A stretch of 64,000 nt of DNA from Armigeres subalbatus. Taxonomy: Eukaryota > Arthropoda > Insecta > Diptera > Culicidae. The position numbers and the translations under genes are program-made. The stretch spans positions 85,238 to 149,237 of the forward strand of contig NW_026943215.1 of NCBI RefSeq assembly GCF_024139115.2, read 5' to 3'. How positions within the stretch are numbered: the stretch's first letter is position 1; each line of letters begins with the position of its first letter. Of the stretch, positions 1 through 64,000 are shown one piece after another. A model generated the notes under the pieces. The model ran no database searches and had not been told where the DNA came from. It worked only from the letters and a program-made list of their open reading frames with translations.

Positions 1-2590
1 ACACGGAAGACAAAGATCTGAAGAAATGTAGTTGAGATAGACTTCAGGAATCTTGAACGACGAGTTAGTTCAAGCATATTATCGAAGTTATCTAAGACAA
101 GTGTTACTTGTTCCACATTTGATGAGTATTCTTAGTGAGAGCTCCCAGTAACGGTGCTTTAAAGGAGTGACTCCAGCAAGCACCTCCAGGCTCATGTTAT
201 GCGTTGAATGCATGCAGCCAAGGGCACATGCAAACAACGATACTGAATTCGTTCCAATTTGATCAGGTGGCAGTCAGCTGCTGAGAGGAAGCGAAAGAGC
301 CATATTCTAAAACAGAGAGAATAGTCCGTTCTATAGAGTTTGATGAGGTCTTCCGGGTGAGCACCCACCAGGTTCCGGAGATAGAACGTAGAAAATGGAT
401 CCTTTTCCGGCATTTTGTATCAAATACTCAAAATGGAGTTTCAAGACATTTAGAATCAACACGACCCCAAGGTATTTAGAAGATAAAATTGGTTGATGTC
501 ATCATTCAACAGTTTTAGTTTCAGTTGAGCTGGGTACCGCTTCCTAGTAAACACAACCAACTGAATTTTTGCGGTGAAACTCGATCCCAGATTTCTGGCC
601 CAAACAGTCAGATTATCCAGGGTACTTTGCAATGGTCCTTAAGACAGCTACATGGACCTCTTGAGAGACCACGGCATCATCTGCAAGTTGTCTGAGCGCA
701 TTGTCCTTCCAAACAATTGTCAATATCTTTAACATAGAAATTATAAAGCAAGGACTTAAATACATCCTTGGGAAGGCCCATGTAGCTATTTCTGGAAGTT
801 GTCAGAGCGCGAGTGGAAGTTCATTTGTTTTTCTGACAACAAATTACAAGAAATTGTTCAAAATAACGGTAATCCACACTGTGCAGATTGTCTGACAGTA
901 CTTCTATGAAACTGAATCAAAGCGCCCTTAATATCCAAGAATACTGAAGCCACTCTTTCGCAAAGGCCAGCTGAATATCTGAAGAGAGCAACGCTAGACA
1001 ATCGTTTGTTCCTTTACCTTTTCGAAAACCAAACTGAGTATTTGAGAGTAATGCATTTTGTTCGACCCAATGGTCGACTCTTGAAAGGATCATTTTCTCT
1101 ATAACTTTCTATGCATGAGCAGATGGCAATCGGTCGGTATGAATTGTGATTAGACGCTGGTTTTCCAGGCTTTTGAATAGCATACTTTCACCTGTCGCCA
1201 TTCAGGTGGCACAAGTTGTACTCCCAAAACAGTTGTACAGGCAAGTAATCGTCTTTTGCGATATCTGGGAGGTTTTAAGAAGATTGAATTTGATGTTATC
1301 GCATCCGGAGCAGAGTTATTCGATGAAGAGAGACATAGAAAGTCCAGCATTGTGAATGGTCCACCCAAAGAACCGGGATCAGTGACTGATTCTCGAAATA
1401 GCGGTTCTGCTGGTACGGAATCTGGGCAGACCTTTTTGCGAAGTTGAATATCCATCGATTGGAGTATTCTTCACTCTCATTGGTGGAAATGCGGTTCCGC
1501 ATGTTGCGAGCCGTTTCAGAGTGTTGTCATTGAGGTTTCTCGTGATAGTCCTCGACAAACGTCGCCAGTAGCTACGTTTTTTGCCTTGAGAAGATTTTTG
1601 AGTTTTCTTCGAGCCTCAAATACTCTTCAAAGCTCGGACCTTCCGTGTTTACGGAAGACCTTGAAGGCACTGATTCTCAGAATACAACTTAGTACATTCA
1701 TCATCCCATCCAGGAGTGGCTGGTCTTCTGATGACAGATGTACTTGGAACGCGTCGTTTCTGAGCTTCTAGTGCGCTTTTTTGAATCAACTCAGTAAGGA
1801 ATCGATATTCATCCAAAGGGGAAGAGTATCAGTTGATTCAATACCAATTTTACCGCCGATGCATTTTGCCAGTCAATGTTCTTTCGAGATCGAAAGAACA
1901 TTAACTGGCTCAGATTGTTGATAGCCACTCTAATTGTGGTGACTATCGGCATATGGTCACTACCATGGGGATCTTGAATTACCTTCCACGTGCAATCTAA
2001 TGATAGTGAATTTGAACAAAAGACAGATCAATACGGCTTTTTGACCATTTGGTCCTATTCGAGTTACTTCACCAGTGTTCAAAATATTCAAATTGAAATC
2101 GTCACACAAATCATAGAAATAGGCGCTCTATAATCGTCATACGTTTCGCCCATCCAATAATACCATGCGTTCTATCACCCAATATCAATACTGGAGATGA
2201 TAGGAGGGAGACTGCGCTCCAAAGATGTCGACGATTAAGAGGCATTTGGAGGAATGACACAGTAAAGATCTTTATTCTTCACATTTACTTGGCATGCGGC
2301 GATTTCTAAGCCGGAACAATCGGAATGGGAATTCTGTGAGTAGCATTTTGATCCCCAAAGAACGCCACCATAATGATCATTCCGATCTTGGCGAATAAAT
2401 TAAAATCGTGGAAGTTGATTTGTCTTCGGAAGAAAGCCATGTTTCAAGAGTGTAAATATGTCGCAATCGGAATTCGTAAAATTTGAACACGTCTAATTTA
2501 TTTTTCAGACTATGACAGTTCCACGCAGCACAGTGATTGTATCTTGGGTATTGGCGTTTATCCATCGAAAGATACAATTCCTGCAAGAAG
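1..2590 (-). pseudogene. I-type non-LTR retrotransposon, ORF2 (endonuclease-RT), copy A
   Basis: ORF2 would encode an apurinic-type endonuclease and a reverse transcriptase that copy the element into chromosomal DNA. Seen on the minus strand: an endonuclease start near 2586-2380 with the motif WNCHSLKNKLDVF and, further on, a TWLSSEDK motif; the RT N-terminal segment at 1455-1150 with NNSAPD and WRQVKV; and the RT C-terminal segment at 413-192 with GAHPEDLIKLY and KLERIQYRCL. The last two align by eye with the better preserved plus-strand copy at 23.3-26.3 kb. The reading is broken by many stops and shifts. The sequence from 190 to 1 still reads as RT C-terminus, so the 3' end lies outside the window. 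Assignment to the I group rests on this order and on the RNase H of the sister copy. Confidence 0.75.
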
Positions 2591-2899
2591 GCCTGAACAT
2601 CAATTGCTTCAGATAACTTTCCACCGTTGGTATAAAAGGCAAGATAGGCCTCAATGAATTGGAATATTAAATAAATTCAAAACGGTCCACAAGGTCCTAA
2701 GGAGATCAACCTCGCTTGGACGGAATACTTTTACTAGAAGTGCGAATTACTTTTTTCTTTCGTTGATTCTCTAGCCGGATGTTTCTTCGAAACATCGGAT
2801 TTTCAATGGCGGGAATGTCTTACTGCAACTAGGATCAAAAAGCAGTAGGGACAGGTTGCTTCGGATTTAAATAAACCCCATTACCTTCAGATTTTGTCG

Positions 2900-3852
2900 T
2901 TTTATGTGATTTTGTTCTCTTGGCGCGATCCCGGAAGACGGTTGCTTCCTCTTTTCGGCACGTGTACCTCCGCAGAAATCATCCATATCGGCTGCGTCAG
3001 AGTCCAATTCATCAATGGATATGGAATCAAATAATCACTTACACGAACGGTGGCTGAAATAGCTCGATGCAGTGGCTGTGGCGGATGTGTCTTCGACTTA
3101 ACCATTTCCGCATACGACTGCTTGGAGCGCTGTACCAACGAGCGCTTCACTTTTGGTGCGCTTTTTGTACACCGGCATTCCTGCAAACCATGGGGAGGAT
3201 AAACCACAATAAGCACATTTTGTTGCCTGTTGCTGGCAGGACTCCTCCGATGCCTTCAGAACATTTGCCAAACGTGTTGTTCACAAACTCGCAGTGTGAC
3301 CAAGTTGTGCAATTGGTCGTTAAATAACTTGGCACAAAAAGACGCACCGGAAATAGCATGTTTTCAATATCAACATATTTTGGGAGCATCGAACCGAACG
3401 TCACCCGAAGCGAACCTGACTTGAATATATCTTCTTCCATACGTGGCTGCTGAATGCAATTCTGCAGTCCAGAATATCCACGTAGACTATTGCATTCTTA
3501 GGCGGCCTTTTCCCGAAGTACATCCTTGCAAGTCAGGCTCGCTGCGTTGATCACCTTCAATTTCGACCTCTCGCGAGGACATAAACCTATATTCAACATT
3601 GTACGCCCTGTCGCCAGCAATTTCATCTGCCACCTGGTATGTGTGCGGTGATGCGTAGTTTGTTCCGTTGATCTGGCTAAAATGCTTCGGAAAACGACGC
3701 GTCAAACTCTCGTTTAATGCGAGAAAATCTAGGCTTTTACTTTCGCCGAAAGAAACAACCCAAGGCCCAGGCGAAGCGCATGGTACAATCGAGTGCCCTC
3801 CATCTTTAGCAGGCACATTGCCTCCAGTCTCCGCTCCATTCTCACCCCGCAA
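2900..3852 (-). pseudogene. I-type element ORF1 (gag-like), copy A
   Basis: ORF1 proteins of I-type elements bind element RNA through an RRM-like region and CCHC knuckles. The minus strand opens with ATG at 3852-3850 and reads about 121 residues to 3487. It then continues in another frame at 3440-3147 (motifs KYVDIENMLFPVRLFVP and a decayed cysteine cluster) and again at 3216-2902 (motif RSLVQRSKQSYAEM, matched by a similar stretch in copy B near 22720-22770). At least two frameshifts are needed. It lies directly 5' of ORF2 in the same orientation, as expected for this class. It is not functional. Confidence 0.7.
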
Positions 3853-4085
3853 GGTGGAAGGATAATTTTGCTTATACTAACTTAAAACTAATAGCAAATT
3901 AGAAAACAAATTAAAAAAACTAATTTGATTAATTCTAAGCAGTCCACTCTGTATCAAACAGGGAGAACAATAAAAGTTTTGCCACTTATCTGCCCCTGCT
4001 GCTGAGGTACAGCAGTAACAATAGCTCCTGCTTCACTGGCGTCGCCAGAAGCAGCTACTTCACTCGCCGACAGCGATCGCCTTGG
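3853..4085. other. Leader of copy A and unassigned sequence
   Basis: No gene is recognised. The first part is A/T-rich and may be the 5' leader of the minus-strand I-type element. The minus strand from about 4090 to 3970 has an open stretch rich in Ala, Ser and Gln that ends in a stop near 3968; it is too short to assign. Confidence 0.35.
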
Positions 4086-4089
4086 ATCC

Positions 4090-4930
4090 GTAGGTAGAAC
4101 AAAACAATGGCCTTTTCACTACCGAACACAATCCGCGATGAGACACAGCCTACACGTCTGGCTCGTTCGAACTATCGGCACGGAATGATCCCGAAGCTTA
4201 CCAGACTGATCAAAGCAACGGTGGATGATGTGCAAAACGGTAAGATTTCGCGAAAACCCAGTTCGTTGAATCGCGCCGGGGACTGACAAGGTGATGGACT
4301 TCGCCTGTTGTTCAACATTGCTAGAAGGTGTCATGCGAGAGCCGGGTGTAACAGCCGGGTAGATTTTCAACAGATCCAGTCAATTTATTTGCTTCGCGGA
4401 TGACATGGACATTGTCGGCCGAACATTTGCAAAGGGCAGAACTGTACCGCCTGAAACGTGAAGCAACAAAAGTTGGACTGGTGGTGAATGCGTCAAAGAC
4501 AAAGCGCATGCTTGTGGGCGGAACCGAGCGCGAAAGCCTGGGAAGCAGTGTTACGATAGACGGGGATACCTTCGAGGTGGTCGAGGAATTCGTCTACCTC
4601 GGATCCTTCTAACGGCTGACAACAACGTTAGTCGTGAAACATCGGCGCATCATCTGTGGAAGTCGGGCTCACTGGGCTCAGAAGAAACTGCGGTCGAAAA
4701 GATCTGCCACCGCACCAAATGTAGCGCGTACAAGACGCTAAGACCGGTTGTCCTCTGGACATGAAAGATGGACAATGCTCGAGAGGACTTGCAAGCACTG
4801 GAGTAACTCTACGGCGAACCCAGTATCCAGAAGGTAACAAAGCCGGAAGGGTACGATGGGCAGGACATGCTGCAAGAATGCCGGACAGCAACGACTTGGC
4901 GAGCGTGGGGCGTATCCGCATTTTCTTCAA
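4090..4930 (+). pseudogene. RTE-type retrotransposon, RT 3' half (fragment 1)
   Basis: This is the distal part of a reverse transcriptase from an RTE/JAM1-like element, the group whose endonuclease part is often annotated as craniofacial development protein 2-like. Visible in several frames: the catalytic box FADDMDIVG near 4393-4420, then KREATKVGLVVNASKTK, GDTFEVVEEFVYLGS up to 4612, and C-terminal pieces near 4750-4900. The same motifs occur in the copy at 43.1-44.45 kb. Frameshifts and stops make it a pseudogene. A minus-strand piece of the same family follows immediately. Confidence 0.75.
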
Positions 4931-4939
4931 GTCGAGTCA

Positions 4940-5640
4940 AGGTACAACTATGTGATGGAATTGAATGGATTGTGCAAACTCGTTCTATGACAAGTGATTT
5001 TGTCTGTTCCACGCCAGTTTGTATCGTGCCTCGTTTGCATTCGTGCGGTGATGTTAATCTTGCCAAGGTATTCTTTCCTCCATATCAGTCCTCACATTCG
5101 CCGCCATACCAGTCGTTTCTCTGATCCAGGATGACGTACCAAGTGCAGCGGTTGCAGTGCTACCAATGGTGGATAGAATATCTCCAGAAATCTTCAAGAA
5201 GCTATGCTCTTCTGTTGGGAGTGCACTCCAGCAGCAGCGTGCATTCTGGAACTAGTCTACCGTCTTGTAGCCACCCAATGTTGAGCGCGCCGCCTGACTT
5301 TGACTCGTGTTGTAAACGTCGAGAGTTTTGGGTGCAGGCATACCGTATTACAGGTATACAGGCATCCGTTTTGGTTTGGTGATTCGCATGAGGCCTTCTT
5401 GCGGATGAAGAAAAGCTCTGACTCTCATTCCACAGGAGGCTGCAAAGTTATGCATCGTTGGCCGTTGTCGTACGATACGGTATGCAGACTGTCCGGTCCG
5501 ATCACGGGTCTACATTACCTTCCTACCTGAGCGTTCATGTCGCCGAAGACGATTTTGACGGTACGCAGGGCATCCATTATATATTCCAGCTGTACATAGA
5601 ACGCTTCTTTTCGTCGCCATAAATTGCAAAAATCAGAGAC
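4940..5640 (-). pseudogene. RTE-type retrotransposon, endonuclease/linker piece, inverted
   Basis: On the minus strand the segment 5620-5515 reads KEAFYVQLEY and GDMNAQVGR, the endonuclease motif also seen at 38.6-38.7 kb. Broken linker sequence of the same family follows down to about 4940. It abuts the plus-strand RT half of the same family, so the two halves face in opposite directions. Either two fragments landed side by side or one element was inverted after insertion. Confidence 0.6.
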
Positions 5641-5677
5641 ATGGTATATGCGTTTCATGGAATAGTGATTTCTATTT

Positions 5678-5731
5678 TTGTATGATATTCTATTAAATTT
5701 TTCATACAAAATTAATAGAATATCATACAAA
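5678..5731. repeat. Short perfect palindrome
   Basis: Two 20-base arms (5678-5697 and 5712-5731) are exact reverse complements around a short AT-rich loop. It may be the core of a small palindromic MITE; no target duplication was found. Confidence 0.6.
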
Positions 5732-5739
5732 GTGGACAA

Positions 5740-7437
5740 AGATGGACAAATGAAATATCATGGAGTTGATGTGCCTGAATGTACTCTCCAGAATACGATT
5801 TAAGCTTTTGCTATTTACTACTCGCTGCATTAGAATACTCAGAAAAATGTCACTTTTCATGAAAAACGCTTATAATATGCTTGAAAATAGTATCAACCAT
5901 CTTATGTAACCAAAGATGCGCTATCCAAAGACCGGGAAGCGATGCTAAGACTGTTTTTGAAAATATTTTGTATTGATGAAAGTGGAAGCTAAAAACTATT
6001 TTTAAATTTAGAAATTTTGTCATAAAACATCACCTATATGAGACAAAATATGTTATTATAAAATGCTTAGAATTAAATTCTCTACAACTTTAGAATAAAT
6101 GATCTCCTAATTCAAAAGATTAAACACATCTCCAAAAAATTACTCAAGCAAACCACCCAAATGACAACTTACTCTAGCACTGATGGTTCGAATTATCGAT
6201 TTATGTCGTGAAATTTGACGAATCCGTCCATTGTGTCCGGAATTTCCAATTGAAAACTGCATTCAGATCGCCATAATTGCTTTTCAAATCTCGTGCATGT
6301 AAGTTTCTCAACCAAACAAAAAATGCGTATCCTCTAAATATTTTTTTTTAAATTTTTCCCAAAATCAATATTTTTGGACAAGAATTTAGAATGTATAAAA
6401 TCTCATTTTGCCAAAAGATCAATATGGAGTTTTTCATACGGTTCCATTAAAGCTGACATCACCTTCCCTTAGCATGAAGGTGGAATACTCACAGAAAACG
6501 AAATATTGTCCACGACCAAACGCATGTCCTTGCGTTACGTTGTGTGAGAAAGCTCTCGCAAACGGACAACAAAACGGCAATTAGAATCTAAAGCTGTATT
6601 TCGAACAGAAACTCAACAAACCAAAGTGAAAGTGACCTCTGAAGCTCCGCACACAGATACGTGTTTTAATTAAATTCAGTGATTTAATTTGATGTTGATT
6701 CGGTTCGTCCCCATTAGGGCGCATTGCCATCGTCTGAGTTGGAAGACGTGGTCAGTGACCATACGTAACAAATTCACATCGGAAGGGTGAGAGAACACAA
6801 GAAAGATTCCAACCCACCGATAGGGCCGAAACACTTAACATCTTAAGACCGGATCAAGATGTGAGTTAAGACGACGGTTTTAATAAGTTTTCCGAACAAG
6901 GGTCAAAAAATTCCTGTGCCGGTCGACCTGGGTTGGATCATCCCAACGAACGGTTGAGTAGTTGATGATATGGTTTCAGTGTTCAATCTTCAATCAACAG
7001 CGTCAAGGCGAGTAAGCATGGCACAATTTATATGAACTAGCGGGAAGAATTTACTGCTCATCCGGTAAGAACTTTGAAATATTAGGATTTTAGAGATTAG
7101 ATAATTATGAGTTCATGACTATCTATTGACAGCGCCCGTTACATAAAATATGTACATTCGTCAATCATCAAAATAGGACAACTTTACTCTTCATATTATA
7201 GCTTTTTTATTTTTCGATAAAATCACCCGCGCTTTCGGAGCCCTTCGTGATAAATTAAGAGTAGTAAATGTCACTACTGAGCGTAATTGAAAGACTACAA
7301 CGCTTCTAGGGGTAAAAGAGTGGAAAGTATGAATTTTCCCATAATTTAATCGATTTTTCCAAATCAATTCATGCCTGTTGAGCACCCACTTAGACTTGAC
7401 GGATCTGACTGAATTTTTAAGGTAGCTTTTGGCAGCA
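5740..7437. other. AT-rich DNA without recognisable genes
   Basis: No open frame of note, no transposon protein motif and no clear terminal repeat. It may be host intron or intergenic sequence. Confidence 0.5.
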
Positions 7438-7462
7438 NNNNNNNNNNNNNNNNNNNNNNNNN
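7438..7462. other. Assembly gap, 25 N
   Basis: Exactly 25 undetermined bases, the same number as the gap at 46782-46806. This suggests a fixed-size spacer rather than a measured distance. Confidence 0.95.
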
Positions 7463-7881
7463 CAAAATCGGATTGCTCACTGTGCTGTGGTTCGCAAATC
7501 GAATGACTAAGTGCACTCGCACCCCACCGTTTGCTGTTCTGCGGCAAATCCATCCACCGCCCTTCGAACCGCATAAAATAAAAGGTCATCAAAGTCTCTT
7601 GGGAAAATCGTGCATCTCGTCTCGGTCGTCTTCGTCGTCGTCGCGCGTTTGCTCCGCTGGCGCAGTCACCCGACCGGCCTCGATTGGCCTTCAGACCCCA
7701 GTGCAGATCCCAGACCTTCCCTACTTTGCTTCTGTTTAATCGCGGTGCGGTGCGGATCCGTTGCAAGTAGACAGGTCGCTTTTAGCAGATCAGAGTGGAT
7801 TAGTGTTAATTGCGATGAATTGATTCATGCTGTTGTGATCGTCCATAATACATCCGAATGTGCCAGCCACCAGCAACTTAC
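7463..7881. other. Single-copy-looking GC-richer DNA next to the CBM14 exon
   Basis: This stretch is less AT-rich than its surroundings, carries CGTC-type repeats near 7620-7660, and shows no transposon motif. It may be host intron or regulatory DNA. An AT-rich box lies near 7571-7580, but no promoter can be asserted. Confidence 0.35.
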
Positions 7882-8059
7882 ACCAACCCGGACACTTTGA
7901 CGCAACGTGGAACATCTGGCACTGGGTTCTGAGTCGGCGTAATAACCGCCGAGGATTTTGTCGCGACATGTGAAGTGGTTTGGGATATTGTCCAGACTGT
8001 AGCGTGGTCCGGACAGAACCGGCCATCGTTGCTGATAATTGCCGTCGTTAGGATGAGCG
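7882..8059 (-). pseudogene. Exon-like segment of a CBM14 (peritrophin-A type) chitin-binding protein
   Basis: CBM14 domains bind chitin extracellularly in cuticle or peritrophic matrix. On the minus strand a pyrimidine-rich acceptor (TTCTATTCTTTTCAG, ending at 8060) opens an exon that reads cleanly for about 47 codons, including IPNHFTCRDKILGGYYADSE. That is the typical start of the domain: a Cys, then a GYYAD turn. The next block (CQMFHV, then VKVSG) lies in two other frames, each reached by one missing base: one in the GAACCC stretch and one before GCGTCAAAG. The exon ends at a GTAAGT donor (7881-7876). Length (178 bp, 180 with the missing bases) and borders fit a middle exon of a Cpap1-like single-domain protein. 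Other exons are not seen here; introns may be long. The lost bases could be real decay or consensus errors. Confidence 0.7.
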
Positions 8060-8529
8060 CTGAAAAGAATAGAAAGGAAATCATCTATTAGTATTAAATT
8101 ATCTTGTGGGTAATCTTCTGAAAGCAAAAATAGTGTTTTAATATCGATTAGGTCTATAATCCATCTTGAAGTAATCGCTTCAGAATGGAATAGTTTCCTA
8201 CCATCTTAGGCACGCGGATCTGGCCAATCAACAATATAATTTAGTTATAGATGTTTGGGTACATTAACCTAGCTTGCATAGTTATAGCTTTTGGGGATCA
8301 AAGTCTTTTTCTGCAATAAGGTATCGACTGTGACCCGTTACATGGGATCGCGTGAAATAGTGGAGTAAATCGAGTCATATTGTCAGGTTCTCCTCAGTGA
8401 TAATATGACCCCTGACCGAACCCTGAAGAAGTTGAGCCGTTACTGGCATCTGGCTGCTGAGGCAGAAGAGTGTTATAGGAATTTTTGGAAATATTCAAAT
8501 CAGAGTTGAATGATGAAAGTGGATTGTTT
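8060..8529. other. Non-coding DNA upstream of the CBM14 exon
   Basis: No gene or transposon motif was recognised. Its position fits an intron of the minus-strand CBM14 gene. Confidence 0.35.
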
Positions 8530-8661
8530 TTACCTTTCTCGTATACTAAGTATACATAAAGGCTATATGATCACTCCAAAACCTAACTTTTGATAGAAGA
8601 AGTGTTATATACAAATCGACTCAGCTCGACGAATTGAGGTGATGTCTGTTTGTGTGTATGT
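8530..8661. repeat. Left half of an older interspersed repeat interrupted by the R1-type element
   Basis: The sequence ends in the simple run GTGTGTATGT (8652-8661). The same ten bases recur at 13370-13379 on the far side of the R1-type element, so the repeat seems to have been split there. Its other half (about 13370-13618) has a second, partial copy at 17621-17797. Confidence 0.5.
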
Positions 8662-9254
8662 ATTTTTTTTTCTTCCTAAACAATGGAGGGAGGCAGGACT
8701 GCATCCTCGACCCGCTAAACCGTTTCCATTGTCGCCAAGCCCATCGTCCCTCCGGTACAACCAGATAGTAATGCTTCAAAGGGGGGTCAGTGCACAACGC
8801 ACTCTGAGGTTAGCTGCGTGTCCTTGCAGCATCGAACATCGTGACTCGCTTTTTAGAAGAACACCATGGCGATACGATGCCAGCGCATTGCCGGCTTTCC
8901 AGGTGGCCTTACCACGTCATATGCCCTCGGAAGGTGGGAAGGTCGACTTCGCGCTCGCTTCCCTCTGCACGACTGGTATCAAGAATGATGATGCCGCGTG
9001 CACAAACTGACCTCTCTGCGATAGGGCATATTCGCCAACACAGAGGAACTTGCCGACGCGGTGCCTACGCCTGCCCTAGCCTTGACGAGGACCCTTTCCG
9101 TCCTCGGCTCGGAACCCGCAGGTTGACCGACGCCGCTATAGCGGCGATACCTAGTTGTTCTTCGCGCGGCCTTGTTCGATAAAAGGATCGAATTTGACCA
9201 CAGGGCACCGGTATGACCCATGATGCCGACTCCGAACCCTTGGACCCTCTTATT

Positions 9255-11440
9255 TGCGCCTGAACCAGCCATTCCTCGAGTCCACGCGCCACCTTCTGTG
9301 TAGCTCCGAGACGATTTGGACGATAGCCGATAAAACGGCGTTCCAGCCAACTTCATCTTTACATCCTCGAACCAGGTTGTTCCGGGTAGTGTCCAGACCA
9401 CATGTGGCCACGCATTGTGCGAAAACGCGGGCCGCCGTTTCCTCTAAACCTGCGCAACCGGACACCTGGTGAAGCTGCCCCCATACCTCAGTATGGACAG
9501 AGTGACACTAGCAAGAAGCTTGCGCTTGCTGGCATAAACGCAGAGCTATTGGACATCATCCGGGACAATGCCACTATAGCAGTGGAGGCACGCTTGCAGG
9601 CGTAATTGACGTGGCTACCAAAGGTGAGCTTATCGTCGATCATTACCCCAAGAGTTTGATGGAGCATTCAGAGGTGACCTGCAGTTGCTCGCCCTTATCA
9701 CCGCTTGTTGCTCCGACTTTCGGTTGTTAACAACAACCACCTCAGTCTTGTGGTGAGCGTTCTAACTGCCTGAACTCATCCACTCCTCCACAATTGCGAT
9801 CGAGTGGGCTGCAGTCAATTTCACTCTTCGATCGATTCGCCGTAGAACTCAGCGTAATATCGTCAGCGATGCCGACGATTACCACGCCCACGGAACTTCA
9901 ACCTCGAGACAGCGTCGCTATGACGTTCCATAACACCGGACCCAGTATGGAACCTTGCGGAACTCTTGACGCACCTGACCGCCTCCGTGTCGTATACCAG
10001 TACTCGATTCTGGAAGTAGCTGAGAGTTTTGTGCCGGTCGAATTCCAAGACGGGGAGCGCACCTGCAATAGCGCGCCAACTGGCACTATTGAGTGCATTC
10101 CTACGTTGGTCGAGAGTTACTACTGCACAATAACAATCTCCTCTCCTCTTACGCTTGATAGCTATCTCCGCGGATTTGGTAACCGACAAGATAATGTCTA
10201 CGGTCGACTTATCCTTTCGGAAGCCAAACTGGTTACTCGATAGACCATCCGCACCCTCCGTGCGTGTTAACAATCTGTTGAGGATGATCTTCTCGAGCAC
10301 TTCCTGCCGTATCAAGCAGGCATATTGGTCTGTATGCCGACGGATGCCCTGGTGGTTTTCCCGCCTTTGGCAAGGACCAGGATCTGCCTTTTCCATGCTT
10401 CAGAGAAGACTCCCTCGTTTGGGCATCTCTGCATGACAGATCTGAACATCTCGGGAGCCTCAGCAATGGCCGCTTTGATGGTTAGGTTCGGAATACTTTC
10501 CGGTCCTGGCGCTTTATCTACACTAAAGGACTGTGCAATCTCCGCAAGTTCCGCCACGGTTACTATTCCCTCGTCGAGCACCTTGGCCTCTGGCAGCTCC
10601 ACAAAGTGAGGCCAGGGACTTGTGTCATATCGTGAGAAGAGCCCCGCGGTGATCCTTCCAGCATATCTGAAGACGCTCTGTAGGGGCCATCGCCACGTGT
10701 ATTGGCTATTACGACCCTACCTAGCAGCACACATGTTTCATAGGTTACTGCAACTTATATGTGACCAGATTTAGTCACAATCAAGTTGCTACAACCATTT
10801 TTGTCTAACTTGTGCTGCTCGGGTATAGGCGTCACCCCATGGATTCGCGTTGGCACTTTGACACAGGCCCTAGAAGCAGGCTTTTTGCTTGATCTAATTC
10901 TGTCTTTAGAGCGGCTCTAGTCGCCACTCGTCGTTCAATACGCTACTCTTCTGCATGCTCGCTGCATCCGCCTCCGTGCCCAGGGAAGGCGCGGCGCAGG
11001 TTCGTAATTGCTAAGCGGTGGCCTCCATCCTAGGGTGGACTTTCCAGGCATGGTGTCGCGCACGCGCAGAGTACTGTTACCAGCCGTTCTCCGCCCAGAC
11101 CGAGAGTATTGTGCTGCGGCGAGGCGCTATCACCACCGGCCTACGCCCTATCAAGTTAGACGTCAAACAATTTAGCATACGACGAACTGCTCGATCGACC
11201 ATCGAGGAGGCAGTAGCAGCTGCAGAAGAAGACTCCGTTGATTTTGGCAATGACTGGGTATTTCCCGTTGTCGATATCGCCGCCATTTTAGACAACCCTT
11301 TTAGACACGGTGACCCAATTACTCTCCTGGCGGGTACCCGGTAAAGATCTGCTATGATGGCGATATATCGTCCTCCATTCAGCACTCGTCTGACACAGAG
11401 TTGCTGGGCTGCATCACAGTGGTTCAGGTTTAGTACCTGC
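9255..11440 (-). pseudogene. R1-type ORF2 (endonuclease-RT), copy 1
   Basis: Minus-strand pieces in order: endonuclease start with VLNLNHCDAAQQ and AIIADLYRVPAR (about 11435-11250); a deletion of the rest of the endonuclease; linker; the RT N-terminus with TVAELAEIAQSFSVDKAPG and PEMFRSVMQRC (10602-10320); fingers and palm with SSNQFGFRKDKSTVD and YFQNRVLVYDTEA (10290-9960); and the C-terminal cysteine region near 9465-9255. Frames change many times. A MITE splits the linker at 10720-10823. Compared with copy 2 it keeps slightly different endonuclease residues but has more frameshifts. Confidence 0.75.
10720..10823. mobile_element. 104 bp TA-flanked MITE with a visible empty site
   Basis: The ends CCTAGCAGCACA and TGTGCTGCTCGGG are imperfect inverted repeats, flanked by TA at 10718-10719 and 10824-10825. 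The matching place in the R1-type copy 2 (around 53008, plus strand) reads straight through without the insert, which gives the pre-insertion sequence. TA duplication fits a Tc1/mariner-type source. Confidence 0.85.
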
Positions 11441-12972
11441 ACTGTGATTTTGCAGCACTTAAACGCGGTACTTCGAACCCCCCATGGGTGGTTGCTGTTC
11501 GCAGCTTTGCTGGAACAAATGAAACAATTGGGAGGGTTTCGCAGCATTGTGCCTTATGTCCTCCAATCCGCAGCGTCGGCAGAGTTTGCTTCTGTCAGGG
11601 CCTTTGCGTCCCATTGCTTGTGAACCGGTTCCAGGCACTTTGAAGCAAACTTCGAGTTGTTCGATGCTCCACAGGGCACACCGACCATCCCACCTTGACG
11701 CTCCTTAACTGACTACTTTGGAGGCGTCCGCTGCAGATAGCGAACCAATGCTCCTGTGTCCCTGCCGGACCTTTCCATAGCCAAACGGCTGCGGTGGCTT
11801 CTCCAATTCATGTCGCCACAGTGCCGTGACGAGCTCTTCGACTTCGATCTCGTCCAGGTCTTTAACTCTTAGATTCACCTCCGTCGAGTGCCCCTGACCG
11901 TCTCGCCTAGGACTTCCTCTGCCAACTTCTTGTAGGCGGCACCTTTTGCGAGATACCCGCTTCAGCTCGAGGATCATCTCGCCCGTCTGGGTACGTCTTA
12001 TTCGATGCGTCGGCGCCAAGTTCACCGAGCTTGACGTCATCCTCATCGCCTTCAAGACGTCCGAGTACTTAGTCCGTCCGCCTTGATGACTAGGGCATCG
12101 CCCCTGGAGCGATTAGCGCCTACCCTAGATTTATTGCTACCCTCATTCGGCTGGGCCTTCTTTCGGCCATTGACGTCTTCGGTTTCCTCTTGTTCTTGAC
12201 CAAGGTCCAGGAGGCATCATCCCCCTCATTTCCTGGTCTGGTGCGGCTGAGAGCTCAGCCTCGCCGTAACCCCTTACTACGTCTTTTCCTGGGTGGAGAC
12301 CTTTCCAGGTCCTTCCTCCCCGGTTTTGAGGTACCTGGCCGGGGTCTGGCTTCCCAGCCCCACTACCCTTGTTCCGGGTAGTAACCCTCCGCGTTTTGAA
12401 GCGGCCCCCCGAGCCCACCTGGAGACTGTCTCCCTGTTTTGTGTCTGCTCCGAGCAGTCACCCCTGACGTGTCCGTGAATACTTGAGCCTTAGTCTGCAG
12501 ACTTTGGCACCACGTCTTTGCTGGCACGCCCTCGATCGATTCGACTTGCTCGAGTCCGCGAATCTTGGGCCCAGTCTGGTAAGACCTCGACTCCACGGAT
12601 TTCACGGGTTCGCACTTGGCCGTCCGACCGCCTCTCCAGCTTGGCGTCCAACATCGACTTTTGTTTCAGCTAGCCCCTGAGGTCCTTACTGATATTATGC
12701 TTCGATGACGCAAAGTCGATGATGCGTCAGCTGCCTGTCGCCACCTCGGGCCGAAAGCCAATCGCGTTTACGGTTCATCGCCCTCACAAGCCATGGGCCG
12801 CCATAACCTCTACCGGCGTTGCCGAGGAGAAGGTTATGACCCACGCAGCGCTGCGCACCGAGCTGCCGACTATTGCCTCTGGCCCCTAGGCGAAGACCTG
12901 AACAACCCACTCTTGCGAAGGGTTGTAGCCTACACTACTACCACTAATTGAAAGTTTATTTGGTTTTCCATT
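11440..12972 (-). pseudogene. R1-type ORF1 (gag-like with CCHC knuckles), copy 1
   Basis: Counterpart of the copy 2 ORF1. The minus strand shows MNRKRDWLSA near 12780-12750, EVNLRVKDLDEIEVEELVTAL near 11880-11820, and a decayed CCHC region (NPPNCFICSSKAANS) near 11545-11500. Several frameshifts separate these blocks. The start is placed at an ATG near 12972 by comparison with copy 2. The product would coat element RNA. Confidence 0.65.
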
Positions 12973-13369
12973 TTGATCCCAGAGTGCTTGGGAAAAGAGT
13001 CCACCACGCCAGAGTCAGCATGACGCGATCCAGCATGACCAGGCCAGCATGACGCGGTAAGGGACAATTACTGTGGAGGGTGCCCAGGTACCCCACAGGC
13101 TCAGTTAAAACCAGCCCATTATTTCACCCCTGGCCATGCATCCCCAGCACAGGTCGCTGACACCTTGGTATTAGGGGTTAGAACGATGATTCTTGGTCCC
13201 CTTGGTCGCACCCCTTCACTTCAGCTGATGTCAAAAGGACAACAGTGCCCAGGCTGCACTACCGTCGATGGTCATCGAAAGACCCGTGGAAGTGTGAGGT
13301 TGGAACTTGTGAGGACCAGAGCTGTGTAGGTCGCTCCTTCCCAGATGTAAACTCACCAATTCGTAGCCC

Positions 13370-13618
13370 GTGTGTATGTGTGTATGTGTACACTTTTTGG
13401 AACTTAGCGTTATCCGATTTACTCGCAACAAGTTGCATTCGAATGGGTCCCATTTTTTTGCTATTGAAAATTGGCCCGATCGGACATTAAATTTCTGAAT
13501 TATTGAAAAATCATTGTTTTTCCCAAGGGTTCTTGATTTAGAAACAATCTCAGAAAGATTGTAAACTTTCACTTCGATTCTGTTAACGCCCAACACAAAA
13601 CGCACTTTATATCGTTTT
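13370..13618. repeat. Right half of the split interspersed repeat, with direct repeat unit
   Basis: It starts with the TGTG/TATG run, and the part 13442-13618 is about 90 percent identical by eye to 17621-17797 (shared words include TTGGCCCGATCGGACATT and TCAGAAAGATTGTAAACTTT). No coding potential. Confidence 0.7.
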
Positions 13619-13639
13619 CCATCAACCTAGGTATCAGCA

Positions 13640-15045
13640 GATATAATATATTACCAATATAGTCCACTCTGGCTGATTTCGAAAGACAACACAGTAGCAC
13701 CGCGGTGTCGCAAAAAGTAAGTAATGTACACTGAGCGAAAATATCAGCCGAAAACGACTGATTCATAATGCCCTCATCTTTGAAACAGCTCATCCTATAG
13801 TTCATCCTATAGCTCATCCTATATTGAGTGAAGATTAAAATAACTGCCCCCCATGACGACAATCATTCAACGACGAAATGTTTCTAAGATGCTGCCATAC
13901 CACAGTGGTGATCGAGGTGAGGTGCATCAATCAGAAACTTTTCACGCAGCAGCAGGGTCGCCATGCTCTATGTTGAGAAAAGGAGAAATTGCGGAACATT
14001 ATCACGGTAAGTCAGAAGCGAATAATATTTAAATAGTGATCCGGAATCGCAACTCTATCAGCAAAACATTTATTTGTAGGAAAAGTGCATCGTGTCGTCA
14101 TAGCGGCAGGAATCATGAAGACAGGTAGCATCGAGAACTTTGGACACCATCATGGGAACAGTGAGCTGCATACCTGCTACTAAATATCGGCCAATTTATT
14201 CAACAGTGCACCAAGAATAAAACACTGAGTGATTCACTAATTGCTTATTTGCCAACGTGAGATACACGATGGAAACATTTTCGCTACTTTAATACATAAT
14301 AGCTAAATGTCACCCGTTAGAACAACTCTATAATGTACATGTAAAAACATGAAATGCGTGTATAAAAATAAACAATAAGAAAATAATAATGTGTTTAATT
14401 TTTTAGATTCATCCTCTGATCCATCTATTTCTAGTAATTGAAAAGTAATCGGCTTGAAAGATCATTCCTTCATTTTCGAATTATATTCCTTTGAAAGGCG
14501 TTTGCATCACACTCAAAAACAATGTTTCTATCATACAGTTCCAATAGGAAAATCTTCCGATTCCCATATGACTGTTCATGAATGTGTGTCATCCACCATC
14601 AATCAACGAACGACTATCATCCGAAAGCGGATGACAATCGTTAAGGGCGGGGAATAAATTTTCAGTCGTTCTTGAGCGGATGTTTTGGTTCAGTGTAGTG
14701 AAGAGACATTCAGGGTGTTTAAACGTGTGATGCAATATGCAGTATAACATTTCAAAATAATATGCTAGAAATCATCCTATGACCCTATTTTGATTTTAGA
14801 GTTCAAAATAAATTTTCGAAAATGTAATTCAAATAGTTGTTAAATGTTAAATAAAATAAAAAAATAAAATGTTAAATTAGTGTAATTTTTGCAATCATCG
14901 CAACCCTTGGCTATCGTTTTCAGGCGTTAGTTGCCTTTTGTGACGCAAGATGGTGTGATTGTGCTGTCCGTTGCCTAATGTATGGAGAATAACGAAGTGG
15001 ACTATATTGTTAATATACTATATTTGGTATCAGGTATCAGAACCA
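13640..15045. repeat. Possible long inverted-terminal-repeat segment
   Basis: The bases near 13640-13672 (ending CAATATAGTCCACT) recur in reverse complement near 14997-15030. A 1.4 kb non-autonomous DNA element is possible, but no target duplication is visible and the interior shows no protein motif. A TCCTATAG-type short repeat occurs at 13790-13825. Confidence 0.3.
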
Positions 15046-15605
15046 GAGCATAAAATATTCACTTTCATGAAGCACATTCACTCCGACTTTTGACATTCGT
15101 GTTTTGATTATTCAAAAAGAATGACTTACTCTAGTTACTTTTTCATAAATTCATTCAATTGATTACCACTGAGTATGTAGTAACTGCGCGCGAAAAACAA
15201 AAATTAGCCTTGATTATATTGACATTTGACGCTTAAAATGCCCTCAATTAACCCTTAAAGGCGCAAGGCGATTTTTTTAGAAATCGTCGAAAGTATTTTT
15301 AGCGTAAACTACCATCAATTAACATTAAACGTATTTTCGGTTTGTTGTTTTAAACAACATTGCGCAGGGTTAAACGTCGGATTAGATCTATGCGTATATT
15401 TATTTAAATCATCAAAATGGTTCAGTTTTACGATTATTTAATAATTTGTAATATCTAAATAATACTACTGACCCATATTCATTCTGAAAAATGACGGTGC
15501 AGAGCCGAATATGAATATGTTTAGAAGTGAAGTGACAAAGAAGGCCGATGGGCTTCATAAAAATAATCGAATATTTACAGCTCTGATCAGAACGTCGGCT
15601 CAGGA
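15046..15605. other. AT-rich DNA, nothing recognised
   Basis: No open frame, terminal repeat or transposon motif could be supported. Confidence 0.4.
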
Positions 15606-15700
15606 CCCAAGTAACATTTTAAGTTTTATAACACACTTGAAGACTATAATTCACTCTACAAGAGTATAAAACCAGCATATAGCCAAAATGTTACTTGGGG
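15606..15700. mobile_element. 95 bp palindromic MITE
   Basis: The ends CCCAAGTAACATTTT and AAAATGTTACTTGGGG are inverted repeats, and a TTTTATA/TATAAAA inner pair continues the symmetry. The target duplication is unclear. Confidence 0.65.
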
Positions 15701-15984
15701 AGGCACGTTCCCCTCAATTTTGGAGATTTGTGCCATCGTTCTATGGCCTTTCTCATCATTTACCTGACGGAAAAGGAAGTGAAAAGGGTTAGGAAGAGGA
15801 AGTGAGTTGAAAAGGAGAATGGAACAGTTTCTGGAGAAGGATGATACAATACAATACATACGATGCATTTTGTAATACGAATGAATGCGCTAAACATATA
15901 CTGGATAAGTCACACAATGCAAATGCATATGATATACATTTATGGGAAAGCCAATGTAGACTACACGCATTAGTTGGGACTAAA

Positions 15985-17345
15985 GAGAGGTGTCAAAAAA
16001 CACTGAGGACGTAAAATGGACGAACGTCAAAGACGAAACACAGAGTGCATTGTGAAACGCATAATGCGAATCCATATATGTGACAATTTGTTGAAAAACT
16101 AAGTAAAAGCATATTCATAACCCCACCTTGTTTTACTCCTGTGATTCACAAGAGTAGCCGAAGCCGAACGTCAAAAAAACACAGAGCACACAGGCACAAA
16201 GTACAGCGTAAAAAAACACATAATGCGAATCCATAGGGGAGACTGGGTAGACTTGATCCCCTTTTCTGATTTCGGATGTATCACAGCCAAAAGTAAATAA
16301 ACATACTCACACAGACTCTCTAAGGAATATAGTATTTAACTTTACTGATGTATGACAGTCCTTAAATTTTGTTGTTATTGATACAAATCGATTTTTAGAG
16401 TGCTGTCAAAATCTACTTTTAAAATATTCGGGGAAATTGATCCTCCCAAGAACTTGCTTTGATAAAATTAGAAAGGTGCCTCAGATTTTTAAATATTTTC
16501 CTTCAAAATACGCGCAATTTTCGAATTGCTGTACGTATACATGAACGATTTTGTTATTGAATTGACAGCACATGAAATTTTAAAATTTGGGGAGACTTGA
16601 CCCCTTTTCTATGATATCTACCCAATAAATAATTTTTTCTGCCAACCCTTCATCAAATCTGTCAAATCTACACAAAATTAGAAACCTGAGAACAGATTTA
16701 TATTTTTTTGAATTTTTTCGACAAATTTTTATAAGACTGGGGGATTAAATGTCCCATATTGAGGCAATAACTTCAAATCCAAATATCCTAAAACTTTGAT
16801 GGAATGTTGACATTTTCATCAGTAAAATCTATTCAAATTTATGGCTTTGTGCTATGAAAAACGAAAGCATTTGGTCATTGTTATGAAAAGTTATTCAAAT
16901 TTTGGGCCAATAAAAAATCTTTAGGAAGGTCAAACATACAAACCAGCCTGCAGAATAAATAAGGTTGTCAATCTAAAAAATAACTCACCTTAAAGGTCAT
17001 TTGTCTAGAGGATCTATATAAAAAATACTAGAACAAAACTACTTTAGTTTCCGATAAAACAGGGGGTGATCAAGTCTCCCCGGGGATCAAGTCTACCCAC
17101 CTTCCCCTATAGGTGATAGTTTGTTGAAAAACTAAGTAAAACACATATTCATAACCCCACACTCACGTTGAGATTGAACAAGAGTAGCCAGCGAACGTCA
17201 AAGACGAGACACAGAGTACACTGTCAAAAACGCATAATGCGAATCCATGTAGGTGACAATTTGTTGAAAACTAAGGAAACACATATTCATAACGCCACCT
17301 TATTTAACCTCACGTTGATGAATAAGAGTAGTCGATCATCTCGAG
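15985..17345 (+). repeat. Three-unit tandem repeat, about 160-190 bp per unit
   Basis: The words CGAACGTCAA..ACACAGAG, CATAATGCGAATCCAT, CAATTTGTTGAAAA and CATATTCATAACCCCAC occur in the same order at about 16024-16170, 16170-16235 plus 17110-17185, and 17193-17330. The middle unit is split by the MITE at 16236-17107. Such arrays often serve as repeated 5' leaders of non-LTR elements, but no linked coding region is evident. Confidence 0.75.
16236..17107. mobile_element. 872 bp TA-flanked MITE inside the tandem repeat
   Basis: The terminal inverted repeats of about 26 bp both contain GGGTAGACTTGATCCCC and are flanked by TA (16234-16235, 17108-17109). The neighbouring repeat units show the uninterrupted site (GAATCCATATATGTGA). 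Inside, further GGGGA...TTGA(C/T)CCC-like palindromic words recur (about 16430, 16590, 17063). No transposase is encoded. Confidence 0.85.
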
Positions 17346-17620
17346 AAGCAAAGTCAACTACGCCATATCCGGTTAGCGCAGCGAGGGCTAATACTGTGAA
17401 GTGGGCCCCGTCACAGGTCCATTTAGTTAGGTTCTATTAGACCCTAACCATTCATTCGTTGACACGTAAGCATAAAGCCGCATCACACCGAGAATTAGGG
17501 TCACCTGTATGGTGGACTTTCCACTGAACAGCCAGATAACCAATAGCACACAGCTATCTAGGCTCGTGGAGCGAAGGAATTGACATTTACGTCAACTCTC
17601 AATGTGGCCGAATAGCCCGG
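17346..17620. other. Unassigned repeat-like DNA
   Basis: No gene. It lies between the tandem array and the second copy of the 177 bp direct repeat. Confidence 0.3.
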
Positions 17621-17797
17621 TAATGCGGTCCCACTATTGAAAATTGGCCCGATCGGACATTGAATTTCGGAATTATTGAAAAATCATTGTTTTTTTCTCA
17701 AGGGTCCTTGATTTAGAAACAGTCTCAGAAAGATTGTAAACTTTCACCTCGATTCTGTTGACGCCCAACACAAAACGCACTTGTATCGTTTTCTCAA
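17621..17797. repeat. Second copy of the 177 bp direct repeat
   Basis: Direct-orientation copy of 13442-13618, about 4.0 kb between copies, with few differences visible. Confidence 0.75.
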
Positions 17798-17799
17798 TC

Positions 17800-18239
17800 C
17801 CTAGAGCTCGTGATGGATATTGGTTGCCCTACCATCTTTAGAGCAGTTACTGAATCGTTGCATTTTGCTGTTTTTTATCTATTGCGTTTAATTGACAGGC
17901 GTGTATAACACTTAACGGAGCCGAGACTTTATGATATTTAAAACTATATCATTTTATTAACAGTTAGTAAGTAGAAAGGACATTGACCAAGATACTCGTG
18001 GTGACTAAGGTTAGATTGATGTCAAAACGGTGAGGTAGCGTCGTGCTCCAGTTGTGGTTCGTCAGGGAGCATCTTCCGGATGGCCAGAGCTCATGGTACA
18101 CGGAACAATAAGACAAGGACAAGAAAAAACTTGAAAGGAAAAACAATGAAATATTAGATTTGATGTCAAACGAGCAAAGAAAGACATAGATAGCCTGCAT
18201 ATATACACATCCGATCCCCCAAAACACTTGTTACTTCCC
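17800..18239. other. Unassigned AT-rich DNA
   Basis: No transposon motif recognised. The short open frame on the minus strand is low in complexity and not credible. Confidence 0.3.
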
Positions 18240-18990
18240 GAGGGTTGTTTACCTCGGCCACAAGGGTATCCAATAGTTCTCTCTGAGGCGTTTTCTTAGC
18301 AATACCAAACTACGTGCTGATGTCATCGTAACTGGCTCCCACCTACATATTGCTATCGACAGGTTTATTCTATAGAGATGTGCGTTTAGTGAATAGTGAT
18401 TGGACAAGCTCGACATCGTTCGGATGAAGCTCGACTTAAGTCCTCACCTCTGAACCACGCTCGCAGAAACTTTAGGACTATGGAAAAAGCCACCGTCCAA
18501 GTTCATTGTTTGACCAAATCATTTGCCAATTTGAAGAGTACTCTGACGGACTAATGGGAAAACTCGTTGTTCGAGATTGTCTATCATAAACTTCACCTTC
18601 CTGTGCCACCTTGCTAGCGAGTCGCCTTCTCATTGCCTAGATTAGGCAATGGATGGGCCCATACAAAGGTAATCTTGAATGATCTTTCGACAAATCACGC
18701 ATCTGCTCTCTTATATTTGTAAGAAAGTAAGATGCTGCACAGGTTTCGCGATCGGAGTGCCTGATAGAACTAAGACTATCGAGATGATGAAATAATGGTC
18801 TAGTAACACTGTTTGTGGTTCATTTGTAAACTGCCTTCAGTTGTAAGGCAATAGTACGGAAGACGAAATTGCGTACATCTTAAAGCATGGACGTTTCTCG
18901 AAGTCGCAGAAATCCACCTTGAATGTGTTCTGGAGGAGTGTAACCAACAAAGTCGCCGTGTGCCGAACCAAAGCGATCGATAATGCTAAT
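18240..18990 (-). pseudogene. RNase H end of a non-LTR retrotransposon ORF2
   Basis: The minus strand from about 18630 to 18481 reads, without a stop, SKVAQEGEVYDRQ and then SNWQMIWSNNELGRWLFP. This corresponds to the segment at and after the end of the RNase H domain in I- and Jockey-type elements. The related copy at 22-26 kb has SWQQKW and GRWLYSIRP at the same place (about 26010-26070). The flanking 18.7-18.96 kb reads as decayed RNase H with many stops. Only this remnant was seen, so the parent family is uncertain. Confidence 0.55.
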
Positions 18991-19914
18991 TTAAAGGAAA
19001 CAAATTACAGTGAGCAGTCCGAAAGCAACAGCGGCTTCAACACTGGTGGTATACGATGTTTGCGCCATGGTTTGTAAAACCTTAAATTAAATTCATGGTC
19101 TATGGAATATCTTCAGTGTCACGTCTTGTTAATTCACAGGATTGTATGAACTGCTTAATATATATTATTGCAGAGTAGATGGCTAAGCGAAGGTTCATTT
19201 GGAGCGAAAAATATTTTTTTCTTTCGTTTACGGCACAACACATCATGCGATGCGACATCTCGATATATTAATATTATGTTTTTGCTTTTAATTCATTGAT
19301 ATTATCTCCAATCGTTCGACATTGTATCGCTGCATCTCAAAAAATCAAATTGAAGGGTTTACAATCCAACGCAGCCCAAAAGATAGCTTCCATTTAAAAT
19401 CTCAACGAATCCATTCAACATCTATAATTACTAAATTACCGCGCCATAGCAATACGTAACTGAACGAAGCATACTGATAAACTCATTTTGTTCATATAAG
19501 TGTAGTCCACCGTGTGTATAAGTGTAGTGCCGATCCATAACGGCAACCATTCTTCTGGCTGATATATCTGCAATAGGAAAGATGTTTGCCAAATTTTATC
19601 AAAACATTTTGCTGATATATGTGTCAACAATAATAGTAATCCGATTTTGACATAAAATTTTACTGGTTTTACTGATATCCGCCAAAACGTTTACTGAAGT
19701 TTATTGACATTTCATGAACATTTTAACTATCACACAACTGCCGGCGATGTTTCTTCGAAGTTATTCTTCTTCAAAGTGCGAAAATAATTGATTATGCTTG
19801 GAATTGATTGTGCTTGGAGAAGAAAAAAGAGCGTTTTAAAATCGATTTGATGAAAAATATAATAAAAAAATTTCTAAAACATTTTTTTGCGTACACAATT
19901 TATCTAGAAAACAA
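18991..19914. other. AT-rich DNA, nothing recognised
   Basis: No gene, terminal repeat or transposon motif supported. Confidence 0.4.
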
Positions 19915-20102
19915 ATAGGGCAAATGACGGCTTCGGTAGGTTTTGTTCTATTATTGTCAGGGGGTTTTTGTTTACCAATTTTTTTAAATTTGGTCACAAT
20001 ATTTTTTGATATGCCAAGAATGTTTAGGCCAAATGTGAGCCTAATTAGTTAACCCCCTGACGATAATAGAACAAAACCTGCAGAAGCCGTCATTTTCCCT
20101 AT
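19915..20102. mobile_element. 188 bp palindromic MITE
   Basis: Arms of about 45 bp: the left begins ATAGGGCAAATGACGGCTTC, the right mirrors it (GAAGCCGTCATTTTCCCTAT), and the inner part TTTTGTTCTATTATTGTCAG is also mirrored. Probably TA-flanked. Confidence 0.8.
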
Positions 20103-20189
20103 ATATAAAGATTTGAAATTCAAAATGTACGAAAAACCATTTAATCAAAGAGATTGGGTTCATCGTAAATCGAAGAAGAAAACAGAAAA

Positions 20190-20375
20190 CAGAGTGCGGG
20201 TTTTCTCTTGTTTCGGACAGCAGAACCATCACGCGATCGGCCGAAATATTGTGTTCGGCATTGCACGGCCGGTAATAAAGTTAATCAGTTCAGTGCGTGT
20301 TTTCTCTTGTTTCGGACAGCAGAACGATCACGCGATATTGTGTTCTGGATTGCGCGGCCGATAATAAGAGTAGCC
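20190..20375 (+). repeat. Two-unit tandem repeat, about 95 bp per unit
   Basis: The words TTTTCTCTTGTTTCGGACAG and GATCACGCGAT/GATCGGCCG recur at 20200-20280 and 20300-20372. The arrangement resembles repeated 5' leaders of retroelements; no linked ORF is seen. Confidence 0.7.
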
Positions 20376-20584
20376 ATCGAATAAGTAAGTGCAGTGCATG
20401 TTTTAGTCGTCGGGAAAGAAATAAGATGTCTATCTTGTATTCGGTGGCTCGTGCGCATGTTGTGCGCTGTTGAAAAAAGCGAGATCTTCAATAGTTTGCT
20501 GCCCGAGCAGGAGAAACTGTTTTTGAATAAATTGGCACCGAATCTTTCGATTTTTTCGATACGGATCAATGGTTTCCTGTGCGA

Positions 20585-20755
20585 AAACTGCTAGCCACGG
20601 TGCCCTGGTAGACCGTTATTATAAAATAAAAATGTCTATCAAAACCAAGTACAGGGCTCGATTCCTGTGCTAATTCTACACCTCTGGACCAATTTTTTTA
20701 AAAATCCTCGAGAATCTCGGAATTCTTGATTTGATGTTTTTAGTTAAGAAATTTC
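20585..20755 (+). repeat. Interspersed repeat with a B-box-like word (copy 1)
   Basis: It contains GCTAGCCACGGTGCCCTGG and GGGCTCGATTCCTGTG; the latter resembles the internal B box of RNA polymerase III genes (GGTTCGANTCC). A reverse-oriented copy lies at 27000-27190, and an interrupted one at 44645-46781. It may be a tRNA-derived SINE, but no A-tail or clean target duplication was found. Confidence 0.6.
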
Positions 20756-20789
20756 AAAAGAATCCATATAAGAATTCAATAATATCACC

Positions 20790-21035
20790 AAAAATCCAGA
20801 TGAATCCACCTAGATAGATGTCCTTCAATTCTTCTTGAACATGCCAGTTGGAAGTAACCACCAGCTCTGCAGGGTTGCTGTCCGGCATTCTTGAAATATG
20901 GCCTGCCCATCGTACCCTTCCAGCTTTAGCTACCTTCTGGGTACTGGGTTCGTCGTAGAGCTGGGCGAGCTCTTGTTTCAACCTGTGTCGCCACACACCA
21001 TTCTTTTGCACAATGCCAAAGATGGCCCTAAGCAC
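20790..21035 (-). pseudogene. RTE-type RT C-terminal fragment
   Basis: The minus strand reads MLRAIFGIVQKNGVW, AQLYDEP and KAGRVRWAGHISRMPDSNPA. These are the family's C-terminal motifs, also seen at 44.09-44.25 kb (LRTIYGGVQ, RLRWAGHVARM). Only about 65 codons survive, followed by unrelated AT-rich sequence. Confidence 0.8.
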
Positions 21036-21999
21036 GCTTTACCGTTATTAGAACCATTAATATTTACAACTGACTTATCTTACCAAACTGACTTAAGCAT
21101 GTTTTTGTATGGCTAACTTGCTCGAGTTTGATATAAGTGTTGCTTTCAATGTTTAATAGAATGAAAGGTAAAAAATAATTTTAATTTTTTTATTTTCATA
21201 ATGGAGAGAAGTAAGACCAGAGTTCGTGTAGAATAATAGTAGTTAGAAGCTATTATACTGGATCACAGCACTAATTAACCGATCTTTGCTGCCAAATCTT
21301 GTAAAAGTTCTAATCAACGGAATAGAAAAAGCATGTTTGATATGTAAGCCAAAACCTGCTCCGGTACCTCTACAGAGCCATCAATTGATTCCTCAAAACC
21401 ATGCTCGAGTTTCAAGGAGTTGTATCTTGCGTACACTTTTTTTTAAATCATTCAGAACTTGCTGATTGAAATATTAATTAGAAAATTGTTAATGTTTAAG
21501 CAGAGTAATGCCGTAATCCGAAAGATCGGGATTCTGGTGACCTCTACGCAATTTGTTGATGCCCCATCTGTACTTGGTTCACCCATAAATTTACTCAACA
21601 TGGTGCTTCTCGAGCAACTTAAAAATCGTATTAACAATTCCGAACTAGATATGTAGTGACGGAAATAAGCAAAGGCTCATTTTGTTTCTTTATTAAAGTG
21701 TTTTTAAAAGTTCAAAAATTGAATATTTCTTCGTCGTAACCGGAAACCCAAAAGAATATGCACAAAGCTTGTAAATTTTTTTCTTTCTTTTGTGCATTTT
21801 TTCTGTTGTTTTCCTTGGTTCTCGAGATCTCATTCTATTTGCCGAGCTCACTCGTAGCTTTTCCTTATCCCTATTTTTAGAGTCATTACAAGTCCGATGA
21901 TCCTTTTGCGGGGAAATCTCAGAATATGATAAAGCTCCGTTAACTCAATTGTTACTGAGTTTATTTACCGCGTGAAAGTGTCGTTGAAGGATCCTTAGT
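21036..21999. other. AT-rich DNA, nothing recognised
   Basis: The 65-codon plus-strand and 61-codon minus-strand frames at 21450-21660 overlap each other and match nothing recognised. Confidence 0.4.
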
Positions 22000-22179
22000 C
22001 TATAGACTAGGAAGCGGAGCTCATTTGCGACGCAATTGAGTATCCGTGGAAAAAGTTTTCACGTGTTTTCTTTTTAAAAAAATCACGCTTCCGCAGAGTC
22101 AGTCGTGCGCATCCATTGAGTTGAACATCATCGGTGCCCCTCGCACCGCCTATCTCCGTGTCCTGTCCTGTCACGACCA

Positions 22180-23200
22180 TTAACATGGTTGGGTCCAGTA
22201 AGCTTCGCGTCACGGTCAGTAATCGCAAACAGGCCAACGAGATGGCCATCTGTGAGCTTTTGAACAGCAGTGTGTGAGATCGCGGTGGTGGTGACGGATG
22301 GAAGTATGACATGCGACGATTTGAAACAAGGTTTCTTTCGTTTCAAGAACGTTTCTTTGCCTCCTGTTGCGATACTGCATTGCAAACAAATGTTTTCGGT
22401 GTCGTAGGAGGGAGAGAAGCGGATTTATTCCCCGTCTGACTCTTTCTGCGTCACCTTCTCCGGGTCCGCGCTACCTGACTACGTAGTAATTGGTAATCTT
22501 CGGCTACCTGTTCGGCTGTATGTACCGAAGGTGATGAATTGTCTTAATTGCAATTAATTGTCTTAACCGCTCAGTACTGCTGCAATAAACCTCGCTGTGC
22601 ATCATGCGGAGAGAAGCATGCGGATGGCGCGTGCAAGACGGCACCGAAATGTGTCTATTGTAATGAAAGCCCTCCCCATGATCTTGAAGCTTGTCCAACG
22701 TACATACAGCAGCAAATTCACCAGAAACGGTCTCTTCAGCAGCGTTCTCGGCGAAGCTACGCCGAGAAATGTTGAGGGAGGCCGCTTCTCCAGTTGTTTT
22801 TGACACCATCTGCTTTGGACGATAAAGATAGTTCTGACTCCGAAGCTGGGAATGTGGCTCCCTTTGTTTTCAATGGCTCAACGAGGAAAAGAGGAAACAG
22901 AGCCAGCAACCCCCGAAAATCCAAGAAAGCAGCTGCAAAGTGAGCCCCAACCCAACATAGACCAATTCACCGCGGGAGGAAATACTCAAAACGTTCTACT
23001 TTTGTGATTTCACATCAGGATGATCGAGAGTTTCCACCGCTTCCAGAAACATCTAAAATCCCAGATGCCCCAATTTTTTGCGATTTCTCAGCCAGAAAGA
23101 GAACATAGAGAGCGAGCAGAAAAACCTCCGAGCGCTCCAATGTTTACACTTTCTGGCATCGTGGAGCTCATCCTCAACTTCTTTGATGCTTTCGACCCGG
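22180..23200 (+). pseudogene. I-type ORF1 (gag-like), copy B
   Basis: RNA-binding protein of the element. In successive frames: VGSSKLRVTVSNRKQANEMA (22185 on), an RRM-like stretch, then the cysteine knuckles with CCNKPRCASCGEKHADGAC and CVYCNESPPHDLEAC (22570-22700), then RSLQQRSRRSYAEKC and an acidic/proline region (DDREFPPLP near 23020). Several frameshifts are present; a near-repeat of ATTGTCTTAA at 22537-22566 explains one. The reading passes directly into the endonuclease C-terminus, so a deletion has joined ORF1 to ORF2. Confidence 0.7.
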
Positions 23201-23329
23201 TCGATCATGCGCCGATGTCTGGCTGTCGCATGTCAGGTGGCTATCCGAGGAAAACACCTCGCCTCGATATATCTTCTCCAAACACCGCGATATCTCGTAG
23301 AGATCTCTCGCACATCTGCTCGAGCTCAT

Positions 23330-26080
23330 TTATTATTATCGCTCTTTCCATTTGTTCGAGCTCATTATCGTTGGACTATACTTGGAAGGTGGTTCAAGAT
23401 CCCCATGGTAGTAATCATTTGCCGATCGAAGTTTCGATTTCCAATGGACATAATCAATCTGTTTCTATCGACCTCTCATATGACTTCACGAATCACATCG
23501 ATTGGGAAAATATGCAGAGGCCATCATTGATGGCGTACAGTCGATAGAAGACTTTTCCCGCGAGAAGAATACGAATTCGTATCCCAGTTGATCCTTGACA
23601 GCGCTCTTCAGGCACAACGCCGGCCAGTGCCAGGAGCTTCGGTTCGTAGGAAACCACCCAGTCCGTCCGTGGTGGGATGTCGAGTATACGCAACTTCATC
23701 GCAAGAAATCCGTCGCGTTCAAAGCATTTTGGAAACACGGTTCGATCGTTCTTCACAAAACGGTACATCGCGCTCACTCTTGTTGAAGGTTTATCGCGCG
23801 AGACCTCAATGAGAACTCTGTGGACCGTCGGGAGAAGAATGCGCAACGCGTCGTCCGTAAACGAAGATCGTGAAAGTTCGTCGCGTTGGATACTCGACTT
23901 CGCAAAGAAAGTTTGTTGGCGGATTCGGATTCGGTACCGGTGAAGCAAGAGTTACGTGATGCTTTTACTGACAGGGATGATATGGATCGTCCCTTTTCGA
24001 TGTGTGAATTCTCACTTGCTCTCCTTTCATGTAACAATTCCGCTCCAGGGATGGATAGAATCAGGATCAATTTGGTTAAAAACCTCCCAGACGTCGCGAA
24101 GAGGCGCTTATTGAGCTTGATCAACCAGTTACTGGAGTGCAACATTGTTCCGGATGATTGGAGGCAAGTGAGGGTGATAGCCATCCAGAAGCCCGGAAAA
24201 TCTGCGTCGGATTATAATTCGTATCGCCCAATCGCGATGCCGTCCTGTCTTCGGAAATTGTTGGAGAAGATGATTCTCTTCCGGCTAGACAAATAGGTAG
24301 AATCGAATAATTTTTTGTCAGATACACAATTTGGTTTCCGCAGGAGCAAGGAAACGAACGACTGTCTTGCGTTGCTTTCTTCAGAAATTCTGCTTACTTT
24401 CGCTAAAAAGGAGCAAATGAGCTCAGTGTTTTTGAACATTAAGGGGGCTTTTGATTCAAACTTCATGCGTGTGGATTTTCACCAATTTTAAACAATTATT
24501 TGTACAATTTGTTGTCAGAGAAGCGTATGAGTTTTTCTCATGGTGACTCGGCAACTTCACGAATTAGCTACATGGGTCTCCCTCAGGGCCTCATGTTTAA
24601 GCCCCTTCTTTACAATTTTTACGTCAGAGACATTGATGAATGTCTCATCAGAAAAATATATTAAGCTCTTTTGTGGAATGTATTAAACCGTCTAAGACGA
24701 ATTAAGTACCGCCCATTTAATTCCACCAGTTAATTTTCGTTATCTTTGCAGATACGTATTTCGACCACAACTGTGTGGTCGTCTTCAGTGTCTTGTACTT
24801 GACTCGACAAGTCTAGACAATTTATCCACTAGGGCTACTATGCTGGGTATCGAATTCTCTCCGAAGAAAACTGAGATGGTTGTCTTTCAAAAAACATAAG
24901 CCGACCAAGTTTCCTGCTCCAACTGATGGGTAAGACAATCACTCATAGCATGTCTTCTAAATACCTCGGGGTCTGGTTCGACTCGAAATGTACCTTCGGG
25001 AAGCACATTGTGTATCTGACACAAAAATGCCAGACACGGATAACCTTCATGCGATCCATCACCGGAACATGGTGAGGGAGCGCATCCCGAAGCTCTTATA
25101 ACGTTGTCTCGAACAACCATTTTGTCGGTCCTCGAATACGGCAGTTTTTGCTTTCAGTCTGCGGCTAAAACACACATGCTGAAGCTTCAACGGATTCAGT
25201 ACCGTTGTCTCCGTATCGCGTTAGGGTTGTGCGGGGAATTCGACCCATACGATGAGCCTGGAAGTACTTTGCGGGAGTACTGCCGTTGACAGATCGTTTC
25301 GCGGAATTATCGCTCCGGTTCCTCATCCGCTGTGAGGTTCTCAATCCATTGGTCATTGTTGTTGCTGGAGGTCACATATGTTGCTGGAGGTAAGCCCATC
25401 TTCGGTTGACACCAACCGTGCTAACTTCTTAGACTCTTACAGTTCCTCTGTTACTTTTGATCTGTCCATGAAGCAGGAGGTTCATGGAATACCAGACTTC
25501 CTTCGTGCGGAGGTCATACCTCCATTATTTGCAAGCAAATACGGGCATGCCAGCGAGGAGAGAAGCTTTTTTACAGACGGGTCAAAAATAGATGACTCCA
25601 CTGGTTTCGGTGTTTTTAACGTTTTTCATAGCGCCTACTTCAAGCTGAAAGAGCCTAGTTCCGTGTATACCGCTGAGCTAGCAGCTGTACACTATTCACT
25701 TGAGCATATTGCATCCCTACCTCCTGACCACTTCTTTATCTTCACCGACAGTCTAAGTACCCTGGAGGCTGTTCGGTCAATGAAACCTGTAAAGCACTCA
25801 GCGTATCTTCTAACCGGGATACGGAAAGCTTTGAGTGCTATCAAAACGGTCATTCACAATAATGGCTTGGGTCCCTTCTCATTGCTCGATCCCGGGAAAT
25901 GAGAGCGCGGACTCTTTGGCTAAGGTGGGCGCTATGGAAGGTGATATTTAAGACCGGAAAATCACCTTCGATGAGTTTTTCACATTAGTTTGTCAAGAAA
26001 CCTTGAACAGCTGGCAACAGAAATGGACAAATGGGGGGTTGGGTAGATGGCTGTATTCAATTCGCCCGCATCTTGTCTGT
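23330..26080 (+). pseudogene. I-type ORF2 (endonuclease remnant-RT-RNase H), copy B
   Basis: Only the endonuclease C-terminus remains (TWKVVQDPHGSNHLPI, 23370-23430; catalytic His kept, Asp replaced by Asn). RT follows: LSCNNSAPGMDRI, DDWRQVRVIAIQKPGK and NSYRPIAMPSCLRKLLEKM at 24020-24290, then DTQFGFRRSKETNDCLALL to 24380, after which frames break. A 150 bp insert sits where the catalytic YADD region should be. The C-terminal part reads KLQRIQYRCLRIALGLCG (25180-25240). RNase H is nearly intact at 25540-25900, with FFTDGS, TAELAAVHY and FTDSLSTLEAV keeping the acidic catalytic residues. It ends near 26070 (GRWLYSIRPH). Confidence 0.8.
24660..24815. mobile_element. About 150 bp repeat with palindromic GACCACAACTGTGTGGTC core, copy 1
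   Basis: It interrupts the I-type RT. It shares TTTGCAGATACGTATTTCGA and the GACCACA/TGTGGTC hairpin with 37264-37413. Its left end (TGGAATGTATTAAACCGTCT) is the reverse complement of the right end of that copy, so the family has terminal inverted repeats. Confidence 0.7.
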
Positions 26081-26465
26081 TGTTCCCCATGACGAATGTT
26101 TTCCTCTTGTTCTGCATTTCAATGTGTGTCGTTAATCCCTTCCGTAAATCTTCCTCTCGTTGTTGTCTCCCAAAAAAATGTTTTTTTATCCCGTTACAGA
26201 TGCGAAACATGGCGAAGAATGTCAACTTTGTGAGCATCAGCATTGTAATTACTTAAGTACCCTAAAATCCTTTTCCTTTCCTACTGTATTATTGTGTTCC
26301 CTAACCTCGACCAAACCGCGAGTCTTTCAGTTCCCCAAAACTAAACTATGTATAAGAATCAAGAAAAGTATTGTAAAACCTGATTTCGGCTCCGTAACGC
26401 TTCACGGCAAATGAGCCTTCCAAATAAACGAGAGATTTAAAAAAATAATAATGATGAACAACTAC

Positions 26466-26608
26466 CCCAGTCAACACAAGATCGTATATGTTGTCACATA
26501 AGATGCTAAAAAGGGGGCCATATAGATACTTCCCCATACAATATGTACGTATATCGCCTCCACTTTAGCATCTTATGTTGCATCATATACGATTTTGTGT
26601 TGACTGGG
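26466..26608. mobile_element. 143 bp MITE
   Basis: The terminal inverted repeats begin CCCAGTCAACACAA and continue with GATCGTATATG and TAAGATGCTAAA. The flanks ACAACTAC and ACACTAC are near-identical and could be an old 7-8 base duplication, as left by hAT-type transposases. Confidence 0.8.
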
Positions 26609-26883
26609 ACACTACTTTAAACAAATATTTAAGCTGTTGGTTTTTTCATCAATTTTTTCCATACTCCAATCTTTACTTATGATGCTCGAATACATTTGTG
26701 AATACAATAAAAAAATACAAACTTTAATCTGAATGGCATTCAACAAAGAATCTGCAGCCTGCACGTGAATTCATGAATGGTTCTGAACGAGAGGTAGCAT
26801 TCTTGAAAATAGACGGCTTCAAGCCATACAAAAAACATACCTACTAAGTCAGTTTGCTTGAGCTTAATCAGTTGTAATTTAAA

Positions 26884-26904
26884 AATATATATATATATAT
26901 ATAT
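26884..26904. repeat. (AT)n microsatellite
   Basis: Uninterrupted TA dinucleotides. Confidence 0.9.
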
Positions 26905-26999
26905 AATTGTAATAAAGGCAACAAATGCAAACTGGTTGAAAACAACTTGGACCACTTTTTGGGCGGCTTTGAAGGTATTTTGGGGATATTATTGAATTA

Positions 27000-27190
27000 A
27001 AATATAGATTCTTTTAAAATTTCCTAATTAAAAATTTCAAATCAAGATTTCTCGAGATTCCTCCTAGGGATTTTTCAAAACATTGGTCCAGAGGTGCACA
27101 ATTACCACAGGAATCGATCCCTGTACTTAGTTTTGATGGACATTTTTATTTTATAGTAACGGTTCATGGGCACCGTGGCTAGCAGTACTC
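27000..27190 (-). repeat. Interspersed repeat with a B-box-like word (copy 2)
   Basis: Reverse-oriented copy of 20585-20755. It shares GCTAGCCACGGTGCCC, AAAATAAAAATGTC and GATCGATTCCTGTGG, and a degenerate extension past CCTCTGGACCAAT. Confidence 0.65.
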
Positions 27191-27276
27191 CATAAATGCT
27201 CTTCAAAATACATGCACATAAGTAATTTTCTATACAATCCTGAACAATTTTTTCTTGCCAGAATACGTAGTTTTGT

Positions 27277-27482
27277 ACACTTAAAATAATTCGTTGAATT
27301 CGGTAAAATTTTACCGAAATCTCAACAGCAGAACGGTTCGGTAATAATTTTACAGATTTTTGTCATTTTTTCCATTGTCCAACTGTCAAAATAACTGAAT
27401 ATCAGTAAAATTATTTACCGAACAGTTCTGCTGTTGAGATTTCGGTAGAATTTTACCGAATTCGGCAATTTATTTTAAGTGT
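27277..27482. mobile_element. About 205 bp palindromic MITE
   Basis: Arms of about 60 bp start with ACACTTAAAATAA. They contain GAATTCGGTAAAATT and the word AAATCTCAACAGCAGAAC, mirrored on the right side. The interior has no coding potential. Confidence 0.8.
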
Positions 27483-28721
27483 GTGGACGAGGATTCAGAA
27501 TATATAAAAAATCTCATTTTTGCCAAACATGTTTCTCAAACAAACGGTTCAATTGTATGTTTTTTTGTTCCTGTACATGAACAATAATGAATTTGGTATA
27601 ATAATAATTTTCACTAAATACGAAAAAGAATATATACATAACATTTGGTTATGTGCTGGACAGTAAAACATTTACCGAGGTCCTCAGTAAGGAATGACAT
27701 TTGTCATAATTTATAACTACCGATCCACTCAGAAAATGTATTTTTGCTAAGAAGATGCCGAACGCTCGACTGTGCGAATCTTCTCCATTTTTTTGCTGAG
27801 TTTCGGTAATAAAATTAAGTATGTATATTTCTGAAACTACGGTACTGAAATTGAAAAATCAACTCTGGGTATTACACCGATAATCAACTATTCTACGGCA
27901 AAGATTCAAAAATAAAATCCTCAACTTTTAAACTTAATATTCTGCCGTAGAAGTTCATTTTCATGAACTATTGGCTGAAATGTCAATAGGCTACATTTTA
28001 CATGCAACAATTTTTGGTAATATTGACAATTTTACGTCGAAAAAAATCGCCTAAAATCTTCACCCTTTGTTCCTTTCCGAGGTGAAAGAGCACCAATGCC
28101 GGATGAATATTCATCGTTCGTCTATTATTCAACTTAATGTGGGTTGGTTTTGCTTTTCGATATGTCGGAAAGGTATCCCCATTGACTGCATCATCGAAGG
28201 ACATCAGCTAAGGTCGATAAATTATTCATGTTCGATGGGAAAGATAACGTCCCAGTGTTGTTCTCGGAGGCATCAAATCTTGGCCAGTCGTTCTTTTCAG
28301 AAAAAGTAGCTCATGAATATTTTTGCCATATATTCTTTGATTGGTTTTGGATGTTGGGTATTGGCTTCTCTTCGAGTGTGGTGACCAGGAGAAATTCTTA
28401 AATGTCTTGTGGCTGTTGACACCAGGTCATCCATGGTTCGACACCTAATGGGCAATAAGACACTTAACAAAAAGTACTCATGACCTCCAGCTGTCTGCAG
28501 AATATCTTGTCCTGTCTCCAAATTGCTCTTATTACCCTGCAAGTGACAGAAACATTACTTTATCACCTCCAATGCCATCACGTAATCATCATAATTTCAT
28601 ATTTTCATATCGCGCCCCATTTGCAGCAATTACTCCTCAGTTTGCGACGTAAGCCCACCTTTCCTTCGCTTGTTCTCCAGCTAACACCAGGAAAAAAAGT
28701 GTAAAAATGATAATCTGTTAA
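27483..28721. other. Unassigned DNA
   Basis: No gene or element supported. Short overlapping frames near 28.0-28.7 kb on both strands show no recognised motif. Confidence 0.4.
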
Positions 28722-29127
28722 TCATTGCAGTCCATATTCCACGCCATGCTCGACAGGGAAATCAAATACAGGTGGCTGCTTGAAGAGCACACGCTCCCGT
28801 CCGTTTGGTGTCGCGAAATAAGGACGGATGTACATTGAAATGTTTGACGACCTGTCGCCGCCACCACTGCCGTCGTCGTTGAACTTCCTCACCTCGCCGT
28901 AAGGATGATGGTGATGCACCCTCACGCAGAGTGTGTCCTTTTGTTTATCGGCGAGCATTGCTTCATATTTTTCGGCGGTGTAGAATCTGTTTAACGTCGT
29001 GGGATGATCATTTTTTCTGGCTGCCAGACTTGCAAATGAGTCTTTGAGAGATGTTGGAATGCACCTGAACGGAGGTGACAATATTTGGATACATCTGGAG
29101 CAGATTTTCCTGAATCTCGATAACTAT
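28722..29127 (-). pseudogene. Unrecognised coding-like fragment with a stop
   Basis: Not identified. On the minus strand an open stretch of about 105 codons ends at a TGA at 28722. It has mixed composition unlike the surrounding AT-rich junk, with segments such as FYTAEKYEAMLADKQKDTL, YGEVRKFNDDG and PPVFDFPVEHGVEYGLQ. Upstream, another frame reads DIVIEIQENLLQMYPNI and SNISQRLICKSGSQK; the two frames meet at an A run near 29013-29018, so a one-base change may have split one reading. The upstream end is cut by the CCAAA satellite. It could be a host exon, a decayed viral insertion or a transposon piece. No catalytic motif, signal peptide or membrane segment is seen. Confidence 0.4.
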
Positions 29128-31205
29128 GTCAACCAAAACCAAACCAAAACCAAACCAAAACCAAACCAAACCAAACCAAACCAAACCAAACCAAACCAAA
29201 ACCAAAACCAAACCAAACTAAAACCAAACCAAACCAAACCAAAACCAAACCAAAACCAAACCAAAACCAAACCAAACCAAACCAAAACCAAACCAAACCC
29301 ATCCAAAACCAAACCAAAACCAAACCCAAACCAAACCAAAACCAAACCAAAACCCAACCAAATCCCATCCCAAACCAATCCAAAACCAAACCAAAACCCA
29401 TCCAAAACCCAACCAAATCCAAACCCAATCCCAACCCAAACCAAACCCAAACCAAACCAAAACCAAACCAAAACCCAACCAAAACCAAACCCAAACCAAA
29501 CCAAAACCAAACCAAACCCAAAACCAAACCAAAACAAAACCAAATCCAAAACAAAACCCAACCAAACCACAAACCAAACCAAACCCAAAAACAAACCAAA
29601 ACCAAACCAAAACCAAACCAAAACCAAAACCAAACTAAACCAAACCAAAACCAAACCAAAACCAAACCAAAACCAAACCAAAACCAAACCAAAACCAAAC
29701 CAAAACCAAACCGAAACCAAACCAAAACCAAACCAAAACCAAACCAAAACCAAACCAAAACCAAACCAAAACCAAACCAAAACCAAACCAAAACCAAACC
29801 AAAACCAAACCAAAACCAAAACCAAACCAAAACCAAACCAAAACCAAACCAAAACCAAACCAAAACCAAACCAAAACCAAACCAAAACCAAACCAAAACC
29901 AAACCAAAACCAAACCAAAACCAAACCAAAACCAAAACAAAATCAAACCAAAACAAAACCAAAACCAAAACCAAACCAAAACCAAACCAAAACCAAACCA
30001 AAACCAAAACAAAATCAAACCAAAACCAAAACAAAATCAAACCAAAACCAAAACCAAACCAAAAACAAACCCAAAACAAAACAAAACCAAACCAAAACCA
30101 AAACAAAACCCAACCCAAACCCAACCAAAACCAAAACAAATCCCAACCAAAACCCAAACAAAATCAATCCAAAACCAATCCAAAACCAAACCAAAACCAA
30201 TTCAAAACCAAACCAAAACCAAACCAAAACCAAACCAAACCAAATCCAAACCCAATCAAAACCAAATCGAAAACAAACCAAAACCAAAAACAAACCAAAT
30301 CCAAACCCAAACCGAAACCAAACCAAAACCAAACCAAACCAAACCAAACCAAACCAAACCAAACCAAACCAAACCAAAACCAAACCAAAACCAAACCAAA
30401 ACCAAACCAAAACCAAACCAAACCAAACCAAAACTAACCCAAATCAAACCAAAACAAAACCAAAACCAACCAAAAACAAACCAAAAACAAACCAAAACCA
30501 AACCAAAACCAAACCAAACCAAACCCAAAACCAAACCAAAACCAAACCAAAACCCAACCCAAACCCAAACCAAACCAAAACAAAACCAAACCAAAACCAA
30601 ACCAAAACCAAAACAAAAACAAAACAAAAACAAACAAAAAACAAACCAAAACAAAAACAAAACCAAACCAAAAACAAAACAAAAACAAACCCAAAAAAAA
30701 CCAAAACACACCCAAAAAAAAAACAAAACCAAACCAAAACCAAACCAAAACCAACCCAAAACCCAACCAAAACCAAACCAAAACCAATCCAAAACCCAAC
30801 CAAAACCCAACCCAAACCAAACCAAAACAAAACCCAAACAAAACCAAAACCAAACCAAAACAAACCCAAAACCAAACCAAACCAAACCCAAACCCAACCC
30901 AAAACACAAACAAAACAAAACCAAATCCAATCCAAATCCAATCCAAATCCAATCCAAATCCAATCCAAACCAAACCAAAACCAAATCCAAACCAAATCCA
31001 AACCAAAACCAAACCAAAACCCAACCCAAAACAAACCAAAACCAAACCAAAACCAAACCAAAACCAAACCAAAAACAAACCAAAACCAAACCAAAACCCA
31101 AACAAAACCAAACCAAAACCAACCCAAAAACCAAACTAAAAACCAAGCTAAAACTAACCAACCAAACCAAAACTAAAACTAAAACTAAACTAAAACTAAA
31201 CTAAA
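29128..31205. repeat. 2.1 kb CCAAA/CCAAAA satellite
   Basis: The plus strand is made almost wholly of alternating 5- and 6-base units CCAAA and CCAAAA, with variants such as CCCAAA, CAAAA and (after 31130) CTAAAA. G and T are almost absent. Long open frames on both strands (710 codons plus, up to 342 minus) are consequences of the repeat lacking stop words and should not be annotated as proteins. It interrupts or abuts the coding-like fragment on its left and a BEL/Pao remnant on its right. Confidence 0.97.
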
Positions 31206-31239
31206 ACTAAACGGCTACCGTTACTCGTTACGCCGGCCG

Positions 31240-31860
31240 TTCACCCTTGAATTGTTCCACTGGAGACGGCTTTGCTCAGCATTTGTAGGACGACCTGTCG
31301 TGCGATGTCCCTTCCACCTAACGGACACAATTTCAAGCGAACAATGCTCAGAAGCATCTGTGGTCCAGAAAAGAGCAACTAACGAGCAAGCGAGTTAGTA
31401 GATGTCTTTTCGGCACAACTATCGGCGGGAGTTTGAAATCCTCCAATTCCGCAGAATGACCTAATCGGCCGCCGAGACGAATCAATCCTTCTGATGACAT
31501 ATACGGATGAAACCAGCGCAGCTGTGACTTTCGTGATACTGGAAGACCCTTCTAAGAGCTGTAGCCCCTCAAGTATCAAGTAAGTAATTCTTCTAGATGG
31601 GGCCCTGACAACTTCAATGGAGTCCCCCCCTCGATTTTGATGCAAACGGGTAGACAGCAGTTTTCTCTTCACTATTCTCACTCCAAACGTAGCCACTTCT
31701 CCGAAGCGTCCGAAAAACAATAGAGTTATATCCGTGCTTCCTTCGGTATAATGAGTCATCGGCGAATATTATTCTGATTAAGCGTGAGCAGATGTTGATG
31801 ATAGGATCGCCACTTCTCACCCACCGCTTTAGGTAAGGGCTTTCAGTACTGTAGTTGTGA
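31240..31860 (-). pseudogene. BEL/Pao LTR retrotransposon, RNase H to integrase N-terminal block
   Basis: The pol polyprotein of BEL/Pao elements carries protease, RT, RNase H and integrase. On the minus strand LYCFSDASEKWLR (about 31725-31687) is the RNase H start with its catalytic Asp. Downstream, WFHPYMSSEGLIRLGGRL (31515-31460) and LPPIVVPKRHLLTRLL (to about 31385) form the typical pre-integrase stretch. Many frameshifts and stops. The matching upstream part (RT) lies at 37090-38105 in the same orientation. Only about 70-80 residues should separate the two blocks in an intact element. Confidence 0.75.
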
Positions 31861-31879
31861 ACTAAAAGCTAGTTAGTCG

Positions 31880-32330
31880 GCGAAAATTGGGGGCGTTACC
31901 ACACATAGGCAATAGAGGGGTCCTACACAAAAAATAACTCAAATGCAGGAAAAATTTAAAATGGTTTTCAATTGTGAGAAAATGGTTTTCAATGGCAGAA
32001 AGTGAGAACGTCATAAAGCGCCTTCCATGACCAAAATAAAATCTACAACCACAAATCATAAATAAAGACCCAGGTACTGAAGCATTGAGCAATACATCAG
32101 AGGGTGGGTGGCGGATGCTTTGTAGTTGCCAGCCATACTCCTAGGTGCAGGGGCCTATGGAGTGTCAATTGGCACATGATGAATACCAGTGAAGTCTTGA
32201 TTATGGCATTCTGGCCGTGTGTTAACGACAAGATATCGCAGTAATAGTAATTGGATTTTATAATATTGTGAAAGCGAAGGATGGCAGTCGGACATTCTAC
32301 TATTTTAGAGCCGGGTGACTCTGACTTGAA
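31880..32330. other. Unassigned DNA at the start of the BEL-interrupting block
   Basis: No gene recognised. The word AGCTAGTTAGTCGGCG at 31866-31881 is echoed by AGCTTGTTAGTCGCCG at about 37098-37113, on the other side of the block. Confidence 0.35.
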
Positions 32331-32499
32331 TCGGCGAGTGGGCTAATGGCTAGCCTGTCTTCCGCCCGTCCGTGGCGAGCCTTGCAGCACGCTGTCTAAT
32401 CCTGGCACCAAGCTTTTCCTGCTGGGTGGGAGTTTCCCCAGGAGTAGCTCCAGAGTTTCCCCAGCAGTGATGGGGTATAGCCCTATAAACACGCTCGGC

Positions 32500-33780
32500 A
32501 AGTGACTACGGGATGCGGGTGGTCGCCGAGCATCTCGATAATATCATCGAGTTCGCGAGTGCAAGGCAGAACATCAGTAAAGAACTGAAACAGAACCTTC
32601 GGATGCTTCGCCCGAGTCGCAAGACAAGAACAGGACGCGTTTATCAGGGTGGTGGGAAGAGAGAAGGCCGACAAAAGTGCCCAAACTGATGCTTTCTGCT
32701 TCCTAGGAAGAGCGACTATGGCCCAAAAGGCGATTGATTTCGCCCTGACGGCCTCATTGGCCGGCCCGAAACAGCTAAGGCAGCAATCCGGCGAAGGCGC
32801 TCAGAGCAAAGCCAAACGACGTGCGACCATAAAGGCCAAACGTTGTCTGGACAGAACAGATTGGGATACATACGGCATCGACCCAAGAAGGCGACTTCTC
32901 GGCCCAAAAAGGCGAAAGGCACCTACCAGACGCAAGTCACCGGGCCAGAAGAGGGTACCAGCCGTCCGGTGCCATCGGCACAAGGGACCGAAAATCCATG
33001 GCAGCTGGTCAGTAGGGCAAAGCGGAAGTCGAGCGTATCTCGACCTGCAAAGAAAGCAAAGGATAAAGACGAGGCCTTGTTGGTGAAAATAGATAAGGAA
33101 AAGTGCACCGAAGTCCTTGAATCGATGCGGGCGTCAGAAAAGCTTTCGGTGCTAGGTCAGGACGTGCGAAGCGTCAGACGCACCAAGACCGGTGAAATGA
33201 TCTTGATTCTGAAACGTGGAGCGCAAGCTAGTGGGACGGACTATAGGAAGCTGGCCCAAGAGATCCTGGGTGACGAAGTCAATGTGAGGTCGTTGGGGTG
33301 GAAGTGACCCTCCAGTTCAAGCAACTGGACGAGGTTACGAACGCGGACGATGTCGTCTCTGCCATCAGAGAGCAGTGCGGCACAGATGTTGAGAAGACCT
33401 CTGTACGCCTAAGAGGCGGCACCTTCGGCACGCAGGTAGCCGACCTTAGATCAGTCACGGAAGCAAAAAAAAAGTCATAGAGAATGGAAGTTGAAGATCA
33501 GCTGGTCAGTATGCCCAGTAAGCAAACTCCAGCCGCCATCAGTGAACAAGTGCTATTCGTGCTTAGAGTCGGGGCACAAGTCCTACGACTGTATGGACCC
33601 AGACCGTAGTAACCTGTGTCATCGTGCGTTGTGGTGAGGAAGAGCACAAGGCGCAGGAATGCGATAAGGCACCAAAGTTCCTCATCTGCGCCAACAAAAA
33701 GCAAGCCTGTAACCACGTTTTGTGTGGACCTTCATGTCCTATCAGAGAGACAAACAAGAAGAAGCCGTGCTAGTAACACA
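32500..33780 (+). pseudogene. R1-type ORF1 (gag-like with three CCHC knuckles), copy 3
   Basis: Plus-strand pieces: EHLDNIIEFASARQNISKEL (32527 on), PWQLVSRAKRKSSVSRPAKK (32995 on), VRSVRRTKTGEMILILKRG (about 33167-33225), FKQLDEVTNADDVVSAI (33318 on), then knuckles CYSCLESGHKSYDC, a second near 33625-33665 and CANKKQACNHVLC (33690 on). The order equals copies 1 and 2, but the residues differ clearly, so this is a related, diverged subfamily. Frameshifts lie at about 32700, 33300 and 33480. The 5' flank at 32330-32500 is probably the element's leader. Confidence 0.75.
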
Positions 33781-33794
33781 ATTGAATTTTAACC

Positions 33795-33997
33795 ACTGTA
33801 CATCTGTTTAGCAGTTGCTGTGGCAGTCGTCCTCCTGTTCGACCCGTACAACGTTCCTGTCGTCAATTAGGTGAAGAACGGATCTAGGATGGCGGCTATT
33901 TGCACAACGGGACGGTATCTGGTCCAAGAGGTGGTACACTCTTCCGCTGAGGGTGTCGTGATTGCCAAGATCAACGGTGCTTACCCATACGCTTAAA
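33795..33997 (+). pseudogene. R1-type endonuclease start, copy 3
   Basis: Directly downstream of the copy 3 ORF1. The pieces RMAAICTTGRYLVQEVVHSSA and GVVIAKINGAY correspond to AAIWTTGKYPVQELVSSAH and VIAKINGVF in copy 2. It breaks off near 33997; the sequence to about 34380 is unassigned. Confidence 0.6.
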
Positions 33998-34379
33998 CCT
34001 GGTTTAAGCACTAAGCGGAGGTGAAGAAATCGACCCTAAGACTCATTGGCCAATTGGTAACAGTTTCTGGGTGATCTGCGAAAGTTACATCTGTTCAGGG
34101 CCAATCCCAGACCGTTTGGAAATGGCCATATTTCTGCGTATACCTTACGGATTTTCGATCAGCCAGCATTGGTCAGCATACTAGTTCTAGTTTCTGGGGA
34201 AAGGATAAAACATGATGGAAGTAAATGTCACTTAAAATGACAAGCAGAAGAAAAAATGCATTAACATACCCTCGAAAAACCCGGAACATCTCCGGTGGCC
34301 AAGGACCAATCTGAGGTTTTGGATGGGGACAAAATACTAGAAGAGTTTCCAATCCGCCAGTGTGTTGATCGCGTATGCT

Positions 34380-34810
34380 GCCACAAGAATTGAATCCCCG
34401 TAGACTTCTAAGGTCATAGGCGAAGCCGACGATCTTGACATCAGAAGGGAACTTTAGTGTCCAATAATGAGCCTTGCGGTACTACTGCATTAATTGGAAC
34501 ACTTCTCTGACTGGCATCGGTCTCGTATAATAGTATACGGTTCTGGAAATAGCTTAGAATATATAGAATACCTCGCCTTTTACATTGGATCGCTATCTCA
34601 GCGGTCTTTACCACGCTGTCAACGTCAAACGTGGACTTATCCTTACGAAACCCGAACTGATTGCTTGCGAGGCCGCCCGTACCCTCTGAGTACGGGGTCA
34701 GCCTGTTGAGGATGATCCTCTCCAGCAATTTGCCCGTCATGTTAATTAGACGGTTTCCCGGCTTTCGGTAACAGAACCAACTTCTGCCTTTTTCCATCTA
34801 TCGGGAAAAC
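34380..34810 (-). pseudogene. R1-type RT fragment, opposite orientation
   Basis: The minus strand reads KLLERIILNRLTPYSEGTGG, LASNQFGFRKDKSTFDV, KRRGILYILSYFQNRILLYE and, after a shift, FPSDVKIVGFAYDL (catalytic box with one Asp changed to Tyr). It belongs to the R1-type family, but it faces the plus-strand ORF1/endonuclease pieces 0.4 kb to the left. The foldback element at 34817-35516 cuts its upstream end. Confidence 0.75.
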
Positions 34811-34816
34811 TACTAC

Positions 34817-35516
34817 ATAGACTGGCCCAGGAAAGAAAAAGTTGTCTAATTCCACGGGGCACCCCCCAGGATTGTGTCTTTGGGTGAGAAAATCAATCTC
34901 TGAAAATTTCAGCTAAATCGCTTGTTGCATAAGCTGGCGCATTTGATTTGAAGTTTGTATGGGGATTTCAGCCAAAATGTATAGGAAAATACACCTCCGT
35001 CACTCATTCGATCTGGAAATTGATTCTGTTTGCTCGATTGACCTCAGAATTGCAAAAACGGCAGTTGGTATGCCACAGAAGAATTTCACAGAACATTGTA
35101 TGATGATTAAATGAACTTTTATATAGGTTTCGGCTGATGCGATTCGATCAAAAACCCAAAATACACAAATCAGCTCCTAATAAATCAGCCGAAAATTATA
35201 TAAAGTTCATTTAATCATCATGCAATGTTCTGTGAAATTGTTCTGTAGTATACCAACTGCCGTTTTTGCAATTCTGAGGTCAATCGAGCAAACAGAACCA
35301 ATTTCCAGACCGAATGAGTGACGGAGGTGTATTTTCCTATACATTTTGGCTGAAATCCCCATACAAACTTCAAATCAAATGCGCCAGCTTATGCAACAAG
35401 CGATTTAGCTGAAATTTTCAGAGATTGATTTTCTCACGCAAAGACACAATTCTGGGGGGTGCCCCGTGGAATTCGACAACATTTTTTTCTCCCCATAGTA
35501 ATCTGGGCCAGTCTAC
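34817..35516. mobile_element. 700 bp foldback element with about 330 bp arms, copy 1
   Basis: The left arm starts TAGACTGGCCCAG (34818-34830); the right arm ends CTGGGCCAGTCTA (35503-35515). The arms are near-perfect reverse complements over about 330 bp, joined by a short loop near 35140-35180. TACTAC flanks both ends (34811-34816, 35517-35522) as a probable target duplication. A second family member is at 61677-62543. No transposase is encoded. Confidence 0.9.
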
Positions 35517-35589
35517 TACTACAGTCATGACATCTCTGACATCTCTGTCGCAATGATTGCTGCCTTGAGAAGGGTGTTCGGAACTCCAT

Positions 35590-36240
35590 AAGGCCCTGGA
35601 GCCACCATTTTGGCCTACACGCACCCGAATACTAGAATAGAACGACTTACTTATGTCAAAGACTTGGGCGTAATTTTGGATTTCCAACGTTGTGGGCAAG
35701 GCTTCCAAAAACCCTGGGCTTTATCTTTCTTTTGCCAAAGAATTTTCTGACATTTACTGTCTGAAGTATCTGTTTTGCTCACTGGTGCGGTCTATACTGG
35801 AGTATTGCTGCGCCCCGTTAGGAATCCCAATGAACGGTGCAGAACAAATTGAGTCCGTGCAACGACGTTTCCTTCGATTTGCTCTGCGTAGACTACCGTG
35901 GAGAGGTCCATTGCGCCAGTCAAGTGGTAATATCTGCTATCGGCTTATCGATCTAGAGCTGCTAAGGAATCGCCGTAACATTGCTTGGGCCGTACTGGTT
36001 ACAGTTGTTTCGCAAGGCCGAATAGTTGTAGCGATATTTTGGAGCAACATATATCAACGTACAGCCGAGGGCACTTCCAAATAACGCTATGCTAAGATGG
36101 CCATTTCGTCGGACTAACTACAGTATGAACGGTAGTATTGAAGGATTACAGCGGTTATTTATTACGGTATCAACAATCTTCGATTTCAACTTGCCTTATC
36201 AGACGCTGCGTCGGAGATTCAAAGAATTTTTCTCATCGCG
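35590..36240 (+). pseudogene. Jockey-type RT C-terminal fragment
   Basis: Plus-strand motifs: TYVKDLGVILD (35650-35682), SKNPGLYLSFAKEFSDIYC, LVRSILEYCCAPLGIP, IESVQRRFLRFALRRLPW (35850-35905), then MLRWPFRRTNYSMN and FDFNLPYQTLRRRFKEFF (36089-36230). These are the thumb and tail regions of Jockey-clade ORF2. Three frameshifts. A tandem repeat begins right after its end. Confidence 0.7.
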
Positions 36241-36560
36241 TCAGGTCATGTTTGAACTCAAATTTTTACTGCAGGCGCCTCCATGCTGGTCACGTTTGGA
36301 CTCCAATTTGCACTTCAGACGCATCAATGCTGTTTGATAAGTACTTGATCCAATATGAACGCCTCGACAGGTCAAGTTTGGACTCAAATTTTCACTGCAG
36401 GCGCCTCCATGCTGGTCACGTTTGGACTCAAATTTTCACTGCAGGCGCCTCTATGCTGTTTGATAAATACTTGATCCACTATGAACGCCTCGACAGGTCA
36501 CGTTTGGACTCATATTTTCACTGCAGGCGCCTTCGTGCTGATTGATAAATACTTGTACAC
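36240..36560 (+). repeat. Tandem minisatellite
   Basis: The word TTGGACTCAAATTTTCACTG with GCAGGCGCCTCCATGCTG recurs five times at about 36253, 36296, 36373, 36421 and 36504, alternating with ATGAACGCCTCGACAGGTCA (36352, 36480, and a stray at about 36790). The open frame across it is an artefact. Confidence 0.85.
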
Positions 36561-37089
36561 AGATAAAAATATGTTGTGATTTTAAGTGTATTTTCATGCA
36601 CATATTTGGAGCATGCAAATAAACGTAACATTCAATCGATCTCACTATTCGTTTAAATCGAAATAAATTTAAACGGTGCTTGCTTGTAAAATTCAATCAA
36701 ATTTAATTGAATATCGAATGTTAATTCGATTGATGGGGTAACCTGCAGTTTTACACGTCGTTGAATTTTCAAAATTATTTGCTGTGTATAAACGCCTCGA
36801 CAGGTTATGTTCGAGCTCAAATGTGCACTATGAACGCTTTTTTGATGCGCAGATTGGTATTCAAATATGATTTTTTCATCAAATTCTGTATGTAAACAAT
36901 TCGTTCATTTGGAATCATCTATAATTTTAATATTCCTCTTTGTGGATCACATCATATCCGGCAACGGAAAGTGCTTCACATCGTCTTGCATAAATTAAGT
37001 AAGCTAATGTTACAATATAAATGTTACACTGCTCTAGCATTTTAAGAAAATTTAAATTATGATTTTGAAAATAAAAATTAACTCGAAGC
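36561..37089. other. AT-rich DNA, nothing recognised
   Basis: No gene or terminal repeat supported. Confidence 0.4.
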
Positions 37090-38105
37090 AAAATATAAAG
37101 CTTGTTAGTCGCCGTCTAACCCCGACCCCCCGCAACTACAGCACTGGGGCTTATCCCAATCAAGCCGTGCTTGTTCCTCATTCCTGAGTGTCCACAATAC
37201 CTGCATGAACACTTTGAACGACGTAATGGTAGCTCCGATGAGTCCTATAGGATCGAAAAGAGTTAATCGTCTAAGACGAGTTAAGTAACTCCATTTAATT
37301 CCACCAATTATTTCGATATCTTTGCAGATACGTATTTCGACCACAACTGTGTGGTCGTCTTTGTCTTAGACGATTGAATACATTCCACTAAAACGAGCTT
37401 AAAATATTTTTTTTCGAAAAGAGTGCCAATTATGGAAAGTACATTGCGCTTGGTCAGAAGTTCTGCCTCATCCAAAGGCGGAACTTTAAATTGAAACCTG
37501 AGGGTATCAGTTCCCGGAATCCACTTAAGGCCGAGCGTTTTCCCGACGGATCTGGATCCAGGAAAATCTTCTCCGTGAACGGTATCGCCAAATTCGGTTC
37601 TGAAACACCATACAACGCTTCCAGATGTTTGGATGTCCACTTTCGGAGATTGAATCCTCCTGCCGCCATGAGATCTTGCAACTGCTTCCTCAATTCCACC
37701 GCTTCTTCCACCTCGTTTGTTCCCGTTATAATGTCATCCATGTACGTGTCCTCCCGTACTGCCTTGGCAGCGAGCGGAAACCTTTCTTTCTCGCCGTCTG
37801 AGAGCTGCTTCATAACCCTTGTAGCCAAAAAGGGTGCTGGTTTTGTGCCGTACGTGACAGTATTCAGCTGCAACGCGTTGATTTCTTCCTCCGGTGATGA
37901 TCGCCACAAGATGGATTGCAAGGGTCCGTCTTCTTCACAAATCAGGACTTGTCGAAACATTTATTCGACGTCCGCCACAATCATCACCTGTTTTGTCCGA
38001 CTCCGCATGATGACCGATCGAAGATCGTCTTGTACGATGGATCCCACTAGCAGTGCATCATTCACCCAGGTTAACGTTTCGCTTAGCCCAAGTCCTGGTG
38101 TTAGG
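37090..38105 (-). pseudogene. BEL/Pao LTR retrotransposon, RT block
   Basis: The minus strand reads NDALLVGSIVQDDLRSVIMRS and TKQVMIVADVE (38070-37975), then after one stop MFRQVLICEEDGPLQSILW, NTVTYGTKPAPFLATRVM and the catalytic box YMDDII (37740 region), then SALSGFRELIPSGFNLKFRL; the last is interrupted in the next frame by PLDEAELLTKRNVLSIIGTLF. A 150 bp insert (37264-37413) splits the conserved LFDPIGLIG motif. The reading resumes at 37255-37130 and stops at LDWDKPQ, just where RNase H should begin. The missing continuation is found at 31725 and below. Confidence 0.88.
37264..37413. mobile_element. 150 bp repeat with palindromic core, copy 2, with 10-base target duplication
   Basis: It is flanked by TCGAAAAGAG at 37254-37263 and 37414-37423, a clean 10-base duplication. 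Removing it restores the BEL motif around Phe-Asp-Pro. It shares the TTTGCAGATACGTATTTCGA and GACCACAACTGTGTGGTC words with 24660-24815. A 9-11 base duplication would suit a Mutator-type source; a SINE is the alternative. Confidence 0.85.
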
Positions 38106-38111
38106 TGGGAC

Positions 38112-39575
38112 GCTAAACAGCCCTGACACGACGGCCCTCCGAGGAGACAGGAGGTTTGCGCAGGCCCAATAAGCCGCCTTTAAAAACAACTATTACAAAC
38201 TACATAGAAGATAATACGACTCGATACAATCGGCAACGACCTAGGCGACGAATAAAGGATCACGATTGGAAGCTTGGAACATGGAACTGCATGTCGCTAG
38301 GCTTCGCAGGTTGCGACAGGATAATCTACGATGAATTACATCCCCGCAACTTCGATGTCGTAGCGCTGCAGGAAATCTGCTGGACAGGACAGAAAGTGTG
38401 GAACAGCGGGTATCGAGCGGCTACCTTCTACGAAAGCTGTGGCACCACCAACGAACTGGGAACCGGCTTCATAGTGCTGGGTATCACGCCAATGTGTGAT
38501 TGGGTGGCAGCCAATCAACGTAAGGATGTGTAAGCTGAGGATGAAAGGCCGGGTCTTCAACTATAGCATCATCAACGTGCACAGCCCACACAAAGGGAGA
38601 TTCGACAACGAGAAAGAAGCGTTCTATGCACAGCTGGAGCAGACATACGATGGATGCCCACTGCGGGACGTCAAAAAAGTCATCGATGACATGAACGCTC
38701 AGGTAGGAAGAAGGAAATGTATAGACCGGTCATCGGACCGGATAGTCTGCATACCGTATCGAACGACAACGGCCAACGATGCATAAACTTTGCAGCCTCC
38801 CGCGGAATGGTAGTCTGAAGCACTTTCTTCCCCCGCAAGTATATGGAAATCATCTAATCAAGTAACGGAAAACCAAATCGACCACGTTCTGATCGACGGT
38901 AAATTCTTCTCCGACATCACGAACGTACGCACTTACCGCAGTGCGAATATTGAATCCAACCACTACCTCGTTGCAGTATGTCTGCGCTCAAAACTCTCGA
39001 CGGTGATCAACACGCGTCGGAGTCGTCCGCCGCGGCTAAACATTGGGCGGCTACAAGACGGTAGACTAGCCCAAGACTACGCGCAGCAGCTGGAAGTGGC
39101 ACTTCCAACGGAAGAGCAGCTAGGCGCAGCATCTCTTGAAGATAGCTGGAGAGATATTCGATCCGCCATTGGAAGCATCGCAACCGCTGCACTAGGCACT
39201 GTGGCTCTGGATCAGACGAACGACTGGTATGACGGCGAATATGAGCAGTCAGTTGAGGAGAAGAATGCAGAATGGGCGAGATTGCTGCAACATCGCACGA
39301 GGACGAACAAGGCACGATACAAACGGGCGCGGAACAGACAAAACTCGATTTTCCGGAGGAAAAAGCGTCAGCAGGAAGATCGAGACCGTGAAGAGACGGA
39401 GGAACTGTACCGCGCTAATAACACACGAAAGTTCTATGAGAAGTTGAACCGTTCACGTAAGGGCCACGTGCCACAGCCCGATATGTGTAAGGACATAAAC
39501 GGGAACCTTCTTACAAACGAGCGTGAGGTGATCCAAAGGTGGCGGCAGCACTACGAAGAGCACCTGAATGGCGTT
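38112..39575 (+). pseudogene. RTE-type retrotransposon, endonuclease and linker
   Basis: ORF start near 38156. The apurinic-type endonuclease reads LGTWNCMSLGF, VALQEICWTGQ (catalytic Glu), YRAATFYESCGTTNELGTGF (38270-38485), then after a frameshift YSIINVHSPHKGR and MNAQVGRR (38540-38710), and DHVLIDG..SNHYLVAVCL-like sequence near 38880-38990. The linker runs from 39003 to 39575 with YEQSVEEKNAEWARLLQ, RNRQNSIFRRKKRQQEDRDR and HVPQPDMCKDINGNLLTNER. It stops abruptly at HLNG (39575). The RT continuation of the same family and orientation resumes at 43130. Confidence 0.85.
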
Positions 39576-40105
39576 TTTTTTTGGACATCTTAAGATAAGT
39601 TACAAAACTCCCTATGACTATTAAGACAATCATTTCATTTCCAGTGTTTATAGAGCACTAGCTTTATGTACCCGGCCTTGCTCGGAATTGCCAGTCAGAT
39701 TCGCAGTGTTTTTTTTCACAATCGGAAAATGAATAAACCAATTGGTCAACAGGATAATTGCGTTATCTTATCGATACTTCATCATTTGATCAAAAGAAGG
39801 CAGATTTCATTTGAAAACATTGACTGATTTTTGGAAAAGGGAGCGAACCCATAATCGCCATATTCCGGGCAAACGTCTATTTCTAAAGAAGGACAAAGAT
39901 CCACCGATGCCTTATTCCGAGCAAACGTCTATTTTTAAAGAAGGGATCACATTCACCATCCAGAAGGAAACACATTAATCATTGCTTTTACGTTGGGCAA
40001 ACCATGATTTCGATAAATGGTTGAATTGATCGATAACTAAACAATACAATAATGGGTTCAGAAGTTAGGCTGGAGCACACACACAAACATACAAACATTG
40101 AGTTT
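39576..40105. other. Repeat-derived DNA at the RTE breakpoint
   Basis: No gene. CTTTATGTACCCGGCCTTGCTC (39663-39684) resembles CTATATGTATCCGGCTTTGCTA (about 40366-40387). The two words bracket the MITE at 40106-40352, so both may be parts of one larger repeat. Confidence 0.4.
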
Positions 40106-40352
40106 TATATATCTCGGCAACTTATTCAAAACGACGTATGTGATTTTGTAAACAAAGATGCATACGTCGATTTGTCAAATATGATGACACTCCCACGCAA
40201 ACCAATACAACGAACATGTAGCCGAAACCTCCCCTACCTGTATGTGGCGATAGTTTGCGTGGGAGTGCTATCAGATTGCAGAAATCAACGTTTAAATTTT
40301 TGTTTACAAAATCACATACGTCACATACGTTGAATAAGTATCCGAGATATAT
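40106..40352. mobile_element. About 247 bp palindromic MITE
   Basis: The arms contain ATATCTCGG...TTATTCAA, GTATGTGATTTTGTAAACAA and CACTCCCACGCAAAC, all mirrored on the right. It ends in ATATATAGAT-type AT-rich sequence. Confidence 0.8.
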
Positions 40353-40469
40353 AGATAGCTAATAGCTATATGTATCCGGCTTTGCTAGGGACTGAAAAGT
40401 AAATTATAGAATTAAAATGTCCAATGCTGTAGCACGAAACCCACAGAGGTAGATCTACCGCTCATAGAA

Positions 40470-41470
40470 TTGAACCTTTGTATCAATATATTTTTATATC
40501 TTTGTTTGGCCCTACCTTTTCAATAAACATCTTCCAAAAATAGGGAATAAGTGTACCAAATCTGGTTGGAATTTATCCTGGGAGTTACACTGAATTGCTC
40601 ATTTTTAAAGACAACCCCTTCCCCATAACTTTCCCTTTTCCAAAATGACCCTCCCACCTTCTTTGTTATCTTCTCCTTAGAATAGAACATGTGTGCACCA
40701 AATTTGGCTGAAATTGGTCCTGGGAGTTGGGTGTTACACTGAATTGCTCTTTTCTAAAGACAACCCTTCCCCTTACCCTCCCTTTTCCCAATGATCATCC
40801 CACCCTTTGTTATTTTCTCCTTAGGATAGAGAATGTGTACCAAATTTGGATGAAAGCGGTCCAGGGGTTCAAAAGAAACACTGAATTGCCTGTTTTCTGA
40901 ACAATACCTCCCCCAGACCCTCCCTCTTTCCCAAATTACACTTCCATGTGATCGACTTCTCTTAGTGAATATGTGTACAATATTTGGTTGATATGGGTAC
41001 TGGAAGTTGGGAGTAACACTGAATTGCTCGTTTTATAAAGACAACCCCTCCCCCCCATACCCTCCCTCTTTTTACAATGACCGCCCCACCCCCATTTGTT
41101 ATCTTTTCTTTAGGGTAGAGAATGTGTATCAAATTTGGTTGAAATCGGTGCAGGGGTTCAGAATTTACTCTAAATTACCCGTTTTCTGAACAATACCCTC
41201 CCTCCAGACCCCTCCCCATTTCCCAAAATCTCTCATATGATTGTTGCCTTATAGCGAATCTGTGTACAAAATTTGGTTGAAATCGGTCCTGGGAGATGAA
41301 AGTTACACATAATTGTTCGTTTTCTAAACAAAACCCTCCCCTTTCCTAAATGACCCTCCCACCCCTTTGTTAACTTCCCTGAGGATAGAGAACGTGTGTA
41401 CCAAATTTGGGTGGATTCGGCCTAGTGGTTCAGAAGTAGTTAGCGAACATACATACATAGATTGGTTTTT
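40470..41470 (+). repeat. Degenerate minisatellite, units of about 110-170 bp
   Basis: AGAATGTGTACCAAATTTGG, GTTGAAATCGGTCC, GGGAG or GGGGTTCA, CACTGAATTGCTC and AAAGACAACCCCTCCCC recur in the same order at least six times, with alternating shorter and longer units. It ends in ATACATACATAGATTGG near 41445-41465. No coding potential. Confidence 0.8.
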
Positions 41471-41890
41471 ATATATATAGATTTCCAAGAAGTATGTGTT
41501 CGAACATCTTTACGAAATTCCAGAATAGATTATGATTTTCTGTAAATTTTATAAAATATGTAATGGTTTCAAACAATTATCACAAACTTCTAGGAATTCG
41601 AACCTTCAGAAATCTTCAGAAATATCGCTATGATCTACCAGTAAAGCTTATGATCGTCCAAGAATCACTCAGGGTGTTCAGAACTAGTAGTAGTACAGTA
41701 CACTATAGTAGTATTTATGGGTTTTGAGAATAATGTTACTCCGAATATTAGACTTCTTTCTTTCTTACTTCTAAAATATCATGCAAACGTGATTCCTACA
41801 GATTTCTATAAACTCTAAGAAAGTTTCAGAGTTCTTTTTTTCATAGGCTTGGTACCGCGCTTCCGGATGTGCTACAACTCGAGTAGAAAC
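41471..41890. other. AT-rich DNA, nothing recognised
   Basis: No gene; short AACTTCTAGGAATTC-like words are degenerate. Confidence 0.4.
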
Positions 41891-42160
41891 CGTGATATTG
41901 ATAACAAAACATGATATTAACTTGTTTGAAATGAGTAAAAATAACAAGCGAAGATAACAAAAAATTGCACCGAAACATCATAAAAATATCGTGTTTTGCT
42001 ATTAACAAGAACAAAATAATAGCTCAAGATATTGATAAGTTTTTATTAATGGCAAAACCTGATATTTTTATGATATTTCGGTGCAATTTTTTGTTATTTT
42101 CGCTTGTTATTTTTACTCATTTCAAACAAGTTAATATCATGTTTCGTTATCAATATCACG
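41891..42160. mobile_element. 270 bp palindromic MITE
   Basis: Arms of about 110 bp: CGTGATATTGATAACAAAAC at the left is mirrored by the right end, as are TGATATTAACTTGTTTGAAA and ATAACAAAAAATTGCACCGA. A 111-codon frame across it is an artefact. Confidence 0.85.
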
Positions 42161-43124
42161 TTTTACTGTTAATGAGCCATTATCGTCTACCCGGGAATCA
42201 TCAAAATCTACTTCATATGCAAAAATGCAATTGTTATGCAATTGTTCTCTCATATCCTTGTAAAGTTTCTCAATTATTGGAGACGAGTTCGGTAGTCTAG
42301 TGATTTCTGCCTTATAGACAGGAATAGACTATATCACTTTTTAAGGTGAATCCTCGATATGCTCTTCTGTTTATCTACCCTACAGAATTAACTTTCCGTA
42401 GTATTGCGGGGAAGCAGATGTTTTCTCGGTCTCGAGTAGTAACAAAAACTTCACACTAACATTCCTCACCTTTCCCACTGACTGACGCCGTTATTGATCT
42501 ACATTTGAGTGCTGCTGAAACGTGTACGTCAAGAGTAGCTGGTATATCCCACCCTTTATTCAGTTTGCTCGTAGCGCAATTTACACCAATTCTGATCAGT
42601 CAACCATAGGCAAGTACAGTCAGACTAAGCTAAGTCAATCTATGCTATATTCTTGTTCAGATATTCAACTTGTGTTCAGTTTGGCTGTTGGTCTGTCTAT
42701 TCTGATAAAATTTCAGAAATTCTCTGAGCCTGATCTAGCAGATATAAACACGTACTTCCAGCACATCTACAAATTTATGGAAGAGCAAAAACTATTAAAA
42801 GCCTTCTTGGAAAATCTCAATACATCATTGAGCAGTTTTTGGAATAGAAAAAAATCTCAGAGAGTCTGAAGAGCCTTGCAGAATAGATTTCTCTTTTACA
42901 ATCCCGGAAACCTCCATGATTAACATCTGATAAACTTTCAATCCTCTGATTGACTTTGAAACGTTTAAACAATACTTTTTCAGATCAAGAAATTAAAACA
43001 GTATTAGATATGTCTGTTATCCATATGGCATGTTCTTACCATAATCATGGGTAGGACAATGCTTCGACTGTCCTACCCAGGTGTTTTCATGCGTAGGACA
43101 TGTCCTACTTGTCCCACCCACTCC
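42161..43124. other. Unassigned DNA
   Basis: A 115-codon plus-strand frame at 42522-42869 has no recognised motif and is probably chance. A short hairpin GGGTAGGACA...TGTCCTACCC lies at 43049-43079. Confidence 0.4.
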
Positions 43125-44450
43125 CGGCGCCGCTGTGATTACCAAGGTTTGGGAGGATGAGGTTCTGCCGCAGGAGTGGATGGAAGGTGTCGTGTGTCCC
43201 ATCTACAAAAAGGGCGATAAGCTGGATTGTAGCAACTACCGCGCAATCACATTGCTGAACGCCGCCTACAAGGTACTCTCCCAAATGTTATGCCGCCGAC
43301 TAACATCAATTGCAAGAGAGTTCGTGAGGCAGTACCAGGCGGGATTTATGGGTGAACGCTCTACCACAGACCAGGTGTTCGCCGTACGTCAGGTATTGCA
43401 GAAATGATGCCGCGAATACAACGTGCCCACACATCATCTATTTATCGACTTCATGCCGCATATGATACAATCGATCGGGACCAGCTATGGCAGCTAATGC
43501 ACGAAAACTGATACGGTTGATCAAGGCGACGATGGATCGGGTGATGTGTGTAGTTCGAGTTTCAGCGGCATTCTTAAGTCCCTTCGAAACGCGTAGATGG
43601 TTACGACAAGATGATGTTCTTTCGTGTCTGCTATTCAACATCGCTTTGGAGGGAGTAATACGAAGGGCAGGGATTGACACGAGTGGTACGATTTTCACGA
43701 AGTCCGTGAAAAGCGAAGCTAAACGGATTGGACTTGTCATCAACACGTCGAAGACGAAGTACATGATAGGAAGAGGCTCAAGAGAGGTTAATGTAAGCCA
43801 CCTACCACGAGTTTCTATCGGTGGTGTAGCAATCGAGGTGGTTGAAGAATTCGTGTTTTTGGGCTCACTGGTGACCGCCGATAACGATACCATCAGAGAA
43901 ATTCGGAGACGCATCATGGCAGGAAATCGTACGTACTTTGGACTCCGTAAGACGCTCCGATCGAATAGAGTTCGCCGCCGTACCAAACTGACTATCTACA
44001 AAACGCTTATAAGACCGGTAGTTCTCTACGGACACGAGACCTGGACGATGCTCGTGGAGGACCAACGCGCACTGGGAGTTTTTGAAAGGAAGTGTTGCGT
44101 ACCATCTATGGTGGGGTGCAGATGGCGGACGGTACGTGGAGGAGGCGAATGAACCACGAGTTGCATCAGCTGTTGGGAGAACCATCCATCGTTCACACCG
44201 CGAAAATCGGAAGACTGCGGTGGGCCGGGCACGTAGCCAGAATGTCGCACAGTAATCCGGTGAAAATGGTTCTCGACAACGATCCGACGGGAACAAGAAG
44301 GCGAGGTGCACAGCAGGCAAGGTGGATCGATCAGGTGGAGGACGATTTGCGGACCCTCCGCAGACTGCGTGGTTGGCGAAGTGCAGCCAGTTTTGTGCTT
44401 ACAAATCCCTGGAACATTCCGTCGGATCCTGGAGGATTCCAATAGGAATT
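43125..44450 (+). pseudogene. RTE-type retrotransposon, reverse transcriptase
   Basis: The plus strand reads VWEDEVLPQEWMEGVVCPIY, LDCSNYRAITLLNAAYKVLS and RQYQAGFMGERSTTDQVFAV (43140-43400), then a stop, LIKATMDRVMCVV and LLFNIALEGVIRRAG (43515-43680). A deletion removes the FADD catalytic box before KSEAKRIGLVINTSKTKYM. Then VVEEFVFLGSLVT, the C-terminal motifs LIRPVVLYGHETWTM (44010-44060) and, in another frame, RLRWAGHVARMSHSNPVKMV up to about 44440. It is probably the missing RT of the element at 38112-39575, separated from it by about 3.5 kb of later insertions. Confidence 0.85.
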
Positions 44451-44644
44451 TTAGGAAGAAGATTTTCATTTGAATCTCTGCAACATTGCCGTCGGAATCA
44501 GGAATGTTCAAATTCCTGAAATTCTCGGTTGGATTCCTGGAGGATGGGGATCCCTCATAGTAATGCTTGGAGAATTACCATCGGAATCTTTGAAGGAATG
44601 TTGTATTTTTTCTAGAGTAGATAGAATATGATCATGAAATAGAG
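44451..44644. other. Degenerate short repeats downstream of RTE
   Basis: Words such as GGATTCCTGGAGGAT and GGAATTTT recur loosely; this is the kind of decayed 3' sequence also seen at 48.0-48.4 kb. Confidence 0.35.
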
Positions 44645-44711
44645 ATTTTGTTTTAATAAATTGGTTCAGAGGTGCAGAATTACCATATGAATCGAGCCCT
44701 ATACTTGATTT

Positions 44712-46448
44712 GGTGTCAGGCCATTTGGGCGAACGCCGTTTGGCCGAATCCGTTTGGCCGAACGCCATTTGGCCGAATAGTTAAAAATTGACCTCAGCTT
44801 GAGTGGTCCTTCTTCCTATTTTCTTCTTCTTTCTTCTTCTTCCTTCTTCCTACCTCCTTATCCCTCTTCCCATCCTACCCTCTTCCTTCTTCTTTCTTCC
44901 TCCATCCTTCTTCTTTCTCCTCCTCCCTTCTTTCTTCCTCCTCCTTCTTCCTTCTTCTTTCTTCCTTCTATCTTCTCCTTCTTCCTTCTTCCTCATTCCT
45001 TTTCTTCCTTCCTACTTCCTCCTTTCTTCTTCCTTCTACATTCTTTCTTTTTTCTTTCTTCCTTCTTTTTCATTCTTCCTTTTCTTTTTCGTTCTTCCTT
45101 CTTCATCATCCCTTCTTCTTCTTTATTCCTTCCTTCTTCTTTCTTCCTTCTCCTTCTTGTCTTTCTTATTACTTCTTCCTTCGTTTTTGTTCCTTCTTCC
45201 TTCTTTCTTTTCCTTTTTTCTTCTTTTCCTTCTTTCTTCCTCCTTCTTTCTTCTTTCTTTTTCTTCTTTCTTCTTTCAACTTTCCTCTTCCTTGTTCCTT
45301 CTTCCTCTTCTTTTCTTTTTCTTCTTTCTTCCTTATTCTTTCTTCCTTCTTTCTTCTTTCTTCTTTCTTCTTTATTCTTCTCCATTCTTCTTTATTCTTC
45401 TTCTCCATTCTTCCTTCATTTTTCCTTCTTCCTTCCTCCTTCTTCCTTCTTTCTTCTTCCTTCGTCCTTCTTCTTTCTTCTTCTTCCTTCGTTTTTTTCC
45501 TTTTCATTTTCCTTCTTCCTTCTTCCTGCTTCCTTCTTTTTCTTTCTTCTTTTCTTCCTCTCCTTCTTCCTTCTTGCTTCTTCTTCTTCCTTCTTCCTCC
45601 CTCTTCCTTCTTCCTTCCTGCTTCTTCCTTCTTCTTTCTTCCTTCCTCTTTCTTCCTTTTTTTTTCCTTCTTCCTTCTTTCTTCTTCCTTCTTCCTTCTT
45701 CCATCTTCCTCCATTGCTTCCTCCTTTCTTCTTCCTTTTTTCTTTCTTCTCCTTTCTTCCTTCCTTCTTCCTCCTTCTGCTTTCTTCCTTCTTCCTTGTT
45801 CCTGCTTCCTCCTTCCTTCTTTCTTCTTCTTTCCTTCTTCTTCCTTTCCTTTTCTTCTTCCTTTTTCTTCTTCCTTCTTTCTTCTTCTTTCTTTCTTCTT
45901 CTTTCTTTCTTCTTCTTTCTTTCTTCTTCTTTCTTCCTTCCTCCTTCTTCTTTCTTTTTCTCTTCTTCCTCCTTCCTCTCTTCCTGCTTTTTCTTCTTTC
46001 TTCCTTTCTCTTTTCTTTCTTTCTTTTTCCTTCTTTCTTCTTTCTTTTTCCTTCTTCCTTCTTCCTCCTTTCTTCTTCTTTCTTCCTTCTTCCTTCTTGC
46101 ATCTTCTTTCTTCCTTCTTTTTTTCCTTCTTCTTCTTTTTCCTTCTTCTTTCTTCCTTCTTCTTCTTTCTTCCTTTTCTCTTCTTCCTTTTCTCTTCTTT
46201 CTTTCTTCCTTCTTCCATCTTCTTTCTTCCTTCTTTTTCTCCATTTTCCTTCTTCTTCCATCCTTTTCCTTCTTCCTTCTTCCTTCTTCTTTCTTCCTTC
46301 TTCGTTCTTCCTTCTTCCTGGGTAAAACGCATTTCAACTATTCGGCCAAACGGCATTCGCCAAATGGCGTTCGGCCAAACGACCTTTCGGCCAAATGGCA
46401 TTCGGCAAACGACATTCGGAAACGGCATTCGCCAAATGACCCTAAACC
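44712..46448. mobile_element. hAT-like foldback element with polypyrimidine core
   Basis: It is flanked by CTTGATTT on both sides (44704-44711, 46449-46456), an 8-base duplication as left by hAT transposases. The terminal segments are built of TTTGGCCGAA(C/T)GCC-type words, mirrored left (about 44716-44785) and right (about 46335-46445). Between them lies a 1.5 kb TTCTTCC-rich tract instead of coding sequence. Confidence 0.85.
44809..46321 (+). repeat. 1.5 kb polypyrimidine tract, (TTCTTCC)n-like
   Basis: Irregular runs of TTC, TTCC and TTTC; purines are rare on this strand. Overlapping plus frames of 508 and 600 codons (Ser/Phe/Leu only) and minus frames of Lys/Glu/Arg are repeat artefacts. 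Confidence 0.97.
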
Positions 46449-46487
46449 CTTGATTTTCAGGGAGATGTTTATTAAATTTATAATAAC

Positions 46488-46751
46488 GGCCTCCTTAGCC
46501 GTCGGTAAAACGCGCTACAAAGCAAGACCATCTGAGGGTGGCTGGGTTCGATTCCCGGGCCGGTCTAGCTTTCGGTTGAAATTGTCTCGACTTCCCTGGG
46601 CATAAAAGTATCATCGTGTTAGCCTCATGCTATGAGATCAAAATGGTAACTTTTAGAAACCTCGCAGTTAATAACTGTGGAAGTGCTTTGAACACTAAGC
46701 TGCGAGGCGGCTCTTCCCACTGTGGGATGTAATGTCAATAAGAAGAAGAAG
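46488..46751 (+). mobile_element. Feilai-type tRNA-related SINE
   Basis: It starts GGCCTCCTTAGCCGTCGGTA with an A-box-like word, carries the B box GGGTTCGATTCCCGG about 50 bases on, then the tRNA-unrelated body (TCGACTTCCCTGGGCATAAA, GCTGCGAGGCGGCTC), and ends in AAGAAGAAGAAG. The flanking direct repeats AATAAC (46482-46487 and 46752-46757) are the target duplication. It is transcribed by RNA polymerase III and mobilised by a partner non-LTR element. Small deletions compared with what I recall of the family suggest an older copy. Feilai is known from Aedes. Confidence 0.92.
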
Positions 46752-46781
46752 AATAACGGACTATCGGGGAGCAATGCGTAA

Positions 46782-46806
46782 NNNNNNNNNNNNNNNNNNN
46801 NNNNNN
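46782..46806. other. Assembly gap, 25 N
   Basis: Second fixed-length run of undetermined bases. Confidence 0.95.
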
Positions 46807-47989
46807 GAAGTTACGTATTGCTAAGACTCAGTCACCGTAGAAACAAATTTGGTGAATCATTTAATTTCATCAAGGTATCATTAAATAAGCTGTCGAACTT
46901 TAAAAAGTTATTTTTCTCTCCACATGGAAATCATCCAATTGTATCCCTTATGGTAACAGATCGTGAGGTTAATCCAAATTTAATTATGAAATTACGATTT
47001 AAAGCTATCTTTTCAATATTCAATCAGAATTGGTCTACGGGGTTGAAAAGTTGTTTATGTTCGGTACCAAATGTACCTTGTACTTTTAGAATTTGACTGT
47101 TTATGATTGGATTCAATAATATTACTCTTAATGAAAGCCCTGAGACAAAAAGGTTTAAAACAAATTTGTTAAAGACATACTAAATTTGAATTTGTCTTAA
47201 CATTTGTCGTTTTCTCTGTATGTTTACATCTGTTTTCATCATTTACGACTGAATTTTCCCAAATTTATCGTATGTCTCGCCTGATTTTCGCTTATCTATC
47301 ATATATAATGATGCAGGTGAAATCCATATCTTAAGCATCTATTTTCCTTAGAGCATTGAATTGTTAAATAGCAATGTTCGTAATCTCACTTGTTCGCCAT
47401 TTTGACCAAAACATGGTTTAATTTCAAAACATTGAATGTTTAAGTAGCGGAGTTTATTATTAAATATAATCATGAAAAACAATATTAAAATACATTAATC
47501 ATGTTTATAATAAGAAATTTTATAAAAAAATTCGCTGTACGCTCAATTTGTAACATCTAATAGGCGTATTTTGAGATCATTTTCAAATAACTGAACTTTA
47601 GAGAAAAAATTTCAACCATTTATGTACGCATACATTGAAGGAAGGGATGAATATTGAAATGCATTAAAACAACGAGCTAACAATTAAATTTCCTGAATAT
47701 ATTCACTAAACCATGGTGTACGCTCAATTTTAGAGGATATGGCACCACCACCACGCTAGTTGAATACTGGGACTACTTTTATACACTATACAAGGTCTGA
47801 GGTGAAATTAAACGAAACTCCAGCACGAGACTGTTGCATCCAATCAGCAGCTCAGTCAGTACACTGGAGCGGATCTATAGAGAGAGTAAAAGTGCGTGTG
47901 TGGTAAGAGTTTTATTTATTATCAGACTAAGGTGAGTGGCCTGCGCGCACATAAAAGTCTTCTCCATTCAGCTCGGTCCAAGAGAAGTA
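46807..47989. other. AT-rich DNA, nothing recognised
   Basis: A 92-codon plus-strand frame directly after the gap (ending at 47096) has no recognisable motif; it could be the end of something hidden by the gap. Confidence 0.4.
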
Positions 47990-48420
47990 GAAGCAAATTG
48001 TTGAAGGATTCTGAAGCAATCTGTCTAGTGATCTAGCGATTCCGGAAATAATCTTCCAGCGATTTCGAAGGGAATTCTCCAGGAATGTTGAAGCAAGGCG
48101 TTGAGAGATTCTGAAGCAAATCATCGACGGACTTCAAAACAATTCGTCGAGGGATTCGGAAGCAAAACATTAAGGGATTCCGAGGCAAAACGCCAATGAA
48201 TTCCGAAGCAGGAATTCTGAAGCAAATCCTCCATGGATTATAAAGGGTATCCGCCACATATTCTCAAGGGTACCTCTCAACGATACCGAAAGTTTGGAAT
48301 TCTTCAGAGATTCCAATTAGAATTCTTCTAGGATTCTGATAGAAATTTTTCTTGGTGTCTGGTGAGTACTCTTCTCGGGTTCTAATGGGAAACTTTCTCA
48401 GAAATAAGAAACAAGCTCAT
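47990..48420. repeat. Degenerate short tandem words (GATTCTGAAGCAAA-like)
   Basis: GGATTCTGAAGCAA, GGATTCGGAAGCAA, GGATTCCGAGGCAA and ATTCCGAAGCAG recur about every 20-35 bases, then TTCTA/GGATTCT-like words. Minus-strand frames reading LEDYFRNR- or SKSVDDLLQN-like peptides derive from them. Confidence 0.6.
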
Positions 48421-48493
48421 AAGTCTTATACTAATTTCACTATGATAGGATGAATAAAGAGAATAACTCTTTCGTCTACAAACTTTTTCAGTA

Positions 48494-49107
48494 CAGTATC
48501 CCCCCGCTTATCCGGACTTCGCTAGTCCGACGACTCGTTAGTCCGGATCTCGCTAATTCGAAATTTTCCGGATTAAAAAGTATCAACACCCATTTAAACA
48601 CATTATGCTGTCTGTTTTCAAATTTGTGCTGTGATTTTGTTTTGGTTCATTTTTTTGAGTATTGAAACTACCATAAGACTTGGTGAGACACCGTGATTTT
48701 TCGTCGGATCGGAGTAACGTACTGCTTGAAGTTTTCGATTAGACTAAATCCATGGTTTTATTACACCTGTATTTATCTCCGAACGGCCGACTCACGACCC
48801 ATACATTAACTTGTCGTTTAACGACATCTTCGGGTTTTCGCCCGTTCACTTACACGCTAAAGGTATACTCCACACATTTGTATGGATTTGACAGTCGGAT
48901 TTACGAGAGAAACCCCGATAGTCCGGCCATATATTTCTCGCTTAACTTTTCAAAAGGTCCTAAGTAACATTTAGTAACATTTAGTGCAATCAACGTATTC
49001 CATGTTAATCTGTTGATTGCAATACTCAAATTAAATCATGAAAAAAATGTTACTTAGGACCTTTTGAAAAGTTAAGCGAGATTTGTCGGATCAGCGGGGG
49101 TATACTG
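48494..49107. mobile_element. 614 bp pogo/Tigger-like MITE
   Basis: The ends CAGTATCCCCCCGCTTATCC and CAGCGGGGGTATACTG are terminal inverted repeats of pogo-type style, flanked by TA (48492-48493, 49108-49109). Inner words such as TAGTCCGGATCTCGCTAA are semi-palindromic. A smaller palindromic MITE (48936-49081) is nested near its right end. No transposase remains. Confidence 0.8.
48936..49081. mobile_element. 146 bp palindromic MITE, copy 1
   Basis: Arms TCTCGCTTAACTTTTCAAAA plus GGTCCTAAGTAACATTT are mirrored at the right end. Copy 2 is at 61478-61634. It is inserted in the pogo-like MITE. Confidence 0.85.
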
Positions 49108-49109
49108 TA

Positions 49110-49596
49110 CTTCATTATGCTATATGTTAAAAATTTATACCATTACTAACTGGCTTTTCAAATCCTAGGGGCTAATTTTTTCTAGGAAGGGCTAAAAAAT
49201 TGTGTTTCGTTTTATTGTCTCACTCGATTCTTTGGCTTATCTGAGGTCAAATTTCCCAAAGAACCCATATGTTTTGAAGCCTCTGACTATTTTAAAAATC
49301 GAAAACAAAAACTGAAAAAGTGCTGAATACTATGACCCACATGGATAGTATGTGTGAACACTCATGGTGGGCGCATAGAATATATGTGTTGAAAATATGG
49401 AATCTATTTCGCTACCCCCATTGCAAGTTTGTAAGTTTTTTGTAAGTGAAGGGAGGTGGTTTGATTGGCTCATGTACCATCACGTGCGGAAAGGGTTTCT
49501 TTTCTATTGACGACTAACCTTTCTCGTCAAACATTTCTAATATGACATCAGGTTCTAGTCGAACATAATTTGTATTGCGCAGTTCTGTTTTCTCTA
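49110..49596. other. Unassigned DNA with a fragment of the 54.6-55.1 kb foldback
   Basis: ATTTCTAATATGACATCAG (about 49532-49552) and the nearby CACGTGCGGAAA recur at 54952-54971 and 54914-54926. The rest is unassigned. Confidence 0.4.
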
Positions 49597-49942
49597 CACG
49601 GAAGAAAAAAAGTACACAAAATTGAGTATTTTTAAACTTACTTTTGAGTTATTTTTTCTCTTCTCTTTCATCCACTCTTTCTTTTGTTGTCAAAAACAAA
49701 AGAGCCAAACAATCCAACGACGCCAGTTCAATACGGGCAGCCAATTTTGAGTTTTATCACCTGTGGTCGAAATTGAGTGAATTAAACTTACATTTGGGTA
49801 AATAAATTTTCCGTTGGGTACTTTTTTAACATGGGAGTAAAGGCAAACTACTTCGACCCTACTTACTCAATTTTGGCTTCCCGTACGGATGTTCGAGGTT
49901 GGGTGAATTAAACTCACTATTGGGTAGTTTATTTCTTCCGTG
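49597..49942. mobile_element. 346 bp TA-flanked MITE
   Basis: The ends CACGGAAGAAA and TTTCTTCCGTG are inverted repeats, flanked by TA (49595-49596, 49943-49944). The interior repeats GGGTA/TTTGAGT and GAATTAAACT(C/T)AC words. Tc1/mariner-type by its target. Confidence 0.8.
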
Positions 49943-50039
49943 TATGCGTTCGTCTCGTCACAAATAACTTAGTTGTCTCTAAGTAAACAAATCAGAGTAA
50001 AGGCACTCGTGCGAACTCATGGTGAGTGGCTTACATCGT

Positions 50040-50680
50040 CATCTCTCCTCTTCCTATCATGTACTTCGTCTTCGACGTATTGATGACTATAGTACGATCC
50101 GCTTTGCTTCCCCATTCAGTCTGATGTTGCCGTAATATTGCTCGTATGGCGTATGGCGAACATCTTGTCCGTGGTAGAGCGTTTCCCTATGAATCCCGCC
50201 TGGTACTGCCACACGGACTCTCATGCAATTGGTGTTAGTCGACGGCATGAAATTTGGGAGTTTTCCTTGTAGGCGGCGTTCAGCAATGTGATTGCACAGT
50301 AGTTGCTACAATCCAGCTTAGCGCCCTTTTTGTAGATGCGGCCCACGACTTCTTCCAACCACTCCTGCAGCTATAAGCCCCCTCCTCCCAAATCTTGGTA
50401 ATCACCCAGTATAACTCTCTAACCAGTGCATCACCACCATGTTTAAATAACTCTCATGGTCAACCCCAGCTTGTTATTTTTCAGCCGGGCCATTTCCTCC
50501 TGGATTTCCTGAAGATCCGGAGCAAAAAAAAACGTATGTCGTTTCTTGCCTCATCGCCATTCAGGTGCTCTATGTAGTGCTACTGTCACCTTTGGATCGC
50601 CTCACGCTCGTTCGTAAGAAAATGTCCGTTTATGTCCTTACACATGTCAGGTTGCGGCACGCAGCCCCTACGTGTACGAT
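50040..50680 (-). pseudogene. RTE-type RT fragment
   Basis: The minus strand reads VPQPDMCKDINGHFLTNERE (about 50665-50600), then EEMARLKNNKLG, EWLEEVVGRIYKKGAKLDCS, AITLLNAAYKE and WQYQAGFIGKRSTTDKMFAI (to about 50130). Several stops. It lies just left of the R1-type copy 2 insertion site. Confidence 0.8.
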
Positions 50681-50775
50681 GAGGAATAGCAGGGGTGATA
50701 AAATGCGTCCACACACCAGCTTCGACACATCCACACAACAGCTTCGACACATCCACACACCAGCTGGGCTGCGAA

Positions 50776-52300
50776 ATGGTGGAAAACTTGGAAAACCAAG
50801 TCAATTCTTCAATTAGTGGTAGTAGTGTAGGCGACAACCCCTTCGCAAGAGGTGGGTTGTTCAGGCCAGAGACAATAGTCGGCAGCTCAGTGCGCAGCAC
50901 CAGCGTGGGTCACTTAACCATCTCCCAGGCTCCGCCGGTAGATGTTATAGACGGCCCATGGCTTGTGAAAGCGATGAACCGCAAACGCGATGGGCTTTCG
51001 GCCTTCGAGGTGGCGACGGAACAGCTGGACGCCATCATCGACTTTGCGTCATCGAAGCATAATATCAGTAAGGGGAGCTTGCTGAAACTTCGAAAGTCGA
51101 TGTTGGACGCCAAGCTGGAAACGGCGGTCGGAACGGCCAAGTGCGAAACCGTGAAATCTGTGGAGTCGAGGTCTACCCAGACTGAGCCCCAAGAATTCGC
51201 GGATTTGGGCAAGGTCGAATCGACCGAGGGCGTGCCTGCGAAGACGGTGGTGCCAAAGTCTACCCAGACTGAGGCTCAAGTATTCGCGGGCACGTCGGGG
51301 GTGACTGCTCCAACGGAGCAGACACAAAAACGGGGAAGACAGTCTCCAGGGGATGAGTTCCCTGGGGGGCCGCTTCAAATCGCGGAGGGTTACTACCCCG
51401 AACAAGGGTAGTGGGGCTGGGAAGCTGAACCCCGGCCAGGTACCTCCAAAACCGGGAGAGGAAGGACCTGGAAAGGTCCGTCCACCCAGGAAAGACGGTG
51501 GTAAGGGGTTACGGCAGGCTGAGAGCTCTCAGCCACCCCAGACCAGGGAAATAGAGGGGGATGACGCCTCCTGGACCCTGGTCAAGAACAAGAGGAAACC
51601 GAAGACGTCAAGGGCCGAAAAGAAGGCCCAGGCGAATGAGGGTAGCAAGAAGTCTAGGGTAAGCGCCAATCGCTCCAGGGGCGATGCCCTAGTCATCAAA
51701 ACGGACGAGGCTAAGTACTCGGACGTCTTGAAGGCGATGAGGAGTGACGTCAAGCTCGGTGAACTCGGCGCCGAAGTACGTCGAATAAGACGTACCCGGA
51801 AGAGGGAGATGATCCTCGAGCTAAAGCGGGGCGTCTCGCAAAAGGGCGCCGCCTACAAGAAGTTGGCGGAGGAAGTCCTAAGCGAGACGGTCAAGGTGAG
51901 GACACTCACGACGGAGGTGAATCTAAGGGTTAAAGACCTGGACGAGATCACCGAAGTCGAAGAGCTCGTCACGGCACTGCGGCGACAGTGTGAAGCGGAG
52001 ACGTCCACCGCAGCTGTTCGGCTACGGAAAGGTCCGGCAGGGACACAGTAGTCAAGGTTGGGTGGTCGGTATGCCCTGTGGGCATATATGAGCAACCTTG
52101 GAACCGGGGCACAAACAATGGGACTGCAAAGGCCCTGACAGAAGCAAGCTCTGTCGACGCTGCGGATTGGAGGGACCTAAGGCACAATGCTACACGAACC
52201 CTCCCAACTGTTTGATCTGTTCCAGCAAAGTTGCGAACTGCAAGCACTCCATAGGGGGTTCGAAGTGCCCGGCGTTTAAGCGTGCTGCAAAATCACAGTG
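50776..52300 (+). pseudogene. R1-type ORF1 (gag-like with CCHC knuckles), copy 2
   Basis: RNA-binding ORF1. ATG at 50776 is chosen because the residues after it (SSISGSSVGDN, VKAMNRKRDGLSAFEVATEQ, SKHNISKGSLLKLRKSMLDA) are conserved in copies 1 and 3. The track of about 210 codons ends near 51411. A shift near 51360 leads into a Lys/Arg-rich middle (WTLVKNKRKPKTSRAEKK) and VRRIRRTRKREMILELKRG, VNLRVKDLDEITEVEELVTAL (to 52051). A further shift precedes the knuckles HKQWDCKGPDRSKLCRRCGL and CLICSSKVANCKHS (52100-52260). Two STQTEAQ- or TQTEP-type repeats lie near residues 135-170. Confidence 0.8.
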
Positions 52301-54474
52301 CAGGTAACGCAGCTAAACCTGAACCACTGTGATGCAGCCTAGCAACTGCTGTGTCAGACAGTTGCTGAATGGGGGATGGATATCGCCATCATAGCAGATC
52401 CTTACCGGGTACCCGCCAGGAACGGTAATTGGGTCACCGATGGGTCTCAAATGGCAGCGATATGGACAACGGGGAAATACCCAGTTCAAGAGTTGGTGTC
52501 TTCGGCACATGAGGACTTCGTCATTGCCAAAATCAACGGGGTCTTCTTCTGCAGCTGCTATGCGCCTCCTCGATGGTCGATCGAGCAGTTCGGTCGAATG
52601 CTAGATTGTTTGACGGCTAACTTGTGGAAGACATCATACTTCGACGACGAGGTGTTTAAGGAAGCGCTCCGCCGCGAGCACAATACTCTCGGTCTGAGCG
52701 GCGAGCAGCTGGTAACAGTACTCTCACGTGCATGCGATGCCACCATGCCTAGGAAAGTCCACCCTAGGAATGGGAGGCCACCGGCTTACTGGTGGACTCG
52801 AGCAATTGCGAACCTGCGCCGCGCCTGCCTACGGGCAAGGAGGCGGATTCAGCGAGCACGCACAGAAGAGGAGCGTGTTGAACGACGGGTGACGTTCGTG
52901 GCTGCTAGAGCCGCTCTGAAGTCTGAGATTAGATCAAGCAAAAAAGCCTGCTTCGAGGGCCTGTGTCAAAGTGCCAACGCGAATCCATGGGGTGACGCCT
53001 ATAGGGTCGTAATGGCCAAGACACGTGTGGCGATGGCCCCTACAGAGCGGTCTCCAGAGATGCTGGAGAGGATCATCGCGGGGCTCTTCCCACGTCACGA
53101 CCCAAGTCCCTGACCTCCCTTTGTGGAGCTGCCAGGGGCCAGGGTGGCCGACGAGGGAAGAGTAACTGTGGCGGAACTTGCGGGGATTGCACAGTCCCTT
53201 AGTGTAGGTAAGGCGCCAGGAAAGGAAGGTATTCCGAACCTGGCCATCAAAGCGGCCATTGCTGAGGCTCCCGAGATGTTCAGATCTGTCATGAAGAGAT
53301 GCCTGGACGAGGGAGTCTTCCCTGAAGCATGGAAAAGGCAGAGCTTGGTCCTATTGCCAAAGGCGGGAAAACCACCGGGGGATCCGTCGGCATATAGACC
53401 AATATGCCTGCTTGATACGGCGGGGAAGGTGCTCGAGAAGATCATCCTCAACAGGTTGTTGTTACGCACGGAGGGTGCGGATGGTCTATCGAGTAACCAG
53501 TTAAGCTTCCGAAAGGGTAAGTCAACCGTAGACGCTATCTTGTCGGTTACCAAATCCGCGGAGGTAGCTATCAGGCGTAAGAGGAGGGGAGTTCGCTATT
53601 GTGCAGTAGTGACTCTCGACGTGAGGAATGCTTTCAACAGTGCCAGTTGGGCAGCTATTGCATATGCGCTCCTGCGTCTTGAAATTCCCGAGTACCTGTA
53701 CAAGATTTCCGGAAGCTACTTCCAGAATCGAGTACTGGTATACGACACGGAGGCGGGTCGGAAGTGCGTTGACATAACCTCAGGGGTTCCGCAAGGTTCC
53801 ATACTGGGTCCGGTGTTATGGAACGTCATGTACGACGGTGTCTTGAGGTTGAAGTTCCCGGTGGGCGTGGTAATCGTCGGCTTCGCTGACGATATTACGC
53901 TGGAGGTCTACGGCGAATCGATCGAAGAGGTGGAATTGACTGCAGCCCATTCGATCGCAATTGTGGAGGAGTGGATGAGTTCCAGGAAGTTAGAACTGGC
54001 TCACCACAAGACTGAGGTGGTTGTTGTTAACAACCGAAAGTCGGAGCAACAAGCGGTGATAAGGGCAGGCAACTGCACGGTCACCTCTGAACGCTCCATC
54101 AAACTCTTGGGGGTAATGATCGACGATAAGCTCACCTTTGATAGCCACGTCAATTACGCCTGCAAGCGTGCCTCCACAGCTATAGTGGCATTGTCCTGGA
54201 TGATGTCCAATAGCTCTGCGGTTTATGCCAGCAAGCGCAAGGTTTAGAGGAAACGGTGGAACACGTGTTGTTCGTGTGCCCGCGTTTTCGCACAATGCGT
54301 GACCACATGCTTGCCACATGTGGTCTGGACACTACCCCGGACAACCTAGTCCGGAGGATGTGTAAAGATGAAGTTGGCTGGAACGCCGGTTTATCGGCTA
54401 TCGTCCAAATCGTCTCGGAGCTACACAGAAGGTGGCGCGTGGACTCGAGGAATGGCCAGTTCAGGCGCAAATAA
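52300..54474 (+). pseudogene. R1-type ORF2 (endonuclease-RT), copy 2
   Basis: One frame with few breaks. Endonuclease start LNLNHCDAA, stop, DIAIIADPYRVPARNGNW and VIAKINGVFFCSCYAPPRW (52376-52600), then a deletion joins it to the linker KTSYFDDEVFKEALRRE. A single stop (TGA at 53111-53113) precedes RT: VGKAPGKEGIPNLAIKAA, GKPPGDPSAYRPICLLDTAG, LSSNQLSFRKGKSTVDAIL, VTLDVRNAFNSASW (motif A), SGVPQGSILGPVLWNVMYDG and the catalytic GFADDITLEVYG (53880-53915). Reading stops at 54247, where a second deletion joins RT to the C-terminal cysteine region VEHVLFVCPRFRTMRDHM (54256-54474). RNase H is not present. Confidence 0.88.
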
Positions 54475-54582
54475 GAGGTGGTCCAAGGGTTCGGAGTCGG
54501 CTTCATGGGTCATACCGGTGCCCTGTGGTCGAACTCGATCCTTTTATCGAACAAGTGGGCTCGTGAAGAACAACATGGTATC

Positions 54583-55091
54583 CTAAATTAATGATTTCGT
54601 GTGTGTTACTTCTACGTGAAGTTAAACGATTTACAATGATATGGAAATGCTAATATCATCTTCAAACTTGGACGTACATGTTCATGATAGCATTAGAGGC
54701 GAAAGTATAGAATTGATAGTTCCGTTAGGATTCGAGCATGAAGAATGTTTTATTAGAAGTCGATTTGAAAGCTAGCGGATAGCAAATATTTGTGATGGCA
54801 TATATCGTCAAACCACCTTCCTTCTTGCCAGTGGAGATATATCAGTGTGGACTGATATTCTTCCTCCCCTTCATATGGGAGCTTGGCAGAAGGAAGGTGC
54901 TGACATATGCCATCGCGTGCGGAAATATTGCTATCGACAGATCGCTTTCAAATTTCTAATATGACATCAGCATTCTTCATGCCTGCCGTATCCTAACGGA
55001 ACTATCAATTCTATACTTTCGCCTCTAATGCTATCATGAACATGTACGTCCAAGTTTGGAAGATGATATTAGCATTTCCATATCATTGTAA
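54583..55091. mobile_element. 509 bp foldback MITE in the R1-type 3' region
   Basis: It is flanked by AACATGGTATC (54572-54582, 55092-55102), an 11-base duplication; copy 1 shows the uninterrupted site. The arms (54630 on and up to 55091) start TTTACAATGATATGGAAATG and mirror over about 150 bp, with a second mirrored pair CACCTTCCTTCTTGCCA nearer the centre. The left 47 bases have no counterpart on the right. Confidence 0.85.
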
Positions 55092-55102
55092 AACATGGTA
55101 TC

Positions 55103-55668
55103 GTCGCTTTCGCGGCGTCGGTCAACCGGGCGGGTTCCGAGCCCGAGGACGGAAAGGGGTCCTCGTCAAGGCTAGGGCAGGCGTAGGCACAGCGTCGGCA
55201 AGTCCCTCTGTGTGCTGGCGAATAGGCCCTATCGCAGAGAGGTCAATTTGGGGTGCACGCGGCATCATCATTCTTGATACCAGTCGTGCAGAAGGAAGCA
55301 GGCGCGAAGTCGACCCTTCCCACCTTCCGAGTTCATAGGGCGTGGTAAGGCCACCTGGAAAGCCGGCATTGCGCTGGCACGATACCATGGTGTTCTTCTA
55401 AAAAAGCGAGTCACGACGTTCGATGCTGCAAGGACACGCAGCTAACCTCGAGGATGCGTTATGCACTGGCCCCCCCTTTGAAGCATTACTTTCTGGTTGT
55501 ACCGAAGGGACGATGGGCTTGGCGGCAATGGAAACGGTTTAGTGGGTCGGGGATGCAGTCCTGCCTCCCTCGTTTGCTGTTGGAGGTGGCCCCTAACCCC
55601 ACACTTCCTGGACAACCCAGGATGTCTGTTGAGCAGATACCCCCTCCATTGCTTAGGAAGAAAAAAAA
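55103..55668 (+). other. 3' untranslated region of the R1-type element
   Basis: Non-coding and GC-richer; it corresponds base for base, with few changes, to 9160-8670 reversed. It includes TAGGGCAGGCGTAGGCA and AAGCATTACTTTCTGGTTGT and ends in the A-tail. An 83-base stretch near 55570-55640 is absent from copy 1. Confidence 0.75.
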
Positions 55669-55789
55669 ACACCAGCTTCGACCCGAATGGGGTCAGACAA
55701 GACCCCGTTGTGCAGCACTCTACACGAGAAGGGCGTACTGTGCCTCGAGGAGGATCAGGAACTCTTCTAGGTCGCCCCACGTATTCTCG

Positions 55790-56250
55790 AGATGACGGTC
55801 GGATGCTTTTTCGTAGTAAATGAAAGCTGAATAAAGAGACTCTTGGAGTACTTTGACCTGCTACATAATGATATAGATTGTGACAAAATAGTCCACACAG
55901 GATCTTCCGACACAGAATCCGGCTTGCTGCTGCCGGAGATCTTCTCTTCATTCCGTGCTAGAATAACTTTGCATATGAATTTGAGAACGGTAGGCAGCCG
56001 CATTATACCTCGCCAGTTATCGCACGCAGTCAGGTCACTTTTTTGGGTATTTTTACTCAAATATCCTGCATCCAGTCGCTTGGGAAAGTCGCGGTGTCTC
56101 ATATATTACGAAATAAACGATGCAATAGTTGAACGAAGTTCACAGGATCATCTTTGAGCATCTCGGCTGAATGCGATAGACCCCTGGGGCTTTGTTCGAT
56201 CTCATGCTTTCGATGGTCGTTTGGATCTCTAACCGGTAATGGAGCTTCGG
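55790..56250 (-). pseudogene. Non-LTR RT N-terminal fragment
   Basis: The minus strand reads EIQTTIESMRSNKAPG (about 56230 down) and, after shifts, ACDNWRGIMRLPTVLKFICK and VILARNEEKISG (56040-55930). These are the fingers of an RT from a family different from the RTE-type copies here, perhaps an RTE or CR1 relative. It is truncated near 55790. The endonuclease/linker of the same class lies just right, inverted. Confidence 0.6.
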
Positions 56251-56254
56251 CATT

Positions 56255-56750
56255 GACGCGTGTTATACGTCCACAATTATAATCAACGTTTACGCACTCT
56301 GATCACTACCTCGTTGTCAGTAAAATTCGATCACGGTTGTCAACTGTATCGAAAGATCACAGCGAACGATTGGTTACAATATCCAGCGATTGTCGACGGA
56401 AGGAACATCGGCTGAGTACCGCTAGAAGCTCGTCGAACGGATAAGTGCAATCAATGTTATCGACATCATCAACGATCTTTAGGAGTCGATCCATGGAGCG
56501 GTGAACACAACAGCGCGAGAAGTGGTAGGCACTGCACAGAGCAACCCAGGACGGGTTGGTTCGATGTGAAGTGTCAGAGAGTGACAGAGGAACGTTGCCA
56601 GAAGTCAGCTGTTGGTGTCGGGTACCCGATCGAATAGAGATCGGTACAAGAAAGCAAGAGCCGAAAAACAAACCCACCGCGAGGCACTGGAAAAAAATGG
56701 AGCAGAATGATATGCGGAGGTTTTATGAGACTGTCATAACAATTTGATTA
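56255..56750 (+). pseudogene. Non-LTR endonuclease C-terminus and linker, inverted relative to its RT
   Basis: The plus strand reads DHYLVVSKIRSRLSTVS (56300-56350), the endonuclease end with its catalytic Asp-His, then the linker pieces EVVGTAQSNPGR and RSNRDRYKKARAEKQTH (56520-56680). Followed from the RT orientation, this inverted 5' part lies upstream of the sense RT, the layout produced by twin priming. Confidence 0.55.
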
Positions 56751-56783
56751 AGGTAACAAGGTGCAAAATTTGATGGTACTCAA

Positions 56784-56983
56784 TGTAGTATCGACGCTTG
56801 AAAGGAAACACATTGTCTCTGATTGCCAGTCTCAATACTAATGAGGTTTATTCTCTGCTTCGTATCGTACATGTTATGAGTAAAGCTTTTACAGTCGTGA
56901 GCTATATGTGAAAGCTCTCACGACCCTTGTTACCAAGGTTTATCTATTAATAGGTATCATTAGAAATAACAGTAGATACTACA
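56784..56983 (-). repeat. 3' LTR (200 bp)
   Basis: Same length and ends as the 5' LTR. The minus-strand AATAAA at 56852-56847 is a candidate poly(A) signal. Confidence 0.95.
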
Positions 56984-57000
56984 TTCACTTTCTTCTTTTT
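56984..57000 (-). promoter_or_regulatory. Polypurine tract
   Basis: The minus strand reads AAAAAGAAGAAAGTGAA directly before the 3' LTR; it is the primer for plus-strand DNA synthesis. Confidence 0.85.
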
Positions 57001-57026
57001 ATCTGGTTCAATGTTATTATTAGGTT

Positions 57027-57148
57027 TCAATCCTTTTGGACGGCTTGCACGTAATGACGCATATATGTTGGCGGTCGAATAGTTCGTTTAACTCCACGTC
57101 CTCTGGTGCAGTCTGCATGTTGTCCTATGCCTTCGTCGGGAGAATTAC
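57027..57148 (-). CDS. Putative last exon of pol
   Basis: Forty codons from the acceptor to TGA (57029-57027), including RGVKRTIRPPTYMRHYV, the basic/proline tail that closes many Ty3/gypsy pol proteins. It is reachable in frame only through the GT...AG junction at 57212/57149. The stop lies 27 bases before the polypurine tract, a sensible compact end. Confidence 0.65.
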
Positions 57149-57212
57149 CTGTTGAATATAAAGTATTTTACTGGTATGTTATTTCAATGAAGTGGTTTAG
57201 GGTATATTATAC
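57149..57212 (-). other. Putative 64 bp intron near the end of pol
   Basis: GTATAA at 57212 and TATTCAACAG ending at 57149. AT-rich, of usual insect short-intron length, with an in-frame TGA if retained. Removing it joins the integrase frame to an open 40-codon tail. Confidence 0.65.
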
Positions 57213-58071
57213 CATCAGGTTTGTTCGTTTCTTGTGCGCACAAATCAGTCACACCCACCGGAATGCGTTGTAGATGGGTCACATGTCTTCGGTATTTAAC
57301 ACCAGATTCTGAAGCAACTATCACATCCCCGCCCTTTCGTTTGATTACTTTGAATGCTTCGGAATCAAAAGTTGGTGTTAACTTATTCGTTTTAGTCATT
57401 TTCTTCAGCAAAACGTTGTCGCCTTCCGAGATAAGATTCGGTTTAGCATTCCGTCGTTCATCTGCGTACAGCTTACCTCTTTCTTTCATGGCTTTGTCTT
57501 GATCTATCAACTCTTCATCGACATCTTTAGGCTGATAGATAGACGGGAGTTTATCACGAATATTATACCCGAACATCAGTTCTGAGGGTGTTTTCTTTGA
57601 CGTCGAGTGGGAAGATGAGCGATACATTAGTAGGTATTTGTTCAATTCTTCGATCCAGTCACCGTTCATTGTTTGATTGATCGTTAATCTTTTCAAAATA
57701 GAACGGTTTTGTCGCTCAACTTCACCGTTCTGTTGGGGCCAGTATGGTGTAGTGCTGATAAGCTTTATATTGCTAGATTTGCAATACGTCCGAAACTCCT
57801 CGCTAGAAAACTGTGGACCATTATCAGCAGTAATTGACAAAGGTAGGCCAAACCTTGCGAAAATTGATTCCAAACGCCGTATGGTTTCTCTGGAGTCCGT
57901 TTTTTTCATAATTTCAATCTCAATGTAGCGACTGAAATAATCGACTACTACGAATAAGTAGTGACATGACGGAAGAGGACCAAGGAAATCAATAGCCAGG
58001 TGTTCCCATGGGCCTGAGGGAAGCTCTCTACGTTTCATCGGTTCGGGCGCAGAAGGAGCTGCAACCAGCAT
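57213..58071 (-). CDS. Ty3/gypsy integrase core
   Basis: DD(35)E catalytic triad: HLAIDFLGPLP (first Asp), SITADNGPQFSS (second Asp), PQQNGEVERQNR (Glu). Then the C-terminal domain with GDNVLLKKMTK, FKVIKRKGGDVIV and KYRRHVTHLQRIP. It ends at a donor ATG/GTATAA at 57212; read straight on, a stop comes about 13 codons later. Open over about 286 codons. The enzyme would insert element cDNA into the host chromosome. Confidence 0.92.
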
Positions 58072-58075
58072 GCAT

Positions 58076-58380
58076 CCACGGCAGTTTTAATATACTGCTC
58101 AACCTGTGCATCCAATTTCGGCCACCAGACTTTCGCACGCAATCTCTGCTTCATGACCGTCATCCCAGGATGGCCCTCGTGCGCTAGGGTCCAACGTCTG
58201 CTTTCTCAACAGTTCCGGAATCACTATTCTAGTTCCTCGCAATAAAATCTTTCCTGCAAAGCAGAGTTCTGTGGCGAACAATTTGAACGGTAATGAGTCA
58301 CCTGACCACTCGCCTTGATCCAAAGCTATACGAACTGATTGAATCGACTTATCTGCAGCAGATGCTTCTTCGATTTCTGT
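58076..58380 (-). pseudogene. Ty3/gypsy linker and integrase zinc-finger region, frameshifted
   Basis: The minus strand continues in the shifted frame with IRTSIQS-like tether sequence and FATELCFAGKILLRGTRIVI, PELLRKQTL (58230-58190). One extra base near 58185 moves the frame into LAHEGHPGMTVMKQRL (the HH part of the HHCC finger) and RAKVWWPKLD. One missing base near 58085 precedes CRGCMLVAAP (the CC part). Thus all four zinc ligands are present but in three frames. Confidence 0.8.
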
Positions 58381-58382
58381 TA

Positions 58383-59426
58383 TTTTAGCGCTACTGGTGT
58401 TGCATTTGATGCTACCCAATGTACATAATGTTCCACACATTCATCAAACGTCATTCCAGTAGCACTCGTAGTAATGGCCAATCGGGATAGCGAGTCAGCA
58501 ATATTCATTTTTCCTGGTCTGAAGATTACTTTTGCTTTGTACGCTTGTAATCGAACAACCCACCTCTCTATCCTGGCACATGGCTTTGATCGAGGCTTAA
58601 ATATCGCTTCCAAGGGTTTATGGTCTGTAATCAGTTCGAATTCTCGGCCAAACAGGTAAAAGTGAAATCGTTCCACTGCCCATACAAGCGCCAAAGCCTC
58701 TTTTTCAATTTGGGCATAACGCTTTTCTACATCGGATAAGCTCTTGCTAGCGTAAGCAATTATCCTTGGCCCATGTTCATTCACCTGAATAAGCACAGCC
58801 CCTAAGCCAACTGGGCTTGCATCGGCTATCAGTTGCGTACGATCATCAATGTCATAGTAACCCAGTGTTTTAGGGTCCGTCAAATGTTCTTTCAGTTTTG
58901 CAAAAGCTTTTTGCTGTGTGGTTCCCCATTCAAATTTTCGTCCTTGATTCGTCAATAGTCGCAGTGGATACGTTAGAGTAGCCAAATCGGGAAGAAACTT
59001 GCCGACAAAATTAACCAAACCGAGAAAACTTCTTACTTCTTCTCCATTTCTCGGTGCTCTGAAATTTTGTATTGATTCAAGTTTATCTTTATCAGGCTTA
59101 ATTCCATCCGCTGACAACGTGTGACCTAGGAAGTCCATTTCGGTTACTCCATAAACGCATTTTTCCTCGTTTAGTGCTACATTCCATTCTTTTAGTTTGA
59201 GAAGAACTTTTTCTAATCTCATATTGTGCTCCTCATGATCAGACCCGTACACAATAGCATCATCAATGTACACCATGCACCCATCGCATCCGCTCAGAAC
59301 CTGTTCCATTGCCTTTTGGAACAATTCTGGCGCGCAGTTGATCCCAAACATAAGTCGGGTGTATCGAAACAATCCTCTGCGCGTAACAAAAGTTGTAATC
59401 TCCCTCGACTTTTCCGATATTTCAAC
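58383..59426 (-). CDS. Ty3/gypsy RT palm/thumb and RNase H
   Basis: Open from the acceptor at 59426. Motifs: LFRYTRLMFGINCAPELFQ, catalytic YIDDAIVYG, FLGHTLSADGI, VRSFLGLVNFVGKFLPDLA, then RNase H LIADASPVGLGAVL (first Asp), YASKSLSDVEKRYAQIEKEA (Glu) and LITDHKPLEAIF (Asp), ending FRPGKMNIADSLSRL. A TAA at 58382-58380 ends the frame because an A run in CTAAAATAACAG is one base short; the next frame continues with TEIEEASAADKS. This reads as a deletion rather than programmed shifting, since the site is not a usual slippery sequence. Confidence 0.9.
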
Positions 59427-59557
59427 CTAAAATAAAACTCTTGTTTATTTTTTTCCATCAGAATCTATGTTGTTTATTAAGTCATCAAAAATTGAAAGTT
59501 CAAAGCATAAAAATTAGGTCCGAATGTTCGAAAATAAAAATTGATCCATCAGCCTAC
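59427..59557 (-). other. Putative intron inside the RT domain (131 bp)
   Basis: Border CAG/GTAGGC at 59557 and TTTTATTTTAG/G ending at 59427. It is AT-rich with a possible branch site CTTAATA about 50 bases before the end. Length is not a multiple of three, and a TGA comes at the third codon. Without it the RT frame continues through residues expected between motif A and the FGINCAPELFQ block. An inserted MITE is less likely: no terminal inverted repeat or target duplication. Confidence 0.75.
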
Positions 59558-61248
59558 CTGATGGAAAGCGTGCTTCACATCGATCCGAGAGAAAACTTTC
59601 GCTTTTGCCAGTTGAGGAAGAAAATCCTCGAAAGTCGGTAAGGGGTGATTCCGAGGGTGAGTCACTCTCTCTACCGCCTCGTTGGCACGTCGCATATCCA
59701 CACAAATTCGAATGTCGTCTCCTTTGGGAACCACGACCACCGGGGAGACCCATTTGGATGGTTCATTCACTGGTTCGATAACGCCTTGGCTGAGTAACTC
59801 GTCAATTTTCTTATCAACTCTTTCTTCCAATGCCACTGGTATGCGTCTGTACGGTTGTACAACAGGTGCAACATCGGCCTTGATGGGAATGTCTACCACA
59901 ATTCCCTTGATAGTACCCAAATGCTTGCATTCAGCTTTTATTTCGTTCACAGGAATATTAATTTTTAGAACCCCCATTGATGTTGCAGTGTCGCGACCGA
60001 TAAGGATTTTGCCGTGACCTTCTATTACGTAGAACTCTGCCAGTCCAGTTACGTTGCATAGCTTGATCATTGCTGTAAATACGCCCAGTAGTGCCAGGGG
60101 TTGACCTCCATAGGCCTTGAAGGATTTCGATGTTTCTCGTCGTTGATTTGACACTCTCACTTTGTTGGTTTTCAGTGTTTCCCAATCTTTTTGGCTCAAC
60201 AAATTGTATTTGGAACCGGAGTCGATCACTGCATGAACAAGTACTCCTCCGATCTCACACTGGATTTCACCGTCACTGTCGCTAGTGGTTACATTGAACA
60301 CGTATTCTATTTTCTCGTCAGTTATTTGTTTCACAGTGTTTGAGTCATCATCGGAACGACTTTGTTCGGCAGTTTTGTTGTCTCTGTCGTCCCGCCGATT
60401 TCCAATCCATCGGTAGCTATTTGCTCTTATCAAATTCTTGTTTCTGCGGCACTTTCTGGCAAAATGGTCTTTGCCTCCACATCGGTTGCATGCCTTTCCT
60501 TTGGCAGGGCAATTCGCATCTCTTGCTAGATGTCCACTGTATCCACAACGATGACATTCAAACTGCACCATTTCAGCATGCCGTTTACGCATGGCAAAAG
60601 ATCGCTTTGCATCAATTTTGTTGACTTCGCTGATGTTTGGTTTCGAAATTTCATTAACAGCAAAAGATTTCTCCTGCTGTGCAACGGTTTCGAAAATTTT
60701 TGCAATGCTCAAAATTTCCTCCAGACTCGCATCACCTCGCTTTAATAGATCCCGGCGCAGCGCAGCCGATTGGCAGTTCTGTATAATTTGGTCTTTTATG
60801 TTTTCCTCCGTTCGGTCACCAAATCCGCACCGTTCCGCTTGGACTCTCAATCTGATGGTGAATGCATCAATATTTTCCCCGGATCGTTGTCTCATCTGGC
60901 GCAGTAAGTGACGTTCATATGTGGTGTTCTCCTTTGGCATAAAAAACTCATTCAACCTGGCGCGTGCTTCCTCATAGTTTGTCATATTCGGTGTGTAATG
61001 TTCGATGTTTAGTAGAGGTCCGCGAAATTCGGCACCGGCCAACTCGGGCAATGTATCGAAAAGTTGTTGGATGCTCGAACCGGCGAAGTGTAGCAATAAA
61101 TCTCTCTTCCAGTCTTCATCGTCTACCCGACTAGCTCGAATCATTGTTTCGAACGATCTGAGCCACTTGCTCCATTCAACACCGACATCGTCGGTATGAG
61201 CAGTATAATCGAACGGCTGCATCTGCAGTCCCAACGACCGAATCATGT
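59558..61248 (-). CDS. Ty3/gypsy gag-protease-RT N-terminus
   Basis: About 563 codons open from the ATG at 61246. Gag capsid-like region at residues 10-190 (EWSKWLRSFETM; YERHLLRQMRQRSGE near 110-123); two CCHC knuckles at about 231-246 (CHRCGYSGHLARDANC) and 253-266 (CNRCGGKDHFARKC); aspartic protease with catalytic VIDSGS near 340-345 and ILIGRD near 414; RT start with LLSQGVIEPVNEPSKWVSPV, CVDMRRANEAV, and motif A FSRIDVKHAFHQ (Asp at about 556). It reaches the donor at 59557 without a stop. In unspliced RNA only two more codons and a stop follow. Gag and Pol share one frame, so no ribosomal shift is needed. Confidence 0.92.
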
Positions 61249-61477
61249 CTGCAAACGATACGAACGTAATTACAAAATTAGTGCACCATTTTCAGCAATT
61301 GCTTGTATTATTTACAGTTTTCGAATGAAATTCTACTAATTACTCGAGTATGCATTTCCTGAATCCTCACATGATTGTATTTGTCAACATATTTTCTTTA
61401 ACCGATCTGTCAAAACTCAAAACACAATTATATTCGTATAGGTTTGTTTGTGCATATACATATACCATCATCAGATA

Positions 61478-61634
61478 TCTCGCTTAACTTTTCAAAAGGA
61501 CCTAAGTAACATTTTTATCATGAATTAAATTGAATACTGCAATCAATAGCTTTCATATTGTTCTGTTGTTTGCGCTATTCAAATTAATTCATGAAAAAAA
61601 TGTTACTTAGGTCCTTTTGAAAAGTTAAGCGAGA
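61478..61634. mobile_element. 157 bp palindromic MITE, copy 2
   Basis: Arms TCTCGCTTAACTTTTCAAAA and mirror; flanked by AT-rich ATA/TAT, compatible with a TA target. Same family as 48936-49081. Confidence 0.88.
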
Positions 61635-61676
61635 TATGATGTATTTGAAACATGGTGGCCAGTGTGTGTGCATAGT

Positions 61677-62543
61677 AGAGTGGCCCAGCCTAGTATGGGG
61701 AGAAAAAAAGTCGTCGGATTATACGGGGCACCCTCCAGAATTTGGCCTTTAGGTAAGAAAATCATTCCCTGAAAATTTCAGCCTGATCGGTTATTGCATA
61801 AGCTGGCGCAATTGATTTGAAGTTAATATGGGGGTTTCAGCCGAAATATATGGGAAAATACACCTTTGTTACTATTTCGTACAGGAAATTGGATGGAAGA
61901 GCCCGATTGAGCCCAGATTTGCAGGAAATGAAGTTAACATGCCCATGAACAATTCGACATGAAATTCTACTATTACTACATAAACTTTAAATCAGTTTTT
62001 GGCTGATTTATTTGGAGTTGGGTTGAGCACTTTGAAATTCATTAATTGCCATGAAAACATACGCATGCAATCAAAGGTGCCTGCGATGCGTGATTTCGCG
62101 CGCACTGAAACATAAGTAACTGCATGCGCGCCACAACACATATCGCAGCTACCTTCGATTACATGCGCTTGTTTTCAAGGCAATTAATGAATTTCAAAGT
62201 GCTTAACCAAACTCCAAATAAATCAGCCAAAAACTAATTTAAAGTTTATTTAATCATAGTAGAATTTTATGTGGAATTGTTCATTGGCATGTTAACTTCA
62301 TTTCCTGCAAATCTGGGCTCAATCGGGCTTTTCCATCCAATTTCCTGTACGAAATAGTAACAGAGGTATATTTTCCCATATATTTCGGCTGAAACCCCCA
62401 TATTAACTTCAAATCAATTGCGCCAGCTTATGCAATACCCGATCAGGCTGAAATTTTCAGAGAATTATTTTCTTACCCAAAGGCAAAATCCTGGGGGGTG
62501 CCCCGTAGAATCCAACGACTTTTTGTATCCTGGGCCAGTCTAA
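61677..62543. mobile_element. 867 bp foldback element, about 410 bp arms, copy 2
   Basis: Same family as 34817-35516 (shared words TATGCAATAACCGATC-like, CTGAAAATTTCAG, GCTTATGCA, GGGGCACC). Ends GTGGCCCAG and CTGGGCCAGTCTA. The arms are longer here because the centre holds an extra mirrored segment around 62040-62170 (TTTGAAATTCATTAATTGCC). Inserted in the leader of the Ty3/gypsy element, so younger than it. Confidence 0.9.
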
Positions 62544-62738
62544 TGCACAGATATCAGTAGTTTCTCTCAGTTCACACATACTTTGGTTTGTTCTCTAATG
62601 GTTCTTCTCCTCTACACCAATACTAACTCACATCAAGTGCAATACAACTATTCAGTTTGATTTTCACCGATACAAATGAGGTTTGTTTTTCAGCATATAA
62701 GCATCGAAAACTTTTCCAGATTGAAAACAGATTTTTCT

Positions 62739-62970
62739 AACCGCATTTAAGCGACAACATGTCCTCCCTTTTTTTTTTGACCTGCTCTTTCGCAGAATGA
62801 AATCAGACATTCCGAACCGCATTTAAGCGACTGATTAATTTCAAAATATCCTCCATTTTTTCAGCTCTTTCGCAAAATTAAATCAAACATTCCGAACCGC
62901 ATTTAAGCGACTAATTTTTAGAGTGAAATCAGACAGACTGAGACCCTTGCTGAGACCGCATTTAAGCCAC
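62739..62970 (-). repeat. Four-copy leader motif
   Basis: AACCGCATTTAAGCGAC occurs at 62739-62755, 62815-62831 and 62895-62911, and with two changes at 62954-62970, each preceded (except the first) by AATCAGACA/AATCAAACA-like sequence. Spacing is 76, 80 and 59 bases. It sits in the 5' leader, where packaging or enhancer signals are expected; its role is unknown. Confidence 0.85.
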
Positions 62971-63018
62971 AGAACAACTTTTAATTGCCTTTCCGTAGTC
63001 ATACCTCCAGATACTTAC

Positions 63019-63034
63019 CAAATGAATTCGCCAT
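63019..63034 (-). CDS. Putative start exon of the Ty3/gypsy gag-pol
   Basis: The first ATG after the 5' LTR (63034-63032), 20 bases inside the LTR border, is followed by four codons plus one base and then a perfect donor GGTAAGTAT. Joined to the acceptor at 61249, the frame runs without a stop into gag and passes through the ATG at 61246. The latter could also serve as start in unspliced RNA. The short leader leaves little room for a conventional primer site; none beginning with TGG was found directly at the LTR edge. Confidence 0.6.
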
Positions 63035-63054
63035 TTTTGGTTCCTCGTCGTTCC

Positions 63055-63254
63055 TGTAGTATCGACGCTTGAAGGGAAACACGTTGTCTCTGATTGCCAG
63101 TCTCAATACTAATGAGGTTTATTCTCTGCTTCGTATCGTACATGTTATGAGTAAAGCTTTTACATTCGTGAGCTATATGTGAAAGCTCTCACGACCCTTG
63201 TTACCAAGGTTTATCTATTAATAGGTATCATTAGAAATAACAGTAGATACTACA
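63055..63254 (-). repeat. 5' LTR (200 bp)
   Basis: Differs from the 3' LTR at about three positions (A/G at the eighteenth-to-twentieth bases, A/G near base 29, G/T near base 110), so about 98.5 percent identical. It should contain the promoter; no strong TATA box is evident. An AATAAA word on the minus strand lies in its 3' half. Confidence 0.95.
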
Positions 63255-63259
63255 CTCAA

Positions 63260-64000
63260 CTGACACCATGGGCAGGAAAGGGTTAAAATAAAAACCAACA
63301 ACCCAAAGATGAAGGACCTTTATGCTCAACCACTTGCAACATATAAGAAATAGGGGAACGGTTCGCCACTTCATCTCGTAGCTCACATTTCCATCCTATC
63401 AAAAACAAAGAAATGGAAAGGAATTTGGTTTGTTTATTATTTTTGTGATTTTTTTCAGCAGTGAGCACGCATGTTGACAAAAAGAAGCGACGAATTTGGT
63501 GCCGTATTTCTTTGTTTAGCGATGAGATTGATATATGTACAGTGAGATTGAGATCGTAACATTTCCCCTATGATAAAACATATTTTTCGGATCGAAGCAA
63601 ACCTCCAGGATTCAATATTCGGAAGCAATAATAAGAAAAACGGTACTTCATTTAGCATTCAGATGCAGATTTTATTTCTAAACTCTGCTATTTGCCTGGA
63701 AAGCGTACCTTACATTTAATTATAACTGTTTTCATTATATGTTATTAGGTAGTACATATTCTTGCATTCGTTAATCTGCTTAAAATACGTGTCGATTGAA
63801 AGGAGTTACACACTGCTGGTCTGTACGATAACACCGGATTGAAGTGGAAATCTTATCCTATCTCTCTTGGAAAGCGATGCTGATACAAAACTTTCAACTA
63901 ATGTGTAAGGGAACGAATGACACAACTACAAACACCAATTCCGGAACCGGAAGGAATCGATACAATAAAAACAAGAATAAATTAACACAAACTTCTCACG
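63260..64000. other. Unassigned host DNA right of the LTR element
   Basis: No gene or repeat recognised. Short minus-strand frames at 63283-63658 lack motifs. Confidence 0.45.

What the first reader, a model, noticed from the sequence alone, without database searches (positions are those of the whole stretch)
56784..63254. A young Ty3/gypsy element whose gag-pol is interrupted by three in-frame GT...AG introns
LTRs about 98.5 percent identical and an intact CTCAA duplication show a recent retrotransposition. Yet the reading of gag-pol is broken at three places by segments with donor and acceptor borders, and in all three the flanks join in frame across conserved sequence. Since elements copy through RNA, introns should be lost if spliced RNA were reverse transcribed. 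Their presence suggests that unspliced RNA is the genome while spliced RNA is translated, for instance unspliced for Gag-protease and spliced for full Gag-Pol. I know of splicing in copia-type gag and in env messages, but not of this layout in a Mag-like element.
Basis: partly seen in the sequence, partly recalled or inferred. Interest (0 to 1): 0.88.

Follow-up and report, generated by a model that had tools for sequence, protein, structure and literature searches.

The report
Retrotransposon with conserved introns
This is a retrovirus-like jumping element, with its closest known relatives in mosquitoes, whose protein-coding message is split by introns that many of its relatives also carry, which suggests that it uses splicing to decide which RNA is copied and which is translated.

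Summary
A 6.47-kb Ty3/gypsy element lies on the minus strand (two 200-bp LTRs differing at 3 sites, TTGAG duplication), and three GT...AG segments separate pieces that join in frame. Comparison shows that at least two are lineage features. Intron 2, inside the reverse transcriptase: of 102 listed relatives that hold the same HQ point, 94 stop within 9 residues of it and 8 run on. Intron 1: all 14 raw relatives that could be judged show an acceptor reading in the same phase, and 6 of 20 annotated models join a 'MANSFD'-like first exon to gag, as predicted here. Intron 3 is likely but less supported. Most likely model: unspliced RNA is the genome and cannot start Gag from its first AUG; removing intron 1 allows Gag-protease translation; removing intron 2 as well gives Gag-Pol. 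Early stops and non-canonical donors at intron 2 fit regulated retention. No RNA reads were available, so splicing is inferred. Plant Ogre and BARE, copia and foamy viruses are partial precedents; nine searches of an open-licence library showed no report of this layout in insects.

The parts
63055..63254 (-). 5' LTR, 200 bp
   Evidence: 98.5% to the 3' LTR, 3 differences
56784..56983 (-). 3' LTR, 200 bp, preceded by a purine-rich tract
63255..63259 (-). target-site duplication TTGAG, 5' side (partner at 56779-56783)
63019..63034 (-). exon 1: ATGGCGAATTCATTTG, 20 nt after the LTR; first five codons of gag (MANSF) and the first base of the next codon
   Evidence: a like N-terminus in 6 of 20 annotated relatives
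61249..63018 (-). intron 1, 1770 nt, GTAAGT...TTTGCAG
   Evidence: acceptor reading in 14 of 14 raw relatives that could be judged
59558..61248 (-). exon 2: rest of Gag with zinc knuckle, protease region, first part of reverse transcriptase up to DVKHAFHQ
   Evidence: in relative P0123 RVT_1 spans both sides of the intron-2 point
59427..59557 (-). intron 2, 131 nt, GTAGGC...TTTTAG, between HQ and VEI of the reverse transcriptase; in-frame stop two codons after the donor
57213..59426 (-). exon 3: rest of reverse transcriptase, RNase H, integrase; carries three frame changes in this copy
58086..58386 (-). broken stretch: three frame changes (near 58385, 58199, 58086) in the integrase zinc-binding region
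   Evidence: against relatives that are continuous there
57149..57212 (-). intron 3 (less certain), 64 nt, GTATAA...CAACAG
57027..57148 (-). exon 4: C-terminal tail ...GVKRTIRPPTYMRHYVQAVQKD
   Evidence: similar to the tails of four annotated relatives, E 1e-4 to 3e-8 in pairwise comparison
61699..62530 (.). 832-bp palindromic repeat inside intron 1 (arms 90% alike), with relatives at 34818-35518
61475..61637 (.). 163-bp palindromic repeat inside intron 1, with a relative at 48933-49085
62708..62980 (-). tandem units of about 60-80 nt around GTCGCTTAAATGCGGT in the first part of intron 1
   Evidence: no unusual RNA fold (z -0.41)

Best explanation
This is a recently inserted, now defective copy of a Ty3/gypsy-type LTR retrotransposon lineage whose gag-pol message carries spliceosomal introns as a lineage feature. 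The most likely cycle: (1) full-length unspliced RNA is the genome; it keeps intron 1 and cannot start Gag from its first AUG, which lies 20 nt after the LTR and meets a stop after 11 codons. (2) Splicing of intron 1 joins the five-codon first exon to gag and makes the RNA translatable; with intron 2 kept, the product is Gag-protease plus a fragment of reverse transcriptase that ends just after the donor. (3) Splicing of intron 2 as well (and intron 3 near the end) gives the full Gag-Pol. Intron 2, with a non-canonical donor and an immediate stop, is thus the switch that sets Gag to Gag-Pol, in place of the frameshift or readthrough of other elements; intron 1 would hold the packaging signal, so that spliced RNA is seldom copied and the introns persist. 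Shown by comparison: introns 1 and 2 recur in relatives at the same position and phase, with readings that fit GT and AG borders. Inferred: that they are spliced, the three RNA classes, and the site of the packaging signal.
For: Intron 2: of the 120 listed relatives of exon 2, 102 hold the DxxxAFHQ motif; 94 stop within 9 residues of HQ (86 of 88 raw ORFs, 8 of 14 annotated models) and 8 run on. The residue after HQ is V (GTN) in 85 of 86 raw stopped tails but in 23 of 73 relatives of exon 3 that are continuous there (Fisher p 3e-22, relatedness ignored). On the other side, 12 relatives begin at the exon-3 border codon (6) or after a short unrelated leader (6); all 6 leaders end in Q. Early stop: in 45 representatives of 70% clusters (the longest protein of each), tails are 1-8 residues and 34 are 3 or shorter, against 10.5 expected at 0.085 stops per codon (6.1 to 12.2 for rates 0.047 to 0.10). 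No raw tail has S as second residue (0 of 86), which canonical GTRAGY would give. Intron 1: the gag start could be anchored in 36 of 120 relatives (14 annotated, 22 raw); all 14 raw ones with a leader of 3 or more residues fit NYA-GNN just before gag M1, against 17 of 130 pairs in the same leaders (6 clusters at 70%). Six of 20 annotated models read M(A/T)(N/S)x(F/L)(D/E) joined to gag, as the window predicts; annotated P0133 and raw P0132 are 99.6% identical over 558 residues and part at this N-terminus. Five annotated models cross the intron-2 point as HQ-VEI (P0123, P0137, P0152, P0175, P0177), a sixth as HQ-VAI (P0214). P0121, 99% identical to the window piece, stops at the same place.
Against: No RNA read was seen; annotated models are automated and their RNA support was not visible. 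Only protein readings of relatives were seen, not their DNA, so GT and AG borders in them are read from residues. Splice scores in the window alone are ordinary. The gag search admits only proteins of 311-989 aa and scored only the 7985 candidates sharing most words, so a full intronless gag-pol could not appear and 94 of 102 is not a frequency. P0121 may be this same locus in another assembly. Of the 14 annotated models with an anchored gag start, 6 have the MANSFD-like exon, 4 have other N-termini (P0137, P0152, P0155, P0176) and 4 start at gag M itself. The exon-3 tree needs at least 4 changes of intron state, and raw P0200, inside the intron clade, runs on without it: loss, repeated gain, or cDNA contigs. 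Intron 3 has a weak donor (5 of 9) and one suggestive relative (P0314). The start of intron 1 folds no better than shuffles (z -0.41), so a packaging signal there is pure inference. This copy has three frame changes in integrase.
Confidence: 0.7

Rival explanations
1. The introns are real and conserved, but splicing is constitutive baggage: all mRNA is fully spliced, intron-retaining RNA is only the genome (or is degraded), and intron 2 does not set the Gag to Gag-Pol ratio.
For: Premature stops in retained introns are common and can simply feed decay (recalled); six annotated models cross the intron-2 point.
Against: Stops lie closer to the donor than composition predicts (34 of 45 cluster representatives within 3 residues); no V-S reading of a canonical donor in 86 raw tails; eight annotated models end within 8 residues after HQ, as a retained intron would make them, and of these P0124, P0127, P0133 and P0142 carry the intron-1 join.
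Confidence: 0.2
2. The segments are lesions or insertions private to this copy; gag-pol of the family is otherwise continuous.
For: This copy does have three frame changes in pol and repeat insertions in the leader.
Against: An interruption at the same codon in 94 of 102 relatives with the motif, at about 40-99% identity.
Confidence: 0.03
3. Only introns 1 and 2 are introns; the third segment is a further small indel or sequence error that moves the tail out of frame.
For: Three other frame changes lie in the same gene; donor score 5 of 9; many of the 120 listed integrase relatives show a continuous C-terminus.
Against: Each of the three frames holds a stop within the segment, so one frame change would not open it; removing 64 nt leaves 34 residues between HLQRIP and the tail, within the 29-44 of four annotated relatives, against about 55 unspliced; P0314 ends in a like way...AADKGIQIH.
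Confidence: 0.25
4. The ribosome, not the spliceosome, crosses the gap at HQ|VEI (bypassing or recoding).
For: Retroelements do recode (recalled); the break is at one codon.
Against: 131 nt separate the parts; the readings next to the borders fit GT and AG in relatives while the rest differs; annotated models cross it as a splice.
Confidence: 0.02

Closest known systems
Ogre (plant Ty3/gypsy)
   Same: Intron-containing transcripts that are spliced; passages in PMC3735527 and PMC12786077 cite Steinbauerova et al. 2008.
   Different: Plants; 'Ogre splices between ORFs' (PMC3735527 passage; the Ogre paper itself is not held). Here one intron follows gag codon 5 and another cuts the reverse transcriptase.
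BARE1 (plant Ty1/copia)
   Same: Separate RNA pools for translation and copying, and splicing tied to the Gag to Pol balance (PMC3735527, abstract and passages).
   Different: There splicing removes 104 nt and creates a stop so that spliced RNA gives Gag only; here splicing is needed for Gag-Pol and retention gives Gag-protease.
Drosophila copia
   Same: A spliced Gag RNA beside the full-length RNA (PMC3735527 passage).
   Different: In copia the spliced RNA is the Gag message; the direction is reversed here.
Foamy viruses (Spumaretrovirinae)
   Same: Pol comes from a spliced RNA (recalled).
   Different: Pol is a separate protein from its own spliced mRNA, not a joined Gag-Pol (recalled).
Cer1 of C. 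elegans
   Same: An LTR element whose unspliced genomic RNA must leave the nucleus (PMC10309623, abstract and passages).
   Different: Cer1 has CERV, needed for that export; in the window only 43 nt lie between the pol tail and the 3' LTR.
Penelope-like elements with introns
   Same: Retroelements that keep introns in coding sequence (recalled; the listing only shows papers that hold the phrase 'retroelements containing introns').
   Different: A different retroelement class, not LTR retrotransposons.

Membership tests
Ty3/gypsy (Metaviridae) LTR retrotransposon | two LTRs and a short target duplication | tested here: met
   200-bp LTRs, 3 differences, TTGAG on both sides
Ty3/gypsy (Metaviridae) LTR retrotransposon | order Gag, protease, RT, RNase H, integrase, with Ty3-like RT | tested here: met
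   Pfam of the pieces and Ty3 Gag-Pol, E 9.7e-49; the protease is not called by Pfam in the window piece and only below its cut-off in relative P0133
Ty3/gypsy (Metaviridae) LTR retrotransposon | primer-binding site with TGG next to the 5' LTR | tested here: not met
   sequence after the LTR is GGAACGACGAGGAACC, no adjacent TGG; primer not identified. Some elements use other primers (recalled), so this does not exclude membership
Mag lineage | RT-RNase H-integrase phylogeny with named Mag elements | not tested
   no named Mag element was among the sequences compared
Spliceosomal intron (introns 1 and 2) | GT...AG borders conserved in position and phase among relatives | tested here: met
   from protein readings of relatives:
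Spliceosomal intron (intron 3) | GT...AG borders conserved in position and phase among relatives | tested here: inconclusive
   one similar relative, P0314, and tail homology
Spliceosomal intron | spliced RNA observed | not testable with these tools
   no RNA reads available
Ogre group | membership by RT phylogeny and extra 5' ORF (recalled) | not tested
   no plant element was compared; the listed exon-3 hits that bear an organism name are animals or bacterial bins

The most novel reading that the evidence does not exclude
A dipteran clade of Ty3/gypsy elements has handed both of its central decisions to the host spliceosome. Intron 1, placed after gag codon 5, makes the genomic RNA silent for translation and holds the packaging signal; intron 2, in the core of the reverse transcriptase, is kept weak, with an immediate stop, so that regulated retention sets Gag to Gag-Pol. 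The clade has kept both introns through a very long history in spite of copying through RNA.
Probability: 0.45. Interest if true: 0.82.

Novelty: new variant of a known kind. Interest (0 to 1): 0.62.

Why it matters
Elements that copy through RNA should lose introns, so introns kept in relatives from several mosquito genera and at least one other fly imply strict separation of copied and translated RNA. If splicing of intron 2 controls Gag-Pol, host splicing and small-RNA control of splicing could govern transposition directly. It also warns that such elements are annotated like host genes with introns ('K02A2.6-like') and that good copies can be missed by searches for one long reading frame.

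Tried and rejected
Rejected: insertions private to the copy; translational bypass (131 nt, border readings that fit GT/AG). Not used as proof: splice-site scores from the window alone. Led nowhere: viral-contig scan (no relative), genome-contig scan (one distant locus, L001, not used further), fold of the first 319 nt of intron 1, and a look for TGG at the LTR edge. The first label of P0083 as intron-bearing was wrong (it reads AYHQ) and was corrected: 4 changes instead of 5. In the counts, and in the 102, the 18 of 120 rows without the HQ motif are left out (6 annotated, 12 raw). In one search, 37 of the 126 database proteins given did not enter the tree: 35 undetermined at the border and 2 (annotated models) matched over too short a stretch. 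In one search, 84 of 120 relatives could not be anchored at the gag start and were not judged.

Papers: PMC3286476 (outline, abstract, passages), PMC3735527, PMC12786077, PMC3026039 and PMC10309623 (passages, with the start of the abstracts in listings); PMC2596294 is not held. 'Not reported in insects' rests only on the listings of searches in this open-licence library; searches returned no paper at all, so they say little.
Full report
What is there. The element occupies 63254-56784 on the minus strand: 200-bp LTRs that differ at 3 sites and a TTGAG duplication. Going 5' to 3': LTR; an ATG 20 nt later opening a 16-nt coding exon (ATGGCGAATTCATTTG); a 1770-nt segment with borders GTAAGT and TTTGCAG; gag, protease region and the first part of RT; a 131-nt segment (GTAGGC, TTTTAG); the rest of RT, RNase H and integrase; a 64-nt segment (GTATAA, CAACAG); a 39-residue tail; a purine tract; LTR. 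Pfam finds a zinc knuckle, RVT_1, RNase H and rve in the separate pieces, and the second pol piece matches Ty3. The junctions are in frame: intron 1 inside the codon after MANSF (phase 1), intron 2 between HQ and VEI (phase 0), intron 3 inside a glycine codon (phase 1).

Is it more than chance? From the window alone, barely: donors score 7, 7 and 5 of 9, and the acceptors are matched or beaten by 8, 48 and 23 of 355 AG sites, themselves included. Relatives decide it. I searched the pieces apart and used the 120 hits listed for each.

Intron 2. Of the 120 listed relatives of the upstream piece, 102 hold the DxxxAFHQ motif; 94 stop within 9 residues after HQ and 8 continue as RT. Among raw ORFs the figures are 86 and 2, among annotated models 8 and 6; 18 rows end before the motif or lack it. 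After HQ comes V, the reading of a GT donor, in 85 of 86 raw stopped tails but in 23 of 73 exon-3 relatives that are continuous there. From the downstream piece, 12 relatives begin at the border: 6 on the border codon itself, and 6 after an unrelated short leader, all 6 ending in Q, the reading of a CAG acceptor; 35 more begin further inside and were not judged. Five annotated models (Aedes albopictus P0123, Uranotaenia P0137, Anopheles arabiensis P0152, Musca P0175, Toxorhynchites P0177) join the two sides as HQ-VEI and a sixth (Drosophila P0214) as HQ-VAI. P0121, 99% identical to the window piece, stops at the same point; it may be this same locus in another assembly. The search admits only proteins of 311-989 aa, so full intronless gag-pol could not be seen; the counts show conservation, not frequency.

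Two further features of intron 2 point to regulated retention. First, stops follow the donor faster than composition predicts: among 45 representatives of 70% clusters the tails are 1-8 residues and 34 are 3 or shorter, where 10.5 would be expected at 0.085 stops per codon (6.1 to 12.2 for rates of 0.047 to 0.10). The clusters are not fully independent and the rate is an assumption from the window intron's 27% GC. Second, no raw tail has serine as second residue (0 of 86), although the common donor GTRAGT would read V-S (donor consensus recalled).

Intron 1. The gag start could be anchored in 36 of 120 relatives, 14 annotated and 22 raw. The 14 raw ones with a leader of at least 3 residues all fit an acceptor in one phase, codon NYA followed by GNN, against 17 of 130 neighbouring pairs in the same leaders; they fall into 6 clusters at 70%. 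Six of 20 annotated models begin gag with MASQFD, MANQFD, MTNPFD, MANSLD (twice) or MANPFE joined to MIR, which is what splicing predicts for the window (MANSF|D, then MIR). Of the other anchored annotated models, four have different N-termini and four start at gag M. The pair P0133 (annotated, Ochlerotatus) and P0132 (raw) is 99.6% identical over 558 residues and parts at just this end: MANSLD against MYFAD.

Intron 3. Each of the three frames holds a stop within the 64 nt. Beyond it lies a tail similar to the C-termini of four annotated relatives. Removal leaves 34 residues between HLQRIP and the tail, against 29-44 in those relatives and about 55 without removal. P0314 ends in a like manner. 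Many other integrase relatives run on to a C-terminus without a break. This is likely, not settled.

The copy is not intact. Relatives that are continuous through RNase H and the integrase zinc-binding domain align to the window in alternating frames, with changes near 58385, 58199 and 58086. Assembly error cannot be excluded. So the copy itself could not make Gag-Pol by splicing alone.

How it most likely works. The first AUG is upstream of intron 1; in unspliced RNA it reads 11 codons (MANSFGKYLEV), and it is the first of 49 AUGs before the gag M of exon 2. Unspliced RNA is thus poorly suited to make Gag and well suited to be the genome. Removing intron 1 makes Gag-protease with a dead RT fragment; removing intron 2 restores RT, RNase H and integrase. 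Four annotated models (P0124, P0127, P0133, P0142) look like the middle form, with the intron-1 join and an end just after HQ. For the introns to persist, spliced RNA must rarely be copied; a packaging signal in intron 1 would do this, as in retroviruses (recalled), but I have no evidence for one. Raw P0200 runs on through HQ inside the intron clade, and the tree needs at least 4 changes of state, so losses, repeated gains or cDNA contigs occur.

Setting. The 20 annotated relatives of the gag piece come from the mosquitoes Aedes, Armigeres, Ochlerotatus, Malaya, Topomyia, Sabethes, Toxorhynchites, Uranotaenia and Anopheles, and from Eupeodes, Musca and Drosophila. I did not confirm the species of the window. 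Known precedents cover parts of the plan: Ogre (spliced introns), BARE1 (distinct RNA pools), copia (splicing for Gag), Cer1 (export of unspliced RNA). The passages on introns seen in the two mosquito LTR-element papers concern insertions into or near host genes, not introns of the elements.

Noticed in passing
58086-58386: Three frame changes in the integrase zinc-binding region of an element with 98.5% identical LTRs; mutation or assembly error.
   Followed up: partly
61699-62530 and 61475-61637: Two palindromic repeats (arms 90% and 87% alike) lie in intron 1; related palindromes at 34818-35518 and 48933-49085. If other copies of the element share them, they were carried in unspliced RNA.
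   Followed up: partly
62708-62980: Tandem units of about 60-80 nt with the core GTCGCTTAAATGCGGT soon after the intron-1 donor.
   Followed up: partly
63039-63054: No TGG next to the 5' LTR; three annotated relatives (P0123, P0124, P0147) read LATR just upstream of the start, compatible with a TGGCAACGAGG-like site that this copy lacks (a guess from residues).
   Followed up: no
8686-12970 and 50789-55571: Two inverted copies (81-91% alike) of another repeat; the stretch 53114-54244 encodes a reverse transcriptase (RVT_1).
   Followed up: partly
29008-31200: A long low-complexity tract reading PNQTK-like repeats in several frames.
   Followed up: no
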